NCBI GenBank assembly: GCA_011389575.1
Contig: JAABUB010000014.1
Coordinates: forward strand, 1 to 51,813
Source of the DNA: Desulfotignum sp.
GTDB lineage: Bacteria > Desulfobacterota > Desulfobacteria > Desulfobacterales > Desulfobacteraceae
Reading direction: 5' to 3'
Length of the DNA: 51,813 nucleotides
In this document: positions 1-51,813 of the stretch, in pieces
Numbering within the stretch: the first letter of the stretch is position 1
Layout of the letters: each line of letters begins with the position of its first letter
The notes under the pieces: model-generated
What the model was told of the DNA's origin: nothing
The model's database searches: none
The model's input: the letters and a program-made list of their open reading frames with translations, nothing else
Made by a program: the position numbers and the translations under genes

Positions 1-1299
1 GCCGCCAAAGGACAGGCCTGCCAGAACAGAGAGCACCAGGGCAAAATATATGGCGATGTCAAAACCCAGAAACAGGCAGCAGATCATGGCTGCGGCCGGC
101 AGGGGGATAGCCATGAAAAAAGATGCCGATGCCAGATCCCATGCCTGGTTGGGATCTGCAGACTGGACCAGAAACGTGGATATCTTGACAAAGCCCAGGT
201 ACAGAACAAGCCCCAGTGCCAGAAAAATCATATGTTTGTTATGGTCGTTTCTCAGGGTTTTGTGGTCTTTGAAAAACAGGAGATAGGAAACCAGAATCAG
301 AAAAAAAGTAATCAGGGCAATCCCGGTGGCAGACACGTAAATGGTTTTTCCTGCCACCTGATCCTGGAGAGCGTTCAGTTTGATCAGTTTGGTTTTGGTT
401 ACCCGTTCCCCTTCCCTGAGGATCATTTCTCCTGCCTTGATCTGGTACATGACAGGGTTGATGTCGGCCTGGGCAGCCAGGATTCTTTTCTGGGTCTCGC
501 TTTTATTCATGAAAATATTGGGCTGCAGCAGGCGCTGGCAGATATCCACGATCAGGTTTGTCAGGTTGTAATTGACATTTTTCAGCAGGGGAGCGCCTTC
601 AATTCTGACCATGGTCCTGGCCTGGTCAGGGCCGTAAAATACCTTGAGGTTGTTGACAATCCGTTCTTCACTGGAACCAATGGTTCTCAGGATGATACCC
701 TTGTTTTCTTCTTCCAGCAGTATTTCCTTATTGGCAACAACCCCGTTGGACAATACTTTTCCCATAATGGTCTGGATTTTTTCGGTGATGACAGGATCAA
801 ACCGGTATTTGTGGAGAATGGAATATGCCCCTTCATTGATTTCAATGCCCAATTTTTCTTCAAATCTGGGTTTGGTTTCCAGCACCATTGCAAAGGTGGG
901 ATCAGGGGGGGGGGCCTGGGGATTGTTTTCACCTGCTGTCGGGGTTTCTTCCGGTGCATACACTGCCCGGCCGATCTGCATGGCTGCTTCTATATTGGTC
1001 AGGATCTGCGGCAGCAGACCGGCATCAAAGTCATATACAATCCTTACCAGGTCTTTGGCCTGATTTTTTCTGTTTTCAGACACTTCTCTGTCTTCAACGA
1101 GAAAATCCTTGTGGGCTTTGATGTCCCGCTGGGCCACATCGCCCACCTCATAGGAAAAGGGGATATTCTGTTGGTCAGGTGTCTGGAAAAGCGTGAATAC
1201 CATAGTGATGGTAAACAGCATGAACCATAACAGGTAAGGGGTGGTAAATAAAAAATCTTTGACCTTCTTGGGCCAGATATTAGATTTTGTTTTTTTCAT
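1..1299 (-). CDS. HD-domain membrane phosphodiesterase, PgpH/YqfF family (partial, C-terminus outside window)
   Basis: Translating the minus strand from the ATG at 1299 gives 433 uninterrupted codons running off the left edge. The protein opens with a short cytoplasmic stretch and one membrane segment (about residues 17-36). A long hydrophilic region with conserved 'YEVGDVAQRDIKA' and 'GEMILREGERVT' elements follows, typical of the 7TMR-HDED extracellular domain. Several membrane helices then appear near the edge (7TM-7TMR_HD). The catalytic HD domain should lie beyond the window and is not seen. In PgpH this HD domain degrades cyclic-di-AMP; whether this organism uses c-di-AMP cannot be judged here. 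The start lies inside the 3' end of the phoH-like gene (20-nt overlap; an in-frame ATG at 1305 is possible) without a clear Shine-Dalgarno, which suggests translational coupling. A phoH-pgpH-ybeY order is common, so ybeY may follow. Confidence 0.85.
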   Translation of the reverse strand, partial: MKKTKSNIWPKKVKDFLFTTPYLLWFMLFTITMVFTLFQTPDQQNIPFSYEVGDVAQRDIKAHKDFLVEDREVSENRKNQAKDLVRIVYDFDAGLLPQILTNIEAAMQIGRAVYAPEETPTAGENNPQAPPPDPTFAMVLETKPRFEEKLGIEINEGAYSILHKYRFDPVITEKIQTIMGKVLSNGVVANKEILLEEENKGIILRTIGSSEERIVNNLKVFYGPDQARTMVRIEGAPLLKNVNYNLTNLIVDICQRLLQPNIFMNKSETQKRILAAQADINPVMYQIKAGEMILREGERVTKTKLIKLNALQDQVAGKTIYVSATGIALITFFLILVSYLLFFKDHKTLRNDHNKHMIFLALGLVLYLGFVKISTFLVQSADPNQAWDLASASFFMAIPLPAAAMICCLFLGFDIAIYFALVLSVLAGLSFGG

Positions 1300-2224
1300 A
1301 TGCATCAATAATATCGGAAACCAGCTGGTGTCTTACCACATCGTCTTTGGAAAAATAGATAAAATCGATTCCCTTTAGGGGAGAAAGGATTTTTGTGACC
1401 TCCACAAGGCCGGATGTTTTGCCTGCCGGCAGGTCTATCTGGGTAATATCACCAGTCACAATGGCTTTGGAATTGTATCCGATCCGGGTTAAAAACATTT
1501 TCATCTGCTGGGAGGTGGTGTTCTGTGCCTCATCCAGGATAATAAATGCATTGTTCAGGGTTCTGCCCCGCATGAATGCAAGGGGAGCGAGTTCAATAAT
1601 TTCCTGCTCAATATACGCCCTGGCTTTTTCAAAGTCCAGCATATCATACAACGCATCGTAAAGAGGGCGCAGATACGGATTTATTTTTTCCGCCAGATCC
1701 CCAGGCAGAAAACCCAGGGCCTCACCTGCTTCCACTGCCGGACGGGTGAGAATGATTTTCTGGACATCTCCCCGGCAGAGGGCTGCCACTGCCATGGCCA
1801 TGGCCAGATAGGTTTTTCCGGTTCCGGCAGGGCCGATGCCGAATAAAATATCCCGGGTGTGAATGGCATTGACATATCGCTGCTGGGCAAGACTTCTGGG
1901 CCGGATGGGTTTGTTTTTGGCAGTCACGAAAACCGTTTGCAAAAATAAGGCATCCAAGCGGGCTGATTCATCTTTTTTTATCATGGTAATGGCTGCATCA
2001 AGGTCCGCCGGTTCCATGGGAATCTTTTCCTTTAAAAGACCATATAACTGAACCAGCAGGGTATGGGCCAGGCGGGTATTTTCGGCATCACCTGAAATGG
2101 TGACAACATTTCCCCTGGAATTGATAGTGACATGAAAACTTTTTGCAATTTTGTCAAGGTGGGTATTGTGAAATCCAAACAGCTTCTGGACCAGTGATAT
2201 GTTGTCAAATTCAATGGTTTTCAT
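1280..2224 (-). CDS. PhoH-like ATPase (YbeZ type)
   Basis: A 314-residue PhoH family protein. The Walker A motif GPAGTGKT is at about residues 131-138 and the Walker B ILDEAQ at about 229-234. An N-terminal KH-like region (about 1-60) and 'TRPAVEAGEALGFLPGD' are family hallmarks. YbeZ proteins are cytosolic ATPases that act with the RNase YbeY in rRNA maturation. I start at the ATG at 2224 (MKTIEFDN) because it matches the family N-terminus; an upstream ATG at 2260 would add twelve residues unlike the family. It overlaps the following PgpH-like gene, so the two form an operon. The cvpA-mazG unit diverges about 110 bp upstream. Confidence 0.9.
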   Translation of the reverse strand: MKTIEFDNISLVQKLFGFHNTHLDKIAKSFHVTINSRGNVVTISGDAENTRLAHTLLVQLYGLLKEKIPMEPADLDAAITMIKKDESARLDALFLQTVFVTAKNKPIRPRSLAQQRYVNAIHTRDILFGIGPAGTGKTYLAMAMAVAALCRGDVQKIILTRPAVEAGEALGFLPGDLAEKINPYLRPLYDALYDMLDFEKARAYIEQEIIELAPLAFMRGRTLNNAFIILDEAQNTTSQQMKMFLTRIGYNSKAIVTGDITQIDLPAGKTSGLVEVTKILSPLKGIDFIYFSKDDVVRHQLVSDIIDAYEKNKI

Positions 2225-2334
2225 GGAGCATAGGGTGCATTTTATTTGGTAAAAGGTCAATAAAAATCTTGACGGGAAAACCGTGGAATTGCTATTTCAT
2301 AGGTCTTTGGAAATTGTGACAAAAAAGGAAAAAA

Positions 2335-2985
2335 ATGAACGGTTTTGACCTGGTTGTTCTGGGGATTGTTCTGTTTTGTATGATCAGGGGCCTTTTTAAG
2401 GGACTGATCCGTGAAATCTCCGGGATTGTTGCGGTGATTGCCGGATTTTACGGGGCGTTCACCTATTACTGGATCCTTTCCGATCAGCTGGCCTTTTTTA
2501 TCACTACACCGGAAACCCGGCATCTGGCCGCCTTTGGTATTTTGTTCTGTGGTATCCTGGTGGTGGTGGGGGTGACGGCTGCGCTGATCCGCAGGCTTTT
2601 GCATCTGGTATTTCTGGGGTGGGTAGACCGATCATTCGGTTTGATTTTTGGAACGGCCAAGGGCGCATTGATTGTCTCTGTCCTGTTTGTCGTGCTGACA
2701 GCATTTATTCCAACAGGTACAGCTTCGGTCATGGTGGAATCTGAATCAGCGCCTTATCTGGCAAAAATTTCCAGGACCATGACCTTGTTTGTTTCCAGGA
2801 CCGTGCGGGCCAGTTTTTTGCAGCAGCTGGAAAAACTCAAGGTGAAAAAACCTTATTTACAGGAGGGCAAACCCATTGGAGACACTTTCCCCTATTATGA
2901 ATATCATCCAGACCCTGCGGGGGGAAAACGGGTGTGCCTGGGATCGCAGACAGACCCCGGCCACCATGTGGAAATGCCTGGCTGA
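2335..2985 (+). CDS. cvpA: CvpA family membrane protein
   Basis: A 216-residue protein starting MNGFDLVVLGIVLF, with about four hydrophobic helices in the first 130 residues, as in CvpA (colicin V production/inner-membrane proteins). 'GLFKGLIREISGIVAVIAGFYG' matches the conserved CvpA N-terminal region in position and style. CvpA proteins are usually about 160-190 residues. The last 36 residues here lie inside the mazG reading frame, are hydrophilic and look unlike the family, so they may be an accidental extension. The molecular role of CvpA is poorly defined. Confidence 0.8.
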   Translation: MNGFDLVVLGIVLFCMIRGLFKGLIREISGIVAVIAGFYGAFTYYWILSDQLAFFITTPETRHLAAFGILFCGILVVVGVTAALIRRLLHLVFLGWVDRSFGLIFGTAKGALIVSVLFVVLTAFIPTGTASVMVESESAPYLAKISRTMTLFVSRTVRASFLQQLEKLKVKKPYLQEGKPIGDTFPYYEYHPDPAGGKRVCLGSQTDPGHHVEMPG

Positions 2986-3655
2986 AGAGGTGTATGAACT
3001 CCAGGATGCCATTGTAAATGATGATCTGGACAATACCTGCGAAGAAATGGGGGATGTGCTGTTTCAAATTCTGTTCATCATGGCAATATTTCATGATGCA
3101 AAACAGATTCCTATTTCCCGGGTGGTGGATACAGTGGTCGAAAAAATGGTCCGGCGGCATCCCCATGTCTACGGGTCAGCTGTTGTTAAAACAGAAAAAG
3201 CTTTGCTGGACCAGTGGGAGCAAATCAAAACCGGGGAAAAAGATTGGCCGGAAACGCGCTCTGCTCTGGATTCGGTGCCCGGGGGCATGCCCGGTCTTTT
3301 GCGGGCATTCAAGGTGTCAAAAATAGCGGTCAGGCTGGGGTTTGAATGGGAAAATATCCACCAGGTTCTGGATACGGTAAAAAACGAAATTGCAGAATTT
3401 GAAGCTGCCCTGGAAAACAAGAATGAAGATGAAGCCGTGCTGGAATTCGGGGATATTTTATTTTCTCTGGTGAATGTGGCACGGTATGCCGGGTTTCACC
3501 CGGAAACCGCACTGTCCCGTTCCACTGCCAAGTTTGAGGGAAGGTTTAGGTTGATGGAGGCGGAACTGGCCCGGAAGAACCAAAGTTTAGAATCGTTGTC
3601 TGCAGCTGAAAAAGAGGCATTCTGGGACCGGGCAAAACGCAGCTATGACAAATAG
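2876..3655 (+). CDS. mazG: Nucleoside triphosphate pyrophosphohydrolase MazG
   Basis: A 259-residue protein with two MazG repeats. The first has 'NGCAWDRRQTPATM' and the EEVYE / EEMGDVLFQ metal-binding motifs (about residues 19-65). The second has EIAEFEAA / EFGDILFSLVNVARY (about 167-206). Length and order match full-length MazG (about 263 residues). It hydrolyses NTPs and dNTPs to NMP and PPi as a house-cleaning enzyme. The start is TTG at 2876, chosen because a strong AGGAGG (2861-2866) sits 9 nt upstream; the next ATG (2897) is too far from that site. It overlaps cvpA by 110 nt and meets the minus-strand gene 3643-4101 tail to tail with a 13-nt overlap. Confidence 0.93.
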   Translation: METLSPIMNIIQTLRGENGCAWDRRQTPATMWKCLAEEVYELQDAIVNDDLDNTCEEMGDVLFQILFIMAIFHDAKQIPISRVVDTVVEKMVRRHPHVYGSAVVKTEKALLDQWEQIKTGEKDWPETRSALDSVPGGMPGLLRAFKVSKIAVRLGFEWENIHQVLDTVKNEIAEFEAALENKNEDEAVLEFGDILFSLVNVARYAGFHPETALSRSTAKFEGRFRLMEAELARKNQSLESLSAAEKEAFWDRAKRSYDK

Positions 3656-4101
3656 TCTCCCCGCTGGAATTTGATATATTCTGTCTGGGCTGTCACTGCG
3701 GTCTGGTTGGCAATATCCCGCAGTCCGGCATGCTCAGCACCAAGGTCCCGGGTTTCTTTAACCAGCTGGTCTGCTTTGTTATGGATGGTTTCCAATACTG
3801 GCGCCATATGCTTTAAAGACACGCCAGGATCCTGCAGTTGTGCACTAAAGGTATCCAGCAGTTCCAGCAGTTTTTCAGTGCTGCCGGATACCAGATCCGA
3901 CTGTGTGGGTATCTGTATGGTCCGCACAGAGGTGATTTCCCCCAGTGCCTGTGGGTTATTCTGCATTTCAGAGGGCTGTGTTTTATCCAGGGCACGGGTC
4001 AGGGCTGATGTAAACGCATCCTTGTTCCCGGATTTCCGGGTGCTGTCCTGGGGTCCCTTTATGGGCGGTGTTGTGTCATTTATATGATGAATATTTACCA
4101 T
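3643..4101 (-). CDS. Uncharacterised protein downstream of flgM, sigma-54 promoted
   Basis: A 152-residue soluble protein that I do not recognise. The first half is polar and low in structure. The second half (about 75-140) is predicted helical, with 'STEKLLELLDTFSAQL' and 'LETIHNKADQLVKETRDLG' giving heptad-like patterns. There is no signal peptide, membrane segment or cysteine pair. The start has an ideal AAGGAGG five bases upstream. A textbook sigma-54 promoter lies at 4134-4149, and FlgM is the next gene upstream. Promoter and position suggest a flagellar or motility role, perhaps a chaperone or regulator such as an FlgN analogue; this is inference only. The stop codon lies within the end of mazG. 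Confidence 0.75.
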   Translation of the reverse strand: MVNIHHINDTTPPIKGPQDSTRKSGNKDAFTSALTRALDKTQPSEMQNNPQALGEITSVRTIQIPTQSDLVSGSTEKLLELLDTFSAQLQDPGVSLKHMAPVLETIHNKADQLVKETRDLGAEHAGLRDIANQTAVTAQTEYIKFQRGDYLS

Positions 4102-4133
4102 ATTGGCCTCCTTTTTATATTAGCCATGGTAAA

Positions 4134-4149
4134 AGCAAAAGATGTGCCA
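4134..4149 (-). promoter_or_regulatory. Sigma-54 (-24/-12) promoter
   Basis: On the minus strand the sequence reads TGGCAC-ATCTT-TTGCT, an exact match to the sigma-54 consensus TGGCAC-N5-TTGCW. The -12 GC is about 35 nt upstream of the ATG at 4101, giving a predicted leader of about 20 nt that holds the AAGGAGG ribosome site. Sigma-54 control is common for flagellar genes. Confidence 0.8.
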
Positions 4150-4260
4150 TGATGTTGTCATGAATTTTTTATAAATAAAATCGGTTAGTTAAAAGATTTG
4201 ACAGAGAAAGAATATCTGAACCAGACAGGCTGGCGGTATAAACCGGGAAATTTTTGCCGC

Positions 4261-4557
4261 CTATAACAGTTCATCGAGACCGCGCACCATGTTTTCCGCA
4301 ACCTTTTGCGCATTGATGTTGTATTGTCCTGCCTGGACCTGGTCCTTTATGTCAGATACCTGCTGTGCTCTGTCTGCCGGCTCTGTTTCCATGGCCTGGC
4401 TGATTTTCTGAAGATCTTTGGTTGTTTCAGATAATTTGATATTATCGGTTTTTAACTCATCTGCCTGTCTGTCGATTTTGGCCTGAACAGCAGCAGGATT
4501 TGTCTTGCCGGTATATGCCTTATTAATATAATTGGCGGCGGAGCCGGATATTTTCAT
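4261..4557 (-). CDS. flgM: Anti-sigma-28 factor FlgM
   Basis: A 98-residue protein. The N-terminal third is polar and presumably disordered. The C-terminal half ends 'VSDIKDQVQAGQYNINAQKVAENMVRGL', the sigma-28-binding region shared by FlgM proteins ('I+xxIxxGxYxVdaxxVAexml'). FlgM holds FliA inactive until it is exported through the finished hook-basal body. AAAGGAGG sits 8 nt upstream of the ATG. It follows the DVU0524-family gene by 14 nt, so both come from the FliA-type promoter at 5019-5046. Confidence 0.9.
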   Translation of the reverse strand: MKISGSAANYINKAYTGKTNPAAVQAKIDRQADELKTDNIKLSETTKDLQKISQAMETEPADRAQQVSDIKDQVQAGQYNINAQKVAENMVRGLDELL

Positions 4558-4571
4558 GATATGTGCCTCCT

Positions 4572-4994
4572 TTAAGACGTCATGTTGTTATCAGCAACCT
4601 GACGTGCCAGCTCTGTCATTCTGTTTACCACAAACTTTGAATCTTCCACTGACAAGGTATGGCTCATCCTGTTGTTGTGGCTGTCCACTGCGGTATAGGT
4701 GAACTGATTTTTATCCCGGTCATAGTTGAGTTTTTTGCCCAGTTCTTTTTCAATCTGGCTGGCAATCTGTTCTTCGTTTTTTTCCTTTGGCCCTTCTGTG
4801 ATGATTTTTTGTACAATATTGGCAGCAACTTTGTCGATAATGGCCTTTCGTTTGCCTTCGGAGGAAATTGTGACATTGTCGGCAGAGATATTATGGGCAT
4901 TGTTGAATTTGTTTCTGCTGAGAATTTTCCCCTGGCTCAACTGCCTGGAATACACCTTTAATACATTCTGTATCTGATAAGAGGGTATCTGCAT
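4572..4994 (-). CDS. DVU0524-family FlgM-associated protein
   Basis: A 140-residue soluble protein beginning MQIPSYQIQNVLKVYSRQLSQ. Residues about 50-80 form a lysine/glutamate-rich helical stretch, and the C-terminal part carries 'SHTLSVEDSKFVVNRMTELARQV'. The N-terminal motif and the position immediately upstream of flgM match the family named after Desulfovibrio DVU0524, which lies beside flgM in many Desulfobacterota. Its biochemical role is unknown. AAGGAGATA precedes the ATG, and a FliA-type promoter lies just upstream. Confidence 0.8.
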   Translation of the reverse strand: MQIPSYQIQNVLKVYSRQLSQGKILSRNKFNNAHNISADNVTISSEGKRKAIIDKVAANIVQKIITEGPKEKNEEQIASQIEKELGKKLNYDRDKNQFTYTAVDSHNNRMSHTLSVEDSKFVVNRMTELARQVADNNMTS

Positions 4995-5018
4995 ATAATA
5001 ATTATCTCCTTAACCACA

Positions 5019-5046
5019 GTATCGGTAGGAGAAAATTAAACCTTTA
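5019..5046 (-). promoter_or_regulatory. Sigma-28 (FliA) type promoter for the DVU0524-like gene and flgM
   Basis: Minus-strand -35 TAAAGGTTT (from 5046) and -10 ACCGATAC (5026-5019) match the FliA consensus TAAAGTTT / GCCGATAA; the spacer is one base longer than usual. The predicted start falls about 20 nt before the ATG at 4994. A FliA promoter for flgM fits the known late-flagellar feedback loop. Confidence 0.6.
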
Positions 5047-5055
5047 GCTTTTTTT

Positions 5056-6342
5056 TCAATCCTCAAAATCACCCTCAGGCCCTTTGTCTGAACTTATGTC
5101 AGCGGCTTTTTCCATGATTTTTTCCCGGGTCCATTCCTTTGGGGATTCCATGGTTTCGGCTTTGTCCCCAGGGTCATGGGACCGGGTTTGAAGAATGTGG
5201 GCCATGACAATATCAGCAGTATCAGCTGCATTGAACACCTTGGTGAGCAAGGTATAAACAAAAGTTTCCACACCTTCTGCCATGCGGGTCCGGATATCTG
5301 CGGACTGGGCCAGGAAACGGTTTTCAAAGGGTGCATTGAGCTTTTTAAAATTGCCGCCGGTGAGGCCGTGGGCTTTTGCATAGGCCAGCATCTGTCTCCA
5401 CATGTTTTCATCAACCCCCTTGTTCGGTTGTTTGATGAAGTTGCCGTCAGAATCCAGAATGGCATTACCATAATCATTGACTTCCACTCCCCAGGAAATC
5501 ATCTGCAGGGCAGTGGCAACATTGGCTTTGGTGGTTCTTGTTTTTGCGGCAATTTCCCGGAGCCGTTCCGAACTGTTGCCCGAGGTGCCGTGCTGCGCCC
5601 CGGAGACCTTGTAAGGCGCTAGCGCATCATGGATTTGGGCTGTAATCGGCACATTGATACCGGCATCACTTTGCTCTATGCCGTGGGTGGTGCCGTTGTT
5701 CAGGGCGATCCAGTCCGGAAAAATGCCGTGGGCATTAAGCCCTTGGATCAGGAACAAGGCTTCCTGGGCAGTGGATAACCCCAGTTTGCCTTTTATTTCT
5801 CCTACTTCTGTTTCAAGACCGGCCCAGGCCGGAACAAAGGGAGACAGTTCAATATTGGCCAGCAGGTTCTGGTCATCGGGCATGTGGGAGGCGTCAATGG
5901 CAATGGAGGTGATGCCGGCGTCAAACAGAGAGGGTATTTCAATTTTTGCAGGTTCGATATCTTCTTGTTTTTTGATGCCGAAATGGTCTGCATGGATGGC
6001 CACCGGTATGGTGATGCCCAGTTCATTCATGAAGGCATCGGTTTGCCGGGCAATATTCCACAGGTTGACGGCACAATAGGCATCTTTGCCCCCTTCTGAC
6101 CGGGCGATTTCAACGATGATGGCGGCATTGGCCTTCTGGGCCGCACGCAGGGCACCTCTGATGACAAAAGCGTTTCTGCCGTTGGCGGCAATGGTCATGC
6201 ACCCGCCTTTTTTCAGCATGGCACGGTCAATATATCTGCCGCTGACAAGCAATGCCCTGGAATTGGGGAACAGCTTTTTTACATTGGGGGGCCTGCCAAA
6301 ATCAAGGGCTGTCTGGAAATCTCCAGAATAATGGTGTGACAT
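5056..6342 (-). CDS. Class II (zinc) fructose-bisphosphate aldolase family protein
   Basis: A 428-residue cytosolic enzyme of the class II aldolase superfamily. 'AIHADHFG' (about residues 117-124) supplies the metal-binding His/Asp motif, and 'SGAQHGTSGNSSERLREI' (about 270-287) resembles the HGxSG phosphate/metal loop. It is longer than Fba/GatY enzymes (about 285-350), with an added C-terminal region that is highly charged at the end. The long form is known from anaerobic Desulfobacterota, but its substrate is uncertain; fructose 1,6-bisphosphate is plausible. The start at 6342 follows GGGAGAGAT; an upstream ATG at 6414 has no ribosome site. It appears monocistronic. Confidence 0.75.
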   Translation of the reverse strand: MSHHYSGDFQTALDFGRPPNVKKLFPNSRALLVSGRYIDRAMLKKGGCMTIAANGRNAFVIRGALRAAQKANAAIIVEIARSEGGKDAYCAVNLWNIARQTDAFMNELGITIPVAIHADHFGIKKQEDIEPAKIEIPSLFDAGITSIAIDASHMPDDQNLLANIELSPFVPAWAGLETEVGEIKGKLGLSTAQEALFLIQGLNAHGIFPDWIALNNGTTHGIEQSDAGINVPITAQIHDALAPYKVSGAQHGTSGNSSERLREIAAKTRTTKANVATALQMISWGVEVNDYGNAILDSDGNFIKQPNKGVDENMWRQMLAYAKAHGLTGGNFKKLNAPFENRFLAQSADIRTRMAEGVETFVYTLLTKVFNAADTADIVMAHILQTRSHDPGDKAETMESPKEWTREKIMEKAADISSDKGPEGDFED

Positions 6343-6427
6343 GGTATCTCTCCCGTATGATTTTTTGCTGTTGAAGATTGCTGTAATTTTTTCATGAACG
6401 CATGTCAAAAGCAAGAACTATTAAGGA

Positions 6428-6443
6428 ATGAATATAGATTCAT
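6428..6443. promoter_or_regulatory. Palindrome in the aldolase/TetR divergent region
   Basis: ATGAAT-ATAG-ATTCAT is a perfect 6-bp inverted repeat with a 4-bp centre in the AT-rich spacer between the divergent aldolase and TetR genes. The 9-mer TTTCTAAAA occurs three times nearby (6452, 6467, 6571). It is a candidate operator only; the binding protein is unknown. Confidence 0.35.
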
Positions 6444-6564
6444 AAAAAAAATTTCTAAAATTTATTTTTCTAAAATGAATTTAAAAATTAGGATTATAAC
6501 ATAACCAATTGTAAAATAACGTTAAAATTAAAAATCGCCAAATATTTTTATGACAAATATCTGC

Positions 6565-6593
6565 TTGACATTTCTAAAAAACTAATGTTAGAT
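6565..6593 (+). promoter_or_regulatory. Sigma-70 promoter of the tetR gene
   Basis: TTGACA (6565-6570), a 17-bp spacer and TTAGAT (6588-6593). The upstream ATG of the tetR frame (6585-6587) lies inside this promoter, so transcripts starting near 6600 could not use it. This supports a downstream start. Confidence 0.6.
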
Positions 6594-6635
6594 AATGAAT
6601 TATTGTTCATTTTATTAAGGAAAGGCGGGAAAGGC

Positions 6636-7220
6636 TTGCAAAAAAACAAATCGGAAAAATACCATAAGATTCTCACCAGTGCAGGGGATGTTTTTGCCCG
6701 GTTCGGGTTTTACAAGGCCACAATTTCCCAGATCGCTTCCCGGGCCGGGGTGGCTGACGGCACCCTGTACCTGTATTTTAAAAACAAGGATGATATCCTT
6801 TATCAGTTTATCAATTATAAAACCGGTGTGGTGTTTGAAAAAATGAACACAGCCGTGGCATCGGGTAAAAACGCGGAAGAAAAACTCAGAAACCTCATAC
6901 ACTGTCATTTACAAGAGTTCCAGAACGATAAGAACATGGCGGTTATTTTTCAGTCCGAAGTCCGGTATTTGCGGGATATCCAGTCCCAGATCAAAGATAT
7001 CTCCAAGATGTACCTGGATCTGCTGTCGGAAATTATCGAGCAGGGGCAGATTGAAGGCTCCATGCGCCAGGATCTTTTTGTGGGTCTTGTAAAGCGCTTT
7101 ATCCTCGGGGCAGTGGAAGGGGTTATTTCCACCTGGGTGTCGGCCGACGGCCGATATGATCTTGTGGCCATGGCAGATCCCCTGGTGGATCTGTATCTTA
7201 ACGGGGTCAAAGGAGAATAA
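6636..7220 (+). CDS. TetR/AcrR family transcriptional regulator
   Basis: About 194 residues with an N-terminal TetR helix-turn-helix (about 9-55): 'ILTSAGDVFARFGFYKATISQIASRAGVADGTLYLYFKNKDDIL'. The C-terminal ligand-binding part resembles fatty-acid regulators of the FadR/YsiA group ('VIFQSEVRYLRDI'). I choose the TTG at 6636, preceded by AAGGCGGG, because the longest-frame ATG at 6585 sits inside the promoter and adds residues not found in the family. It lies directly upstream of the ETF electron-transfer genes, so it probably represses them in response to an acyl-CoA; this is inference from position. Confidence 0.88.
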   Translation: MQKNKSEKYHKILTSAGDVFARFGFYKATISQIASRAGVADGTLYLYFKNKDDILYQFINYKTGVVFEKMNTAVASGKNAEEKLRNLIHCHLQEFQNDKNMAVIFQSEVRYLRDIQSQIKDISKMYLDLLSEIIEQGQIEGSMRQDLFVGLVKRFILGAVEGVISTWVSADGRYDLVAMADPLVDLYLNGVKGE

Positions 7221-7230
7221 ACAGTAAACA

Positions 7231-7266
7231 GTATACAGTATCTAAATGGTATACAGTTTTTAAATG
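7231..7266 (+). repeat. Tandem 18-bp direct repeat between tetR and the ETF oxidoreductase
   Basis: GTATACAGTATCTAAATG is followed at once by GTATACAGTTTTTAAATG (16 of 18 identical). A partial ACAGTAAACA precedes them. The repeat sits 100-140 bp before the Fe-S oxidoreductase start and after the TetR stop, so it could be the TetR operator. Confidence 0.6.
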
Positions 7267-7373
7267 ATTTTGAATCAGGCTTTTTGCTTGACGGGGATCG
7301 CCATCTTTATTAAAGCTCATTGAGCCTTTGTTCATAAACTGCAAAAAAATATATTTTCTGGAGGTAACAGTAT

Positions 7374-9437
7374 ATGTCTTCGATCATCGGTCCGGCAAAT
7401 TTTGAATTTTTCGGGATATTTCCGGCAGCAATCCTGTCTTTTATCCTGCCTGTGGTTGGGGTGGGATTATTCGCCTATATCATGGCCAGGCGCCTGGCAC
7501 CTCTGGTAAGGGCTGCTCCGGATTACCGTTTTGACCATATCGGTCGGCGGATCCAAAAATTGTTTGTCATCTGGCTGGGCCAGATTAAACAGCCACGGTA
7601 TATGCTGGCAGGGGTCCTGCATATTGTGATTTTTGCAGGCTTTCTGATTCTGTCCATCCGCTCTGTTTCCCTGGTGATCATGGGATTTTCCGGGGGATTT
7701 GTCATGCCGGGATTTGACGGCTGGGTGGGGGTTGTGTATAATTTTTTAAAAGATTATGCTGCCACCTTTGTGCTCATCGCCTGTATTATAGCCGCTGTCC
7801 GCCGGGGTTTTTTTAAACCGGCCCGGTACGCAGTGCCGGAAAAATACGGCAAGGACCATACTGCAGAAGCTATCTTTGTGCTGGGAATTATTGCCACATT
7901 GATGATTTCTGAAAGCCTGTTTGAGGCTTCTGAGCTGGCCTATTCATTAAAGGAGACAGGTGAGGCACATTTTGTGGCACCCCTTACCCTGGTATGGATT
8001 TTAAAGCACCTGCTTTCCGGGGCTTCCTTTGGGTTTCTCCAGGGACTGCATATTTTTTCCTACTTTCTCCATGATGTGACCTTTTTCTTTTTTCTGTGCT
8101 TTCTGCCCCTGGGCAAACATTTTCATGTAATCACATCCCTTTTCAACGTATTTTTCATGCGTCTGGACAAAGGGAAAATCAAACCGGTCCGGCACGGGGT
8201 AACAGAGGAACAGCTGGATGACCTGGAATCTTTCGGGGTGAAAAAACTGGAAGATTTTACCTGGAAACACATACTGGATTTTTATTCGTGTGCCGACTGC
8301 GGAAGGTGTTCCGACCAGTGCCCGGCCAATGCCGTGGGCCGGCCCCTTTCCCCCCGGTTTATCAGCATCAAGGCCCGTGACCTGATATTTCAAAATTATC
8401 CTTTGTCCGGTGAAATTTATAAAAGCAAGATGCTGGTGGAAGATATCTATACCGAGGATGAGATCTGGTCCTGCACCACCTGCGGTGCCTGCGAGGAAGA
8501 GTGTCCCCTTGCCATTGAATATATTGACAAGATGGTGGATCTGCGCCGGGGGATGGTGGATGAGGGCATGGTGCCCCAGTCTTTGCAAAAACCCTTGAAA
8601 GCCCTTGAAAAACGCGGTAATCCCTATGGAAAAATGGAGAAAAAACGGGCGGACTGGGCTTTGGAAAAGGAGTTCAAGGCAGCATACACCATCAAGAATC
8701 TGGCCAAAGACGAAGCAGACACCTTGTATTTTGTGGACAGTATCACTTCCTATGATGACAATATCCAGGAGATCGCCAGGCACACCGCGGTTATACTCCA
8801 GCGGGCAGGGGTGGATTTCGGTATTCTGGGCAAGGAGGAAAAAGACAGCGGCAATGAAGTGCTCAGGTTCGGTGAGGAAATGCTCTACCAGGATTTAAAG
8901 GAACAGAACACCCAGGCCATCCTGGATACCGGTGTAAAACAGATTGTCACAGCCGACCCCCATGCGTATAATGCATTGAAAAACGATTATACCGGCCTGC
9001 CCCCGGTGCGGCACATCAGCCAGGTGGTGGCGGAAAAGATCACCAGCGGTGCATTGTCCCTCAAGCCCTGTCTTGATCCGGACAAGGTGTATGTCTACCA
9101 TGATCCCTGCTACCTGGGACGGCACAACGGGGTGTATGAAGATCCCAGGCAGGCTCTGGATGCCATTGACGGGCTCACCAGAGTGGAGATGGAAAAAAGC
9201 CGGGACCGGTCATTCTGCTGCGGCGGCGGCGGTCTCATGCTGTTTTATGAACCGGAAGAAGATACCCGCATGGGGGTGCTGCGGGTGAACATGGCAGCTG
9301 AAGCCGGTGCTACTGTTATTGTCACTGCCTGTCCCTTCTGCCTGGTGAACATCCAGGATGCCATCAAGGTTGCCGGAAAAGAAGGGGAAATGGAAGCACT
9401 GGATTTTACAGAACTGATTGCGCGGCATTTACGATAA
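7374..9437 (+). CDS. Membrane ETF:quinone-type Fe-S oxidoreductase (HdrD/FadF-like)
   Basis: A 687-residue fusion. The N-terminal ~270 residues hold about six membrane helices (NarI/HdrE-like). Two [4Fe-4S] motifs follow: CADCGRCSDQCP (from about residue 306) and CTTCGACEEECP (from about 367). The C-terminal half has two CCG domains, ending with HDPCYLGR (about 576) and CCGGGG (about 615), plus 'TACPFC'. This architecture is typical of proteins that pass electrons from EtfAB to membrane quinone during acyl-CoA oxidation. EtfB and EtfA follow 72 bp downstream, so these form one electron-transfer unit. It probably serves beta-oxidation in the reverse-electron-flow setting of sulfate reducers; the quinone partner is inferred. 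Confidence 0.9.
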   Translation: MSSIIGPANFEFFGIFPAAILSFILPVVGVGLFAYIMARRLAPLVRAAPDYRFDHIGRRIQKLFVIWLGQIKQPRYMLAGVLHIVIFAGFLILSIRSVSLVIMGFSGGFVMPGFDGWVGVVYNFLKDYAATFVLIACIIAAVRRGFFKPARYAVPEKYGKDHTAEAIFVLGIIATLMISESLFEASELAYSLKETGEAHFVAPLTLVWILKHLLSGASFGFLQGLHIFSYFLHDVTFFFFLCFLPLGKHFHVITSLFNVFFMRLDKGKIKPVRHGVTEEQLDDLESFGVKKLEDFTWKHILDFYSCADCGRCSDQCPANAVGRPLSPRFISIKARDLIFQNYPLSGEIYKSKMLVEDIYTEDEIWSCTTCGACEEECPLAIEYIDKMVDLRRGMVDEGMVPQSLQKPLKALEKRGNPYGKMEKKRADWALEKEFKAAYTIKNLAKDEADTLYFVDSITSYDDNIQEIARHTAVILQRAGVDFGILGKEEKDSGNEVLRFGEEMLYQDLKEQNTQAILDTGVKQIVTADPHAYNALKNDYTGLPPVRHISQVVAEKITSGALSLKPCLDPDKVYVYHDPCYLGRHNGVYEDPRQALDAIDGLTRVEMEKSRDRSFCCGGGGLMLFYEPEEDTRMGVLRVNMAAEAGATVIVTACPFCLVNIQDAIKVAGKEGEMEALDFTELIARHLR

Positions 9438-9509
9438 TGATGTAAAAAGAAAAGCAGACGGCAGGCACCGAAAACAGGTTCCTGCCCACACAAGCAAAGG
9501 AGGTAATAC

Positions 9510-10298
9510 ATGGAGATTTTGGTATGTGTCAAGCGTGTTCCGGATACTGCTGAGAATGAATTTGAACTCAATTCAGCGGGCAACGACCTTGACCGTGACG
9601 ACCTGGTTTACTCAGTGAATGAATGGGATAATTATGCGGTGGAAGAAGCCATCCAGATCGTGGACAATGTGGGCGGTAGTGTCACTGTTGTTACGGTGGG
9701 GGATGATGAATCAGAAGAGGTGCTGCGGCGGGAGATGGCCATGGGTGCCAACAACGGCGTTCTTTTGAGTGATGAGGCATTTGAGGGATCCGACGGAAAA
9801 GGCATAGCCGCCATCCTCAAGGCGGAAATTGAAAAGGGCAAGTACGACCTGATCCTCACCGGTGCCCAGGCAGATGAAGGGGCGGGCCAGGTAGGGGGCA
9901 TGCTGGCTGCCATGCTGGATTACCCCTATGCCTCCCTGGTGAACAAAATAGAGGCTGTTGATGATGCCGTCATCAAAGTGGGCCGTGAAATCGAAGGCGG
10001 AAACCAGGAGATGAATGAGATACAGCTTCCCAGTGTGCTGTCCATCCAGACCGGTATCAATGAACCCCGGTATGTGGGAATCCGGGGCATCCGCAAGGTG
10101 GCCAGTGTGGATATTCCGGTAAAAGGGGCAGGAGACCTGGGCATTGATGCCGCCAAAGTGGGCGATGCCGGCGCAAAAACAAAACGCGTGGATTATTTTG
10201 TACCCGATCTCGGAGAAGGGGCGGAAATGCTGGAAGGCTCCACAGACGAGATCATTGAAAAGCTGATTGAAAAGCTGAAAGCCAAAGGAGGACTTTGA
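9510..10298 (+). CDS. etfB: Electron transfer flavoprotein, beta subunit
   Basis: A 262-residue protein with the ETF beta pattern: 'EILVCVKRVPDT' at the start, 'VNEWDNYAVEEAIQI' (about 37-51), 'LTGAQADEGAGQVGGMLAAMLDYP' (about 112-135) and 'REIEGGNQEMNEIQLPSVLSI'. It binds AMP and pairs with EtfA to carry electrons from acyl-CoA dehydrogenases. AAAGGAGG precedes the ATG. The spacing to etfA is two bases. This is a standard (group I-like) length, without obvious bifurcating features that I can confirm. Confidence 0.95.
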   Translation: MEILVCVKRVPDTAENEFELNSAGNDLDRDDLVYSVNEWDNYAVEEAIQIVDNVGGSVTVVTVGDDESEEVLRREMAMGANNGVLLSDEAFEGSDGKGIAAILKAEIEKGKYDLILTGAQADEGAGQVGGMLAAMLDYPYASLVNKIEAVDDAVIKVGREIEGGNQEMNEIQLPSVLSIQTGINEPRYVGIRGIRKVASVDIPVKGAGDLGIDAAKVGDAGAKTKRVDYFVPDLGEGAEMLEGSTDEIIEKLIEKLKAKGGL

Positions 10299-10300
10299 TC

Positions 10301-11269
10301 ATGACACAGATTTTTGCATATATTCCATTTAAAAACGGCAACGCAGAAGATGTGGCATTGGAGTATCCTGCAGCGGCCGAAAAAATTGATCCATCCGCAA
10401 GCCTGACCGCGGTTGTCACAGGCACAGGCCCGGATGTGGATGCAGTGGCCGAAGAGATGACCAAAACCTATAAAGAGGTTATCAAAATCAGCCATGCAGA
10501 CCTGGCCTATCCCAATGCCGAACTGGTGAGAAAGGCTTTGACAGATGCGCTGCCCCACGATGCCGTTATTCTGGTACCCCATGATACCTTTGGCATGGAC
10601 CTGGCCCCGGGCCTGTCCGTGAAAATGGATGCAGCCTATGCTGCGGATATTGTTGATTTCGAGGGGATTGACAGCAACGCCCTGAAAATGATCCGCCAGG
10701 AACTGGGCGGCGCGGTGTATACCCATGTGACATCCGATATATCCACAGGTGCGGTGATCACCATTCGTCCGGGATCTTTTGCTCCCACCGAAGCCGGTTC
10801 CGCCGGGGGCACGGTAATTGATAAATCGAGCGAAGTGAAAGACCTTGCCGCCAAAAGAAAATTTCTGGAAGTGGTGGTGGCGGAAGTGGGAGATGTGGAC
10901 ATCACCAAGTCTGACGTCCTGGTTTCCGTCGGCCGGGGTATTGAAGATGAGGAAAACATAGAACTGGCCCAGGAACTGGCAGAGGCCATGGGCGCTGTTG
11001 TCTCCTGCTCACGGCCCATCGTGGATGCCAAGTGGCTGGAAAAATCCCGCCAGGTGGGCACCTCCGGTCAGACTGTCAAACCAAAGGTGTACCTGGCCAT
11101 GGGTATCTCAGGTTCTTTTCAGCACCTGGGCGGGGTCAAGGGAAATCCCTTTATCGTTGCAGTGAACAAAAATCCCAAAGCCCCGATTTTCCAGGTGGCT
11201 GATGTGGGCATTGTGGAAGACATTCTGGAGTTCATACCGGAGCTGACCGAAGCCATTAAATCCCAGTAG
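10301..11269 (+). CDS. etfA: Electron transfer flavoprotein, alpha subunit
   Basis: 322 residues. The C-terminal FAD domain carries 'GTSGQTVKPKVYLAMGISGSFQHLGGVKG' and 'VAVNKNPKAPIFQVADVGIVEDILEFIP', the canonical EtfA FAD-binding signature. The ATG at 10301 is 9 nt after AAAGGAGG, whereas the in-frame TTG at 10295 would be only 3 nt away, so ATG is preferred. It overlaps functionally with etfB and ends before a strong terminator at 11345. Confidence 0.95.
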   Translation: MTQIFAYIPFKNGNAEDVALEYPAAAEKIDPSASLTAVVTGTGPDVDAVAEEMTKTYKEVIKISHADLAYPNAELVRKALTDALPHDAVILVPHDTFGMDLAPGLSVKMDAAYAADIVDFEGIDSNALKMIRQELGGAVYTHVTSDISTGAVITIRPGSFAPTEAGSAGGTVIDKSSEVKDLAAKRKFLEVVVAEVGDVDITKSDVLVSVGRGIEDEENIELAQELAEAMGAVVSCSRPIVDAKWLEKSRQVGTSGQTVKPKVYLAMGISGSFQHLGGVKGNPFIVAVNKNPKAPIFQVADVGIVEDILEFIPELTEAIKSQ

Positions 11270-11344
11270 TATGATTCCTGGTCCTGCATGATCTTTTCGG
11301 TCAGTGGACCGGGAATACCGTGCCGGAACACTGTGTGATTCCGT

Positions 11345-11391
11345 AAAAGGCTGTAACAGAGACTTATTTTCGTTTCTGCTGCAGCCTTTTT
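11345..11391 (+). terminator. Rho-independent terminator after etfBA
   Basis: AAAAGGCTG pairs with CAGCCTTTTT, extended inward by AACAGA / TCTG pairing, and ends in a T run. It lies 75 bp after the etfA stop. Confidence 0.8.
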
Positions 11392-11806
11392 GTCTTTACA
11401 GACCTGCAAGATGCTGTCCGGTCCTGCCATCAATTTTTTGCTCATAAAAGAGATTTTGTCTGTTATAAAATATCTGAAACCTGTTCGTGTCTGTTTACAG
11501 TTTTTCTTCGGTCCAGTGGTTTTTTTTTCTGCTGCATCCGGCATATACAAATGTCTCCCCTCAAGTGAATGGTTGAGGCGTCTGTTAATATTTGCTTTTT
11601 GGTTATTTTTGGTTGCCTATGGTTGTTTTTAAAAAATTGATAATTATTATTGACCAATATTAACAAAAAATATATTAATATTATCTGGGAGCAATTGAAA
11701 CCCATGACGGGAAATTACACAACAGGGGTCACTGCCTGCAAATGAAAACCAGAAGAAAAGATAACCTGCTGTATGAAACAAAACATGACCAAAAAGGAGA
11801 CAATGA
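11392..11806. other. Non-coding stretch upstream of tupA
   Basis: No convincing gene on either strand. It contains a CCTCAA/TTGAGG inverted repeat (11559-11578) and an AT-rich promoter region. I looked for a Moco/Tuco-type riboswitch in the roughly 120-nt tupA leader and did not recognise one. Confidence 0.5.
11650..11678 (+). promoter_or_regulatory. Candidate sigma-70 promoter for tupA
   Basis: TTGACC (11650-11655), a 17-bp spacer and TATTAA (11673-11678) within a very AT-rich tract; the leader to the ATG at 11807 would be about 120 nt. Confidence 0.4.
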
Positions 11807-12637
11807 ATGAAAACTGTATGGAAAATTATTGCAACTGCCTTTGTTTTAAGTTTTTTTCTGGCCATACCCGCGTTTTCCCAATCCACTTTTTCCCTGATGA
11901 TGGCCACCACCACCAGTACCGATAATACCGGTCTTCTGGAGTACCTGGCACCGGAGTTTACAAAGGATACGGGTATTGCATTGAAATGGGTGGCAACCGG
12001 TACGGGCAAAGCCTTGAAACTGGGTGAAAACTGTGATGTGGATGTGTTGATGGTCCATGCGCCGGAGGCTGAAAAAAAATTTGTTGCTGACGGTTTCGGA
12101 AAGGACCGCAGGGAAATCATGTACAATGATTTTGTGATCATCGGTCCGGTAACGGATCCTGCCGGGATCAAGGGAAAATCCGTAACAGCAGCTTTAAAAA
12201 CCATTGAAAAAAAACAGGCGGTGTTTGTGAGCCGGGGGGATAGTTCCGGGACCAATAAAAAAGAAATATTTCTCTGGAAAGCCGCAGATCTCACCCTGCC
12301 TGAAAAGGAAACCTGGTATGTCCAGACCGGCCAGGGCATGCTCGCCACCATCAAGGTATCAGAAGAAAAAAACGGGTACACCATGACCGACCGGGGCACG
12401 TATATCAAGTATGCCCACACCGCGGGCGGTGATCCGAAACTGAAAGTGCTGGTGGAAGGAGATGATGTTTTAAAGAACCAGTACAGAGTTATGGCAGTCA
12501 ATCCGGCCCATTGTAAAAATGTTAAATATGAAACCGCCCTGAAATTTGCAGACTGGATTACCAGTGACAGGGCCCAGAAATTGATAGCAGAATTCACACT
12601 GCTGGGAAAGGTACTGTTTATTCCCAATGCCGGATAA
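11807..12637 (+). CDS. tupA: Tungstate-binding periplasmic protein TupA-like
   Basis: A 276-residue protein with a Sec signal peptide (about residues 1-25). Next comes 'MMATTTSTDNTGLLEYLAPEF', the TTTS oxyanion motif of TupA/WtpA-like anion binders. 'VSRGDSSGTNKKE' and 'MTDRGTY' further support the PBP type II tungstate/molybdate family. It captures tungstate in the periplasm for an ABC importer. No permease (tupB) or ATPase (tupC) follows, which is unusual because tupABC are normally adjacent. Tungsten supply fits the two tungsten-type AORs encoded in this window. AAAGGAGA precedes the ATG. Confidence 0.88.
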   Translation: MKTVWKIIATAFVLSFFLAIPAFSQSTFSLMMATTTSTDNTGLLEYLAPEFTKDTGIALKWVATGTGKALKLGENCDVDVLMVHAPEAEKKFVADGFGKDRREIMYNDFVIIGPVTDPAGIKGKSVTAALKTIEKKQAVFVSRGDSSGTNKKEIFLWKAADLTLPEKETWYVQTGQGMLATIKVSEEKNGYTMTDRGTYIKYAHTAGGDPKLKVLVEGDDVLKNQYRVMAVNPAHCKNVKYETALKFADWITSDRAQKLIAEFTLLGKVLFIPNAG

Positions 12638-12766
12638 CCTTCTCCGGCACAGGTCAAAATTGCCTGCTTCCACAAATGGTGTGCTATTCCATCTTCCGGA
12701 TTTTCACCATCCAACTTCGGGCCTCTGACAATGCGTTTTCATGGCATGCCAGGGGTCATGGTTTTT

Positions 12767-12802
12767 TCACCCGATCAGTTGTTACCGGGTGAGAAATTTT
12801 TT
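12767..12802 (+). terminator. Terminator after tupA
   Basis: TCACCCG and CGGGTGA flank a 12-nt loop, followed by GAAATTTTTT. It lies about 130 bp after the tupA stop. Confidence 0.6.
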
Positions 12803-12868
12803 CCCACGACCACTGTTTTGATCATAATCTTTCTTTACTGCGGCGTTATAGTGGTTAAGATATGACAT

Positions 12869-12880
12869 AATACATGTATT
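12869..12880. promoter_or_regulatory. Perfect 12-bp palindrome upstream of the superoxide-defence cluster
   Basis: AATACATGTATT is self-complementary and lies 116 bp before the zinc-ribbon gene. It is a candidate operator for a redox or metal regulator; I could not place a confident -35/-10 pair. I see nothing else in 12803-12995. Confidence 0.35.
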
Positions 12881-12995
12881 TGCGTATTGAAAAAAGAGTT
12901 TCACCGGTTTATCTTTAATCAAAATCATCCTGGTACTGAACTGCATAAAAAACCAGGAATGTTTTATTGCAATAATACAAAAAGGAGGATTTAAA

Positions 12996-13202
12996 ATGCC
13001 ATCAACCCCACAACATTGTCCAGGTTTCCAAAATTTTAAAGATCTCAAGTCATTCATATGTAAATGTCCTGAATGCGGAGAGGAAAAAGAGATTTTTTCA
13101 GACGAATTTGATCGTACCCACACGTGCAAAAATTGTAATTCCGAGATTGATTTTAATCAATGTAAACTTGAGGGAGAGGCAGGTACCGATGAATCAGCTT
13201 AG
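12996..13202 (+). CDS. Small zinc-ribbon protein
   Basis: 68 residues with two CxxC knuckles: CPECG (about 25-29) and CKNC (about 44-47), plus a Cys/His-containing flank, as in a zinc ribbon or rubredoxin-like fold. There is no signal peptide. AAAGGAGG is placed well before the ATG. It is the first gene of a tight set with Ni superoxide dismutase (38 bp downstream) and desulforedoxin, so a role in metal handling or redox defence is plausible. No function is assigned. Confidence 0.75.
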   Translation: MPSTPQHCPGFQNFKDLKSFICKCPECGEEKEIFSDEFDRTHTCKNCNSEIDFNQCKLEGEAGTDESA

Positions 13203-13240
13203 ATAATTTGAAAAAACCATAGATAAAGGAGCGGCAGACC

Positions 13241-13705
13241 ATGAAAAACTATTCCAGAAAAATTTTCAGATGGGTTTTTCTTTTATCGGCAGGGGCCTTT
13301 CTGTTTTCCCAGTCAGCCTATGCACACTGTCAGTTACCATGCGGTATATATGATGATAATGCAAGGGTACTGTCCATGCTCGAAGATGTGAGAACCATTG
13401 AAAAATCGATTAGACTTATAAAGGAATTGAGCAGCAGCAATGATCCTTTAAGCCAGAACCAGCGGGTCCGTTGGGTTATGAACAAAGAAGAGCATGCCCA
13501 GAACATTATATCAGCCATCTGTGATTATTTTTTGACCCAGCGGGTTAAACCGGAAGCAGATGACTACCTGAAGCGCCTTGAAAAACACCATATTGTCATC
13601 ATTGGTGCGATGAAGGCAAAACAAAATGTTGACATGCAGATTGTCAAAAAATTAAAAAAAGACGTGGAAGCACTTTTAACTTATTACCCTGCACATGATC
13701 ATTAA
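13241..13705 (+). CDS. sodN: Exported nickel superoxide dismutase
   Basis: A 154-residue precursor. Residues 1-28 form a Sec signal peptide ending AYA. The next residues are HCQLPCGIY, an exact match to the Ni-hook HCxxPCGxY of NiSOD. Signal peptidase cleavage after Ala28 would expose His29 as the required N-terminal His1, with Cys30 and Cys34 as ligands Cys2 and Cys6. The remainder is helical, as in the NiSOD four-helix bundle ('MNKEEHAQNIISAICDYFL'). In Streptomyces a short propeptide is removed by a dedicated protease (SodX); none is needed here if signal peptidase does the job. It disproportionates superoxide, here in the periplasm. AAAGGAG precedes the ATG. Confidence 0.9.
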   Translation: MKNYSRKIFRWVFLLSAGAFLFSQSAYAHCQLPCGIYDDNARVLSMLEDVRTIEKSIRLIKELSSSNDPLSQNQRVRWVMNKEEHAQNIISAICDYFLTQRVKPEADDYLKRLEKHHIVIIGAMKAKQNVDMQIVKKLKKDVEALLTYYPAHDH

Positions 13706-13782
13706 ATTATTTTTATGTCCTTTGATAATCCAATCAGAGGGCGGATCAATGCAATAACAATGTAAAATTAAGGAGATTTATT

Positions 13783-13896
13783 ATGCCAGCTGTCGGAGAA
13801 ACTTACAAATGTGAAATTTGCGGCAATGTTGTGGAAGTAAAGGAAGCAGGCGGCGGGGAACTGGTCTGCTGCGGAGAAGCGATGAAAAAACAATAG
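13783..13896 (+). CDS. Desulforedoxin
   Basis: A 37-residue protein, [19 protein letters not shown].., with CxxC at residues 10-13 and adjacent Cys-Cys near 29-30 ('LVCCGEAM'). Length and cysteine spacing match desulforedoxin (36 residues in Desulfovibrio gigas), which binds one iron per subunit with four cysteines as a homodimer. It is a one-electron carrier linked to superoxide reduction in sulfate reducers. AAGGAG precedes the ATG at 13783. It follows sodN by 77 bp and is followed by a terminator, so it closes the oxidative-stress unit. Confidence 0.93.
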
Positions 13897-13994
13897 CAGA
13901 TCATTGTATGAAAGCCGTCAGCCGTCAATACTCGGCCATCCGCTAACAGCTTTCATGCTTTGTTGTGCCCGCCAGGGCATTTGTTCCTTGAAAA

Positions 13995-14035
13995 CAAAAA
14001 AGCAGAAAGAGCCGGGCAGCTCCTTCTGCTTTTTT
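13995..14035. terminator. Bidirectional terminator between desulforedoxin and the flavin reductase gene
   Basis: AAAAAAGCAGAA(A)GAGC pairs with GCTCCTTCTGCTTTTTT around a GGGCA loop; T runs occur on both strands, so it can serve both converging genes. Confidence 0.8.
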
Positions 14036-14063
14036 ATGGTTTCTATTTTTTTAGGTGACCCAT

Positions 14064-15428
14064 TCACTCAGCGAGGGGGTTGAGCATATACAGAATATCG
14101 CTCTCTCGGGCTGGATAGGGGGCCATGATATGATCATCCCGAAGTTTGGAAATGGGGGTTTTGTCAATCATGGCCTGTTTGAAAACATTGACCATGCCGG
14201 TGGTATTATCTGCCAGAAAGTGGGCACCCAGAATACAGTCATTTTCGTCCACCAGAATTTTATAGGCGGCATGCTCCATGCCGATCCGGCGGTAGGTGGG
14301 CCAGCCAAGACCGGTGTCATGGCTTTTCCAGTACTTTATGTTTTCCTGTTCCAGCATCTGTTCTGTCTTGCCAACCATGGCCAGCTGGGGGTAGGTGAAA
14401 AGGACCGCCGGTACGGCAGAATAGTCCATGGTTGGAAGTTCCGTACCCTTTTCCAGGGCACCGATGGCCCAGGCTGCTACATGGGCTTCCATGTCCGCTA
14501 CCCTGGCAAGCATTACAGTCCGGGCACAGTCGCCCACTGCAAAAATACCGGGCACCGAGGTTCTCATGGCCGAATCCACAGGGATCCCTTTTTTGGATGC
14601 GGTTACACCCGCTTTTTCCAGCTGAAGCGGTTCCATATTGGGCACCCGTCCGGCTCCATTGACCACCAGGTCCACTTCAAGGGACGGGCCTGTTGCAAAA
14701 TCAATGGTATACCCGACATTTTTTTTGGACACACCTGAAATGGAAACGCTGGTATGGATATGAATGCCGTCGTTTTTTGAGGCATTGACCAGCTGCGCCA
14801 CCATGTCTTTGTCAAAGGGACCCAGGGGTCTGTCAGCAGCTTCAAGGATATGGACATCCCCGCTTCCGAGACGTGCGGCAAAATGGGCAAATTCAAAAGA
14901 GATGAATCCGCCGCCGATAAAAGCGATGCGCCGGGGCAGGGATGTCAGGTCCAGAAAATCATCACTGGTGATCATATGCTCTGCCCCTTCGATGGGCAGG
15001 TTCATGGGGACGGCACCGGCCGCGATAATAACGTACCGGGTGGTGTACTCGGCTGTGCCGATGCGCAGGGTGGTGGCATCAATAAATTGGGCCTGTCCAG
15101 GGATATAGGTGATGTCACTCCCTTTCAGGCCGGTGATGGTGTTTTCCGGGATTTTGGAAGTGAATTTGCTTTTTTGTGTTTGTATCTGTTCCCAGCTGGT
15201 CCGGGGCGGTTCAGTAATGCCTTTTCCCAGCAGATGCCGGCTGCGGGCCACCACCTCCATGGTTTCATAGAACCACTTTTTGGCCTGGCATCCCCGCAAG
15301 GCGCACACACCACCGGGTGTTTTGCTGTTTTCCGCAACTGCCACACGATAGCCTTCTGCTGCCAGATCAAAGGCAGCTGTCTGCCCGGCGGTACCGGTGC
15401 CGATAATGATGACATCAAATTGTTCCAT
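14064..15428 (-). CDS. FAD-dependent pyridine nucleotide-disulfide oxidoreductase (class I)
   Basis: 454 residues with the GxGxxG FAD motif (9-16), a redox-active CALRGC (Cys42, Cys47; CxxxxC as in lipoamide dehydrogenase), the NAD-binding 'IAFIGGGFISFEFA' (about 169-182) and 'VPGIFAVGDCA' (about 300). The C-terminal dimerisation domain is present, but the usual HPTxxE base motif reads YPARES near residue 438, so the catalytic His is Tyr. It may therefore reduce a substrate other than lipoamide or glutathione. GAAAAGGAGC precedes the ATG. It follows the larA-like gene by 22 bp and may be cotranscribed with it. Its substrate is unknown. Confidence 0.85.
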   Translation of the reverse strand: MEQFDVIIIGTGTAGQTAAFDLAAEGYRVAVAENSKTPGGVCALRGCQAKKWFYETMEVVARSRHLLGKGITEPPRTSWEQIQTQKSKFTSKIPENTITGLKGSDITYIPGQAQFIDATTLRIGTAEYTTRYVIIAAGAVPMNLPIEGAEHMITSDDFLDLTSLPRRIAFIGGGFISFEFAHFAARLGSGDVHILEAADRPLGPFDKDMVAQLVNASKNDGIHIHTSVSISGVSKKNVGYTIDFATGPSLEVDLVVNGAGRVPNMEPLQLEKAGVTASKKGIPVDSAMRTSVPGIFAVGDCARTVMLARVADMEAHVAAWAIGALEKGTELPTMDYSAVPAVLFTYPQLAMVGKTEQMLEQENIKYWKSHDTGLGWPTYRRIGMEHAAYKILVDENDCILGAHFLADNTTGMVNVFKQAMIDKTPISKLRDDHIMAPYPARESDILYMLNPLAE

Positions 15429-15450
15429 AAAGCTCCTTTTCTTTCCGGAT

Positions 15451-16695
15451 TCAGGTTACCATGGGTACAGTCAGGCCGCCGTCCATGAGAAACAGGACCC
15501 TGGCTTCCTTTCCTTTTTCTTCCAGGGCCTGGTCCAGAGCAGACTGCAGGTTTGAAAAAGGCGTGATGAACAGCGGAGAGATCACCTCCGGATCAACGTC
15601 GGTGACAGCCCACATCTGTGCCCACAACCCTATCTCCGCCATTTTGGCGGCCTTGTGGTACCCCAGCACATACCCCTGCTCGATTTTTTCCAGGGCCGCT
15701 TTCGGGGAGTCGCAGGAGCCCAGCAGGTCGGCAAAGGCCTTACCGCCGATGCCGCACCGGCATTTGGCTACCAGGATCAGGATGCCGTTCTCCTTTAATG
15801 CCAGTTTGGCATTGTCAATGCCTTTCTGGGCCTGGTACAGGTCGATGTCCTGGGGAAACTTCACCACTGACACCACAATGTCGGCCTTTTCATCCAGCGG
15901 TGCGCAGAAAACCTCATTGGCCCGGTCAATGGCCGCGTGGAAGGAATCATGGATATGACCGGAACAGGCGGCATAGACCTGGTGGTGCTTGTCCAGGACC
16001 GTCATGATGGAAAATATTTCCTGTTTTACGGTCTTGATGGCATCCATCATGTCTTCGTGCACCGGGTTGCCGGAAAGGGCCAGGGCACAGGCTTCGGGCA
16101 CCAGGGCCAGTTTGTGGTTCTTTTCCACGGTTTTATAGCCGGCGATTCCCGGCAGAAATGATTTTCTGCCCCCGGTGTACCCGGCAAAATAATGGGGCTC
16201 CACCGATGATATGATGATGATTTTGTCCGCTTCCACCCCGGCCTTGTTCACATACATGGGGGTACCGTTGGAGGAATCGCCTAAAAAGACCATATCCTCT
16301 TCTTTTCTGGCGTCATGGACAATGATCCGGTCCTTGATTTTCGGGTACCAGTCCCCGAAAATCTGAATGAATTCTTCTTCGGACGGCCCCCGGTGGACCC
16401 CGGTAGCAATGATGAACCGGTAATCGGTTTTGGACAGATCATCAAAGATCACATCCAGCACCTTTGCCGTGGGGGTGGGGCGGGTGGCGTCATTGACAAT
16501 GACCAATACGTTTTCAGCATCGTTCAAGAATACGTCAAAGGACTTGCTGTTGATGGGATGGGCCACGGACTGGGCAATGACCTGGTCCTGGTCTGCGATG
16601 GTCACATCATTGGCTTCCAGAAAGCCGGGCTGGATGCTGTCATCCAGTTCTGCGGTCATGGTACCGTCTTTTCCATAGGGCACGGAAATTTTCAT
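15451..16695 (-). CDS. larA: Nickel-dependent 2-hydroxyacid (lactate) racemase, LarA family
   Basis: 414 residues of the LarA family. The residues that hold the nickel-pincer cofactor and substrate in LarA can be aligned: Asp69 and Arg72 ('NDATRPTP'), His101 ('GVHRG'), His168 and Lys178 ('EPHYFAGYTGGRKSF') and His194 ('KNHK'). LarA interconverts D- and L-lactate with a pyridinium-thioamide nickel cofactor made by LarB, LarC and LarE, which are not in this window. The neighbouring FAD dehydrogenase and Fe-S protein imply that it feeds one enantiomer of lactate or another 2-hydroxyacid to oxidation. AAAGGA is about 10 nt before the ATG. Confidence 0.88.
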   Translation of the reverse strand: MKISVPYGKDGTMTAELDDSIQPGFLEANDVTIADQDQVIAQSVAHPINSKSFDVFLNDAENVLVIVNDATRPTPTAKVLDVIFDDLSKTDYRFIIATGVHRGPSEEEFIQIFGDWYPKIKDRIIVHDARKEEDMVFLGDSSNGTPMYVNKAGVEADKIIIISSVEPHYFAGYTGGRKSFLPGIAGYKTVEKNHKLALVPEACALALSGNPVHEDMMDAIKTVKQEIFSIMTVLDKHHQVYAACSGHIHDSFHAAIDRANEVFCAPLDEKADIVVSVVKFPQDIDLYQAQKGIDNAKLALKENGILILVAKCRCGIGGKAFADLLGSCDSPKAALEKIEQGYVLGYHKAAKMAEIGLWAQMWAVTDVDPEVISPLFITPFSNLQSALDQALEEKGKEARVLFLMDGGLTVPMVT

Positions 16696-16861
16696 GGTAT
16701 TGTGTCCTTTTTGTGTCTTTTATGTCTGCAATGCCGTAAAGCAGGGGTGGTTTGCAAACTGTTCCTGCCGGATGATTTACATGACCGGGGACGACCAAAA
16801 ACGTCTTTCATGATGGGTTGAAACGTCCTGCCTGCCTTATATGTCCACGGGGCGGCACCTG

Positions 16862-17815
16862 TCAGCGGATGGGTCCCATGGCGTTGAGCCGGTCAATAAA
16901 TGTGTCGATCTCCGCCTGGAACAGGGTCTTGTCTCCGGCCGGAATTTCCACCACCTGGAGGCGGGCGGGATCAATATCCACCCGCTCCAGGGTGGATTGC
17001 AGGCTTTCCACCATTTTTTTTGCCCGGGTGTTGCCGTTTTTGTGCTGGCACTCATCTTCCGGACAGGAGGCCACCAGCACGCCCCATGCCTTGTTTAAAA
17101 ACGGGGCCATGAGCAGCTGGGATTCCAGGCGGCCGGCACACATGTTTACATAGATCTCGTAATCTTTGTCATGGGTTTCCGATTCCGGAAGCCGGGAAGC
17201 CTGGAGGTCGGGAAAATAGGACCAGTTGCAGGCAAATACAATGGCTTTGGCAGATGCGTGGGTGCTTAAAAACCGGGAGGATTCCGCGATCAGATCCTCT
17301 CTGCCGGTACCGAAATTATTTTCGATCTTGGCAGCACCGGCCGGACACACTTCCACGCAGATGCCGCAGGCCTGGCATTTCACCGGATCGGTTTCAATGC
17401 CGTCTTCCCCGTGAAACCTTGCCTCATGGGGGCAGGCCTTGACACAGACCAGGCACCGGGCGCAGTTCAGATAGGTCACAGAGGTGGTGCCGGGTCCCTT
17501 GAGTCCCATTTCCACCAGGTCTTTTTTGGCATCGGTGAACACCTCGGTCAGGGTCACCCCTGAGGAACAGGCAGCTTCACACCGCTTGCAGTAAAAGCAG
17601 TTGAAAATTTTGTCCGCCGCCATCTTGGTGGGTTCCAGTTCACCGGACAACAGCCCGAAAGCGGTGATGATTTTGGCTCTGGGGGCATCCGACTCCCAGC
17701 CGGTATATTTAAACATGGGACAATGCTCAAAACAATAGCCGCACCTGATACAGGCAGACAGGGTTGAATCCCATTTTTCCAGATGTTTGAACCGGGTTTT
17801 TTCTTTTGTTTCCAT
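16862..17815 (-). CDS. Four-cluster Fe-S protein with C-terminal MvhD/FlpD domain
   Basis: 317 residues. Cysteines fall in four CxxCxxCxxxC sets: 22/25/28/32, 73/76/79/83, 118/121/124/128 and 147/150/153/157. The first two resemble the HdrC/GlcF arrangement, the second two a bacterial ferredoxin. Residues about 188-315 match the MvhD/FlpD [2Fe-2S] domain ('AIVFACNWSYFPDLQ', 'MCAGRLESQLLM', 'CPEDECQHKNGN'). MvhD normally passes electrons from a hydrogenase or dehydrogenase to heterodisulfide reductase HdrA. Here it sits 71 bp after the D-lactate dehydrogenase gene, so it probably receives electrons from 2-hydroxyacid oxidation. No HdrA is in the window. The 166 bp that follow (16696-16861) hold nothing recognisable. 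Confidence 0.85.
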   Translation of the reverse strand: METKEKTRFKHLEKWDSTLSACIRCGYCFEHCPMFKYTGWESDAPRAKIITAFGLLSGELEPTKMAADKIFNCFYCKRCEAACSSGVTLTEVFTDAKKDLVEMGLKGPGTTSVTYLNCARCLVCVKACPHEARFHGEDGIETDPVKCQACGICVEVCPAGAAKIENNFGTGREDLIAESSRFLSTHASAKAIVFACNWSYFPDLQASRLPESETHDKDYEIYVNMCAGRLESQLLMAPFLNKAWGVLVASCPEDECQHKNGNTRAKKMVESLQSTLERVDIDPARLQVVEIPAGDKTLFQAEIDTFIDRLNAMGPIR

Positions 17816-17886
17816 ATGTCATAACCTCGTAAAATGTAAATTAATTCATCTTTGTGAATCAGCCACAAAAGTTCAGCCGGGATGCA

Positions 17887-19320
17887 TCAGTTGTGCACGG
17901 CATATCTCAGGCCGGTCGCCGTGACCCAGTCCTCAGGAGCCTGCATGAGTTTGCCCGGATTCAGGATATTGTTGGGGTCCAGTGCCTGTTTGATGGTCTG
18001 CAGCAGGCGGAGAGAATCGGCTTTTTCCATTTTAAAGGATTCTGCCTTGGACAGGCCGATGCCGTGTTCCGCAGAGGTGGTGCCGTTTACAGACCGCACA
18101 TATTCATAGATCTCGGTAATGGCTTTTTTGGCCGATGCCCACTGGTCTTCGCGGTTGGTATCCATGAGGATTTTGGTGTGCATGCATCCGGATCCGCAAT
18201 GGCCGTAAGCGGTCATGATGATATTGTTTTTCTCTGCCACTTCATGGATTTTGCCGGCCATTTCCGCCATTTTGGAATAGGGCACGGCCATGTCATCGGC
18301 CAGGGAGGTGGAGGACAGGCTGTCATCATATTTGGACAGGGCGGGAAACAGTTTTTTGCGGCCCATGAAGATTTTGGCCCGTTCCTTGGGGTCGTAGCTG
18401 GTCTTGATATCGCTGCCGTGGTGCTTTGTGCAGATCTCTTTCATTTTATTGATCTCATAGTCCACAGCTTCCTTGACCATGCCGTCCGCTTCAAAGATCA
18501 GGGAGGCTGCCACCTCCTTGAGCCCTAAGTTCATGGTCTTGTTCACCGCTTTGATGGCCACGGAATCCACCAGCTCCAGCATGGAGGGGGTGGCCCCTGA
18601 TGACATGATGGCTCCGATGGCGCCCCCGGCATGGGACAGGTCGTCGAAATTGGCAATGCCCATGCATCGGTATTCCGGGATGGGTACAAAATTGAGGGTG
18701 GCTTCCACCACAATACCCAGGGTACCTTCGGAACCCACCATGAGTTTGTGCAGCTGGTAACCCGAGGCCTCTACCCGGGTGTGGGCTCCTAAGGTCACAA
18801 GGTCGCCGTTGGGCATCACCACTTTCATACCCAGCACCGCATCCCTTGTGGCCCCGTATTTGACTGATCTCACCCCGGAGGCATTGTTGGCGATCTCTCC
18901 GCCGATGGTGGCAATGCGGGATGATGCCGGGGTGGGAGGATAAAACATGCCGTGGGGTTTGAGTGCCAGGTTCAGGTCATCATCCACCACGCCGGGTTCC
19001 ACCCGGCAGTAGACATCGGGCAGGTTGATCTCCAGAATCCGGTTCATGCGTTTCATGTCCAGAATAATGCCTCCCTGGATGGGAACGGTCTGGCCGCACA
19101 TGCCGGATCCCCCGCCCCTGGGAATAACCGGGATCAGGGCATCATTGGCATAGGCCATCAGTTTCTGCACCTGTTCGGTGGTATCCGGTCTGACAACCGC
19201 CCACGGCATGGCGTGGTGGACCGAGGAGTCAGACCCGAAGGCGTAAAGATCGGACGGGTCTGTTTTGACGTTGTTGTCACCGAATATTTCCCGTAATTTA
19301 GATTCGTCAACTGATTTCAT
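17887..19320 (-). CDS. FAD-binding D-lactate/glycolate-type dehydrogenase (GlcD family)
   Basis: 477 residues. The PCMH FAD-binding domain covers about 35-215 ('VIPRGGGSGMCGQTVPIQGGIILDM', 'VEPGVVDDDLN', 'GGEIANNASGVRSVKYG', 'LMVGSEGTLGIV'). The C-terminal FAD-oxidase domain ends with 'HGIGLSKAESF' and 'LDPNNILNPGK'. It oxidises D-2-hydroxyacids, most likely D-lactate given the adjacent LarA racemase. The start at 19320 follows AAGGGG; the ATG at 19344 has no ribosome site. Its electron partner is probably the Fe-S/MvhD protein encoded next. Confidence 0.9.
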   Translation of the reverse strand: MKSVDESKLREIFGDNNVKTDPSDLYAFGSDSSVHHAMPWAVVRPDTTEQVQKLMAYANDALIPVIPRGGGSGMCGQTVPIQGGIILDMKRMNRILEINLPDVYCRVEPGVVDDDLNLALKPHGMFYPPTPASSRIATIGGEIANNASGVRSVKYGATRDAVLGMKVVMPNGDLVTLGAHTRVEASGYQLHKLMVGSEGTLGIVVEATLNFVPIPEYRCMGIANFDDLSHAGGAIGAIMSSGATPSMLELVDSVAIKAVNKTMNLGLKEVAASLIFEADGMVKEAVDYEINKMKEICTKHHGSDIKTSYDPKERAKIFMGRKKLFPALSKYDDSLSSTSLADDMAVPYSKMAEMAGKIHEVAEKNNIIMTAYGHCGSGCMHTKILMDTNREDQWASAKKAITEIYEYVRSVNGTTSAEHGIGLSKAESFKMEKADSLRLLQTIKQALDPNNILNPGKLMQAPEDWVTATGLRYAVHN

Positions 19321-19335
19321 TGGTATCCCCTTTTG

Positions 19336-19379
19336 ATGAATCATTCATATTTCCTTGTTTAAATATGTTTAACCATATT
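19336..19379. promoter_or_regulatory. Two palindromes in the divergent region of dehydrogenase and corrinoid-activator genes
   Basis: ATGAAT-C-ATTCAT (19336-19348) and AATATG-N6-CATATT (19362-19379) lie just upstream of the dehydrogenase start. The first shares its ATGAAT half-site with the palindrome at 6428-6443. Candidate operators only. Confidence 0.35.
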
Positions 19380-19588
19380 AAAGATGGTATTTTGATGCCA
19401 AATATTTCATAATTCCATAAACCTGTATAAAATTCAATGTAATTTGACGGGCAAAATTCAAATAAATGGGTTTGTTCCTTGGCAAACCATTGGGTTGGGT
19501 TTATAATTGTCGTTGTTTGAACATACTGGCGGATGTTTTTGTCGCTTTTTCATACATTTTTACGCGTATTTTCAGGGAGGTTTTTGTC

Positions 19589-21523
19589 ATGACCCATACC
19601 ATTGAATTTTTACCCCATAATAAACAGATAACAGTTGATGACGGCGAAAGCCTGATCCGGGCCGCCATGGAAGCAGGGGTGCATATCAACGCTTCCTGCG
19701 GCGGCGCCGGGGTGTGCGGTAAATGCCGCGTGCGCATTGAATCCGGCGAGGTGGGCGGGGGTATTTCCGAGCAGCTGCCCGATGCAGACAGGGAAAAAGG
19801 ATACCGCCTGGCCTGTCTGGCCACGGTAAATTCTGATCTCACGGTGCGCATTCCCGTGGAGTCTGAAATGGAAACCAGCCGTCTTACCCAGACCATGGAC
19901 CGGCATACAGCCCGGGCCATGTCCATTGATCTGGAGGACCTTAAGCAGGACGGGCTGTTCATACCCCCTATGGAAAAAATATACCTGGAAATGGACCCGG
20001 CTGCCGAGGGGGACAACCTGGCAGATGTGGCAAGAATCATGAACCATCTGCGGATTCATCATGACGAACACCGGCTCACCTTGGACCTGGGCCTGATCCG
20101 CCGGGTACCGGATGTTATCCGCCAGGAGAATTTCAAGGTCACGGCCACCATTTTGCGGCCTGTGCGGGAAGACGGAAAGAATGAGATCGTGAATATCGAG
20201 CCCGGAGATACCACAAACAGAAATTTTGCCATTGCCGTGGATGTGGGTACCACCACGGTGTTTGGTCAGGTTCTGGATCTGCATACCGGAGAGGTGCTGG
20301 CCCAGCAGGGGGAGTTCAATTCTCAGATCAGCTATGGCGAGGATGTGATTTCCCGGATCATGTATGCGGAAAAAGGGGAGGGGCTTCAAACCCTGCACAA
20401 AAAAGTGGTGGAAACCATCAACACCATCATCAACAGTATTGTGAAAAAAGCCGGGATTGAAAAGCATGAGATATCCACCATCACCCTGGCCGGCAACTCC
20501 ACCATGACCCAGCTGCTGCTGAAGATCAATCCCAGTTATATCAGAAGAGACCCCTATGTGCCGGCCGTCATTCTCTACCCCCCGTTCCATGCTGCAGAGA
20601 TCGGCCTGGATCTGGCAGACCATGCCACTGCCCTGGTGTATCCGGGGATATCTTCCTATGTGGGAGGAGATGTCATATCCGGTATCATGGCTTCAGGTAT
20701 GTACCGGTCTCCTGAATTGACCCTGTATATGGATATCGGTACCAATGCGGAAATTGCCATCGGACACCAGGAATGGATGGTATGTACGGCTGCATCGGCC
20801 GGACCGGCCTTTGAAGGAGGCGGGGTGAAATTCGGCATGCGGGCCGCCAAAGGCGCCATTGAGGATGTGTCCATCAATCCTGCCACGTATGAACCCATGA
20901 TCATTACCGTGGGCAATAAAAAAGCCAGAGGTATCTGCGGATCCGGGCTCATCACCCTGGCGGCCCGGATGCTGGAAACCGGGATCATCGATTCCCGGGG
21001 CAAGTTCAACCAGGAACTGGATACCCCCAGAATCCGGCAGACCGATGACATCTGGGAGTATGTGCTGGTGTATGAGGAAAATACCCATATCGAACGGGAT
21101 ATCACCATTACCGAGCCGGACCTGGACAACCTGATCCGTGCCAAAGGGGCCATGTATTCCGCGGCACTGACCCTGCTGGATGAGATCGGTCTCAAGGTGG
21201 GGGATATCGAACGGATCATTCTGGCAGGAGGATTCGGGTCCTATGTGGACCTGGCATCTGCCATAACCATCGGCCTGCTGCCGGAGATAGAACCGGAAAA
21301 GGTCACCTACCTGGGCAACGGCTCCTTGCTGGGATGCCGCATCAACTGTCTGACCAATTCGCTGCGCCAGGATGTGACCAATGTGGTGAACATGATGACC
21401 AATTTTGAACTGGCCTCCACCCCGTCTTACATGGACCATTACATGGGGGCCTTGTTTTTACCCCACACCGAACTCAACTATTTTCCCAGGGTCAAGGCCC
21501 GGCTGGAGGAACTGCGCAAATGA
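19589..21523 (+). CDS. RACo-like corrinoid activation protein (2Fe-2S ferredoxin plus ASKHA domain)
   Basis: 644 residues. The N-terminal [2Fe-2S] ferredoxin domain has 'ASCGGAGVCGKCRVRI' (about 36-51) and a fourth Cys in 'YRLACLA' (about 76). A linker leads to an ASKHA ATPase domain of the DUF4445 group from about residue 215, with 'IAVDVGTTTVFGQVLDL', 'TLAGNSTMTQLLL', 'YMDIGTNAEIAIG', 'GICGSGLITLAARML' and 'ILAGGFGSYVDLASAI'. In Carboxydothermus the homologue RACo uses ATP to reduce Co(II) corrinoid proteins back to Co(I). The start at 19589 follows AGGGAGG by 8 nt; an earlier frame start at 19466 adds an implausible leader. No corrinoid protein or methyltransferase is in the window. Confidence 0.9.
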   Translation: MTHTIEFLPHNKQITVDDGESLIRAAMEAGVHINASCGGAGVCGKCRVRIESGEVGGGISEQLPDADREKGYRLACLATVNSDLTVRIPVESEMETSRLTQTMDRHTARAMSIDLEDLKQDGLFIPPMEKIYLEMDPAAEGDNLADVARIMNHLRIHHDEHRLTLDLGLIRRVPDVIRQENFKVTATILRPVREDGKNEIVNIEPGDTTNRNFAIAVDVGTTTVFGQVLDLHTGEVLAQQGEFNSQISYGEDVISRIMYAEKGEGLQTLHKKVVETINTIINSIVKKAGIEKHEISTITLAGNSTMTQLLLKINPSYIRRDPYVPAVILYPPFHAAEIGLDLADHATALVYPGISSYVGGDVISGIMASGMYRSPELTLYMDIGTNAEIAIGHQEWMVCTAASAGPAFEGGGVKFGMRAAKGAIEDVSINPATYEPMIITVGNKKARGICGSGLITLAARMLETGIIDSRGKFNQELDTPRIRQTDDIWEYVLVYEENTHIERDITITEPDLDNLIRAKGAMYSAALTLLDEIGLKVGDIERIILAGGFGSYVDLASAITIGLLPEIEPEKVTYLGNGSLLGCRINCLTNSLRQDVTNVVNMMTNFELASTPSYMDHYMGALFLPHTELNYFPRVKARLEELRK

Positions 21524-23058
21524 GCGGTTCCGGATATGTGCGCATCATCCGGATGATCCCACCGGCTCTGGGCAACAACACTGCGGATGTTCAACGTCTG
21601 GAGCAGGCCTTGAGAAAGGAGCTGGACACCGGGTATGTGCATGTTCCCTGGCACCTGGTGCCGGAACTTTCGGCCCGGCTGCGGGTCTGGGACTGGCAGG
21701 CAAAGGTGGTGCTGTTCAGGGACCGCCGGTCCCTGCGGGTGGTTGACCTGCTGGACCCGGCAGATTCCGCCCCGGTGTTGGGGGCGGCCCTGGATATCGG
21801 CACCACCCGCATGGTGATCTCCCTTGTGGATCTGGAGACCGGGGAAACGCTTGCCGAAACAGGTTTTGACAATCCCCAGGCGGATATCGGACCGGATGTG
21901 CTCACCCGGATTCACCATGCCCGGACCCCGGCGGGCCGGGCCCAACTCCAGGATCTGGCAGTGACAGCGGTAAACCGGCACCTGGCGCAATTGTGCAAAG
22001 AAAACAGGGCCGCGCCGGACCGGGTGTTTCTGCTGGCCGGGGCCGGCAATACCGCAATGACCCATCTGTTTGCCGGTCTTCCCGCCTTCGGGATCATCCA
22101 GGAACCCTATATCCCCTGTACCAATATTCCCGATACCCTTGCAGCGCAAAGGATCGGGCTGGTCATGCATCCGGAAGGGCAGGTGTTTTTGTTTCCCAAT
22201 ATCGGGTCTTATTTCGGCGGGGACCTGCTGGCTGGAATTCTGGCGGCGGACCTGGATCTTAAAGAGGACCCCTGCATCATGGTGGATGTGGGCACCAACG
22301 CGGAAATTGTGCTGGGCAGCAAAGACTGGCTCATGGCCTGTGCCGGGGCTGCCGGCCCGGCCCTGGAAAGCGGGGTCAGCCAGATAGGCATGACCGCAAA
22401 GCCCGGGGTGATCGACCGGGTGGCAGTGGATCCTTCTACCAGGGAACTGGTTATCCACACTATTGAAGACCAGCCGCCTGTGGGCATCTGCGGGTCCGGC
22501 ATGATCGATCTGGCAGCGGCCCTGTTTTTCACCGGTCGCATCGATATCCGGGGAAAGCTGGTGCCTGATGCCTGTGAAGGACGACTGAAGGACCAGGACG
22601 GGATCCCGGCATTCGTGCTGGTGGACGGGGCTGATTCCGGCACAGGAAACCCTATCTGTCTGTCCCAGGTGGACCTGAACTCCCTGACCAGTGCCAAGGC
22701 GGCCATGTACACCATCCTGGAGGTGATTGTGGCCCAGACCGCAGGCTTGGCGTTTGAAGACCTGGAGACATTTTATGTGGCCGGTACGTTCGGATCATTC
22801 ATCAACCCGAAATCCGCCATATCCATCGGTATGCTGCCCGATATCCCGGTGGATCGATTCCAGGTGCTGGGCAACACCTCCCTGAAAGGTGCCCGGCAGG
22901 TTTTGACCGATCCGGATGCCTTTGACCGGATCATGGCGGTTAAGGACACCATTACCTACATCGAGCTGAACGTGAACCAGTCTTTCATGACCCTGTTTTC
23001 CGGTGCCAAGTTCTATCCCCATACCGACCGCTCACGGTTTCCGTCGGTGCAGATCTGA
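21520..23058 (+). CDS. Second ASKHA-domain protein of the corrinoid-activator family, lacking the ferredoxin domain
   Basis: 512 residues, overlapping the preceding gene by four bases (ATGA). The first ~85 residues are unlike the ferredoxin domain and have no Cys cluster. From about residue 85 the ASKHA motifs repeat: 'AALDIGTTRMVISLVDL', 'LAGAGNTAMTHLFAG', 'MVDVGTNAEIVLG', 'GICGSGMIDLAAALFF' and 'YVAGTFGSFINPKSAI'. It is clearly a paralogue of the upstream RACo-like protein. The overlap suggests equal, coupled synthesis, possibly as a heteromer in which only one partner carries the 2Fe-2S centre. The target corrinoid protein is unknown. Confidence 0.88.
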   Translation: MSGSGYVRIIRMIPPALGNNTADVQRLEQALRKELDTGYVHVPWHLVPELSARLRVWDWQAKVVLFRDRRSLRVVDLLDPADSAPVLGAALDIGTTRMVISLVDLETGETLAETGFDNPQADIGPDVLTRIHHARTPAGRAQLQDLAVTAVNRHLAQLCKENRAAPDRVFLLAGAGNTAMTHLFAGLPAFGIIQEPYIPCTNIPDTLAAQRIGLVMHPEGQVFLFPNIGSYFGGDLLAGILAADLDLKEDPCIMVDVGTNAEIVLGSKDWLMACAGAAGPALESGVSQIGMTAKPGVIDRVAVDPSTRELVIHTIEDQPPVGICGSGMIDLAAALFFTGRIDIRGKLVPDACEGRLKDQDGIPAFVLVDGADSGTGNPICLSQVDLNSLTSAKAAMYTILEVIVAQTAGLAFEDLETFYVAGTFGSFINPKSAISIGMLPDIPVDRFQVLGNTSLKGARQVLTDPDAFDRIMAVKDTITYIELNVNQSFMTLFSGAKFYPHTDRSRFPSVQI

Positions 23059-23174
23059 CCTGGCCCCGGCATTATTCAGATTTGACATATTCCCCCTCCT
23101 CCCCCCCTCCCCCGGGAGCGTGAGCCATAGAGGATGATATTTGCACCCGGCTCCACATCATGAGTGTTTGATTG

Positions 23175-23203
23175 TTGATAAATCATGTATACCTGTATAT
23201 ACA
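23175..23203 (+). promoter_or_regulatory. Candidate sigma-70 promoter for the FTCD gene
   Basis: TTGATA (23175-23180), 17 bp, TATACA (23198-23203), about 85 nt before the ATG. The -10 region overlaps the palindrome TGTATATACA. Upstream (23090-23116) is only a C-rich tract. Confidence 0.4.
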
Positions 23204-23286
23204 ACCAGTCTGGGTTATGATACAATTTTTGAAATATGAAATTTTAAATAAACACAAACCAATAAATGAGAAAGGAAGGCCGTATC

Positions 23287-24906
23287 ATGAAAAAGATTGT
23301 TGAATGTGTGCCAAATTTTTCCGAAGGCCGCAACAGGGAAACCATTGATGCCATTGCCGATGCCATTCGCAACACGTCCGGGTGCACCCTGCTGGATGTG
23401 GACCCGGGCCGGTCCACCAACCGGACGGTGTACACCTTTGTGGGGGAGCCGGATGCGGTGGTGGAAGGGGCCTTGGCCGGGGCACTGGTGGCCAGGGAAA
23501 AGATCGACATGACCACCCACAAAGGCGAACACCACCGCATGGGGGCGCTGGATGTATGCCCGTTCATTCCGGTGGCCAACGTGACCATGGATGAGTGTGT
23601 GGCATTGTCAAAGGCTTTCGGGCAGCGGGCCGCAGATGAGCTGGGTGTTCCCGTGTACCTGTATGAGGCATCTGCTGCCAAAGATTACCGCAGAAAACTG
23701 CCCCAAATCAGAGAAGGCCAGTATGAGGCTGTCAAGGACCGGATTGTGAAGCCGGAGTGGAAACCGGATTTCGGCCCGGCTAAATTCATTCCCGAATGGG
23801 GGGCCACGGTCACCGGGGCCCGGTTTTTTCTCATCGCCTACAATGTCAACCTGCTGTCCACCCCCAACCAGGCCCACCGCATTGCGCTGAACCTGCGGGA
23901 AGCCGGCAGGGGGCCGGATGAACCGGGCCGGCTCAAAGAGGTCAAGGGCATGGGCTGGTATGTGGACGACTACAACCTGGCCCAGGTCACGGTGAACCTG
24001 AACAATTACCGGATCACCCCGCCCCATCTCCTGTTTGAGGAGGTGAAAAAAGAGGCGGCCCTGCTCAATGTGGCGGTGACCGGGTCTGAAATTGTGGGGG
24101 TGGTGCCGTTGGAAGCCATTCTCATGGCAGCTGATTTTTATATTGAAAAAGAAAACCTCTTTGTCCTGGATGAGGACCAGAAGGTGCGCCTTGCCGTGGA
24201 GCGGCTGGGGCTGAATTCTGTGGCCCCGTTCAACCCGAAAGAGAAGATCATCGAGTACATCATTGCTGAAGCACCGGATGAACCGTTGGCCGGTCTGACC
24301 ACACGGCAGTTCATCGAAGAGGTGGCATCCCGCAGCTCCGCCCCGGGCGGCGGATCGGTATCAGCGGCCATTGCGGCCATGGGGGCGGGCCTGGGCGCCA
24401 TGGTGGCCAAACTCACCCTGGGGGTGAGAAAATTCGAAGATGTGGATGCAAAAATGCGGGAACTGATTCCCCCGCTGCATCAGGCGGCCCATGCCCTGAT
24501 ACCCATGATTGACGCTGACACCAATGCATTCAATGACTATATCACGGCCCTGGGTCTGCCAAAGGATACAGAGGCGGACCGGGCATTTCGCGCTGAACAG
24601 CTGCAGCTGGGATTGAAAAAAGCCATCGATACCCCGCTGGGCGTTATGAAAACAGCAGATGCGGCCTGGGATGCGTTGGCCAAAGTGGCAGAATACGGCA
24701 ACATCGCATCCAAATCAGATGTGGAAGTGGGGGCAAGGGCATTGGAGATGGGCATCTGGGGGGCCTATAAAAATGTGATCATCAACATGGCGGATATCAC
24801 GGATGAAATTTATAAAAAAGAGATCCTGGCAGAGGCACAATCTCTGAAAGACCGTGCCGAAGCAATGAGCCGGCAGGTGCTGGAGATTCTGGATTCCCGC
24901 TCCTGA
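23287..24906 (+). CDS. ftcD: Bifunctional glutamate formimidoyltransferase / formimidoyl-THF cyclodeaminase
   Basis: 539 residues with both halves of FTCD. The formiminotransferase covers about 1-325 ('KIVECVPNFSEGRN', 'LDVDPGRSTNRTV', 'THKGEHHRMGALDVCPFIP', 'KGMGWYVDDYNLAQVTVNLNNY', 'GSEIVGVVPLEAIL'). The cyclodeaminase covers about 340-539 ('RSSAPGGGSVSAAIAAMGAGLGAMVAKLT', 'GNIASKSDVEVGARAL'). It moves a formimino group to tetrahydrofolate and deaminates it to methenyl-THF. The length equals the mammalian fused enzyme. No histidine-degradation genes are adjacent, so the donor (formiminoglutamate or formiminoglycine) is open. AAAGGAAGG sits 7 nt before the ATG at 23287. Confidence 0.95.
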   Translation: MKKIVECVPNFSEGRNRETIDAIADAIRNTSGCTLLDVDPGRSTNRTVYTFVGEPDAVVEGALAGALVAREKIDMTTHKGEHHRMGALDVCPFIPVANVTMDECVALSKAFGQRAADELGVPVYLYEASAAKDYRRKLPQIREGQYEAVKDRIVKPEWKPDFGPAKFIPEWGATVTGARFFLIAYNVNLLSTPNQAHRIALNLREAGRGPDEPGRLKEVKGMGWYVDDYNLAQVTVNLNNYRITPPHLLFEEVKKEAALLNVAVTGSEIVGVVPLEAILMAADFYIEKENLFVLDEDQKVRLAVERLGLNSVAPFNPKEKIIEYIIAEAPDEPLAGLTTRQFIEEVASRSSAPGGGSVSAAIAAMGAGLGAMVAKLTLGVRKFEDVDAKMRELIPPLHQAAHALIPMIDADTNAFNDYITALGLPKDTEADRAFRAEQLQLGLKKAIDTPLGVMKTADAAWDALAKVAEYGNIASKSDVEVGARALEMGIWGAYKNVIINMADITDEIYKKEILAEAQSLKDRAEAMSRQVLEILDSRS

Positions 24907-25027
24907 TGCCGAACCCGGGCCGGGCCTGAAACCTGCAAAGACCGTCTTACACAGGTTTGGAACCTACAGGAATCTCAGAAGGGGTATTTGCACCGACCCT
25001 GCGGACGGTATGATTTATATTGACAGG

Positions 25028-25048
25028 GCTGTGTATTTATAATACAGC
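25028..25048. promoter_or_regulatory. Inverted repeat upstream of the thiolase
   Basis: GCTGT(G)TATT-TAT-AATACAGC is an imperfect inverted repeat with one extra base, 52 bp before the thiolase ATG, next to TTGACA (25020-25025) and followed by two AGCTATA copies. It may be an operator over the promoter region. Otherwise 24907-25100 holds no gene. Confidence 0.4.
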
Positions 25049-25100
25049 TATATCGAAGCTATAAAGGTGAACAATGTAAATAAATTCCCAGGAGGGTTAC

Positions 25101-26276
25101 ATGAGAGAAGTTGTGATAGCAAGTGCATGCAGAACGGCAATCGGCGGATTTGGTGGGTCCCTGACCCCTTTGAGTGATATAGATTTCGGTCCCATTCCCA
25201 TCAAAGAGGTGATCAAACGGGCCGGGCTCACCGGTGATCAGATCGATGAGGTGATCTACGCATCAGGATACCGTACCGGGGATCTTCCCATCAACTCAGC
25301 CCGGGTGGTGGCGGTGAAGGCCGGTATTCCCCAGGAAAAACCCCAGTTCACCATTTCCAAGGCTTGTGCCGGCAGTATCAAAGCCGTGACCCTGGCCGCC
25401 CAGGTCATCAAATCCGGTGATGTGGACACAGTGGTGGCCGGCGGCATGGAAAGCATGAGCAACGCCACATTCATGCTCAAAAAAGCCCGGTGGGGATACC
25501 GCCTGGGCCACGGTCAGCTCCAGGATCAGCTGATTTTGTTTGATCCCCTGAGCGGCAACACCATGGGAGAAACCGCGGAAAACGTGGCGGAAAAATACAA
25601 TGTCTCCAGAGAAGACCAGGATGCCTTTGGCTTACGGAGTCAGAACCTGGCGGAAAAAGCCATAAAGGAAGGCAGGTTCAAAGAACAGATCGTGCCGGTG
25701 GAAATTCCCCAGAGAAAAGGGGATCCCAAAATATTTGACACGGATGAACATCCCCGGTTCGGCACCACCATTGAAGCGCTGCAAAAACTGAAACCCCCTT
25801 TCCGTAAAGGGGGTTCGGTGACAGCCGGAAATGCCAGCGGCATGAACGACGGTGCCTCTGCCCTGGTGGTCATGGCAAAGGACAAGGCAGATACTTTGGG
25901 CATCAAACCCATGGCCTCCATTGTGTCCTATGCATCTGTGGGAGTGGATCCGGCTTACATGGGTATCGGCCCCATCCCTGCCACCCGCATGGCCCTGGAA
26001 AAAGCCGGCCTGACCATGAAAGACATCGATCTGATAGAACTCAACGAAGCGTTTGCCTCCCAGGCCCTGGCCTGCATCCGGGAGCTGGACATGGATATGG
26101 ACAAGGTGAACATCAACGGCGGTGCCATCGCACTGGGGCATCCGGTATCTGCCAGCGGCGGCGCCATTCTGACCAAGCTGCTGTATGGAATGGCTGAAAA
26201 GGATGCCAGGTACGGCCTGGCCACCCTGTGCATCGGGGGGGGGCAGGGCATGGCCCTGATTGTGGAACGTAAATAG
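25101..26276 (+). CDS. Acetyl-CoA C-acetyltransferase (thiolase)
   Basis: 391 residues, a standard thiolase length. The nucleophile is Cys89 ('SKACAGSIKAV'). The C-terminal acid/base residues are His347 ('GGAIALGHPVSASGG') and Cys377 ('LCIGGGQGMAL'); 'NEAFASQALA' is also present. It either condenses two acetyl-CoA or cleaves acetoacetyl-CoA. A good AGGAGG precedes the ATG. It appears monocistronic, closed by the terminator at 26307. A truncated copy of the 3' end of a related thiolase gene lies at 29361. Confidence 0.95.
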   Translation: MREVVIASACRTAIGGFGGSLTPLSDIDFGPIPIKEVIKRAGLTGDQIDEVIYASGYRTGDLPINSARVVAVKAGIPQEKPQFTISKACAGSIKAVTLAAQVIKSGDVDTVVAGGMESMSNATFMLKKARWGYRLGHGQLQDQLILFDPLSGNTMGETAENVAEKYNVSREDQDAFGLRSQNLAEKAIKEGRFKEQIVPVEIPQRKGDPKIFDTDEHPRFGTTIEALQKLKPPFRKGGSVTAGNASGMNDGASALVVMAKDKADTLGIKPMASIVSYASVGVDPAYMGIGPIPATRMALEKAGLTMKDIDLIELNEAFASQALACIRELDMDMDKVNINGGAIALGHPVSASGGAILTKLLYGMAEKDARYGLATLCIGGGQGMALIVERK

Positions 26277-26306
26277 AACCGCTGTTACACCGAGCACATT
26301 GAGACC

Positions 26307-26349
26307 AAAGAGGTGTACCTTTACATGGGGTGCACCTCTTTTTTTTTTT
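26307..26349 (+). terminator. Terminator after thiolase
   Basis: AAAGAGGTGTACC pairs with GGGTGCACCTCTTT around an 8-nt loop, followed by nine Ts. Confidence 0.9.
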
Positions 26350-26359
26350 GTTTTACCGG

Positions 26360-26406
26360 TTGACAGACAATGGGTTGGCATCTATAGTATACCGGAAGTT
26401 GGCCAA
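26360..26406 (+). promoter_or_regulatory. Strong sigma-70 promoter and palindrome of the toxin-antitoxin operon
   Basis: TTGACA (26360-26365), 17 bp, TATAGT (26383-26388). The 8-bp palindrome TTGGCCAA (26399-26406) lies at the predicted transcription start, a good place for antitoxin autorepression. Confidence 0.7.
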
Positions 26407-26427
26407 TTGTAAAAGAAGAGGTATAAG

Positions 26428-26739
26428 ATGCAAAGTGCGACTCTGCATATCAAGGTAAAACCGGAAGTTGCCAAAGGACTCAAGAATCTGTCCAGAAAGA
26501 GAGAGACCTCAGTCGGCGAGCTTGTGAGACGGGCTGTTTTATCATGTTATCAGCTTGATCTTCTTGACCTCAATCAATCCCAGAAGCAGGCGGTTTCCGC
26601 ATTTCAGGGTGGTTATATCAGCATTGGAAAGCTGGCGGAGGAAATGGGAATGAATGTTCTGGATATTCGTGCCTGGCTTGATGAGCACGATCTTTTGCAG
26701 AACAATTCCTTTCAGGAAAGTGATATGGAAAATGCCTGA
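26428..26739 (+). CDS. Antitoxin with ribbon-helix-helix and UPF0175-like HTH
   Basis: 103 residues. The N-terminus ('ATLHIKVKPEVAKGLKNLSRKRETSVGELVRRAVL', about 4-38) looks like a ribbon-helix-helix DNA-binding domain. Residues about 62-88 ('YISIGKLAEEMGMNVLDIRAWLDEHDL') resemble the UPF0175 helix-turn-helix commonly paired with PIN toxins. AAGAAGAGG precedes the ATG. The stop overlaps the start of the PIN gene by 8 bp, typical of TA pairs. It likely neutralises the PIN protein and represses the operon. Confidence 0.75.
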   Translation: MQSATLHIKVKPEVAKGLKNLSRKRETSVGELVRRAVLSCYQLDLLDLNQSQKQAVSAFQGGYISIGKLAEEMGMNVLDIRAWLDEHDLLQNNSFQESDMENA

Positions 26740-27253
26740 GAAAGGCTGGTTCTTTGACACCGTTTCCCTGTGCAATTTTTTGTTGTCTGATGCTGAAAAT
26801 GTGCTTGAACACAGATACAGGAGCAAGGCATGTATTACCGGGGAAGTCTATGATGAAATCTGTGCCGGATTTGTAAAATATCCGGTATTGAAAAAGATTG
26901 AAACGTTACTGAACCGGAAAATATTTTCCCTGGTTTCTTTATCGGCCGACGACAGGCGGTTGTACACAAGTTTAATAGCATGTCTGGGGCGGGGTGAAGC
27001 ATCCTGCATTGCGGCGGCAAATCAGACCGGCGTGGCGAAAAGCCGGAAAGTTGTGGTAACAGATGACCGTGCTGCAAGAAAACAATGCCATCAGTTGCAT
27101 ATCCCATTTACCGGAACAATCGGCATTTTGAAAGCCAGTGTGTCAAAAGGCCGGCTTTTTGCTGACCAGGCTGATATCTATCTTGACAGAATGATCAGGC
27201 AGGGATTTTATTCTCCTGTTCGGAGTATTTCAGAAATCACGGGTCTGATATGA
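26732..27253 (+). CDS. PIN-domain toxin (DUF3368/VapC-like)
   Basis: 173 residues. Acidic active-site residues of PIN RNases are seen: Asp in 'WFFDTVSLCNFL' (about 9), Glu in 'GRGEASCIAAA' (about 89) and Asp in 'VTDDRAARK' (about 111-112). VapC-type toxins cleave tRNA or rRNA. I start at the ATG at 26732, inside the antitoxin stop, rather than the longer frame from 26654, because the family N-terminus begins just before the first Asp. A strong terminator at 27280 ends the two-gene unit. Confidence 0.8.
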   Translation: MPEKGWFFDTVSLCNFLLSDAENVLEHRYRSKACITGEVYDEICAGFVKYPVLKKIETLLNRKIFSLVSLSADDRRLYTSLIACLGRGEASCIAAANQTGVAKSRKVVVTDDRAARKQCHQLHIPFTGTIGILKASVSKGRLFADQADIYLDRMIRQGFYSPVRSISEITGLI

Positions 27254-27279
27254 GACAACCGTGGTCTGGCTTTTTGTCA

Positions 27280-27332
27280 CCGGGATTGAGGGGCGGCAGT
27301 CATTATTGCCGTCCCTCAATCCCGGTTTTTTT
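27280..27332 (+). terminator. Terminator after the toxin-antitoxin operon
   Basis: CCGGGATTGAGGG(G)CGGCA pairs with TGCCG(T)CCCTCAATCCCGG around an 8-nt loop and is followed by seven Ts. Confidence 0.9.
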
Positions 27333-27351
27333 GTAGCGCGTCAGTGATATG

Positions 27352-28536
27352 TCAGCTGCTGCCCGGCACCTTGTATTTCCGGGGTTTGTCTTTTTTGGGA
27401 AACAGCGCATTGGTGATTTTCGGCGCCAGTTCAAAGAGCAGAATTCCGAGCATGGCCGAAGCCAGGATGAAGGCACCGCTGAGCACCCGAATGGTGTCTG
27501 CGGCCATGGCAGCGATGATCACGGAAAATTCACCCCGCTGGGTGAAGGACAGCCCGGCCCGCAGAGATACTTTTTTTGACAGCCCGTATAGCCTGGCACC
27601 GTAATACCCTGTAATGATTTTTCCGGCGATGGACCATATCAGCAGGGTGATCAATAGGGGGACCATGGGAACCCCGTCCCCGAAGGTGATGGTGGTGCCG
27701 AAATAAAAGAAGAAAAGGGGCAGAAACAGGTCCCGGATCGGCAGGACTGCGTGCTCCAGGTGTTCGGTCCGCTGCATTTCCGCCAGTATAATGCCGGCCA
27801 GAAACGCTCCGAGCACCTCGGACAGGCCCAGCATAAGCGCCAGCCCTCCGTAGGAAAGGGCGATACCCACCATCAGCAGGATAAAAATGTCCTGGCTTAT
27901 GTATCGGTCCACGAATCCGCCCAGCCGGCTGAATATGAGATGCCCGATGATCACGGCGCCGATGATCAGGGCCACAATTTTTGCCATGATCAGCCCGAAG
28001 GTCATTGCGGTCAAGGCGGCCCCGGCAGTGAGGCCCACCAGGACCGCCACTGCCACCGGTGCTGCAATGTCCTCGAATATCAGCAGTGCCAGCATGAATT
28101 CCGATTCCGGGTTGGCCATGCGTTTGGAGGTTTCCAGGATTTTGGCGGTGATGGAGGAGGAGGTGGCATACACCATGCTGCCCATGAGAAAGGCGGTGAT
28201 CCAGTCCAGGCCGAAGGCCATGCAGATCCCCATGGTGAGAAACAGGTTGAGCACCAGGTCCAGGGTTCCGGCCGGGGCCACTTTTTTGGCAATGCCGGCA
28301 AGACGGCGTGCCGGAAACTCCATGCCCAGCATGAAAAACAGCAGCACGATCCCCACTTCTCCGGCCAGGTGCAGCAGGTGATTGCCTGAAAAATGGCCCC
28401 CAAGGCCGATGCCCAGCAGGATATACAGCACCACTCCGGGAATCCGGATCTTCAAGCCGACAAATCCCACAACAAACAGCAGGATGAAAACCGCTCCGGC
28501 AATGAACAGAACAGGGAAGTAAACTTCCCCCATCAT
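27352..28536 (-). CDS. khtU: K+/H+ antiporter KhtU-like (CPA2 family)
   Basis: 394 residues with about 12 membrane helices of the CPA2 Na+/H+ exchanger fold. 'ATSSSITAKILE' and 'LLIFEDIAAPVAVAVL' (the paired-helix region with acidic FED) and 'FTQRGEFSVIIAAMA' are characteristic. It lacks the cytoplasmic RCK domain of KefB/C; instead it overlaps by four bases (ATGA) the gene for a KhtT-like regulator. In Bacillus KhtTU extrudes K+ in exchange for protons under alkaline or methylglyoxal stress. Cation specificity here is inferred from the partner. Confidence 0.85.
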   Translation of the reverse strand: MMGEVYFPVLFIAGAVFILLFVVGFVGLKIRIPGVVLYILLGIGLGGHFSGNHLLHLAGEVGIVLLFFMLGMEFPARRLAGIAKKVAPAGTLDLVLNLFLTMGICMAFGLDWITAFLMGSMVYATSSSITAKILETSKRMANPESEFMLALLIFEDIAAPVAVAVLVGLTAGAALTAMTFGLIMAKIVALIIGAVIIGHLIFSRLGGFVDRYISQDIFILLMVGIALSYGGLALMLGLSEVLGAFLAGIILAEMQRTEHLEHAVLPIRDLFLPLFFFYFGTTITFGDGVPMVPLLITLLIWSIAGKIITGYYGARLYGLSKKVSLRAGLSFTQRGEFSVIIAAMAADTIRVLSGAFILASAMLGILLFELAPKITNALFPKKDKPRKYKVPGSS

Positions 28537-29036
28537 GCGTCTCCCTGGTCTGTTTTCCCGGTGGCCAGTTCTTCAAACCGACGGATCTGGTCCCTTTTTC
28601 CCGCTGCCATGACCGTATCTCCGGCCTTGAGCACGAAATCTACATCCGGGCTGACGCTCATATCATCCCCCTGCATCACCGCGATGATGGAGGCCCCGGT
28701 ATGGGTTCTGATGCGGGATTCGGAAATCTGTTTGTCCACAAACGGGGATTCCGGGGTCAGCTTGATCCATTCCATGACCAGCTGCTTCTGGAAAATTTTC
28801 ATTTTTTCATCATCCACGGGCTGGTAGGTGGCCCCCAGCAGCTGGGCACCCAGCTCCCGGGTCTCCTCGGATGTCAGGGACAGAAAATAATCGGCTTCAT
28901 CTTCATCTGTGTCCTGGAAAAAATACAGGTCCCGCTTGCCGGAATGATGGACAATGACAACGATTTTGTGTTCTTCTGCCGTCTGGAACGAAATTTTTTT
29001 GCCCACGCCGGGCAGATCAGCCATTTTTACTTCCAC
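28533..29036 (-). CDS. khtT: Antiporter regulatory subunit KhtT-like (TrkA-C domain)
   Basis: 167 residues. The N-terminus ('ADLPGVGKKISFQTAEEHKIVVIVHHSGKRDLYFF') and length match Bacillus KhtT. The C-terminal RCK_C/TrkA-C domain covers about 85-160 ('RIRTHTGASIIAVMQGDDMSVSPDVDFVLKAGDTVMAAG'). It is a cytosolic regulator of the membrane antiporter encoded downstream. The start is GTG at 29036, four bases after GAGGTGA; an ATG four codons later is an alternative. Confidence 0.88.
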   Translation of the reverse strand: MEVKMADLPGVGKKISFQTAEEHKIVVIVHHSGKRDLYFFQDTDEDEADYFLSLTSEETRELGAQLLGATYQPVDDEKMKIFQKQLVMEWIKLTPESPFVDKQISESRIRTHTGASIIAVMQGDDMSVSPDVDFVLKAGDTVMAAGKRDQIRRFEELATGKTDQGDA

Positions 29037-29242
29037 GGTATCACCTCATTGTTGTATTGAATTGGCTTGACACGGTCACAGACCGGCAATCCAAATTAAA
29101 ATAATGGAAAATCACGGTCCTGACAAGAAAAATTACCGTCTGATGTCGTTGTGCATGTTTCTGCTCAGCGGGTGGACAAAAAAACCATGAACGCTTTTTC
29201 AAGAATATCAACGTAATCCAAAGAAACATATGAATTTCGGAG

Positions 29243-29360
29243 TCAGAGGAGGGTGCAGTCTTGTTTGATCTTGTCCACATAGACGGCGATGTCACACTCG
29301 CGCTCCAGGCCGGAGGCGGCCATGTAGTGGACGTTGCCAAAGATGGACCGCTCAGCCCTG
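29243..29360 (-). pseudogene. Remnant of the 3' end of a class II photolyase gene
   Basis: The minus strand encodes 'RSIFGNVHYMAASGLERECDIAVYVDKI' and a stop at 29243, closely matching the last ~38 residues of the intact photolyase at 30433-31800 ('RAIFGKVRYMAASGLERKCDISAYVDKI'). Homology stops abruptly near 29360, where the thiolase remnant begins on the other strand. It has no start or upstream domains and cannot function. The 200 bp to its left (29037-29242) show nothing recognisable. Confidence 0.85.
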
Positions 29361-29419
29361 GAAAAAGTCGGACTGGCTACCCTGTGCATTGGCGGAGGAC
29401 AGGGCATGGCCCTGATTGT
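29361..29419 (+). pseudogene. Remnant of the 3' end of a thiolase gene
   Basis: Reads 'EKVGLATLCIGGGQGMALIVERK', nearly the same as the end of the intact thiolase at 25101-26276, but one extra T after the last Lys codon abolishes the in-frame stop. It abuts the photolyase remnant. A hairpin (29457-29489) resembling a thiolase terminator follows. Confidence 0.85.
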
Positions 29420-29456
29420 GGAAAGAAAATTAAAGCAGAGAGATATTCTGATAAAA

Positions 29457-29489
29457 AAAGGCACACTTCCTGTAAAGCGGTGCGCCTTT
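29457..29489. terminator. Hairpin following the thiolase remnant
   Basis: AAAGGCACAC and GTGCGCCTTT form a ten-base stem with one mismatch and a 13-nt loop. It is placed like the terminator of the intact thiolase, so it is probably its relic; it may now end transcription of the ferredoxin gene from the other strand. Confidence 0.6.
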
Positions 29490-29515
29490 CCGAAAAAACT
29501 TTGTTGTCATATCGG

Positions 29516-29713
29516 TTATTCATCCGACCAGTGGATGCATTCAGTAGGACATGTATCGATTGCCTCCTGAATACAATCTTCATCGCCTCCTTCCGGCATA
29601 ATAACTATTGCTTTTTCAACATCATCATCAAATTCAAACACTTCAGGGCAAAGTTCTACACAGCTTTCGCAACCAATGCATTCTTCTGTTTCAATATACA
29701 CGGTTTTTTCCAT
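29516..29713 (-). CDS. Small ferredoxin, single [4Fe-4S]
   Basis: 65 residues. The N-terminal [12 protein letters not shown] (about 13-24) and the C-terminal 'CPTECI' (about 55-60) give one cluster; a second pair of Cys (47 and 55 region) could form a disulfide, as in monocluster ferredoxins of sulfate reducers. It is very acidic. It is a soluble low-potential electron carrier and could serve the AORs in this window, but it is 5 kb away and in a different unit. A GGGAATG-like ribosome site precedes the ATG. Confidence 0.9.
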
Positions 29714-29784
29714 GACATTCCCTTTCTCGCAGTATGCGGGTTGGTATTGTTGATCGTTGTATCTTTTAGAAAAGGCCGGTATGT

Positions 29785-30237
29785 TTAAGATTCCCGGTAA
29801 CCGATGGGAATGGTTACAACAGGCTTTGGTGAATTTTTTACCACTTTTTCGGTAACATTGCCAAAATCAAAATTACCCTGTTTGCCATGACTGGCCATAA
29901 CGACAAGATCGATTTCTTCTTTTTCGATCATTTTTAAAATTTCTTCTGCAGGATTTCCGATTGCAGTATGCTTTATATACAGCGGACATCCCTGCAGATA
30001 ATTTTTACATATTTCATCCAGCCGCTGTTTGGCGTTTTCTTCTTCCCATTCATGAATTCTGTCTATATGAGATTTTTCAAAGATGCCATACCAGGGTTCA
30101 TGATCTGCCAGCTCGGGAATTACATACAAAACATGTACCTCTGTCTGATAAAGATCACTCAAAGATTCCACATAAGGCTGTGCAGCTTCTGCATTGGATG
30201 AAAAATCAGTAGGCCATAATATTTTTTTTACTTCCAT
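29785..30237 (-). CDS. Universal stress protein (UspA family)
   Basis: 150 residues. '[19 protein letters not shown]' at the start and '[13 protein letters not shown]...[19 protein letters not shown]' at the end match the Usp nucleotide-binding fold (the G-x2-G-x9-GS-like region is altered to '[13 protein letters not shown]'). I start at the ATG at 30237 (GGGAG upstream), since the longer frame to 30267 adds ten residues absent from the family. It lies alone between the ferredoxin and the photolyase. Its role in stress survival is known only at family level. Confidence 0.88.
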
Positions 30238-30432
30238 TTTTTTTCTCCCATGGAATGACTGTATCAAAATTTATTTCTGATCTAACTGCTTATGATATCC
30301 ATTACCATACGCAAAGATATCTGGTTTTAATATCAGGTAAAAACCGTATTTTGGTTACAAAAAATATGTAGGGAGGATAGTGGAATGACAAAAAATTTTG
30401 TGGGTGGTTCTTTTTGGGCACATTTTTTCATA

Positions 30433-31800
30433 TTATGAACAGATGGCTGTTATTTTGTCCACGTAGGCACTGATATCACATTTGCGTTCAAGGCCGGATG
30501 CGGCCATATACCGGACTTTGCCGAAGATGGCTCGTTCGGCCCAGCCCCGGTCGTGGATGCCGTACAGCCAGGCCACGCCAGTGTATGAATTGGGGTCTCT
30601 GCCGTCCAGAAAATAGCGATTGTTCAACGCAAGCGTGGTCTCAAACGCCTGGTTCGGGGAAGGGGACCATTCCAGGATTTTCTTGCCCCAGTACATGCGC
30701 ATGTAGTTGTGCATGAACCCGGTATGGGTCATTTCCATCATGGCCGCGTTCCAGTATGGGTCGTGGGTTTTGGCCTGTGTCAGTTCATCTGCTGTATAGA
30801 TGAATTCTCTGGGATCGGTTTCATGTTCGGCCAGGGTTTTTTTTGCCCACCCGGGAATCACGTCAAAGGTGTCATAATTCGGGGTGTAATAGACAAAATT
30901 GATCGCCAGTTCCCGTCGGATGATCAGCTGTTCCAGAAATGCGTCCCGGGCTTCTGCCAGGGATGCCGGCACGTTCATCAGGGCCATGGCCAGATACAGG
31001 GGAGAGATCTGGCCGAAATGCAGGTATGGACCCATGTGGGAGATGTCATCGGTCTGGGGCTGGTTGCCGTGCTTTTCATAATTTTCCAGACCATTAGCCA
31101 GAAAGGACTGAAACCGTTTTTTTGCATGGGAGGTGCCGCCGGAAAAAAACCGGGATACCGGCGGTACAGTGTTGTCCAGTGAAAGGGTATTCACCAGTGT
31201 TTCCGGGGCCTGCACATCCAGGCCGGGAAAAGACAGGTGCAGGGAGGATTTTTTGACGGCCCGGGCGGACAGGGGCATCAGAAAATCCGCCAGAACCCGG
31301 TGGAGTTTGGGCCGGATGGTCCGGGCCGCATATTCCGCTTTGTCCGAGGCCGCTGCCACCGGCACCACCACATCGGTTTCCACCCGGATGACCGGGCATC
31401 CGGCATTTTGGGCCACCTGGTGCCGCCATTGCCGCTGATGCCGCAGGTATCCCATATCACACACGATCAGGGTGGCCTGTTTCCCCAGTTCCAGGGCCAC
31501 GTCAGGCGGGTGGCCTTTTTGCACCACCAGTTGTATGCCCCTGTCTGCGAGCGCTATGCCGGTTTCCGCCAGTCCCTCCAGCATAAAGGTATAGTGCCGC
31601 AGGTTGGCTTCCGGATAGGCATCGGTGAGGCCGAAGCCGGTCACCAGGGGCAGGCCCAGCTGGTTGGCCTGGTCAACAGCATATTCCAGGGCATGGTTCC
31701 AGGCCGCCCGCTGGGACTGCTGCATCCAGTACAGCACGTAATCCCCTTTTCGGGCCGGGGTGTCATTCAATTGCTGTATGCGGGAAGGATGGATGGTCAT
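30433..31800 (-). CDS. phrB: Class II CPD photolyase
   Basis: 455 residues. The N-terminal alpha/beta domain (about 18-165, 'DYVLYWMQQSQRAAWNHALEYA') and the C-terminal FAD-binding domain with 'GPYLHFGQISPLYLA', 'EQLIIRRELAINFVYYTPNYD', 'THTGFMHNYMRMYWGKKILEW' and 'DGRDPNSYTGVAWLYGIHDRGW' are the class II photolyase signatures. It repairs UV-induced cyclobutane pyrimidine dimers using light. Its start overlaps the stop of the acyl-CoA dehydrogenase gene by four bases (ATGA), so the two are translationally coupled. A remnant of a second photolyase tail is at 29243-29360. Confidence 0.95.
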   Translation of the reverse strand: MTIHPSRIQQLNDTPARKGDYVLYWMQQSQRAAWNHALEYAVDQANQLGLPLVTGFGLTDAYPEANLRHYTFMLEGLAETGIALADRGIQLVVQKGHPPDVALELGKQATLIVCDMGYLRHQRQWRHQVAQNAGCPVIRVETDVVVPVAAASDKAEYAARTIRPKLHRVLADFLMPLSARAVKKSSLHLSFPGLDVQAPETLVNTLSLDNTVPPVSRFFSGGTSHAKKRFQSFLANGLENYEKHGNQPQTDDISHMGPYLHFGQISPLYLAMALMNVPASLAEARDAFLEQLIIRRELAINFVYYTPNYDTFDVIPGWAKKTLAEHETDPREFIYTADELTQAKTHDPYWNAAMMEMTHTGFMHNYMRMYWGKKILEWSPSPNQAFETTLALNNRYFLDGRDPNSYTGVAWLYGIHDRGWAERAIFGKVRYMAASGLERKCDISAYVDKITAICS

Positions 31801-33041
31801 TCGAAAATCTTTTCATCGGCTGCCGACGCTTCCGCCGCATCCGGTTCCATGTCCCGGATTTTTCCGGCTGGTTTGTCTTTCCAGTATGCCTTGTACCACT
31901 CATTGGCAATGATCATGGCCATCACCTCATTTGTGCCGGTCCAGATGGATGCCAGGCGCAGGTCCCTGAAGATCCGTTCCACCGGGTAGATGTTGGTGTA
32001 TCCGATGCCGCCCATGACCTGCATGGCATTGTGCACTGCCTTCTGGCAGGATTCGGTGACAAATTTTTTGGATTCAGACACCATTCTGCGCATCTGCTTG
32101 TCATGGATCTGCGCATCCACGGCCCTGGCCGTGGTATAGATCATGGAGCGGGAAGCATCCAGCAGGGTTACGGCCTCTGCCACCTGAAAGGACACCCCCT
32201 GGAACTGCGCCACGGGCTGGCCGAACGCCTTGCGCTTCGAGGTGTACCCGGTGGCGATATCCACGGCCGGCACGGCCGCGCCGATGGTCATGGCTGCCGT
32301 GCCCAGGCGCTCGGGAATCATCATGGTGTTGAACACCTTCACCCCCTGGTGGAGTTCTCCCAAAAGGTTTTCTTTGGGCACCTTCACATCCTTGAACACC
32401 ATGCGGGCGGCTCCGCCGCCCCGGCATCCCATCAGTCCGTAAAGGTATTGGGCTTCCACCCCTTGTGTCTTATCCACGATAAAGCAGGAGATGCCGTTGC
32501 GGGGGTCGGCATGCGGGTCGGTTTTGGCATACACCAGAAAATAATCCGCCCCCTCTCCGCCCACGATGAACCGTTTCTGGCCGTTGAGGACAAAATGGTC
32601 CCCCTTGTCCTGTGCCGTGGTGGTGGTGCCGAAAAAATCAGACCCGCCCCGGGGCTCGGTGAGGCATTCGGCCGCAAACATCTCGCCTTTGAGCAACGGT
32701 TTGACATATTTTCCCTTCTGGGCATCGGTCCCGTGGAGGATAATGGCATCGCATACCAGTTCCGCCCCCACCCCGAAGGTGCAGGCAAAGATATATCCCA
32801 GCACCCCGATCTCCTCCATCACCATGCAGGTGGACACCCAGTCCATGCCCCTTCCTCCCCATTTTTCCGGGTACCGGCACCCCATCAGGTTGCGGCGGCC
32901 GGCTTCCTGTAAAAATTCTTTGGGGAACTGGATCTTGTCCGCATCCATATCCAGGATCATCTGCCGGGGGATGGTTTTGACAAACTCTCTGGCTTCCTGT
33001 TTCAGTGCTTTTTGTTGATCGGTTAAAAGGTAATCAAACAT
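31797..33041 (-). CDS. Acyl-CoA dehydrogenase family protein
   Basis: 414 residues. FAD/acyl-CoA motifs include 'CLTEPRGGSD' (about 126-135), 'GQKRFIVGGEGAD', 'RKAFGQPVAQFQGVSFQVAE' and 'QVMGGIGYTNIYPVERIFRD'. The residue that is the catalytic Glu of MCAD-type enzymes ('YEGT') is Thr368 here ('IWTGTNE'), while Glu244 in 'MMIPERLGTAAMTIG' sits where isovaleryl-CoA and long-chain enzymes keep their base. I therefore expect an IVD/LCAD-type active site. Substrate unknown. The electron acceptor is probably EtfAB. An inverted repeat at 33070-33082 precedes the gene. Confidence 0.9.
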   Translation of the reverse strand: MFDYLLTDQQKALKQEAREFVKTIPRQMILDMDADKIQFPKEFLQEAGRRNLMGCRYPEKWGGRGMDWVSTCMVMEEIGVLGYIFACTFGVGAELVCDAIILHGTDAQKGKYVKPLLKGEMFAAECLTEPRGGSDFFGTTTTAQDKGDHFVLNGQKRFIVGGEGADYFLVYAKTDPHADPRNGISCFIVDKTQGVEAQYLYGLMGCRGGGAARMVFKDVKVPKENLLGELHQGVKVFNTMMIPERLGTAAMTIGAAVPAVDIATGYTSKRKAFGQPVAQFQGVSFQVAEAVTLLDASRSMIYTTARAVDAQIHDKQMRRMVSESKKFVTESCQKAVHNAMQVMGGIGYTNIYPVERIFRDLRLASIWTGTNEVMAMIIANEWYKAYWKDKPAGKIRDMEPDAAEASAADEKIFE

Positions 33042-33069
33042 AGGAACAGCTCCTTATATTGCTAATCTA

Positions 33070-33082
33070 AACATAATATGTT
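33070..33082. promoter_or_regulatory. Palindrome upstream of the acyl-CoA dehydrogenase
   Basis: AACATA-A-TATGTT is a perfect 13-bp inverted repeat, 29 bp before the dehydrogenase ATG. It is a candidate repressor site. Confidence 0.4.
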
Positions 33083-33191
33083 CGTTCTTCAGGAGAAGGA
33101 TGTCAAGAAAAAATCGGGATTTGACTTTTTGCCGTATTTGGTGCAATGATTTGCCGTTTTGAGAATCTGGATACAAAAATAGGGAGACGTC

Positions 33192-34967
33192 ATGGGGGAA
33201 CCCATTGATCTGAACTGGAAAGAGTTCGGCAGTGCATTGCTCAATGCAACGCCCAACGGGGTGGCGGTGTTTGACAACACGCTCCAGGCAGTGATAACCA
33301 ACCAGCTGGTCAGAGACAGCCTGGGGGTGTATCCCGGGTCGTTTCTGTCTGCCACGATACCGTCATTAAAAGCCCCGGCCCTGCACGTACTTTCCACCAA
33401 AACCGTTGAAACCGGGATGGTGGTAAAAAAAAACGACAGCCGGTATTCGGTGCTGCTGGGTCCCATCCGACATGACAATGCCGCCATTGGCGTTATGGCC
33501 ATTTTTGAGGACATGACCGCTCTCACCAACATCACCAACCGGATGAAGGGATTTCAGCAGCTGTCCATAGAGCTGGACACCATCATAGACAGCTCCAATG
33601 ACGGATTGTGGATCTGCGACGGCAACGGGGTGGTGGTGAGGGTCAACCCGGCATCTGAAAAGATGATCGGTCTTTCAGCAGCCGAAGTTGTGGGCAGGCA
33701 CATGTCGGAACTGGTGGAAAAAAAACTGGTGGACCGGTCCGTGACCCTGGAGGTGCTCAAAACAAGAAAAAAAGTGTCCTTGATCCAGAAAACCCGTATC
33801 GGCCGGCACCTGTTTCTGACCGGGACCCCGGTGTTTGATAAAAACGGGGACCTTTTCCGGGTGGTGATCAATGAACGGGATATCACGAAAATTACCCGGC
33901 TCCAGGAACAATTAAAAGAAAATGTGGAGATTGCCGAACAATACAAACAGGATATACTGGAAAAACAGATTGAAGAAACCGAATCCCGCCAGATTATTGC
34001 CAAGAGCGCCAATTACCAGAACATCGTGCAAAAGGCCATCAAACTGGCGCAGGTGGATTCCACGGTATTGATTTTAGGGGAATCCGGCACAGGCAAAGGG
34101 GTGATTGCCGATCTGATCCATAAATACTCCTCCCGGGCGGATCATCCCATGATAAAAATCAATTGCGGTTCCATCCCGGAAACCCTTGTGGAAAGTGAGC
34201 TGTTCGGATATGAAAAAGGGGCATTTACAGGAGCCGGGCATAAAGGCAAGCCCGGTAAGTTTGAAACCGCGGACAAGGGGATCATTTTTCTGGATGAGAT
34301 TGCGGAATTGCCCCTGGCATCCCAGGTCAAATTGTTGAAATTTCTGGAAGACGGCGTGATTTCCCGGGTGGGCAGCACCGCCAGCAAACCCGTAGACGTG
34401 CGGATTATTGCGGCAACCAACCGGGATTTAAAAGACATGATTGAGACAAAGCAGTTTCGAAACGATCTTTACTACCGGCTCAATGTGATTCCCGTCAAAA
34501 TCCCCCCCCTCCGGGAACGTGCAGACTGTTTGGTGCCATTGATCACCCGGTACCTGGGGGTTTTTTGCCAGAAATATGGAAAACCTGAAATGACCCTGTC
34601 CAGAGAGGCTGTGGATGCCCTGACAGCCTATCCGTTTCCAGGCAATGTCAGGGAATTGATCAATATCTGTGAACGTCTGGTGGTCATGGCCCGGAACAAC
34701 CGAATCCAGTATGAAAATCTTCCCGGCGGTATCCGTAAAATCATGGCTTCTGCAGAGCCGTATGGCGGTGTCTGGCAACCGGGTCAGACCCTTGGCCAGA
34801 TGGTGGCAGATCTGGAAAAAGAGGTGCTTGCCGCAGCATTGAAAAAAACAAAGACCCAGGCAAATGCGGCAAAATTGCTGGGTATTAACCAGTCCACCAT
34901 TGCCAGGAAAATGAAAAAATACGGCCTGACCAGATCCGCCTGGGAATTTCCGGGGCCTTCTCATTGA
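33192..34967 (+). CDS. Sigma-54-dependent transcriptional activator with PAS sensing
   Basis: 591 residues. The order is an N-terminal PAS-like domain (about 12-110), a second PAS domain (about 125-235), a coiled stretch (about 235-265), a AAA+ sigma-54 domain (about 270-500) and a C-terminal Fis-type HTH ('TQANAAKLLGINQSTIARKMKKYG', about 556-580). Walker A is GESGTGKG (296-303), the sigma-54 contact loop GAFTGA (343-348), Walker B IIFLDE (364-369). There is no receiver domain, so it senses a small molecule or redox state directly. It sits beside two genes whose promoter region (38270-38590) carries two sigma-54 promoters, which makes it the likely activator of the agmatine/GABA genes. Confidence 0.92.
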   Translation: MGEPIDLNWKEFGSALLNATPNGVAVFDNTLQAVITNQLVRDSLGVYPGSFLSATIPSLKAPALHVLSTKTVETGMVVKKNDSRYSVLLGPIRHDNAAIGVMAIFEDMTALTNITNRMKGFQQLSIELDTIIDSSNDGLWICDGNGVVVRVNPASEKMIGLSAAEVVGRHMSELVEKKLVDRSVTLEVLKTRKKVSLIQKTRIGRHLFLTGTPVFDKNGDLFRVVINERDITKITRLQEQLKENVEIAEQYKQDILEKQIEETESRQIIAKSANYQNIVQKAIKLAQVDSTVLILGESGTGKGVIADLIHKYSSRADHPMIKINCGSIPETLVESELFGYEKGAFTGAGHKGKPGKFETADKGIIFLDEIAELPLASQVKLLKFLEDGVISRVGSTASKPVDVRIIAATNRDLKDMIETKQFRNDLYYRLNVIPVKIPPLRERADCLVPLITRYLGVFCQKYGKPEMTLSREAVDALTAYPFPGNVRELINICERLVVMARNNRIQYENLPGGIRKIMASAEPYGGVWQPGQTLGQMVADLEKEVLAAALKKTKTQANAAKLLGINQSTIARKMKKYGLTRSAWEFPGPSH

Positions 34968-34976
34968 AGGCCCCGG
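34950..34976. terminator. Stem-loop at the end of the activator gene
   Basis: CCGGGGCCTTC and GAAGGCCCCGG form an 11-bp perfect stem with a 5-nt loop overlapping the stop codon. It lacks an immediate T run, so termination strength is uncertain; it separates the activator from the convergent AOR gene. Confidence 0.55.
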
Positions 34977-35023
34977 AGGTTATTTGTTTGGGAGCGTTAT
35001 GTTTTGTTTTTCAAAAATGTAAG

Positions 35024-36787
35024 TTATTTGCCTGATTCTGCGGCGGGAATGCCGTTTTCATCCCACCCCCTGAGGCGGTAATAATCCTGGACCAGTCGGG
35101 TGAGTTCTGATTCCGTGATGCCGTTGCCATCGGGGAGTTTTTCGGTGAGCAGGCGTTTGGGCAGAAAATCATCAGCTTTGGTCAAGCCTTCCTGCAGGTT
35201 GAACCGGCGGGTCAGGTCCGTTACCCGGGCGGCCGTCTCTGAGAGTTCCTCTTTGGACAGGTTTATGCCGGTGGCCATGGACACCAGGGCGGACAACTCC
35301 TCCCACGGGTAAAAATCCCGGTAGAAACGGCAGAGGATAAAGGTGTCGAACAGGGTGCACCGGTCCTCAAAATCCAGAAACATTTCAGCCTTGCCGTCTA
35401 TCTGTTCCGGGTCGATCATCCCGGCCAGCTCGGGCTTGTAAAAGGTACTGCGCAGATGACACGCACCCCGGGGGCTGACTGCATAGGCCAGGCCCATGCC
35501 TTTCAAAACTCTGGGGTCATACCCGGCCGGCTCCATGCCTTTGACATGTACGGCCAGGTCTGCCATGCCCATCTCCGGGGCTGCGGTTTTGATGCCGTCG
35601 GCCAGAAGACCGCCGAGCCCCTCCCGCCGGGCGATTTTTTCCAGCAGATCTGCCACGGCATCTGCATCCCCGTATGCCAGCGTTTCTTTGATATTTCCCC
35701 GGCCGGAGGCCTCGATGGCCAGGGCCGCCAGGTTGCCGGCGGTCATGGTGTCCAGTCCCAGGCGGTCACAGATATCATTGAGCCAGGTGATCTCTTCGAT
35801 GCTGTCGATCATGCACAGCCCGCCGAATGCATAAATGGTTTCATACTCCGGTCCTTCCAGTTTCAGTCCGGCATGGCGGCCTTCTTTGACCGTGACCAGT
35901 TTGCCGCATCCCATGAAACAGGTCTTGCAGGACCGGGGCCTGGCATCCATGTCTTTGGCCATGCGGGTGGCATTGATCTGTTCAAAGTGATCACAGCTGC
36001 CCCGGGACCAGTACCGGGCTGGAAACGCACCGGCCTTGTTCAATCCATCCACCATGACCGGGGTGCCCTGGCCCCGGTAGGTCCGGGTGGCCGGGTGCTG
36101 GTTCAGATCTTTGGCCATGGTCCTGGCGTATTGTTTCATGGCATCCGGATCATGGAAGGTTTTTTTCTGCTCCCCATGGAAGACCAGGGCCTTGATGTTT
36201 TTTGACCCCAGCACTGCGCCCATGCCGGTGCGGCCGGCGGACCGCCAGTAATCATTTTCAACCACGGCAAATTTCACCTGGTTTTCACCGGCCGGACCGA
36301 TAACCAGGGCAGCGGCATCTTTTTTTTCGCACAATGCCTTGACCGCGTCTTCGGTTTCATAGGTGTCCTTTCCCCACAAATTTTGGGCATCATGAAACAC
36401 TACGCCGGTGTCGCTGATCTCCAGCCAAACAGGACCGGCCGCCGCGCCTCTCACGAGCACCGCATCATACCCGGCACCGCTGATGGCGGGGGCGGCCCGG
36501 CCCCCGGAATAGCTTTCCGCATAGAATCCGGTCAGCGGAGACTTGGAAAAGATGCCGTACCGGCAACTGCCGTAAACCGGGCTGTCGGTCAAAGGCCCCA
36601 GCCCCACGATGAGGTGGTTTTCCGGTGCCAGGGGATCCACCCCGGGCGGATTGTATGTGAGCAGCAGATGGGTGGCCAGGCCCTTGCCCCCCATATACTG
36701 TTTGAGGATCGCATCATCGACCGGCACCACCTGTGTGGTTTGCGCTGTGACGTCAATGATGAGAATGCGGTTGAAAAAACCTTTCAT
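35024..36787 (-). CDS. aor: Tungsten-type aldehyde:ferredoxin oxidoreductase
   Basis: 587 residues, typical AOR length. The [4Fe-4S] ligands align with those of the Pyrococcus enzyme: Cys287, Cys290, Cys294 ('CKTCFMGCGK') and Cys486 ('DTFILCRF'). 'GPAGENQVKFA' and 'GRTGMGAVLGSKNIKA' are conserved bis-pterin regions. AOR oxidises aldehydes to acids and reduces ferredoxin. It follows the GABA aminotransferase by 94 bp on the same strand, so succinate semialdehyde is the most likely substrate; this is inference. The intervening 36811-36839 holds a CCGGCA/TGCCGG hairpin. Tungsten rather than molybdenum is inferred from the family. Confidence 0.92.
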   Translation of the reverse strand: MKGFFNRILIIDVTAQTTQVVPVDDAILKQYMGGKGLATHLLLTYNPPGVDPLAPENHLIVGLGPLTDSPVYGSCRYGIFSKSPLTGFYAESYSGGRAAPAISGAGYDAVLVRGAAAGPVWLEISDTGVVFHDAQNLWGKDTYETEDAVKALCEKKDAAALVIGPAGENQVKFAVVENDYWRSAGRTGMGAVLGSKNIKALVFHGEQKKTFHDPDAMKQYARTMAKDLNQHPATRTYRGQGTPVMVDGLNKAGAFPARYWSRGSCDHFEQINATRMAKDMDARPRSCKTCFMGCGKLVTVKEGRHAGLKLEGPEYETIYAFGGLCMIDSIEEITWLNDICDRLGLDTMTAGNLAALAIEASGRGNIKETLAYGDADAVADLLEKIARREGLGGLLADGIKTAAPEMGMADLAVHVKGMEPAGYDPRVLKGMGLAYAVSPRGACHLRSTFYKPELAGMIDPEQIDGKAEMFLDFEDRCTLFDTFILCRFYRDFYPWEELSALVSMATGINLSKEELSETAARVTDLTRRFNLQEGLTKADDFLPKRLLTEKLPDGNGITESELTRLVQDYYRLRGWDENGIPAAESGK

Positions 36788-36881
36788 ATCTTCTCCTTAA
36801 TACCGTTTTTCCGGCAGGTGTGTTTTGTGCCGGTTTTTTGGATTCATGAGACCGGCAGGGTCATTTACAGGACCGGTAAGG

Positions 36882-38189
36882 TTATTTTTCCAAAGCCTTG
36901 AATCCAGCTTCCAGGATGGAAAGGCCTTTGTCAAGTTGTTCATCAGTGATTACAAAGGGCATAAGGGTCCGGATGACATTGCCGAAATTGCCGCAGGAGA
37001 GAATCACCAGCCCGTTTTCATAGCAGATCCGGACCAGTTCCTTGGCTTTTTCAGTAGCCGGTTCCTTTGTCTGACGGTCTTTGACCAGTTCCAGGGCCAG
37101 CATCGGGCCCTTGCCCCGGATCTCGCCGATGATCTCATGGCGGTTTGCCAGGTCGGTGAACCGTTTTTGCAGAATCTCTCCCAGCTCACGGGACCGTTCC
37201 AGCAGGTTGTCTTTGAACAAAATTTCCAGGACCGCCAGGGCCGCCTTGCAGGACAACGGGTTGCCGCTGTAGGTGCCGCCCAGACCCCCGGCATGGGGAG
37301 CATCCATCAGTTCTGCACGTCCGGTGACCGCACTCAGGGGCATGCCGCCGGCCAGGCTCTTGGCCTGGGTGACGATGTCCGGTTCAATGCCCCAGTGTTC
37401 GGATGCCAGAAATTTGCCGGTACGCCCGGCCCCGGACTGTACCTCATCCATGATCAGCAGGATGCCGTATTTTTTGGCGATGGCGGCCAGCTTCGGGAAA
37501 TATTCCGGGGGCGGGGTGATGAACCCGCCTTCCCCCTGGATGGGTTCGACAATGATGGCGGCACAGGATTCCGGGTCCACATGGGTGATGAAAGACGATT
37601 CCAGCAGGTCGGCACATGCGATGTCACAGGAAGGGTAGGTGCATCCCAGGGGGCACCGGTAACAATAGGCATAGGGGACCCGGTATACCTCCGGGGCAAA
37701 GGGACCAAATCCGTATTTATAAGGTTTGATCTTGCTGGTCAGGGTCATGGTCATCAGGGTCCGGCCGTGGAACCCGTTTTCAAAGGCGATCACCGCCGGC
37801 CGTTTGGTGGCGTACCGGGCTACTTTCACGGCGTTTTCAACCGCTTCAGCCCCGGAGTTGGCAAACATGGTTTTTTTGGGGAAATCTCCCGGCACCAGGG
37901 TATTCAGCTGCCGGGCCAGCTCGATATAGGATTCATACATGCCCACATGAAAGCAGGTATGGATGAATTGGTCTGCCTGGTCCTTGATGGCTTTGACCAC
38001 CTTGGGGTGGGCATGCCCCACATTGTTGACCCCGATGCCGCCGGCAAAATCGATGAATGTTTTGCCGTCTACATCGGTCATGGTGGCGCCGCTGGCTTTT
38101 GCGATGACAGCAGGGGTCAGGTTGGCAGGCCCCTGGGCCACGTGTGCCTGCCGGAGTTGGTTGAAATGTTCGGTTCTGGTGGAAGTCAT
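36882..38189 (-). CDS. gabT: 4-aminobutyrate aminotransferase-like class III transaminase
   Basis: 435 residues. The PLP lysine is Lys277 ('TQAKSLAGGMPLSAVTGR') and the ring-binding Asp is Asp248 ('IMDEVQSGAGRTGKF'). 'ENGFHGRTLMTMTLTSK' and the Cys-bearing 'YCYRCPLGCTYPSC' (about 175-188) are features of GABA aminotransferases. It would convert GABA and 2-oxoglutarate to succinate semialdehyde and glutamate. I start at the ATG at 38189 (GGAG upstream); the longer frame to 38408 runs through regulatory DNA. Transcription is predicted from the minus-strand sigma-54 promoter at 38270-38285, together with the AOR gene. Confidence 0.9.
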   Translation of the reverse strand: MTSTRTEHFNQLRQAHVAQGPANLTPAVIAKASGATMTDVDGKTFIDFAGGIGVNNVGHAHPKVVKAIKDQADQFIHTCFHVGMYESYIELARQLNTLVPGDFPKKTMFANSGAEAVENAVKVARYATKRPAVIAFENGFHGRTLMTMTLTSKIKPYKYGFGPFAPEVYRVPYAYCYRCPLGCTYPSCDIACADLLESSFITHVDPESCAAIIVEPIQGEGGFITPPPEYFPKLAAIAKKYGILLIMDEVQSGAGRTGKFLASEHWGIEPDIVTQAKSLAGGMPLSAVTGRAELMDAPHAGGLGGTYSGNPLSCKAALAVLEILFKDNLLERSRELGEILQKRFTDLANRHEIIGEIRGKGPMLALELVKDRQTKEPATEKAKELVRICYENGLVILSCGNFGNVIRTLMPFVITDEQLDKGLSILEAGFKALEK

Positions 38190-38269
38190 TATATTTCTCC
38201 AAAATATGGTATTGTATTTTTTCCCTGCAAGGGATTGATCTGAATCTGATAATCTGAAAGAATAATTAC

Positions 38270-38285
38270 AGCAAAACATATGCCA
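38270..38285 (-). promoter_or_regulatory. Sigma-54 promoter for gabT-aor
   Basis: Minus strand TGGCAT-ATGTT-TTGCT, one base from the consensus TGGCAC-N5-TTGCW, with correct GG-GC spacing. The predicted start is near 38258, about 70 nt before the gabT ATG. Confidence 0.7.
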
Positions 38286-38402
38286 GTCAGGGCATTTTTG
38301 ATAAAGCCCCTTTTGGACAAGGGCTTTGGCGGAAACCCGTCCCTGATGAATGCATTGCCGAAGGAGATAGCACTCTCTAAAATATATCAATTTTGCATAA
38401 AT

Positions 38403-38416
38403 ATGCATTTTTGCAT
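38403..38416. promoter_or_regulatory. Candidate activator site 1 (ATGC-N6-GCAT)
   Basis: ATGCATTTTTGCAT lies between the two divergent sigma-54 promoters and overlaps a second inverted repeat, TGCATAAATATGCA (38394-38407). Position about 120 bp from the left promoter and 160 bp from the right one suits an enhancer-binding protein. Confidence 0.6.
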
Positions 38417-38495
38417 TTTATTGGGAGATGTTTTTTTAACCAGTTATTTTTTAAATAAAATTTGCGTCATTAGCAACGTGACCGTTGGATGAAAT

Positions 38496-38509
38496 ATGCT
38501 AAATTGCAT
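38496..38509. promoter_or_regulatory. Candidate activator site 2 (ATGC-N6-GCAT)
   Basis: ATGCTAAATTGCAT has the same arms and spacing as site 1, starting 93 bp further right, close to nine helical turns, so both would face the same side of the DNA. Confidence 0.6.
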
Positions 38510-38574
38510 TTTTCAAGCTGCAGAGGATATGCCGACCGGTGCGTTGCAGTTGAAAACAGCGGATGACTGGAGAA

Positions 38575-38590
38575 TGGCACGTTAATTGCT
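38575..38590 (+). promoter_or_regulatory. Sigma-54 promoter for the TRAP-agu-CoA-transferase operon
   Basis: TGGCAC-GTTAA-TTGCT is an exact sigma-54 consensus. The predicted start is about 50 nt before the dctP-like ATG at 38651. Confidence 0.85.
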
Positions 38591-38650
38591 GGCCGTTGAT
38601 TTCAGCAAGCTGTTTTTTATCAACCTTTACCTCAGGAGGATGGGAAAGAA

Positions 38651-39676
38651 ATGAAATCTAAGAAATTGTTGTTCAGGATGGCATTGGTGATTGTTATGGT
38701 ACTGGCGTTTTCTTTTCAGGCCAGTGCTGCTGGAACGAAATGGAGATTGCAGCACTCATGGGGGGCTGCTGAAAACCACTTTTTTGAAAATTTTGCAAAA
38801 ATTGTCAGTGAAATGTCCGGAGGAGAAATTGAGATCTCCGTGTTTGCAGATGGCGAGTTGGTGAGCTGGGACATGCTGCCCAATGCAGTGGCGGCCGGGA
38901 CACTTGAGATGGGCCATACGCATCCGGATTATCATCAAGGTGCGGTCCCTGTCGGAGAACTGGAATCAGTCCCTTATCTATGGCGAACCATGGATGAGGA
39001 AATGGCCGTCATTTACATGTATGGACTTGGCGATGTATACAAGGAAGCTTTTGAAAAAAGATATAAATTCAAGGTGCTCGGATTTCAGGCAGATGATTGT
39101 GGTGCCCTCATGTTTACCAAGGAGGTGAACAGTCTGAAAGACATGAAAGGCATGTCTATCAATATTCTGGATCCGTATGCTACCATTTTGAACAAGTTGG
39201 CAGGTGCTGCCTCCACCTATCTGGGTCCTGAAGAACTGTATACTGCTTTGTCCCGAAAAGTGATTCAGGGTGTTGAGTACGGTGGCGCAAAAGCCATGTA
39301 TGATATGTCCCTGCATGAAGTGGCAAAGTATTTTCTGCTCCCAAGACATCAGGTCGCCTATTTCCCGTTTTACTTTATCAATCAAAGAGCATGGGACAAG
39401 CTGCCTGAAGATCAACAGGCCATCCTTGTGAATGCGGTCAAGGCCAACACATTGTATATGAGATCCTTTTATGCACAAAAAGAGCCGCAGGCGTTGAATG
39501 AAATGGTGGAAAAACACGGTGTAACCATCACTCATTTGCCGGAAGAGGAAATCGATGCGATTTCCCTGGAGACACTCGATTGGTTAAAAAATGATTTCGC
39601 ATCCAAAGGGCCTTATTGTAAAAGGGCTGCTGATATATGTCTGAAAGCTTTGAAAGATTTTGGACGGCTTGAATAA
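38651..39676 (+). CDS. TRAP transporter substrate-binding protein (DctP family)
   Basis: 341 residues with a signal peptide (about 1-26, ending SAAG). 'WRLQHSWGAAENHFFENFAKIVSEMSGGEIEISVFADGEL' and 'LKDMKGMSINI' identify the DctP fold, with a TakP-like flavour. The binding protein delivers its ligand to the DctQM membrane pair encoded next. TRAP systems usually carry carboxylates, but this one heads an operon with agmatine-degrading enzymes, so its ligand may be a polyamine-pathway compound. An AGGAGG lies 14 nt upstream with a closer GGGAAAG. The gene is separated from dctQ by a large stem-loop. Confidence 0.9.
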   Translation: MKSKKLLFRMALVIVMVLAFSFQASAAGTKWRLQHSWGAAENHFFENFAKIVSEMSGGEIEISVFADGELVSWDMLPNAVAAGTLEMGHTHPDYHQGAVPVGELESVPYLWRTMDEEMAVIYMYGLGDVYKEAFEKRYKFKVLGFQADDCGALMFTKEVNSLKDMKGMSINILDPYATILNKLAGAASTYLGPEELYTALSRKVIQGVEYGGAKAMYDMSLHEVAKYFLLPRHQVAYFPFYFINQRAWDKLPEDQQAILVNAVKANTLYMRSFYAQKEPQALNEMVEKHGVTITHLPEEEIDAISLETLDWLKNDFASKGPYCKRAADICLKALKDFGRLE

Positions 39677-39699
39677 AATAAAGATCGAGTTCTGTGTCA

Positions 39700-39747
39700 G
39701 GGAAGACGGTTTTGTGGGTGAATATCAATCACCCACCCGTCTTTCCC
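39700..39747 (+). repeat. Large stem-loop between dctP and dctQ
   Basis: GGGAAGACGG...GTGGGTGA pairs with TCACCCAC..CCGTCTTTCCC. There is no T run. Such elements often protect the abundant binding-protein mRNA from decay and lower expression of the membrane subunits. Confidence 0.6.
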
Positions 39748-39869
39748 GATTGAGGCTGCGCCAAATTTTTCGATTGAGACATTAAATATGCGGCTTTATG
39801 ACAATGACGTTGTTTTTGGATGAGTTCATCCAACAGATTTTTGTGAAACTTCATTAAGACAGGAGTAGC

Positions 39870-40388
39870 ATGGAAAAAATCAGAGCGGCGGTTCGGCTTA
39901 TGGATGGGCTGTGCAGTGGCGTAGCGAAGTCTGTTAAGTGGTTGATCCTCTTTTTTGTATTTGTCACAATTCTTGAGGTGGTGTTAAGATATTTCTTCCA
40001 GGCCCCTACCCTGTGGGCAAGAGAGCTGGTCGCACGGCTGTTCGGTCCATTGTGGATGCTGACCGGCGCTTATCTTTTGACAAAAGATGAGCAGGTGCGA
40101 ATGGATCTGGTTTTCATGCGCCTGAGTACCAGAAAAAAAGCTATTGTAGATCTCATCACATTCACGTTGTTTTTCTTATATTTCGGCATCATGGTGTTTT
40201 TCGCATGGAAGGACTGGTGGTCCTGTTACACCATGGCAGAGCACTCCAGGTCAGTTTGGGGACCTGTGTTGTGGCCTTTTAAACTGGCGATACCGTTAGG
40301 TATTTCCTTGCTGCTGATTGCAGGAATAGCCAAGTACATTCGTGATCTGTATGTTGCGATTACCGGGAGGGACTGGAATGGGAATTGA
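39870..40388 (+). CDS. TRAP transporter small membrane subunit (DctQ family)
   Basis: 172 residues with four membrane helices (about 22-45, 55-70, 88-112 and 135-158). 'FFQAPTLWARELVARLFGPLWMLTGAYLLTKDEQVRMDLVF' is typical of DctQ. It links the binding protein to the large subunit in the inner membrane. AGGAG precedes the ATG. The 3' end overlaps dctM by 11 bp. Confidence 0.88.
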   Translation: MEKIRAAVRLMDGLCSGVAKSVKWLILFFVFVTILEVVLRYFFQAPTLWARELVARLFGPLWMLTGAYLLTKDEQVRMDLVFMRLSTRKKAIVDLITFTLFFLYFGIMVFFAWKDWWSCYTMAEHSRSVWGPVLWPFKLAIPLGISLLLIAGIAKYIRDLYVAITGRDWNGN

Positions 40389-41694
40389 ATTGATTACATT
40401 GTTGTTGTTTGGCAGTATGCTGTTGTTGTTACTTACGGGTTTCCCAATCGCATTTGGCCTGGGTGCGATAGCGATGGTTTTATCCATGTGGTTATGGGGA
40501 CCACAATCTCTTTTCATGGCTTATCTGGCAGCCGTGAGTACAGTGAACTATACGGTTCTGGTCAGCATTTCCATGTTTGTATTCATGGGGATGATGCTGT
40601 TTTATTCCGGGATGGCTGAAGATCTTTTTACAACCTTCCAGTATTGGCTGGCACCGATACCGGGGGGGCTGGCATCTGCAACCGTTGGTGTCTGTACCGT
40701 GATTGCCGCACTCGTGAGTTCTGAAGCGGCCGGTACGCTGACCATGGGAAGAATTGCCCTGCCTTTGATGCGCAAGCGGGGATATACCAAAGAGCTTGCA
40801 ACCGGGTGCATTCAGGCCGGGGCTGCTCTGGGATTTCTTGTGCCGCCAAGCGTCATCGCAATCCTTTATGCCGTTATTGCAAAAGAGTCCATAGGCAAAC
40901 TCTTCCTTGGCGGTGCGATCCCCGGACTGATGCTGGCTGTTATGTATATCGTTTATATCACGATACGGTGCAAGATCCAGCCGCATATCGCCCCGAGCAT
41001 ACCCAAGGAGGAACGACCGTCACAAAAGGAAAAGATAAACAGCCTTAAACACCTGATCATGCCGGGCGCCATCATATTCTCCGTAATTGGAACGATTATG
41101 CTGGGGTTGACCACGCCTGTCGAATCATCTGCCATCGGTGCCATGGGCGCCATCATAGCGGTTGCTATCAAAAGAAAACTTACCATGGAAGTCTTGAGAA
41201 ATGCGCTTATGGAAAGTTCAAAGCTTACGGCGATCATGATGTGGATATTCATGGGAGCGATCACTTTTGGCCAAATTTATGATGCACTGGGGGCCAAGGA
41301 GCTCATCCATACAATAACACACGCGCTTCCCCTTGGACCGTGGGGGGTTCTCATCATGATACAGTTGACGTTCTTCGTTTTGGGGATGTTCATGGATGAC
41401 ACGGCGATTCTGTTCATTACCATGCCGATCTATATACCTGTCATCATCGAACTGGGATTCAACCCAACATGGTTTGGAGTCCTTTATATCATCAATATGC
41501 AGATGGCTTATTTGACTCCCCCGTTTGGATACTGTCTGATGCTGATAAAAGGTGTGGTGCCTCCTGATATAAGTATGGGAGATATCTACAAATCCGTCAT
41601 TCCATTTGTCATGATACAGGGATTGGCCCTTGCACTGATTATGATATTTCCGGAACTTGTACTCTGGCTGCCAAGAGTGATGCTGGGAGGTTAA
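40378..41694 (+). CDS. TRAP transporter large permease subunit (DctM family)
   Basis: 438 residues with about 12 hydrophobic segments. 'GFPIAFGLGAIAMVLSMWLWG', 'SSEAAGTLTMGRIALPLMRKRGY', 'AGAALGFLVPPSVIAILYAV' and 'MDDTAILFITMPIYIPVI' are DctM signatures. It is the Na+-coupled channel-forming subunit. The start at 40378 lies within the dctQ stop and follows GGGAGGG; the longer frame from 40342 is inside dctQ. Confidence 0.9.
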   Translation: MGIELITLLLFGSMLLLLLTGFPIAFGLGAIAMVLSMWLWGPQSLFMAYLAAVSTVNYTVLVSISMFVFMGMMLFYSGMAEDLFTTFQYWLAPIPGGLASATVGVCTVIAALVSSEAAGTLTMGRIALPLMRKRGYTKELATGCIQAGAALGFLVPPSVIAILYAVIAKESIGKLFLGGAIPGLMLAVMYIVYITIRCKIQPHIAPSIPKEERPSQKEKINSLKHLIMPGAIIFSVIGTIMLGLTTPVESSAIGAMGAIIAVAIKRKLTMEVLRNALMESSKLTAIMMWIFMGAITFGQIYDALGAKELIHTITHALPLGPWGVLIMIQLTFFVLGMFMDDTAILFITMPIYIPVIIELGFNPTWFGVLYIINMQMAYLTPPFGYCLMLIKGVVPPDISMGDIYKSVIPFVMIQGLALALIMIFPELVLWLPRVMLGG

Positions 41695-41747
41695 GGCCCC
41701 GGCGGAAAAAGGATTTGTGTTGCCTCTATTTTTAGTTTTGGAAACCA

Positions 41748-42830
41748 ATGATGAATGATTTGAAACAACCAATGCAAGACGGGTACTGGATGCCGGGTGA
41801 ATTTGAACCCCACAAAGCCTGCTGGATGATCTGGCCGCAGCGGGGAGATACTTACCGCCTCAAGGCAGGGCCTGCCCAAAAGGCGTTTGTTGAAATTGCC
41901 AGGGCTGTTCTCCGGTTTGAGCCGGTAAATGTCTGTGTATCAAAAGAGCAGTTTGATCTTGCAAAAGACAGACTGCCAGGTCAGGTCAACCTGTTTGAAA
42001 TGGAATCGGATGATGCATGGGCCAGAGATACCGGTCCCAGTTTTATCATAAATCAAGACAGAAATGTCAGAGGCGTCAGCTGGAGGTTTAATGCCTGGGG
42101 AGGCATATTCAGCCCCTTTGACAAGGATGCGGCTGTTGCCGGTAATATTCTGGCACGTGAACAAAGATTGCAATATAATGCACCATTGATCCTTGAAGGC
42201 GGCTCCATCCATGTTGACGGTCAGGGCACCTTGATTACCACAGAAGAATGTCTGCTCAATCCGAACCGCAATCCGGATCTTACAAAGGAAGACATCGCGT
42301 CATATCTTAAAACGTATTTAGGCGTGAAAAAAATAATCTGGATAAAAAAAGGGGTGTTCCTGGATGAGACAGATGGGCATGTGGATAATCTATGCGCCTT
42401 TGCACGTCCCGGAGAAGTCGTTCTGACATGGACAGAGGATCAAACCGATCCGCAGTATGACATTTCAAGATACGCGTATGAAATTTTATCCAGAACAACC
42501 GATGCCCGGGGCAGGAAACTGAACGTTCATAAGATCCACCAGCCTGGTCCGCTTTTCATATCAAAAGAAGAAAGCCTGGGATTCGATGTGGTGGCGGGCG
42601 CAAAGGTGAGAAAAGAAGGGGATCGTCTGGCGGGGTCATATATTAATTTTTATATGCCCAACAACGGGATTGTCATGCCTTTGTTTGATGACCCCCATGA
42701 CCGTTGTGCCGTTGAAGCCATACAGAAAATTTTCCCTGAACGTAAGATAATCGGTGTTCAGACCAGGGAAATCCTGCTGGGAGGAGGCAATATCCATTGT
42801 TTGACTCAGCAGCAGCCTTTGTCTGCCTGA
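41748..42830 (+). CDS. aguA: Agmatine deiminase
   Basis: 360 residues of the agmatine/peptidyl-arginine deiminase fold. Active-site features are 'ESDDAWARDTGPSF' (Asp94 region), 'LEGGSIHVDGQGT' (Glu150), 'DETDGHVDNL' (His211) and the nucleophile Cys351 in 'GGGNIHCLTQQQP'. The 'ESDDxWxRDTGP' start motif is AguA-specific. It hydrolyses agmatine to N-carbamoylputrescine and ammonia in the cytosol. Two adjacent ATG codons begin the gene and the ribosome site is weak (GGAAA), so it may depend on upstream translation. AguB follows 32 bp later, giving the full two-step route to putrescine. Confidence 0.95.
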   Translation: MMNDLKQPMQDGYWMPGEFEPHKACWMIWPQRGDTYRLKAGPAQKAFVEIARAVLRFEPVNVCVSKEQFDLAKDRLPGQVNLFEMESDDAWARDTGPSFIINQDRNVRGVSWRFNAWGGIFSPFDKDAAVAGNILAREQRLQYNAPLILEGGSIHVDGQGTLITTEECLLNPNRNPDLTKEDIASYLKTYLGVKKIIWIKKGVFLDETDGHVDNLCAFARPGEVVLTWTEDQTDPQYDISRYAYEILSRTTDARGRKLNVHKIHQPGPLFISKEESLGFDVVAGAKVRKEGDRLAGSYINFYMPNNGIVMPLFDDPHDRCAVEAIQKIFPERKIIGVQTREILLGGGNIHCLTQQQPLSA

Positions 42831-42862
42831 AGATTGCATCAAATGCATAAAAAGGGAAACAG

Positions 42863-43741
42863 ATGAATCAGGTGACTGTAGCGGCAACGCAAATGGCCTG
42901 CAGCGATGATCGTAAAGAAAATATCGACCATGCTGAAAATCTTGTGGCAACCGCTTCAAAAAAAGGGGCACAGATTATCCTGCTGCAGGAGCTTTTTGAA
43001 ACCAGGTACTTCTGCCAGGAAGAGAAACAGGCGTATTTCAGGCTGGCAACTCCGCTTGAGAAAAATTCGACCATAAAACACTTTGCAAAAATTGCAAAAA
43101 AATTGGGAGTGGTGCTGCCCATCAGTTTTTTTGAACGGAAAAACAAAGCCTTTTACAATACAGTAGCAATGATTGATGCAGACGGAAGCGTCCTGGGTAC
43201 CTATCGCAAATGCCACATTCCGGATGGTCCGGGGTACGAGGAAAAATTCTATTTTAAGCCGGGAGATACAGGCTTTAAAGTCTGGTCCACAAAATATGCA
43301 AATCTCGGTGTAGGGATCTGCTGGGACCAGTGGTTTCCCGAAGCAGCCAGAATCATGGCACTCCAAGGGGCCGATCTGCTGTTATACCCAACAGCCATCG
43401 GATCGGAACCTGTGGATGAAACCAATGATTCAAAAAATCACTGGCAGACATGCATGCAGGGCCACTCTGCCTGTAACATGCTCCCTGTTATCGTATCAAA
43501 CAGGATTGGCACCGAGCAGTTTGACAACTCACAGATTACATTTTACGGTTCATCGTTTATCACCGATAATAAGGGGCAGATAGTTGCTCAGGCCGACCGG
43601 TCCAGCAAATCAGTCGTTACTGCGATATTTGACCTTGAACTGCACCGTCTCGAAATGGCAGCATGGGGCCTTTTCAGGGACAGAAGACCATCCCAGTACA
43701 GTCTTCTTCTCTCAAACGACGGTGAGGAGGAAATAGTGTAA
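42863..43741 (+). CDS. aguB: N-carbamoylputrescine amidase
   Basis: 292 residues of the nitrilase superfamily. The catalytic triad is Glu43 ('LLQELFETRYF'), Lys116 ('TYRKCHIPDGPGYEEKFYFKPGD') and Cys153 ('GICWDQWFPEAAR'). The 'KCHIPDGPGYEEKFYF' and 'TAIGSEP' segments are those of AguB. It releases CO2 and ammonia from N-carbamoylputrescine to yield putrescine. It immediately follows aguA. Confidence 0.95.
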   Translation: MNQVTVAATQMACSDDRKENIDHAENLVATASKKGAQIILLQELFETRYFCQEEKQAYFRLATPLEKNSTIKHFAKIAKKLGVVLPISFFERKNKAFYNTVAMIDADGSVLGTYRKCHIPDGPGYEEKFYFKPGDTGFKVWSTKYANLGVGICWDQWFPEAARIMALQGADLLLYPTAIGSEPVDETNDSKNHWQTCMQGHSACNMLPVIVSNRIGTEQFDNSQITFYGSSFITDNKGQIVAQADRSSKSVVTAIFDLELHRLEMAAWGLFRDRRPSQYSLLLSNDGEEEIV

Positions 43742-43863
43742 AGATGCCAATCTTGTCGGTTTTGTCAAAGCAGGGTTGATTCTATAACAGATCAACATGT
43801 GGTTTGGTCCGAATATTTCAAAAGAACATGAAAGTTAAAAAATTAGCTGTTTAAGGAAATTTT

Positions 43864-44838
43864 ATGAAAGTAAATGGGAATAAGATAACAAGCTTAGAAG
43901 GTGCTGTTAAGACCCATGTCAAAGATGGCTGCCATTTATCCATAGGTGGATTCACCATTAATCGTAATCCCATGGCCGCTGTATACGAGATCATCCGTCA
44001 GAAAACAAAAAACCTTCATCTTTATGCACATTCAAATGGGCAGGGTGCGGACGAGCTGATCGGTGCAGGTGCGGTTTCATGTCTTGAAATCGCCTACGGT
44101 GGAACAGGGAAGTTTGCAGCTACCTGTATACGGTTTAGAAAAGCGGTCGAGGAAGAAAAAATTCAGGTGGAAGATTATACAAACTATCAGATGACACTTC
44201 GGTTCCTTGCCGGATCCATGGGGGTCCCTTTTTTACCCTCTCGAACGTCTCTTGGGACAGATATCATTGAAAAATGGGGATTTGCGCCGGAATTCAGAAA
44301 CCAACAGCCCAACATCCCAAATAAAAAATTGGTAGTATTGGAAAATCCGTTTGATGACTGGTGTGACACAAAAAAAATAGTACTGGTTCCGGCTATTAAC
44401 CCGGATGTAACGATTATCCATGTCCAGAAAGCGGATTACAGAGGGAATTGCCGGATCGATGGATTGACCTTTGCCGACGTAGAACAGGCAAAGGCTGCCA
44501 GAACACTTATTATCACATGCGAAGAGCTGCTGGATGACGATTACCTGAAAAACCAACCGGATCGTAATCAGATTCCTTTTATACACGCTGATGCCGTCGT
44601 ACACATCCCGTATGGTGCATATCCAACGGCTTGCTATAAATATTATGATTATGATCCGGTTTTTTTAAAACAATACGCTGAATTGGCAAAGAATGAAGAA
44701 AAATATCAATCCTATCTTGAATCCATTTACAACAGAAAATCACACAGAGAGCTTCTTGATTTCGTGGGCAGGGGACGTCTTGAAATGATTAAAGCTGATA
44801 AAAACAGAGGGTATGCTGCAAAACTGGATAGAAGATAG
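43864..44838 (+). CDS. CoA-transferase subunit A (glutaconate CoA-transferase type)
   Basis: 324 residues of the family I CoA-transferase alpha chain, GctA-like. 'DGCHLSIGGFTINRNPMAAVYEIIRQ' carries the CoA-binding GGF motif, and 'PAINPDVTIIHVQKADYRGN' and 'VHIPYGAYPTACYKYYDYD' match GctA. It works with the beta subunit encoded 18 bp downstream. Substrate is not evident; in this operon it could activate 4-hydroxybutyrate, GABA-derived acids or glutarate-like acids. AAGGAA precedes the ATG. A 122-bp gap separates it from aguB. Confidence 0.88.
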   Translation: MKVNGNKITSLEGAVKTHVKDGCHLSIGGFTINRNPMAAVYEIIRQKTKNLHLYAHSNGQGADELIGAGAVSCLEIAYGGTGKFAATCIRFRKAVEEEKIQVEDYTNYQMTLRFLAGSMGVPFLPSRTSLGTDIIEKWGFAPEFRNQQPNIPNKKLVVLENPFDDWCDTKKIVLVPAINPDVTIIHVQKADYRGNCRIDGLTFADVEQAKAARTLIITCEELLDDDYLKNQPDRNQIPFIHADAVVHIPYGAYPTACYKYYDYDPVFLKQYAELAKNEEKYQSYLESIYNRKSHRELLDFVGRGRLEMIKADKNRGYAAKLDRR

Positions 44839-44856
44839 GACAGGGGTTGGAGAGAT

Positions 44857-45618
44857 ATGGATTATACGTTAAAAGAGATGATGGCTATTGTGGCAGCAAG
44901 GGAAATTCGAAACGATGATATCGTTTTCTGCGGAACAGGAATTTCCATGCTTGCAGCCATGGCAGCCAAAAATATCAATGCACCGGAAAGTGTTATTTTT
45001 TTTGAAACAGGGGCAATCGATTCAAAACTCGAGGATTTGCCGCTCGCGGTCGGGGACCCGAGAATCATGTATCAGTCTTCCTCCAACGGCGGTCTTTTGG
45101 AATCATTTGCCACCATGCAGAACCCGTTTACCGGTTCACACATCGTCGGGATACTCGGTGCGGCTCAAATTGATATATATGGCAACCTTAATTCTACGGT
45201 AATTGGCGATTATCATGCGCCTGATGTTAGATTTTCCGGTAGCGGAGGCGCTTGCGATGTGGCTTCTTTTGTTTCAAGGAGTATTATTTTCATGAAACAG
45301 GAAAAGCGAAAATTCAAGAATAAACTGGATTATTTGACGAGCCCTGGTTATCTGGATGGCCCTGAAGCGAGAAAAAAAGCAGGGCTTCCCGAAGGAGGTC
45401 CTGTCAGTGTTGTAACCGACATGGGGATGATGGCATTTGACAGTGAATCAAAAAAGATGTTCCTTAAAGGATATTATCCCGGTATTACCCCTGAAGAAAT
45501 TTTACAGAATATGGAATTTGAAATTGATGTGACCCGGGCGGAAGAAATCACGCCGCCTTCAGCCAATGAGCTTTCATTGCTGAGAGAAAAATGTGATCCC
45601 CATCGGCTGATTTTGTAA
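44857..45618 (+). CDS. CoA-transferase subunit B (glutaconate CoA-transferase type)
   Basis: 253 residues, GctB-like. The likely catalytic glutamate is Glu50 in 'VIFFETGAIDSK', at the position of Glu54 in the Acidaminococcus enzyme, and 'FSGSGGACDVASF' forms the conserved glycine loop. It forms a complex with subunit A. A truncated paralogue of the C-terminus lies at 51081-51323. GGAGAG precedes the ATG. Confidence 0.88.
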   Translation: MDYTLKEMMAIVAAREIRNDDIVFCGTGISMLAAMAAKNINAPESVIFFETGAIDSKLEDLPLAVGDPRIMYQSSSNGGLLESFATMQNPFTGSHIVGILGAAQIDIYGNLNSTVIGDYHAPDVRFSGSGGACDVASFVSRSIIFMKQEKRKFKNKLDYLTSPGYLDGPEARKKAGLPEGGPVSVVTDMGMMAFDSESKKMFLKGYYPGITPEEILQNMEFEIDVTRAEEITPPSANELSLLREKCDPHRLIL

Positions 45619-45657
45619 TAAAACCTAACCATTCAACATTCGAAAGAAAAAAAAAGA

Positions 45658-46452
45658 ATGAGCTTGGAACCATCCTTTTTTAAAAATCAGTTCGATTTTT
45701 CAGGTAAAGTCGCTATTATTACCGGGGGAAGTTCAGGTATTGGGTTTGAAACTGCGCGGATGCTTCTTGCCGGGGGTGCCAGGGTGCTGTTGACCGGTCG
45801 CGATGAAATCAAGGGGGAAAAAGCTGTCAGAAAATTGGGAAAAGGGCCATGTCAAAAAATCAATTTTCTTAAAGCAGATGTATCAAAAACAGGCCAGTGT
45901 AAAAAAATTATCTGCTCAACAATTGAACAATATGGTAAAATTGATATCGTAATCAACAATGCGGGTGTCTTTAAGGCAAATCCCATAGAAAATGTCACTG
46001 AAAAAGAGTTTGACTGGATCGTTGATACCAATTTAAAAGGTGCTTTTTTTATATGTAAATACGCTGTTCCTTATCTCAAAAAAAATAAGGCCGGTGCCGT
46101 CATTAATGTTTCTTCCGATGCCGGCCTGCAGGGAAATAACTTATCATCAGCTTATTGTGCCTCAAAAGGCGGCCTGACCATTTTTACAAAAGCTTTGGCA
46201 TTGGAATTGGCTTCTTATGGGATTCGTGTCAATTGTGTCTGCCCCGGGGATATTGCAACCCCGATGCTTGATAATGATCTTGAAACAAGAAGTGATTCAA
46301 AAAAGTATTTGAAAGCTTTGACAGAATCGTATCCGGTTGGAAGATTGGGACGTCCCGAAGAAGTGGCATCGGTTATTTGTTTTTTGGCATCCGGCGCATC
46401 TGGTTTTGTAACAGGTGCTGCCTGGTCGGTTGACGGTGGGATAACAGCCTAA
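45658..46452 (+). CDS. Short-chain dehydrogenase/reductase
   Basis: 264 residues, classical SDR. TGGSSGIG (22-29) binds the nucleotide, NNAG is at 100-103, the catalytic Ser is at 152/153, Tyr166 and Lys170 (YCASK). The tail 'GAAWSVDGGITA' is common in FabG-like enzymes. It oxidises or reduces an alcohol/keto or aldehyde group with NAD(P). As the last gene of the agmatine operon it might reduce succinate semialdehyde to 4-hydroxybutyrate, but classical SDRs act on many substrates and I cannot assign one. The ribosome site is poor. Confidence 0.88.
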   Translation: MSLEPSFFKNQFDFSGKVAIITGGSSGIGFETARMLLAGGARVLLTGRDEIKGEKAVRKLGKGPCQKINFLKADVSKTGQCKKIICSTIEQYGKIDIVINNAGVFKANPIENVTEKEFDWIVDTNLKGAFFICKYAVPYLKKNKAGAVINVSSDAGLQGNNLSSAYCASKGGLTIFTKALALELASYGIRVNCVCPGDIATPMLDNDLETRSDSKKYLKALTESYPVGRLGRPEEVASVICFLASGASGFVTGAAWSVDGGITA

Positions 46453-46498
46453 AAGATGATAAGCAGTATCCCAGGCAAGAAATCTGCTGAAAAATAAA

Positions 46499-46544
46499 AA
46501 AGAACCTGCGAGGTTGATATCAGCCTCGCAGGTTCTTTTTTTTT
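46499..46544. terminator. Bidirectional terminator between the agmatine operon and the fusion operon
   Basis: AAGAACCTGCGAGG pairs with CCTCGCAGGTTCTT around a 10-nt loop. Nine Ts follow on the plus strand, and the minus-strand side has a T-rich tract, so both convergent units can end here. Confidence 0.9.
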
Positions 46545-47088
46545 AACCCATATAATTGGTGGTTCGCGGCACCCTGACAGCTTCCTTGAGCAGATTTTCC
46601 GCCAGATTTCTGCGTTTTTGATCAGACCGTCCTTCGGTCTGTCTGTTTTTCATCTGCTGGCTGCGGAGTTTGCGCGAAATTTTGTCTGTTTCCTTGAATA
46701 CCAGAGCACCGAAGTTACATTCACCGACACAGGCGGGAGTCCCCCCGCAAAGGTCGCATTTGAAAGGTATGCCGGATTCATATTGCTCGATCATGCCATA
46801 GGGACAGGCAGATACGCATTCGCCGCAGCGAGTGCATTTTTTGATATTTATGGCAATGACACCCCGGTCATTTTTAATAATAGCCCCTTCCGGGCATGCG
46901 GTCATGCAGTCGGCATTTGGGCATTGAAAGCAGACACTGGGTACAGAGTAGCCCTCATGGGGGAAATTATTGATTTTCAGTCTGGCCCTGGACGGGATAA
47001 ACATCCCTTCCTTGACCGCTGAACAGGCATATGTGCACCGGTTGCATCCCGTACACCGGTTGGGGATGGCCAAAAGTACTTTTTCCAT
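46543..47088 (-). CDS. Four-[4Fe-4S] ferredoxin subunit, AorA/DmsB-like
   Basis: 181 residues. Sixteen Cys fall in four sets: 12/15/18/22, 53/56/61/65, 85/88/91/95 and 111/114/120/124, the pattern of HycB/DmsB-type proteins and of AorA, the small subunit of the Aromatoleum tungsten AOR. The C-terminal ~45 residues are basic and cluster-free. It follows the aminotransferase-AOR fusion by 15 bp, so it almost certainly takes electrons from that AOR domain. No flavin AorC-like subunit is nearby, so the final acceptor is open. Confidence 0.88.
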   Translation of the reverse strand: MEKVLLAIPNRCTGCNRCTYACSAVKEGMFIPSRARLKINNFPHEGYSVPSVCFQCPNADCMTACPEGAIIKNDRGVIAINIKKCTRCGECVSACPYGMIEQYESGIPFKCDLCGGTPACVGECNFGALVFKETDKISRKLRSQQMKNRQTEGRSDQKRRNLAENLLKEAVRVPRTTNYMG

Positions 47089-47103
47089 TGATTCGCTCCT
47101 TGT

Positions 47104-50100
47104 TTAATTGACATCCAAAAGATTGAGTTCCGACAGTTTTTCCGGGGTGGGCTGGCCCTGTTCGTCCCAGCCGCGCAAACGGTACAGCAGGGTTTTCATT
47201 TCAAGCAATGCATCTGCATCAAATTTTTTCCCTTCCCATGGTCCGTTTTGCAGGGTCTGATTCAGTATTTTTTCCGATACTGTATCCTGTGTCGCAGTGA
47301 AACCCGCCTGAACATTGAACAGACGAATCAAGTTCCAGATGCGTTCACCCGCCATATCCAGGTCTTTTGCCGAGATCTTTTTTCCCAGTCCTTTGGTGAG
47401 AAAATCTGCCATGATATTGGTATCTACGGTACCCCAGAAGTCACACAACCCCATGGAAAATTTAACCGCGTTCAAATTCTGGTTGTTCAAGACGGCATTG
47501 CTCATCTCTCTGGTTTTAAACGGTTCATCTTCAAACAGCGTATAGGATCTCAAATGACATGCCCCCCGTTCAGATGTGGCATATCCCAAAGCCATCCCAT
47601 AGTTCCCCCGGGGGTCATACCCTGGCAGCTCGAGATTTTTGGAGTGGGCGGCCATGTCCGCGGCATTGTATTTGGCTGCCAGTTTTCCTGCACCGAGTGC
47701 CATTTGTTTTGCCCGTGGGGTGGAAAGGGTGGCAATCTCCTTTATCAGGGCAAGATATTGCTCTGTGTTTCCAAAGGTAACCCCAAGGTCGCATTTGCCT
47801 GATTCAGTCAGGTCCATGGCCAGGCCAATGATAGCACCGGTGGACATGGTGTCCAATCCGAAATCGTCACACAGCCGGTTAAATTTCATCACCGATTCAA
47901 GATCATCGATTTCGCAGTTGGAACCCCCAAGACACAGGGTTTCATATTCCGGCCCTTCAATTTGTGTGCCGTTGAGAGAGGTGAATTTGCCGCATCCCAT
48001 TGGACAGGAAGCGCATGACCGGTCCCCGATTTTTATATCGTCAATGGCGTCTGTGTTCAGTTTCAGGCGACCGTTGCTGACACCTCTGGTAAAGTTCCGG
48101 GTGGGATGGATGCCCATTTCATTGGTGACATCCATCAGAACCGGCGTGCCATTGGATTTTGCCCACATGTTGGCATCGGTCAGCAGGTTGTTGGCGGTAT
48201 GCTCTGCCACTTTTTCATAAAAGGCACCGATCTCATTGACCTGAACTCCACCGGTTCCCCTGCAGGCAATGGCTTTGAGATTTTTGGATCCAAACAGGGC
48301 CCCGGCCCCGCCCCGTCCCATCTGACGGTAGGATTCAGAGCCAACGCAGGAGAATTCGATAAGGTTTTCCCCGGCAGGGCCGATGGACAATGTTTTTGTT
48401 TCGGCATCCACCTGGTTCTTCAACCATACTTCTGTGTCAAAAATGCCTTTCCCCATGACCGGACCGGCATCTTCCAGAGATACGATATTGTTTTCTATTC
48501 TCAGGTAGACGGGTTTGTTGGAACTGCCGGTTATCATGATGCCGTCATAGCCGGCAAATTTGAGTTCCGGCCCGAAAGATCCGCCGATATTGGACTCAAA
48601 AATCGTTCCGGTTTTTGGAGACTTGGAAACCAGACAGGTCCTGGCAGAGGTCGGCACCAGGGTGCCGCAGACAGGACCGGTCATGATAACAATGGCATTT
48701 TCTTTAGACAGCGGATCGATCTTGGGATCAATGGTATCATACAGGTATTTGGCAGCCAGTCCCCACCCACCGATGTATTCATCACGTAATTTTTGAGGAA
48801 TGGTTTTGGATGTAATTTCCTGTGTGCTCAGATCCACATGAAGCATCTGACCGGTATACAGGTATTCATTGGGCTTGCCCTTGGGAAGCTCAATGGATTT
48901 AAACACATCCTCGATGCGGTTCAGAGCCTCATCCAGGATTTCCCAGGGCGTATTTAAGGCCGGTTCAAACCGGATGTTTTTGGCATTGGTCAGGGTACCG
49001 GCAGTGATGACCCCTCTTGAAAACAGGCCGGATGCTACTTTATAGCCAATGCCGTCGGTGTGAAACTCCATACCTAGCAGCAGGCCCAGGCCCCGCTTAT
49101 TTGCAAGTATCCCCGGATATCTTTCCTGGAGTTCACCCAGTTTTTCAAGCACATATTCACCCTTTTTTTTTGCCTGACCTGCCAGGTCTTCCTCTAAGAG
49201 AACGGATATGGCGGCAAGGGCGGATGCACAGGCAAGTGGATTGCCGCCAGTGGTGGTGGTGTGCATGAAAGGATTGGGCTCCATGCATTGCCAGATTTCG
49301 GGCGTGGACATGAATGCGGACATGGGAACAACCCCCCCACCCAAGGCTTTTCCAAAGCACATGATATCGGGTTTTACATCCCAGTGATCCACGCCGAAAA
49401 TTTCTCCGGTCCGGCCGAATCCGGTCTGCACTTCATCTGCAATGAGAAGAACACCGTAATGGTCACATAATGCACGGACACCGGGAAGATAGTCATCCGG
49501 CGGCACAATGGCACCGGCTTCACCCTGGATCGGTTCCAGCACCACTGCCGCGATGTCATCCCCCACAGCCCTGGCAGAGGCCAGTTCCTGTTCCAAGGCT
49601 TTAAGATTTCCGAACGGTGCCTGGCGCACGCCTTCCAGAAGCGGGAGCAACGGTTTTCTGAAGATATTTTTCCCCATCAGGGACAATGACCCCAGAGTTT
49701 TGCCATGAAAGCCTTTGAGCATGGAGATAAACCCTTTTTTTCCGGTATAGAGTTTGGCCAGTTTCATGGCACCTTCCACGGCTTCGGTACCGGAATTGGC
49801 AAAAAATCCGTACTGGATTTTGCCAGGGGTCAGCAGGGCCAGCACTTTGGCAAGCTGAGCCCTTAACGGATCCAGCATCTCCTGGCTGTACTGTGGGGAG
49901 CGGTCCAGCTGGGATTTTACAGCAGCCACAATTTTGGGGTGACGGATGCCATAGGAATACAGGCCGAAGCCCCCCAGCAGATCCAGAAATTCCCGATCCA
50001 GTGCATCCACCAGGATCGAACCCTTACCTGTCCATTCTGTAACAGCAAATCCCGTAGCTTCAGTGACCGATTTCCGATAGTCAAGAAATCCTTTGTTTAT

Positions 50101-50271
50101 GTGATCGCGAAAATTGCGCACAGTTTTTTTGGATATCTCGGCTCTGGTTTCAAGGGACACTTTCTCAGTGGGGGTGAGAATGATATCCACGATGCCGTCC
50201 ACCTCTTTTCTGGCGGCTTCCATATCCCGAAGTTTATAGTCATCCGGATGATATTCGTCTATGTCGATCAT
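47104..50271 (-). CDS. Putrescine aminotransferase-aldehyde:ferredoxin oxidoreductase fusion
   Basis: 1055 residues with no internal stop. Residues 1-~462 are a class III aminotransferase very like E. coli PatA ('NKGFLDYRKSVT', 'SQEMLDPLRAQLAKVLALLTPGK', 'NSGTEAVEGAMKLAK', 'HTTTTGGNPLACASALA'). Asp279 ('ADEVQTGFGRTG') and the PLP lysine Lys308 ('CFGKALGGGVVP') are intact. After a short linker ('LPKGKPNEY', near 48890) a full AOR domain runs from ~468 to 1055 with cluster ligands Cys753, Cys756, Cys760 ('CASCPMGCGK') and Cys943 ('MGLCDFWG'). The predicted activity is putrescine -> 4-aminobutanal -> GABA within one chain. I start at 50271, nine bases after AAGGAGGG. The AOR domain is a paralogue of 35024-36787. 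Confidence 0.9.
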   Translation of the reverse strand: MIDIDEYHPDDYKLRDMEAARKEVDGIVDIILTPTEKVSLETRAEISKKTVRNFRDHINKGFLDYRKSVTEATGFAVTEWTGKGSILVDALDREFLDLLGGFGLYSYGIRHPKIVAAVKSQLDRSPQYSQEMLDPLRAQLAKVLALLTPGKIQYGFFANSGTEAVEGAMKLAKLYTGKKGFISMLKGFHGKTLGSLSLMGKNIFRKPLLPLLEGVRQAPFGNLKALEQELASARAVGDDIAAVVLEPIQGEAGAIVPPDDYLPGVRALCDHYGVLLIADEVQTGFGRTGEIFGVDHWDVKPDIMCFGKALGGGVVPMSAFMSTPEIWQCMEPNPFMHTTTTGGNPLACASALAAISVLLEEDLAGQAKKKGEYVLEKLGELQERYPGILANKRGLGLLLGMEFHTDGIGYKVASGLFSRGVITAGTLTNAKNIRFEPALNTPWEILDEALNRIEDVFKSIELPKGKPNEYLYTGQMLHVDLSTQEITSKTIPQKLRDEYIGGWGLAAKYLYDTIDPKIDPLSKENAIVIMTGPVCGTLVPTSARTCLVSKSPKTGTIFESNIGGSFGPELKFAGYDGIMITGSSNKPVYLRIENNIVSLEDAGPVMGKGIFDTEVWLKNQVDAETKTLSIGPAGENLIEFSCVGSESYRQMGRGGAGALFGSKNLKAIACRGTGGVQVNEIGAFYEKVAEHTANNLLTDANMWAKSNGTPVLMDVTNEMGIHPTRNFTRGVSNGRLKLNTDAIDDIKIGDRSCASCPMGCGKFTSLNGTQIEGPEYETLCLGGSNCEIDDLESVMKFNRLCDDFGLDTMSTGAIIGLAMDLTESGKCDLGVTFGNTEQYLALIKEIATLSTPRAKQMALGAGKLAAKYNAADMAAHSKNLELPGYDPRGNYGMALGYATSERGACHLRSYTLFEDEPFKTREMSNAVLNNQNLNAVKFSMGLCDFWGTVDTNIMADFLTKGLGKKISAKDLDMAGERIWNLIRLFNVQAGFTATQDTVSEKILNQTLQNGPWEGKKFDADALLEMKTLLYRLRGWDEQGQPTPEKLSELNLLDVN

Positions 50272-50399
50272 TTGGGGTAGCCCTCCTTTTTTGGTTTTAA
50301 TCCTCACCTTTTCGTTATTGTTTTAACTGGTAAAAACGACTTCCGTTAATCCATGAAGTTCAATTAATGAAATGTGAAGCTTATTTTTCATATATCGTC

Positions 50400-50496
50400 T
50401 CGATTAATATAATATGATTCGAAAGTCAACAATTTTTTTTATTATCTGTTCGATTAATTTATATCAACAGTTGATAATCGAATAATCGATAATCGA
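50400..50496. promoter_or_regulatory. Array of TCGATTA half-sites between the fusion gene and the Lrp-type regulator
   Basis: TCGATTAAT occurs at 50400-50408 and 50450-50458, and its reverse form ATAATCGA at 50474-50481, 50482-50489 and 50489-50496. Five related half-sites, some 50 bp apart, in the AT-rich divergent region suit an Lrp/AsnC octamer that wraps DNA. The rest of 50272-50590 is AT-rich with no gene. Confidence 0.65.
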
Positions 50497-50590
50497 ACTT
50501 GTCTTTTGAGATCCGTCATGATATGTGGGATACGCCATGAAAGCAAAGACAAAAAAATATAAACAGTTATTTTATATTACTTCTTGATAT

Positions 50591-51058
50591 ATGAATGGAG
50601 AGTGCGCGTTGAATCTACCAGTTGATGCTATAGATACCCAAATCATTCAGATGCTGCAAAAGAACGGCCGGATGCCGAATACTGAAATTGCCAAACAATT
50701 AAAACTTTCTGAAACTGCCATCCGAAAACGGTTGAAACGCCTGCTTGAAGATGAAATTATTCAGGTTGTGGCGGTGGTAGATCAAAAAAAACTCGGATTT
50801 GTTTTCAGGGGCAACATCTGCCTGAAGGTTGATATTAAAAAAACAGATGCCGTGAAAAGAGCACTCCAGAAAATCGACCGGATCTGGTACATTGCACATC
50901 TGACAGGCGCCTTTGACTTTGATGTGGAGTTCAGTGCAAAATCCCAGGATGAATTGCGCATCCTTATCGAACAGATAAACAAAATTAATGGGGTCCTCAG
51001 CACGGATATTTCCATCCGGCTGCAGTTAGTCAGAAACCGTAACGACTGGGAAAAATAA
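50591..51058 (+). CDS. Lrp/AsnC family transcriptional regulator
   Basis: 155 residues. The N-terminal HTH ('AIDTQIIQMLQKNGRMPNTEIAKQLKLSETAIRKRLKRLLEDEII', about 13-57) and a C-terminal ligand-binding RAM-type domain (about 70-145) fit the family. It diverges from the aminotransferase-AOR fusion and is likely to control it in response to an amino acid or amine. The start is uncertain: the ATG at 50591 has no ribosome site, while a TTG at 50609 lies six bases after GGAGAG and may be the true start (149 residues). Confidence 0.88.
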   Translation: MNGECALNLPVDAIDTQIIQMLQKNGRMPNTEIAKQLKLSETAIRKRLKRLLEDEIIQVVAVVDQKKLGFVFRGNICLKVDIKKTDAVKRALQKIDRIWYIAHLTGAFDFDVEFSAKSQDELRILIEQINKINGVLSTDISIRLQLVRNRNDWEK

Positions 51059-51080
51059 AAAATCGGTCCGACTGTTCGAC

Positions 51081-51323
51081 ATTGCCGGCCTTCCCTATGG
51101 CGGACCGGACAAGGTGATTATGGACATGGGGGTAATGGGATTTGACGAACACACCCGACAGATGTTTCTGATCGGCTGTTTTCCAGGGATCACGCCGGGT
51201 CAGATCCTGGACAGCATGGAGTTCGAAATCCAGACCGAACGGGCCGTGGAGATTTCCGTTCCCACAGAGACCGAACTGACCCTTCTGCGGGAAAAATGTG
51301 ATCCCCACGGCCTGATCCTGTAA
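51081..51323 (+). pseudogene. Remnant of a CoA-transferase beta-subunit gene
   Basis: Reads 'IAGLPYGGPDKVIMDMGVMGFD...CDPHGLIL' and a stop, aligning with the last ~80 residues of the intact subunit B (45357-45618: 'KAGLPEGGPVSVVTDMGMMAFD...CDPHRLIL'). It has no start codon with a ribosome site and no N-terminal domain with the catalytic Glu. It starts just after the Lrp stop codon. The spacer 51324-51409 that follows shows nothing recognisable. Confidence 0.8.
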
Positions 51324-51409
51324 CCTGGAATTTCATTTGCCGGGCAGGAATGAACGGATGTAAAAAGTCTGCTGCCGGTTCCATGATGTCTGTGTCATTA
51401 ACCAGCCAA

Positions 51410-51577
51410 TTATGGAGAACCGGGTTTGGAGAGAGTTGGGTTATACGGCTTCATTTCATCTTCGGTAAGTTTTCTCATGTTTTCTCCACAGCAGACCAGA
51501 TCGCCGTCTTTGCCTTCAAGCACAAGAACCACGTTGCCGCATACGTCACATTTGTAAATTTCATCTTTTTTTGGCAT
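51410..51577 (-). CDS. Desulforedoxin-like protein with C-terminal extension
   Basis: 55 residues from the ATG at 51577, after AAAGGAG. Residues 1-38 match desulforedoxin: 'YKCDVCGNVVLV' (CxxC) and 'LVCCGENM' (adjacent Cys-Cys) give the four iron ligands. A further ~17 residues ('KLTEDEMKPYNPTLSKPGSP') extend beyond the usual end. It resembles the N-terminal domain of desulfoferrodoxin, but no superoxide reductase centre follows. It is a paralogue of the gene at 13783. Its promoter region carries the palindrome at 51693-51708. Confidence 0.85.
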   Translation of the reverse strand: MPKKDEIYKCDVCGNVVLVLEGKDGDLVCCGENMRKLTEDEMKPYNPTLSKPGSP

Positions 51578-51669
51578 TGTTTTCTCCTTTCTTTTAAAAA
51601 TGGCTGGATTGCCCGTCTTTGAATCGTGGCCGTCATAAGTATTTGTTACGGCCTCATTTCTATACTATG

Positions 51670-51708
51670 TACAGGATGTATACAAAACACAATACAGGAT
51701 TTCCTGTA
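51670..51708. promoter_or_regulatory. Candidate redox operator upstream of the desulforedoxin-like gene
   Basis: TACAGGATTTCCTGTA (51693-51708) is a perfect 7-2-7 inverted repeat. Its half-site TACAGGA recurs directly at 51670-51676. It lies about 115 bp upstream of the start on the minus strand. The remaining sequence to 51813 shows nothing I can name. Confidence 0.5.
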
Positions 51709-51813
51709 ATTTTTTACAAGTAAACACCCATTCCGCTAAAGGATCACGCCTCACCTCTGCTGGGCGGGGCCATAAACTCAGGGCCCTTCGGGTCTTTTAT
51801 ATTATCAGTCAGA

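Follow-up and report, generated by a model that had tools for sequence, protein, structure and literature searches.

The PatA (YgjG)/PatD pair of E. coli acts in two steps, the second of which is carried out by an NAD-linked aldehyde dehydrogenase (PatD) on a separate protein. The window analysed here, a 51,813-nucleotide stretch of Desulfotignum sp. DNA, encodes a protein whose first reaction is expected to be alike, with pocket residues and fold in common with YgjG (47-48% identity in structural alignments), whereas for the second step an aldehyde:ferredoxin oxidoreductase (AOR) sits in the same chain. The AorABC enzyme of Aromatoleum aromaticum (8c0z) shares 35% identity with the AOR half and has in common with our locus the polyferredoxin AorA and counterparts of the catalytic residues Glu331, Tyr443 and His464, which the available excerpt of PMC10413684 gives for AorB. 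However, AorABC has no aminotransferase and reduces NAD through its own FAD subunit AorC, a type absent from the eight proteins scanned at 41748-51058 beside the fusion. PMC10413684 describes production of the Aromatoleum AOR in Aromatoleum evansii. An electron-bifurcating tungsten aldehyde oxidoreductase (9mqx) is the best solved match for both the AOR half (chain D) and the neighbouring polyferredoxin (chain E), but it lacks a transaminase domain, and the scan of genes adjoining the fusion showed no bifurcating module. In PtTamH, as described in the available excerpt of PMC9594044, a transaminase is likewise joined to an aldehyde-handling redox domain; that domain, however, is a thioester reductase, and the enzyme is biosynthetic and NADH-dependent. 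PigE (4ppm) carries a class III transaminase, a fold match to our transaminase half, as one part of a larger protein whose model spans 837 positions, but with another partner region and another product, the prodigiosin precursor MAP. The first-pass annotation had known of no enzyme joining an aminotransferase to an AOR, and indeed no description of a PLP aminotransferase-AOR architecture, or of an AOR with putrescine or polyamines, was found in the literature searched, as far as the available excerpts go. The architecture is new and built from known families.

The open reading frame of 1055 residues already reported at 47104-50271 is real; its strand, previously omitted, is the minus strand, on which the frame runs from an ATG at 50271 to a stop ending at 47104 with zero internal stops, while the plus strand across the same interval is full of stops. 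The gene and its parts are as follows.

47104-50271, minus strand: PatA-AOR fusion gene, 1055 residues (open frame, Pfam, kept in relatives)
50282-50287, minus strand: AGGAGG, taken to be the ribosome-binding site for the start codon at 50271
48904-50031, minus strand: class III aminotransferase domain (Aminotran_3), residues 81-456, with PLP Lys308 (Pfam, NCBIfam, alignment)
48853-48903, minus strand: linker between the Pfam domains, residues 457-473 (alignment and structure model)
48253-48852, minus strand: AFOR_N domain, residues 474-673 (Pfam)
47119-48180, minus strand: AFOR_C domain, residues 698-1051, with Cys753, Cys756, Cys760, Cys943, Glu777, Tyr885 and His906 (Pfam, alignments)
46543-47088, minus strand: AorA-like polyferredoxin with 16 Cys (Pfam, homology, neighbourhood)

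An alternative GTG start at 50307 would give 1067 residues, but the ATG is favoured by the AGGAGG 10 nt before it and by most relatives aligning from that Met. All three Pfam domains score far above cut-off (Aminotran_3 309, AFOR_N 244.1 and AFOR_C 346.2 bits), and the AFOR domains are complete (profile positions 1-199 of 199 and 12-385 of 385, respectively). The junction had been placed near 48890, which lies within the stretch between the Pfam domains, and this linker is in frame in all 19 aligned fusions. An internal start producing a separate AOR half was rejected, as Met476 varies among relatives (M, V, L or I) and, by eye, has no clear ribosome-binding site ahead of it. The protein is thus confirmed as a PatA-type class III aminotransferase that a short linker joins to a complete AOR; every active-site residue that was checked is present.

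The aminotransferase half scores 633.6 bits against the PatA/YgjG model NF008570 (cut-off 612). Against the narrower putrescine aminotransferase model TIGR03372 it reaches 491.9 of the required 658.65 bits, and both standalone PatAs scanned also fall below (495 and 483.5 bits); because this cut-off is missed, we call the fusion PatA-type and not a TIGR03372 member. Lys308 is the counterpart of the YgjG PLP lysine. YgjG residues Gln119, Lys183, Glu243, Lys300, Phe327, Leu419 and Arg426 are conserved in 19 of 19 fusions in the alignment, and the Phe91 position holds F in 15 and Y in four. According to the available excerpt of PMC4244111, Lys183 of YgjG takes the place of an Arg in AcOAT, OAT and GABA-AT. 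The fusion therefore has the PLP lysine and pocket residues of a putrescine site, with Lys replacing the carboxylate-binding Arg, in agreement with the earlier reading of this half as PatA-like, and putrescine aminotransferase activity is predicted for it.

The AOR half had been described as full, intact and equipped with four cluster cysteines, and this too holds. Cys753, Cys756, Cys760 and Cys943, presumably the cluster ligands, are invariant in all 19 fusions, and their columns are also Cys in 1aor; the counterparts of AorB Glu331, Tyr443 and His464, matched by hand on the alignment, are equally conserved (19/19). The half falls well short of NF007354, which we take to be the YdhV-type AOR model (221.3 versus 868 bits). 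We would expect its metal to be tungsten, though it may be molybdenum. A structure model built on 101 alignment rows had a mean pLDDT of 89.5, replacing one from 46 rows that was poor in the transaminase half (75.5 overall). Its best fold matches were YgjG (4uoy/4uox) for the aminotransferase half and 9mqx_D, 9g7j and 1aor for the AOR half. With a pTM of 0.64 the relative orientation of the domains is uncertain, and confidence falls below 50 at linker residues 463-467.

The polyferredoxin gene begins 15 nt past the fusion stop with its own AAGGAG. Its product is homologous to AorA (E 6.2e-26), with 16 Cys as in an AorA carrying four [4Fe-4S] clusters, and ends in the tail VRVPRTTNYMG. An AorA-like gene adjoins 22 of the 23 fusions among the named loci, and a C-terminal tail of the VPRTxxYMG type was found solely beside fused forms. 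A search for RnfC returned only matches under the cut-off. A PF07992 flavoprotein lies at 14064-15428, 31 kb from the fusion. The polyferredoxin partner, the unfused relatives and the window's other aminotransferase/AOR pair, whose two genes are separate, go beyond what the first-pass annotation had covered.

The same frame was found in eight of 86 genomes for the family (counting the window's own; one copy is cut by a contig start), in 21 of 389 for the order (again with the window's own; one copy is truncated and two are broken off where their contigs begin) and in 3 of 395 in a phylum search, the window's own being one of the three. These searches used E-value limits of 1e-100 or 1e-120, so that weaker fusions may be missed. 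The suggested search for this architecture across genomes was also made with two 8-residue PatA patterns, which would miss fusions without them; single-frame fusions made up 23 of the 69 named loci, 19 of them full length, including two on single-record chromosomes. All 23 are metagenome-assembled genomes of Desulfobacterales or labelled merely Delta- or Proteobacteria. The fused forms constitute one clade in both the PatA-half and AOR-half trees, from which PatA pieces of 300 residues or fewer (L144, L146) and AOR pieces under 400 (L099, L126) were left out. Against the nearest relative, dN/dS was 0.025 for the aminotransferase and 0.074 for the AOR half. Comparison with five further relatives gave 0.023-0.032 and 0.061-0.085, respectively, with AOR-half dS saturated in two of the five; strong purifying selection acts on each half. 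The genome to which the window belongs is 83% complete and split into 163 contigs, of which the window is one, and a frameshift or misassembly at the junction had been named as an outcome that would undo the finding. Yet the junction recurs in many separately named assemblies, single-record chromosomes included, and linker length varies by a whole codon among them; because the frame recurs across the family, order and named loci, chance or assembly error is excluded, and an annotation artefact or misread junction is left with a negligible likelihood.

The unfused relatives then bear on function. PatA adjoins a separate AOR of the fusion's clade in 11 of the 69 named loci and an AOR of an unrelated clade in 13, giving 24 loci with a separate and 23 with a fused AOR. 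Desulfopila aestuarii and Desulforhopalus singaporensis are examples of species with such a natural split pair. PatA stands without an AOR in 20, and in eight of these an aminobutyraldehyde-dehydrogenase-like gene is near (the family named for L110). In genus g4 of the window's family, all eight genomes with a full-length standalone PatA carry an Aldedh match 35-273 bp away, and the fusion is absent from those eight. This series of aldehyde dehydrogenase, separate AOR and fused AOR is the best evidence for function and supports the earlier proposal that the AOR half would replace a PatD-type dehydrogenase. Matches over both domains at about 32-36% identity had suggested another, more divergent fusion, but ORF calling on the loci fetched showed transaminase and AOR genes that are adjacent yet separate and had been joined by the search; matches at 41% (G387, L065) and 51% (G185, L064) were likewise separate genes, PatA and an other-clade AOR. 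A 1535-residue open frame in G555 resolved into a PatA, an agmatinase-like and an AOR gene. Desulfacinum infernum has, between PatA and AOR, an agmatinase-like gene that matches PF00491 but scores under both agmatinase cut-offs. The window's genome, 83% complete, shows zero PF00171 genes; however, the seven other carriers found in the family have 2-9 each, and we therefore rejected the idea that the fusion arose because such dehydrogenases are missing.

The following genes of the window may belong to the same physiology or flank the fusion.

41748-42830, plus strand: agmatine deiminase AguA (TIGR03380, 527.9 bits, cut-off 381.8)
42863-43741, plus strand: N-carbamoylputrescine amidase AguB, which makes putrescine (TIGR03381, 449.3 bits, cut-off 410.25)
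36882-38408, minus strand: GABA transaminase, the step after the fusion (TIGR00700, 561.6 bits, cut-off 506.65)
35024-36787, minus strand: separate AOR adjoining the GABA transaminase, presumed to oxidise succinate semialdehyde
11807-12637, plus strand: TupA-like tungstate-binding protein (355.7 of the 400 bits required)
50591-51058, plus strand: Lrp/AsnC-type regulator, divergent from the fusion

Taken with the architecture, conservation, active-site residues, single fused clade and synteny with unfused equivalents obtained by computation, the genes of agmatine and GABA conversion among these point to a bifunctional enzyme that would convert putrescine to GABA and pass its electrons to iron-sulfur proteins, a reading to which we give a probability of about 0.83. 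The PLP half would transfer an amino group of putrescine to 2-oxoglutarate, giving 4-aminobutanal in equilibrium with 1-pyrroline, and the tungsten-pterin half would act on the hydrated form of the aldehyde, oxidising it to GABA. From the AOR [4Fe-4S] cluster, two electrons may then run through the polyferredoxin of the next gene to ferredoxin or another low-potential carrier. The fusion would stand in place of the usual PatA and NAD-linked PatD/aminobutyraldehyde dehydrogenase pair, in a pathway probably fed from agmatine by AguA and AguB and continued by the GABA transaminase and second AOR. Which substrates and metal the enzyme uses, in which direction it runs, where its electrons go and any gain from physical coupling are our inferences from these data.

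In a weaker version of this reading, the two halves carry out the same reactions but are only co-produced and co-localised, with aldehyde or pyrroline diffusing freely and no kinetic effect of fusion; the separate genes of many relatives, the partly low-confidence linker and the uncertain domain orientation favour this, whereas retention over many genera under strong purifying selection and a partner tail confined to fused forms speak against it, leaving it a little short of an even chance. More tentative, and on balance unlikely, is a putrescine:ferredoxin oxidoreductase (GABA-forming) in the full sense, in which 4-aminobutanal would be passed internally before cyclisation and electrons leave via the polyferredoxin, its tail docked on the transaminase or domain interface, such that the amine is oxidised at ferredoxin potential in one assembly. 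Direct hand-off of the aldehyde and capture of its electrons as low-potential reductant, both put forward in the first-pass annotation, are hypotheses.

A different main substrate, such as cadaverine or an N-substituted or longer diamine giving another amino-aldehyde, appears improbable. YgjG also accepts cadaverine (available excerpt of PMC4244111), the TIGR03372 cut-off is missed, and in 15 of the 23 fused loci, a few of which sit on short contigs, the examined flanks hold no AguA-like gene. However, the putrescine pocket is conserved, and agmatine-to-putrescine genes occur in the window and several relatives, AguA-like genes lying in the flanks of the other eight fused loci. Pot-like transporters also lie near some fusions, though the PotA model TIGR01187 was over cut-off in one of three ATPases scanned, and the binding proteins of the three transporters near PatA loci were all far below the PotD/PotF cut-offs. 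Operation in reverse, with the AOR half reducing GABA to 4-aminobutanal on low-potential electrons and the transaminase yielding putrescine, is more improbable still: excerpts of the literature describe acid reduction as possible for AORs, and PtTamH is biosynthetic (PMC9594044, available excerpt), but the neighbouring genes would supply putrescine from agmatine and consume GABA, and the aminobutyraldehyde dehydrogenase replacing the AOR in some unfused relatives is read as oxidative.

If the oxidative putrescine-to-GABA reading is true, it would reveal a route by which anaerobes draw low-potential electrons from amines. To our knowledge, few AORs have a firmly known physiological substrate, and this would provide a likely one. 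The series of an aldehyde dehydrogenase partner, separate AORs from two unrelated clades and a fused AOR would offer a natural system for measuring the effect of joining steps around an unstable aldehyde, and the enzyme might serve as a biocatalyst that oxidises aminoaldehydes or, in reverse, converts acids to amines. In sulfate-reducing bacteria, the fusion could let the cell retain high-energy electrons otherwise given to NAD.

The identity of the gene as a PatA-AOR fusion is well supported. As the first-pass annotation had it, a single frame of 1055 residues joins a PatA-type class III aminotransferase to an aldehyde:ferredoxin oxidoreductase (AOR). The ORF is on the minus strand, with no stop inside it.

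47104-50271, minus strand: PatA-AOR fusion frame; ATG at 50271, stop ending at 47104, 1055 residues
46543-47088, minus strand: polyferredoxin gene, 15 nt downstream of the fusion; 181 aa, 16 cysteines

An alternative upstream GTG at 50307 would give 1067 aa, but an AGGAGG sits 10 nt before this ATG. Among 19 aligned fusions the ATG column is the start in 17; one starts nine residues earlier by ORF call and one has a shortened start. Pfam matches to Aminotran_3, AFOR_N and AFOR_C are all far over cut-off, and the PatA-like nature of the first half was borne out by NF008570 (putrescine aminotransferase, NCBIfam; 633.6 against a cut-off of 612 bits). In the NCBIfam scan the narrower TIGR03372 cut-off was missed (491.9 against 658.65 bits), as it was by both unfused PatAs scanned (n=2). 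A second AlphaFold2 model (mean pLDDT 89.5, pTM 0.64) is good over most of both domains and poor at residues 1-10 and 463-467. Foldseek with this model matched AORs to one half and YgjG, the E. coli PatA, to the other; judged by alignment length, no single chain among the best 50 of 1826 matches covers both halves.

Both active sites appear intact at the residue level. The 16 YgjG site residues mapped from the structure paper PMC4244111 are all identical in the window's fusion, and 14 of the positions are invariant across the 19 aligned fusions, the others being Phe91 (F in 15, Y in 4) and Thr332 (T in 18, P in 1; YgjG numbering). According to that paper, Lys183 of YgjG replaces the carboxylate-binding Arg of AcOAT, OAT and GABA-AT; its counterpart here, Lys191, is invariant among the 19, whereas the window's GABA transaminase has Arg in that motif (FHGR versus FHGK in the fusion, translations compared by eye). 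In the AOR half, the four predicted cluster cysteines (Cys753, 756, 760 and 943) are invariant in 19/19 fusions, as are the counterparts of Glu331, Tyr443 and His464 of Aromatoleum aromaticum AorB, catalytic residues taken from PMC10413684 and matched by hand on the alignment.

An assembly artefact at the junction, a doubt raised at first pass, does not account for the fusion: single-frame fusions recur in other genomes, ORF-called on fetched loci. The architecture search proposed with it found further cases in family, order, phylum and named-genome sets. In the first three, which overlap and each include the genome of the window, single-frame fusions occur in 8/86, 21/389 (one truncated) and 3/395 genomes, respectively; in one additional family genome only a piece from the AOR end matches, at 98% identity. 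The named-genome scan gave 23 fusions among 69 loci, 19 of them of 1051-1063 aa. Two others (L089, L094) are cut by the contig start, one (L128) has a shorter start (987 aa), and one (L063/L099; CP070694, bin60 chromosome) is truncated at 844 aa, lacks a polyferredoxin within 700 bp and is possibly decayed or a sequence error. Named carriers are Desulfotignum, Desulfobacula and Desulfosarcina MAGs and one Olavius associate, others being MAGs that carry the label Desulfobacterales, Desulfobacteraceae, Deltaproteobacteria or Proteobacteria. None of the fusions at the 69 loci comes from a cultured strain. Four 'chromosome' records carry it: CP070652 and CP070746 at full length, CP070697 with a shorter start and the truncated CP070694. 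Against a genus mate, dN/dS is 0.025 for the aminotransferase half and 0.074 for the AOR half. One fusion, 84% identical to the window's, lies in a genome of genus g4 (contamination estimate 9%), in which eight other genomes have PatA with an aldehyde dehydrogenase (ALDH); transfer or misbinning would explain it.

No enzyme of this architecture was known to the first-pass annotation, and the literature searched, covering few subscription papers, held no description of it or of an AOR with putrescine or polyamines. The words 'fusion', 'fused' and 'aminotransferase' are absent from the main text of a 2025 tungsten-enzyme review (PMC12096430). Automatically annotated records may well include such proteins unremarked.

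Separate trees of the two halves (quick method, SH-aLRT support) place the fused rows on one side of one branch, both for the aminotransferase (24/69 rows; SH-aLRT 99) and the AOR (23/62; SH-aLRT 99). Besides the 23 fused loci, PatA adjoins a separate AOR from the clade of the fused ones in 11 and one from another clade in 13, has no AOR nearby in 20, and two loci fall into none of these classes. Same-clade pairs are ordered PatA-AOR-polyferredoxin (L097, L098, L114; ORFs abut in L098), AOR-polyferredoxin-PatA (L108, L113, L117, L134; Geobacteraceae and Desulfuromonadales) or PatA-agmatinase-like-AOR-polyferredoxin (L119, Desulfacinum infernum). Strains with split pairs include Geomonas paludis Red736, Desulfacinum infernum DSM 9756, Desulfopila aestuarii DSM 18488 and Desulforhopalus singaporensis DSM 12130. 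Since the AORs adjoining PatA fall in two unrelated clades of the AOR tree, the simplest reading is that one such pairing would have become the fusion.

Among AOR complexes, iron-sulfur subunits homologous to the polyferredoxin are known (9mqx_E, 2.1e-29; 8c0z_C, 6.2e-26), and a homologue follows 22 of the 23 fusions by 7-606 bp, the exception being the truncated one. A C-terminal tail, (V/I)P(R/K)(T/S)xxY(M/L) of the VRVPRTxxYMG type, is found in 21 of these 22; in the last (L093) the sequence is masked after RVPRTTG. The tail was found in 0/10 homologues adjoining unfused same-clade AORs and, by eye, in none of four from two loci without PatA nearby (L080, L081), an association that may be one coincidence because the fusion is one clade. 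At a guess, the tail docks.

The proposal that AOR replaces an ALDH agrees with a swap pattern. Eight of the 20 PatA loci without AOR have an aminobutyraldehyde-dehydrogenase-like gene no more than about 1.8 kb away and in the same orientation (64-100% identity to that of L110, which passes NF010000 at 656.8 against 615), compared with none in the fetched flanks of the 23 fused loci, suggesting that AOR occupies the place of the 4-aminobutanal dehydrogenase. Among split loci, L122 has an ALDH of only 31% identity to L110's and L073 a 66%-identity ALDH piece ~3.4 kb away. Within the family, eight g4 genomes carry a standalone full-length PatA, and in each an Aldedh match lies 35-273 bp from such a gene. 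The window's genome (83% complete) has no PF00171 ALDH; a general ALDH shortage in carriers was rejected, since the seven other family carriers have 2-9 each. About ten further AOR-family loci are present in the window's genome. Residues, synteny and swaps together support the predicted function.

Elsewhere in the window lie the following.

14064-19344, minus strand: possible lactate oxidation module in which a flavin oxidoreductase, a LarA-like lactate racemase, an FlpD/4Fe-4S protein and a GlcD-like FAD oxidase are neighbours
19466-23058, plus strand: tandem pair of RACo-type ASKHA ATPases whose ORFs share 4 bases; of the two, only the first has a 2Fe-2S domain
35024-38408, minus strand: GABA transaminase (profile score over cut-off) and adjoining separate AOR

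A TupA-like protein of the window scores under its cut-off. The Pot and agmatinase matches near PatA loci of relatives fall under several cut-offs, which lowers confidence very slightly. The GABA transaminase and AOR genes are likewise neighbours in a number of the relatives fetched, and these AORs form one tree branch. AguA and AguB are both over cut-off in the window, and an AguA-like gene lies in the fetched flank of 8/23 fused loci. With AguA, AguB, the fusion, the GABA transaminase and its AOR, which presumably oxidises succinate semialdehyde, we infer that the organism may convert agmatine via N-carbamoylputrescine, putrescine, 4-aminobutanal, GABA and succinate semialdehyde to succinate, with AORs at both aldehyde steps.
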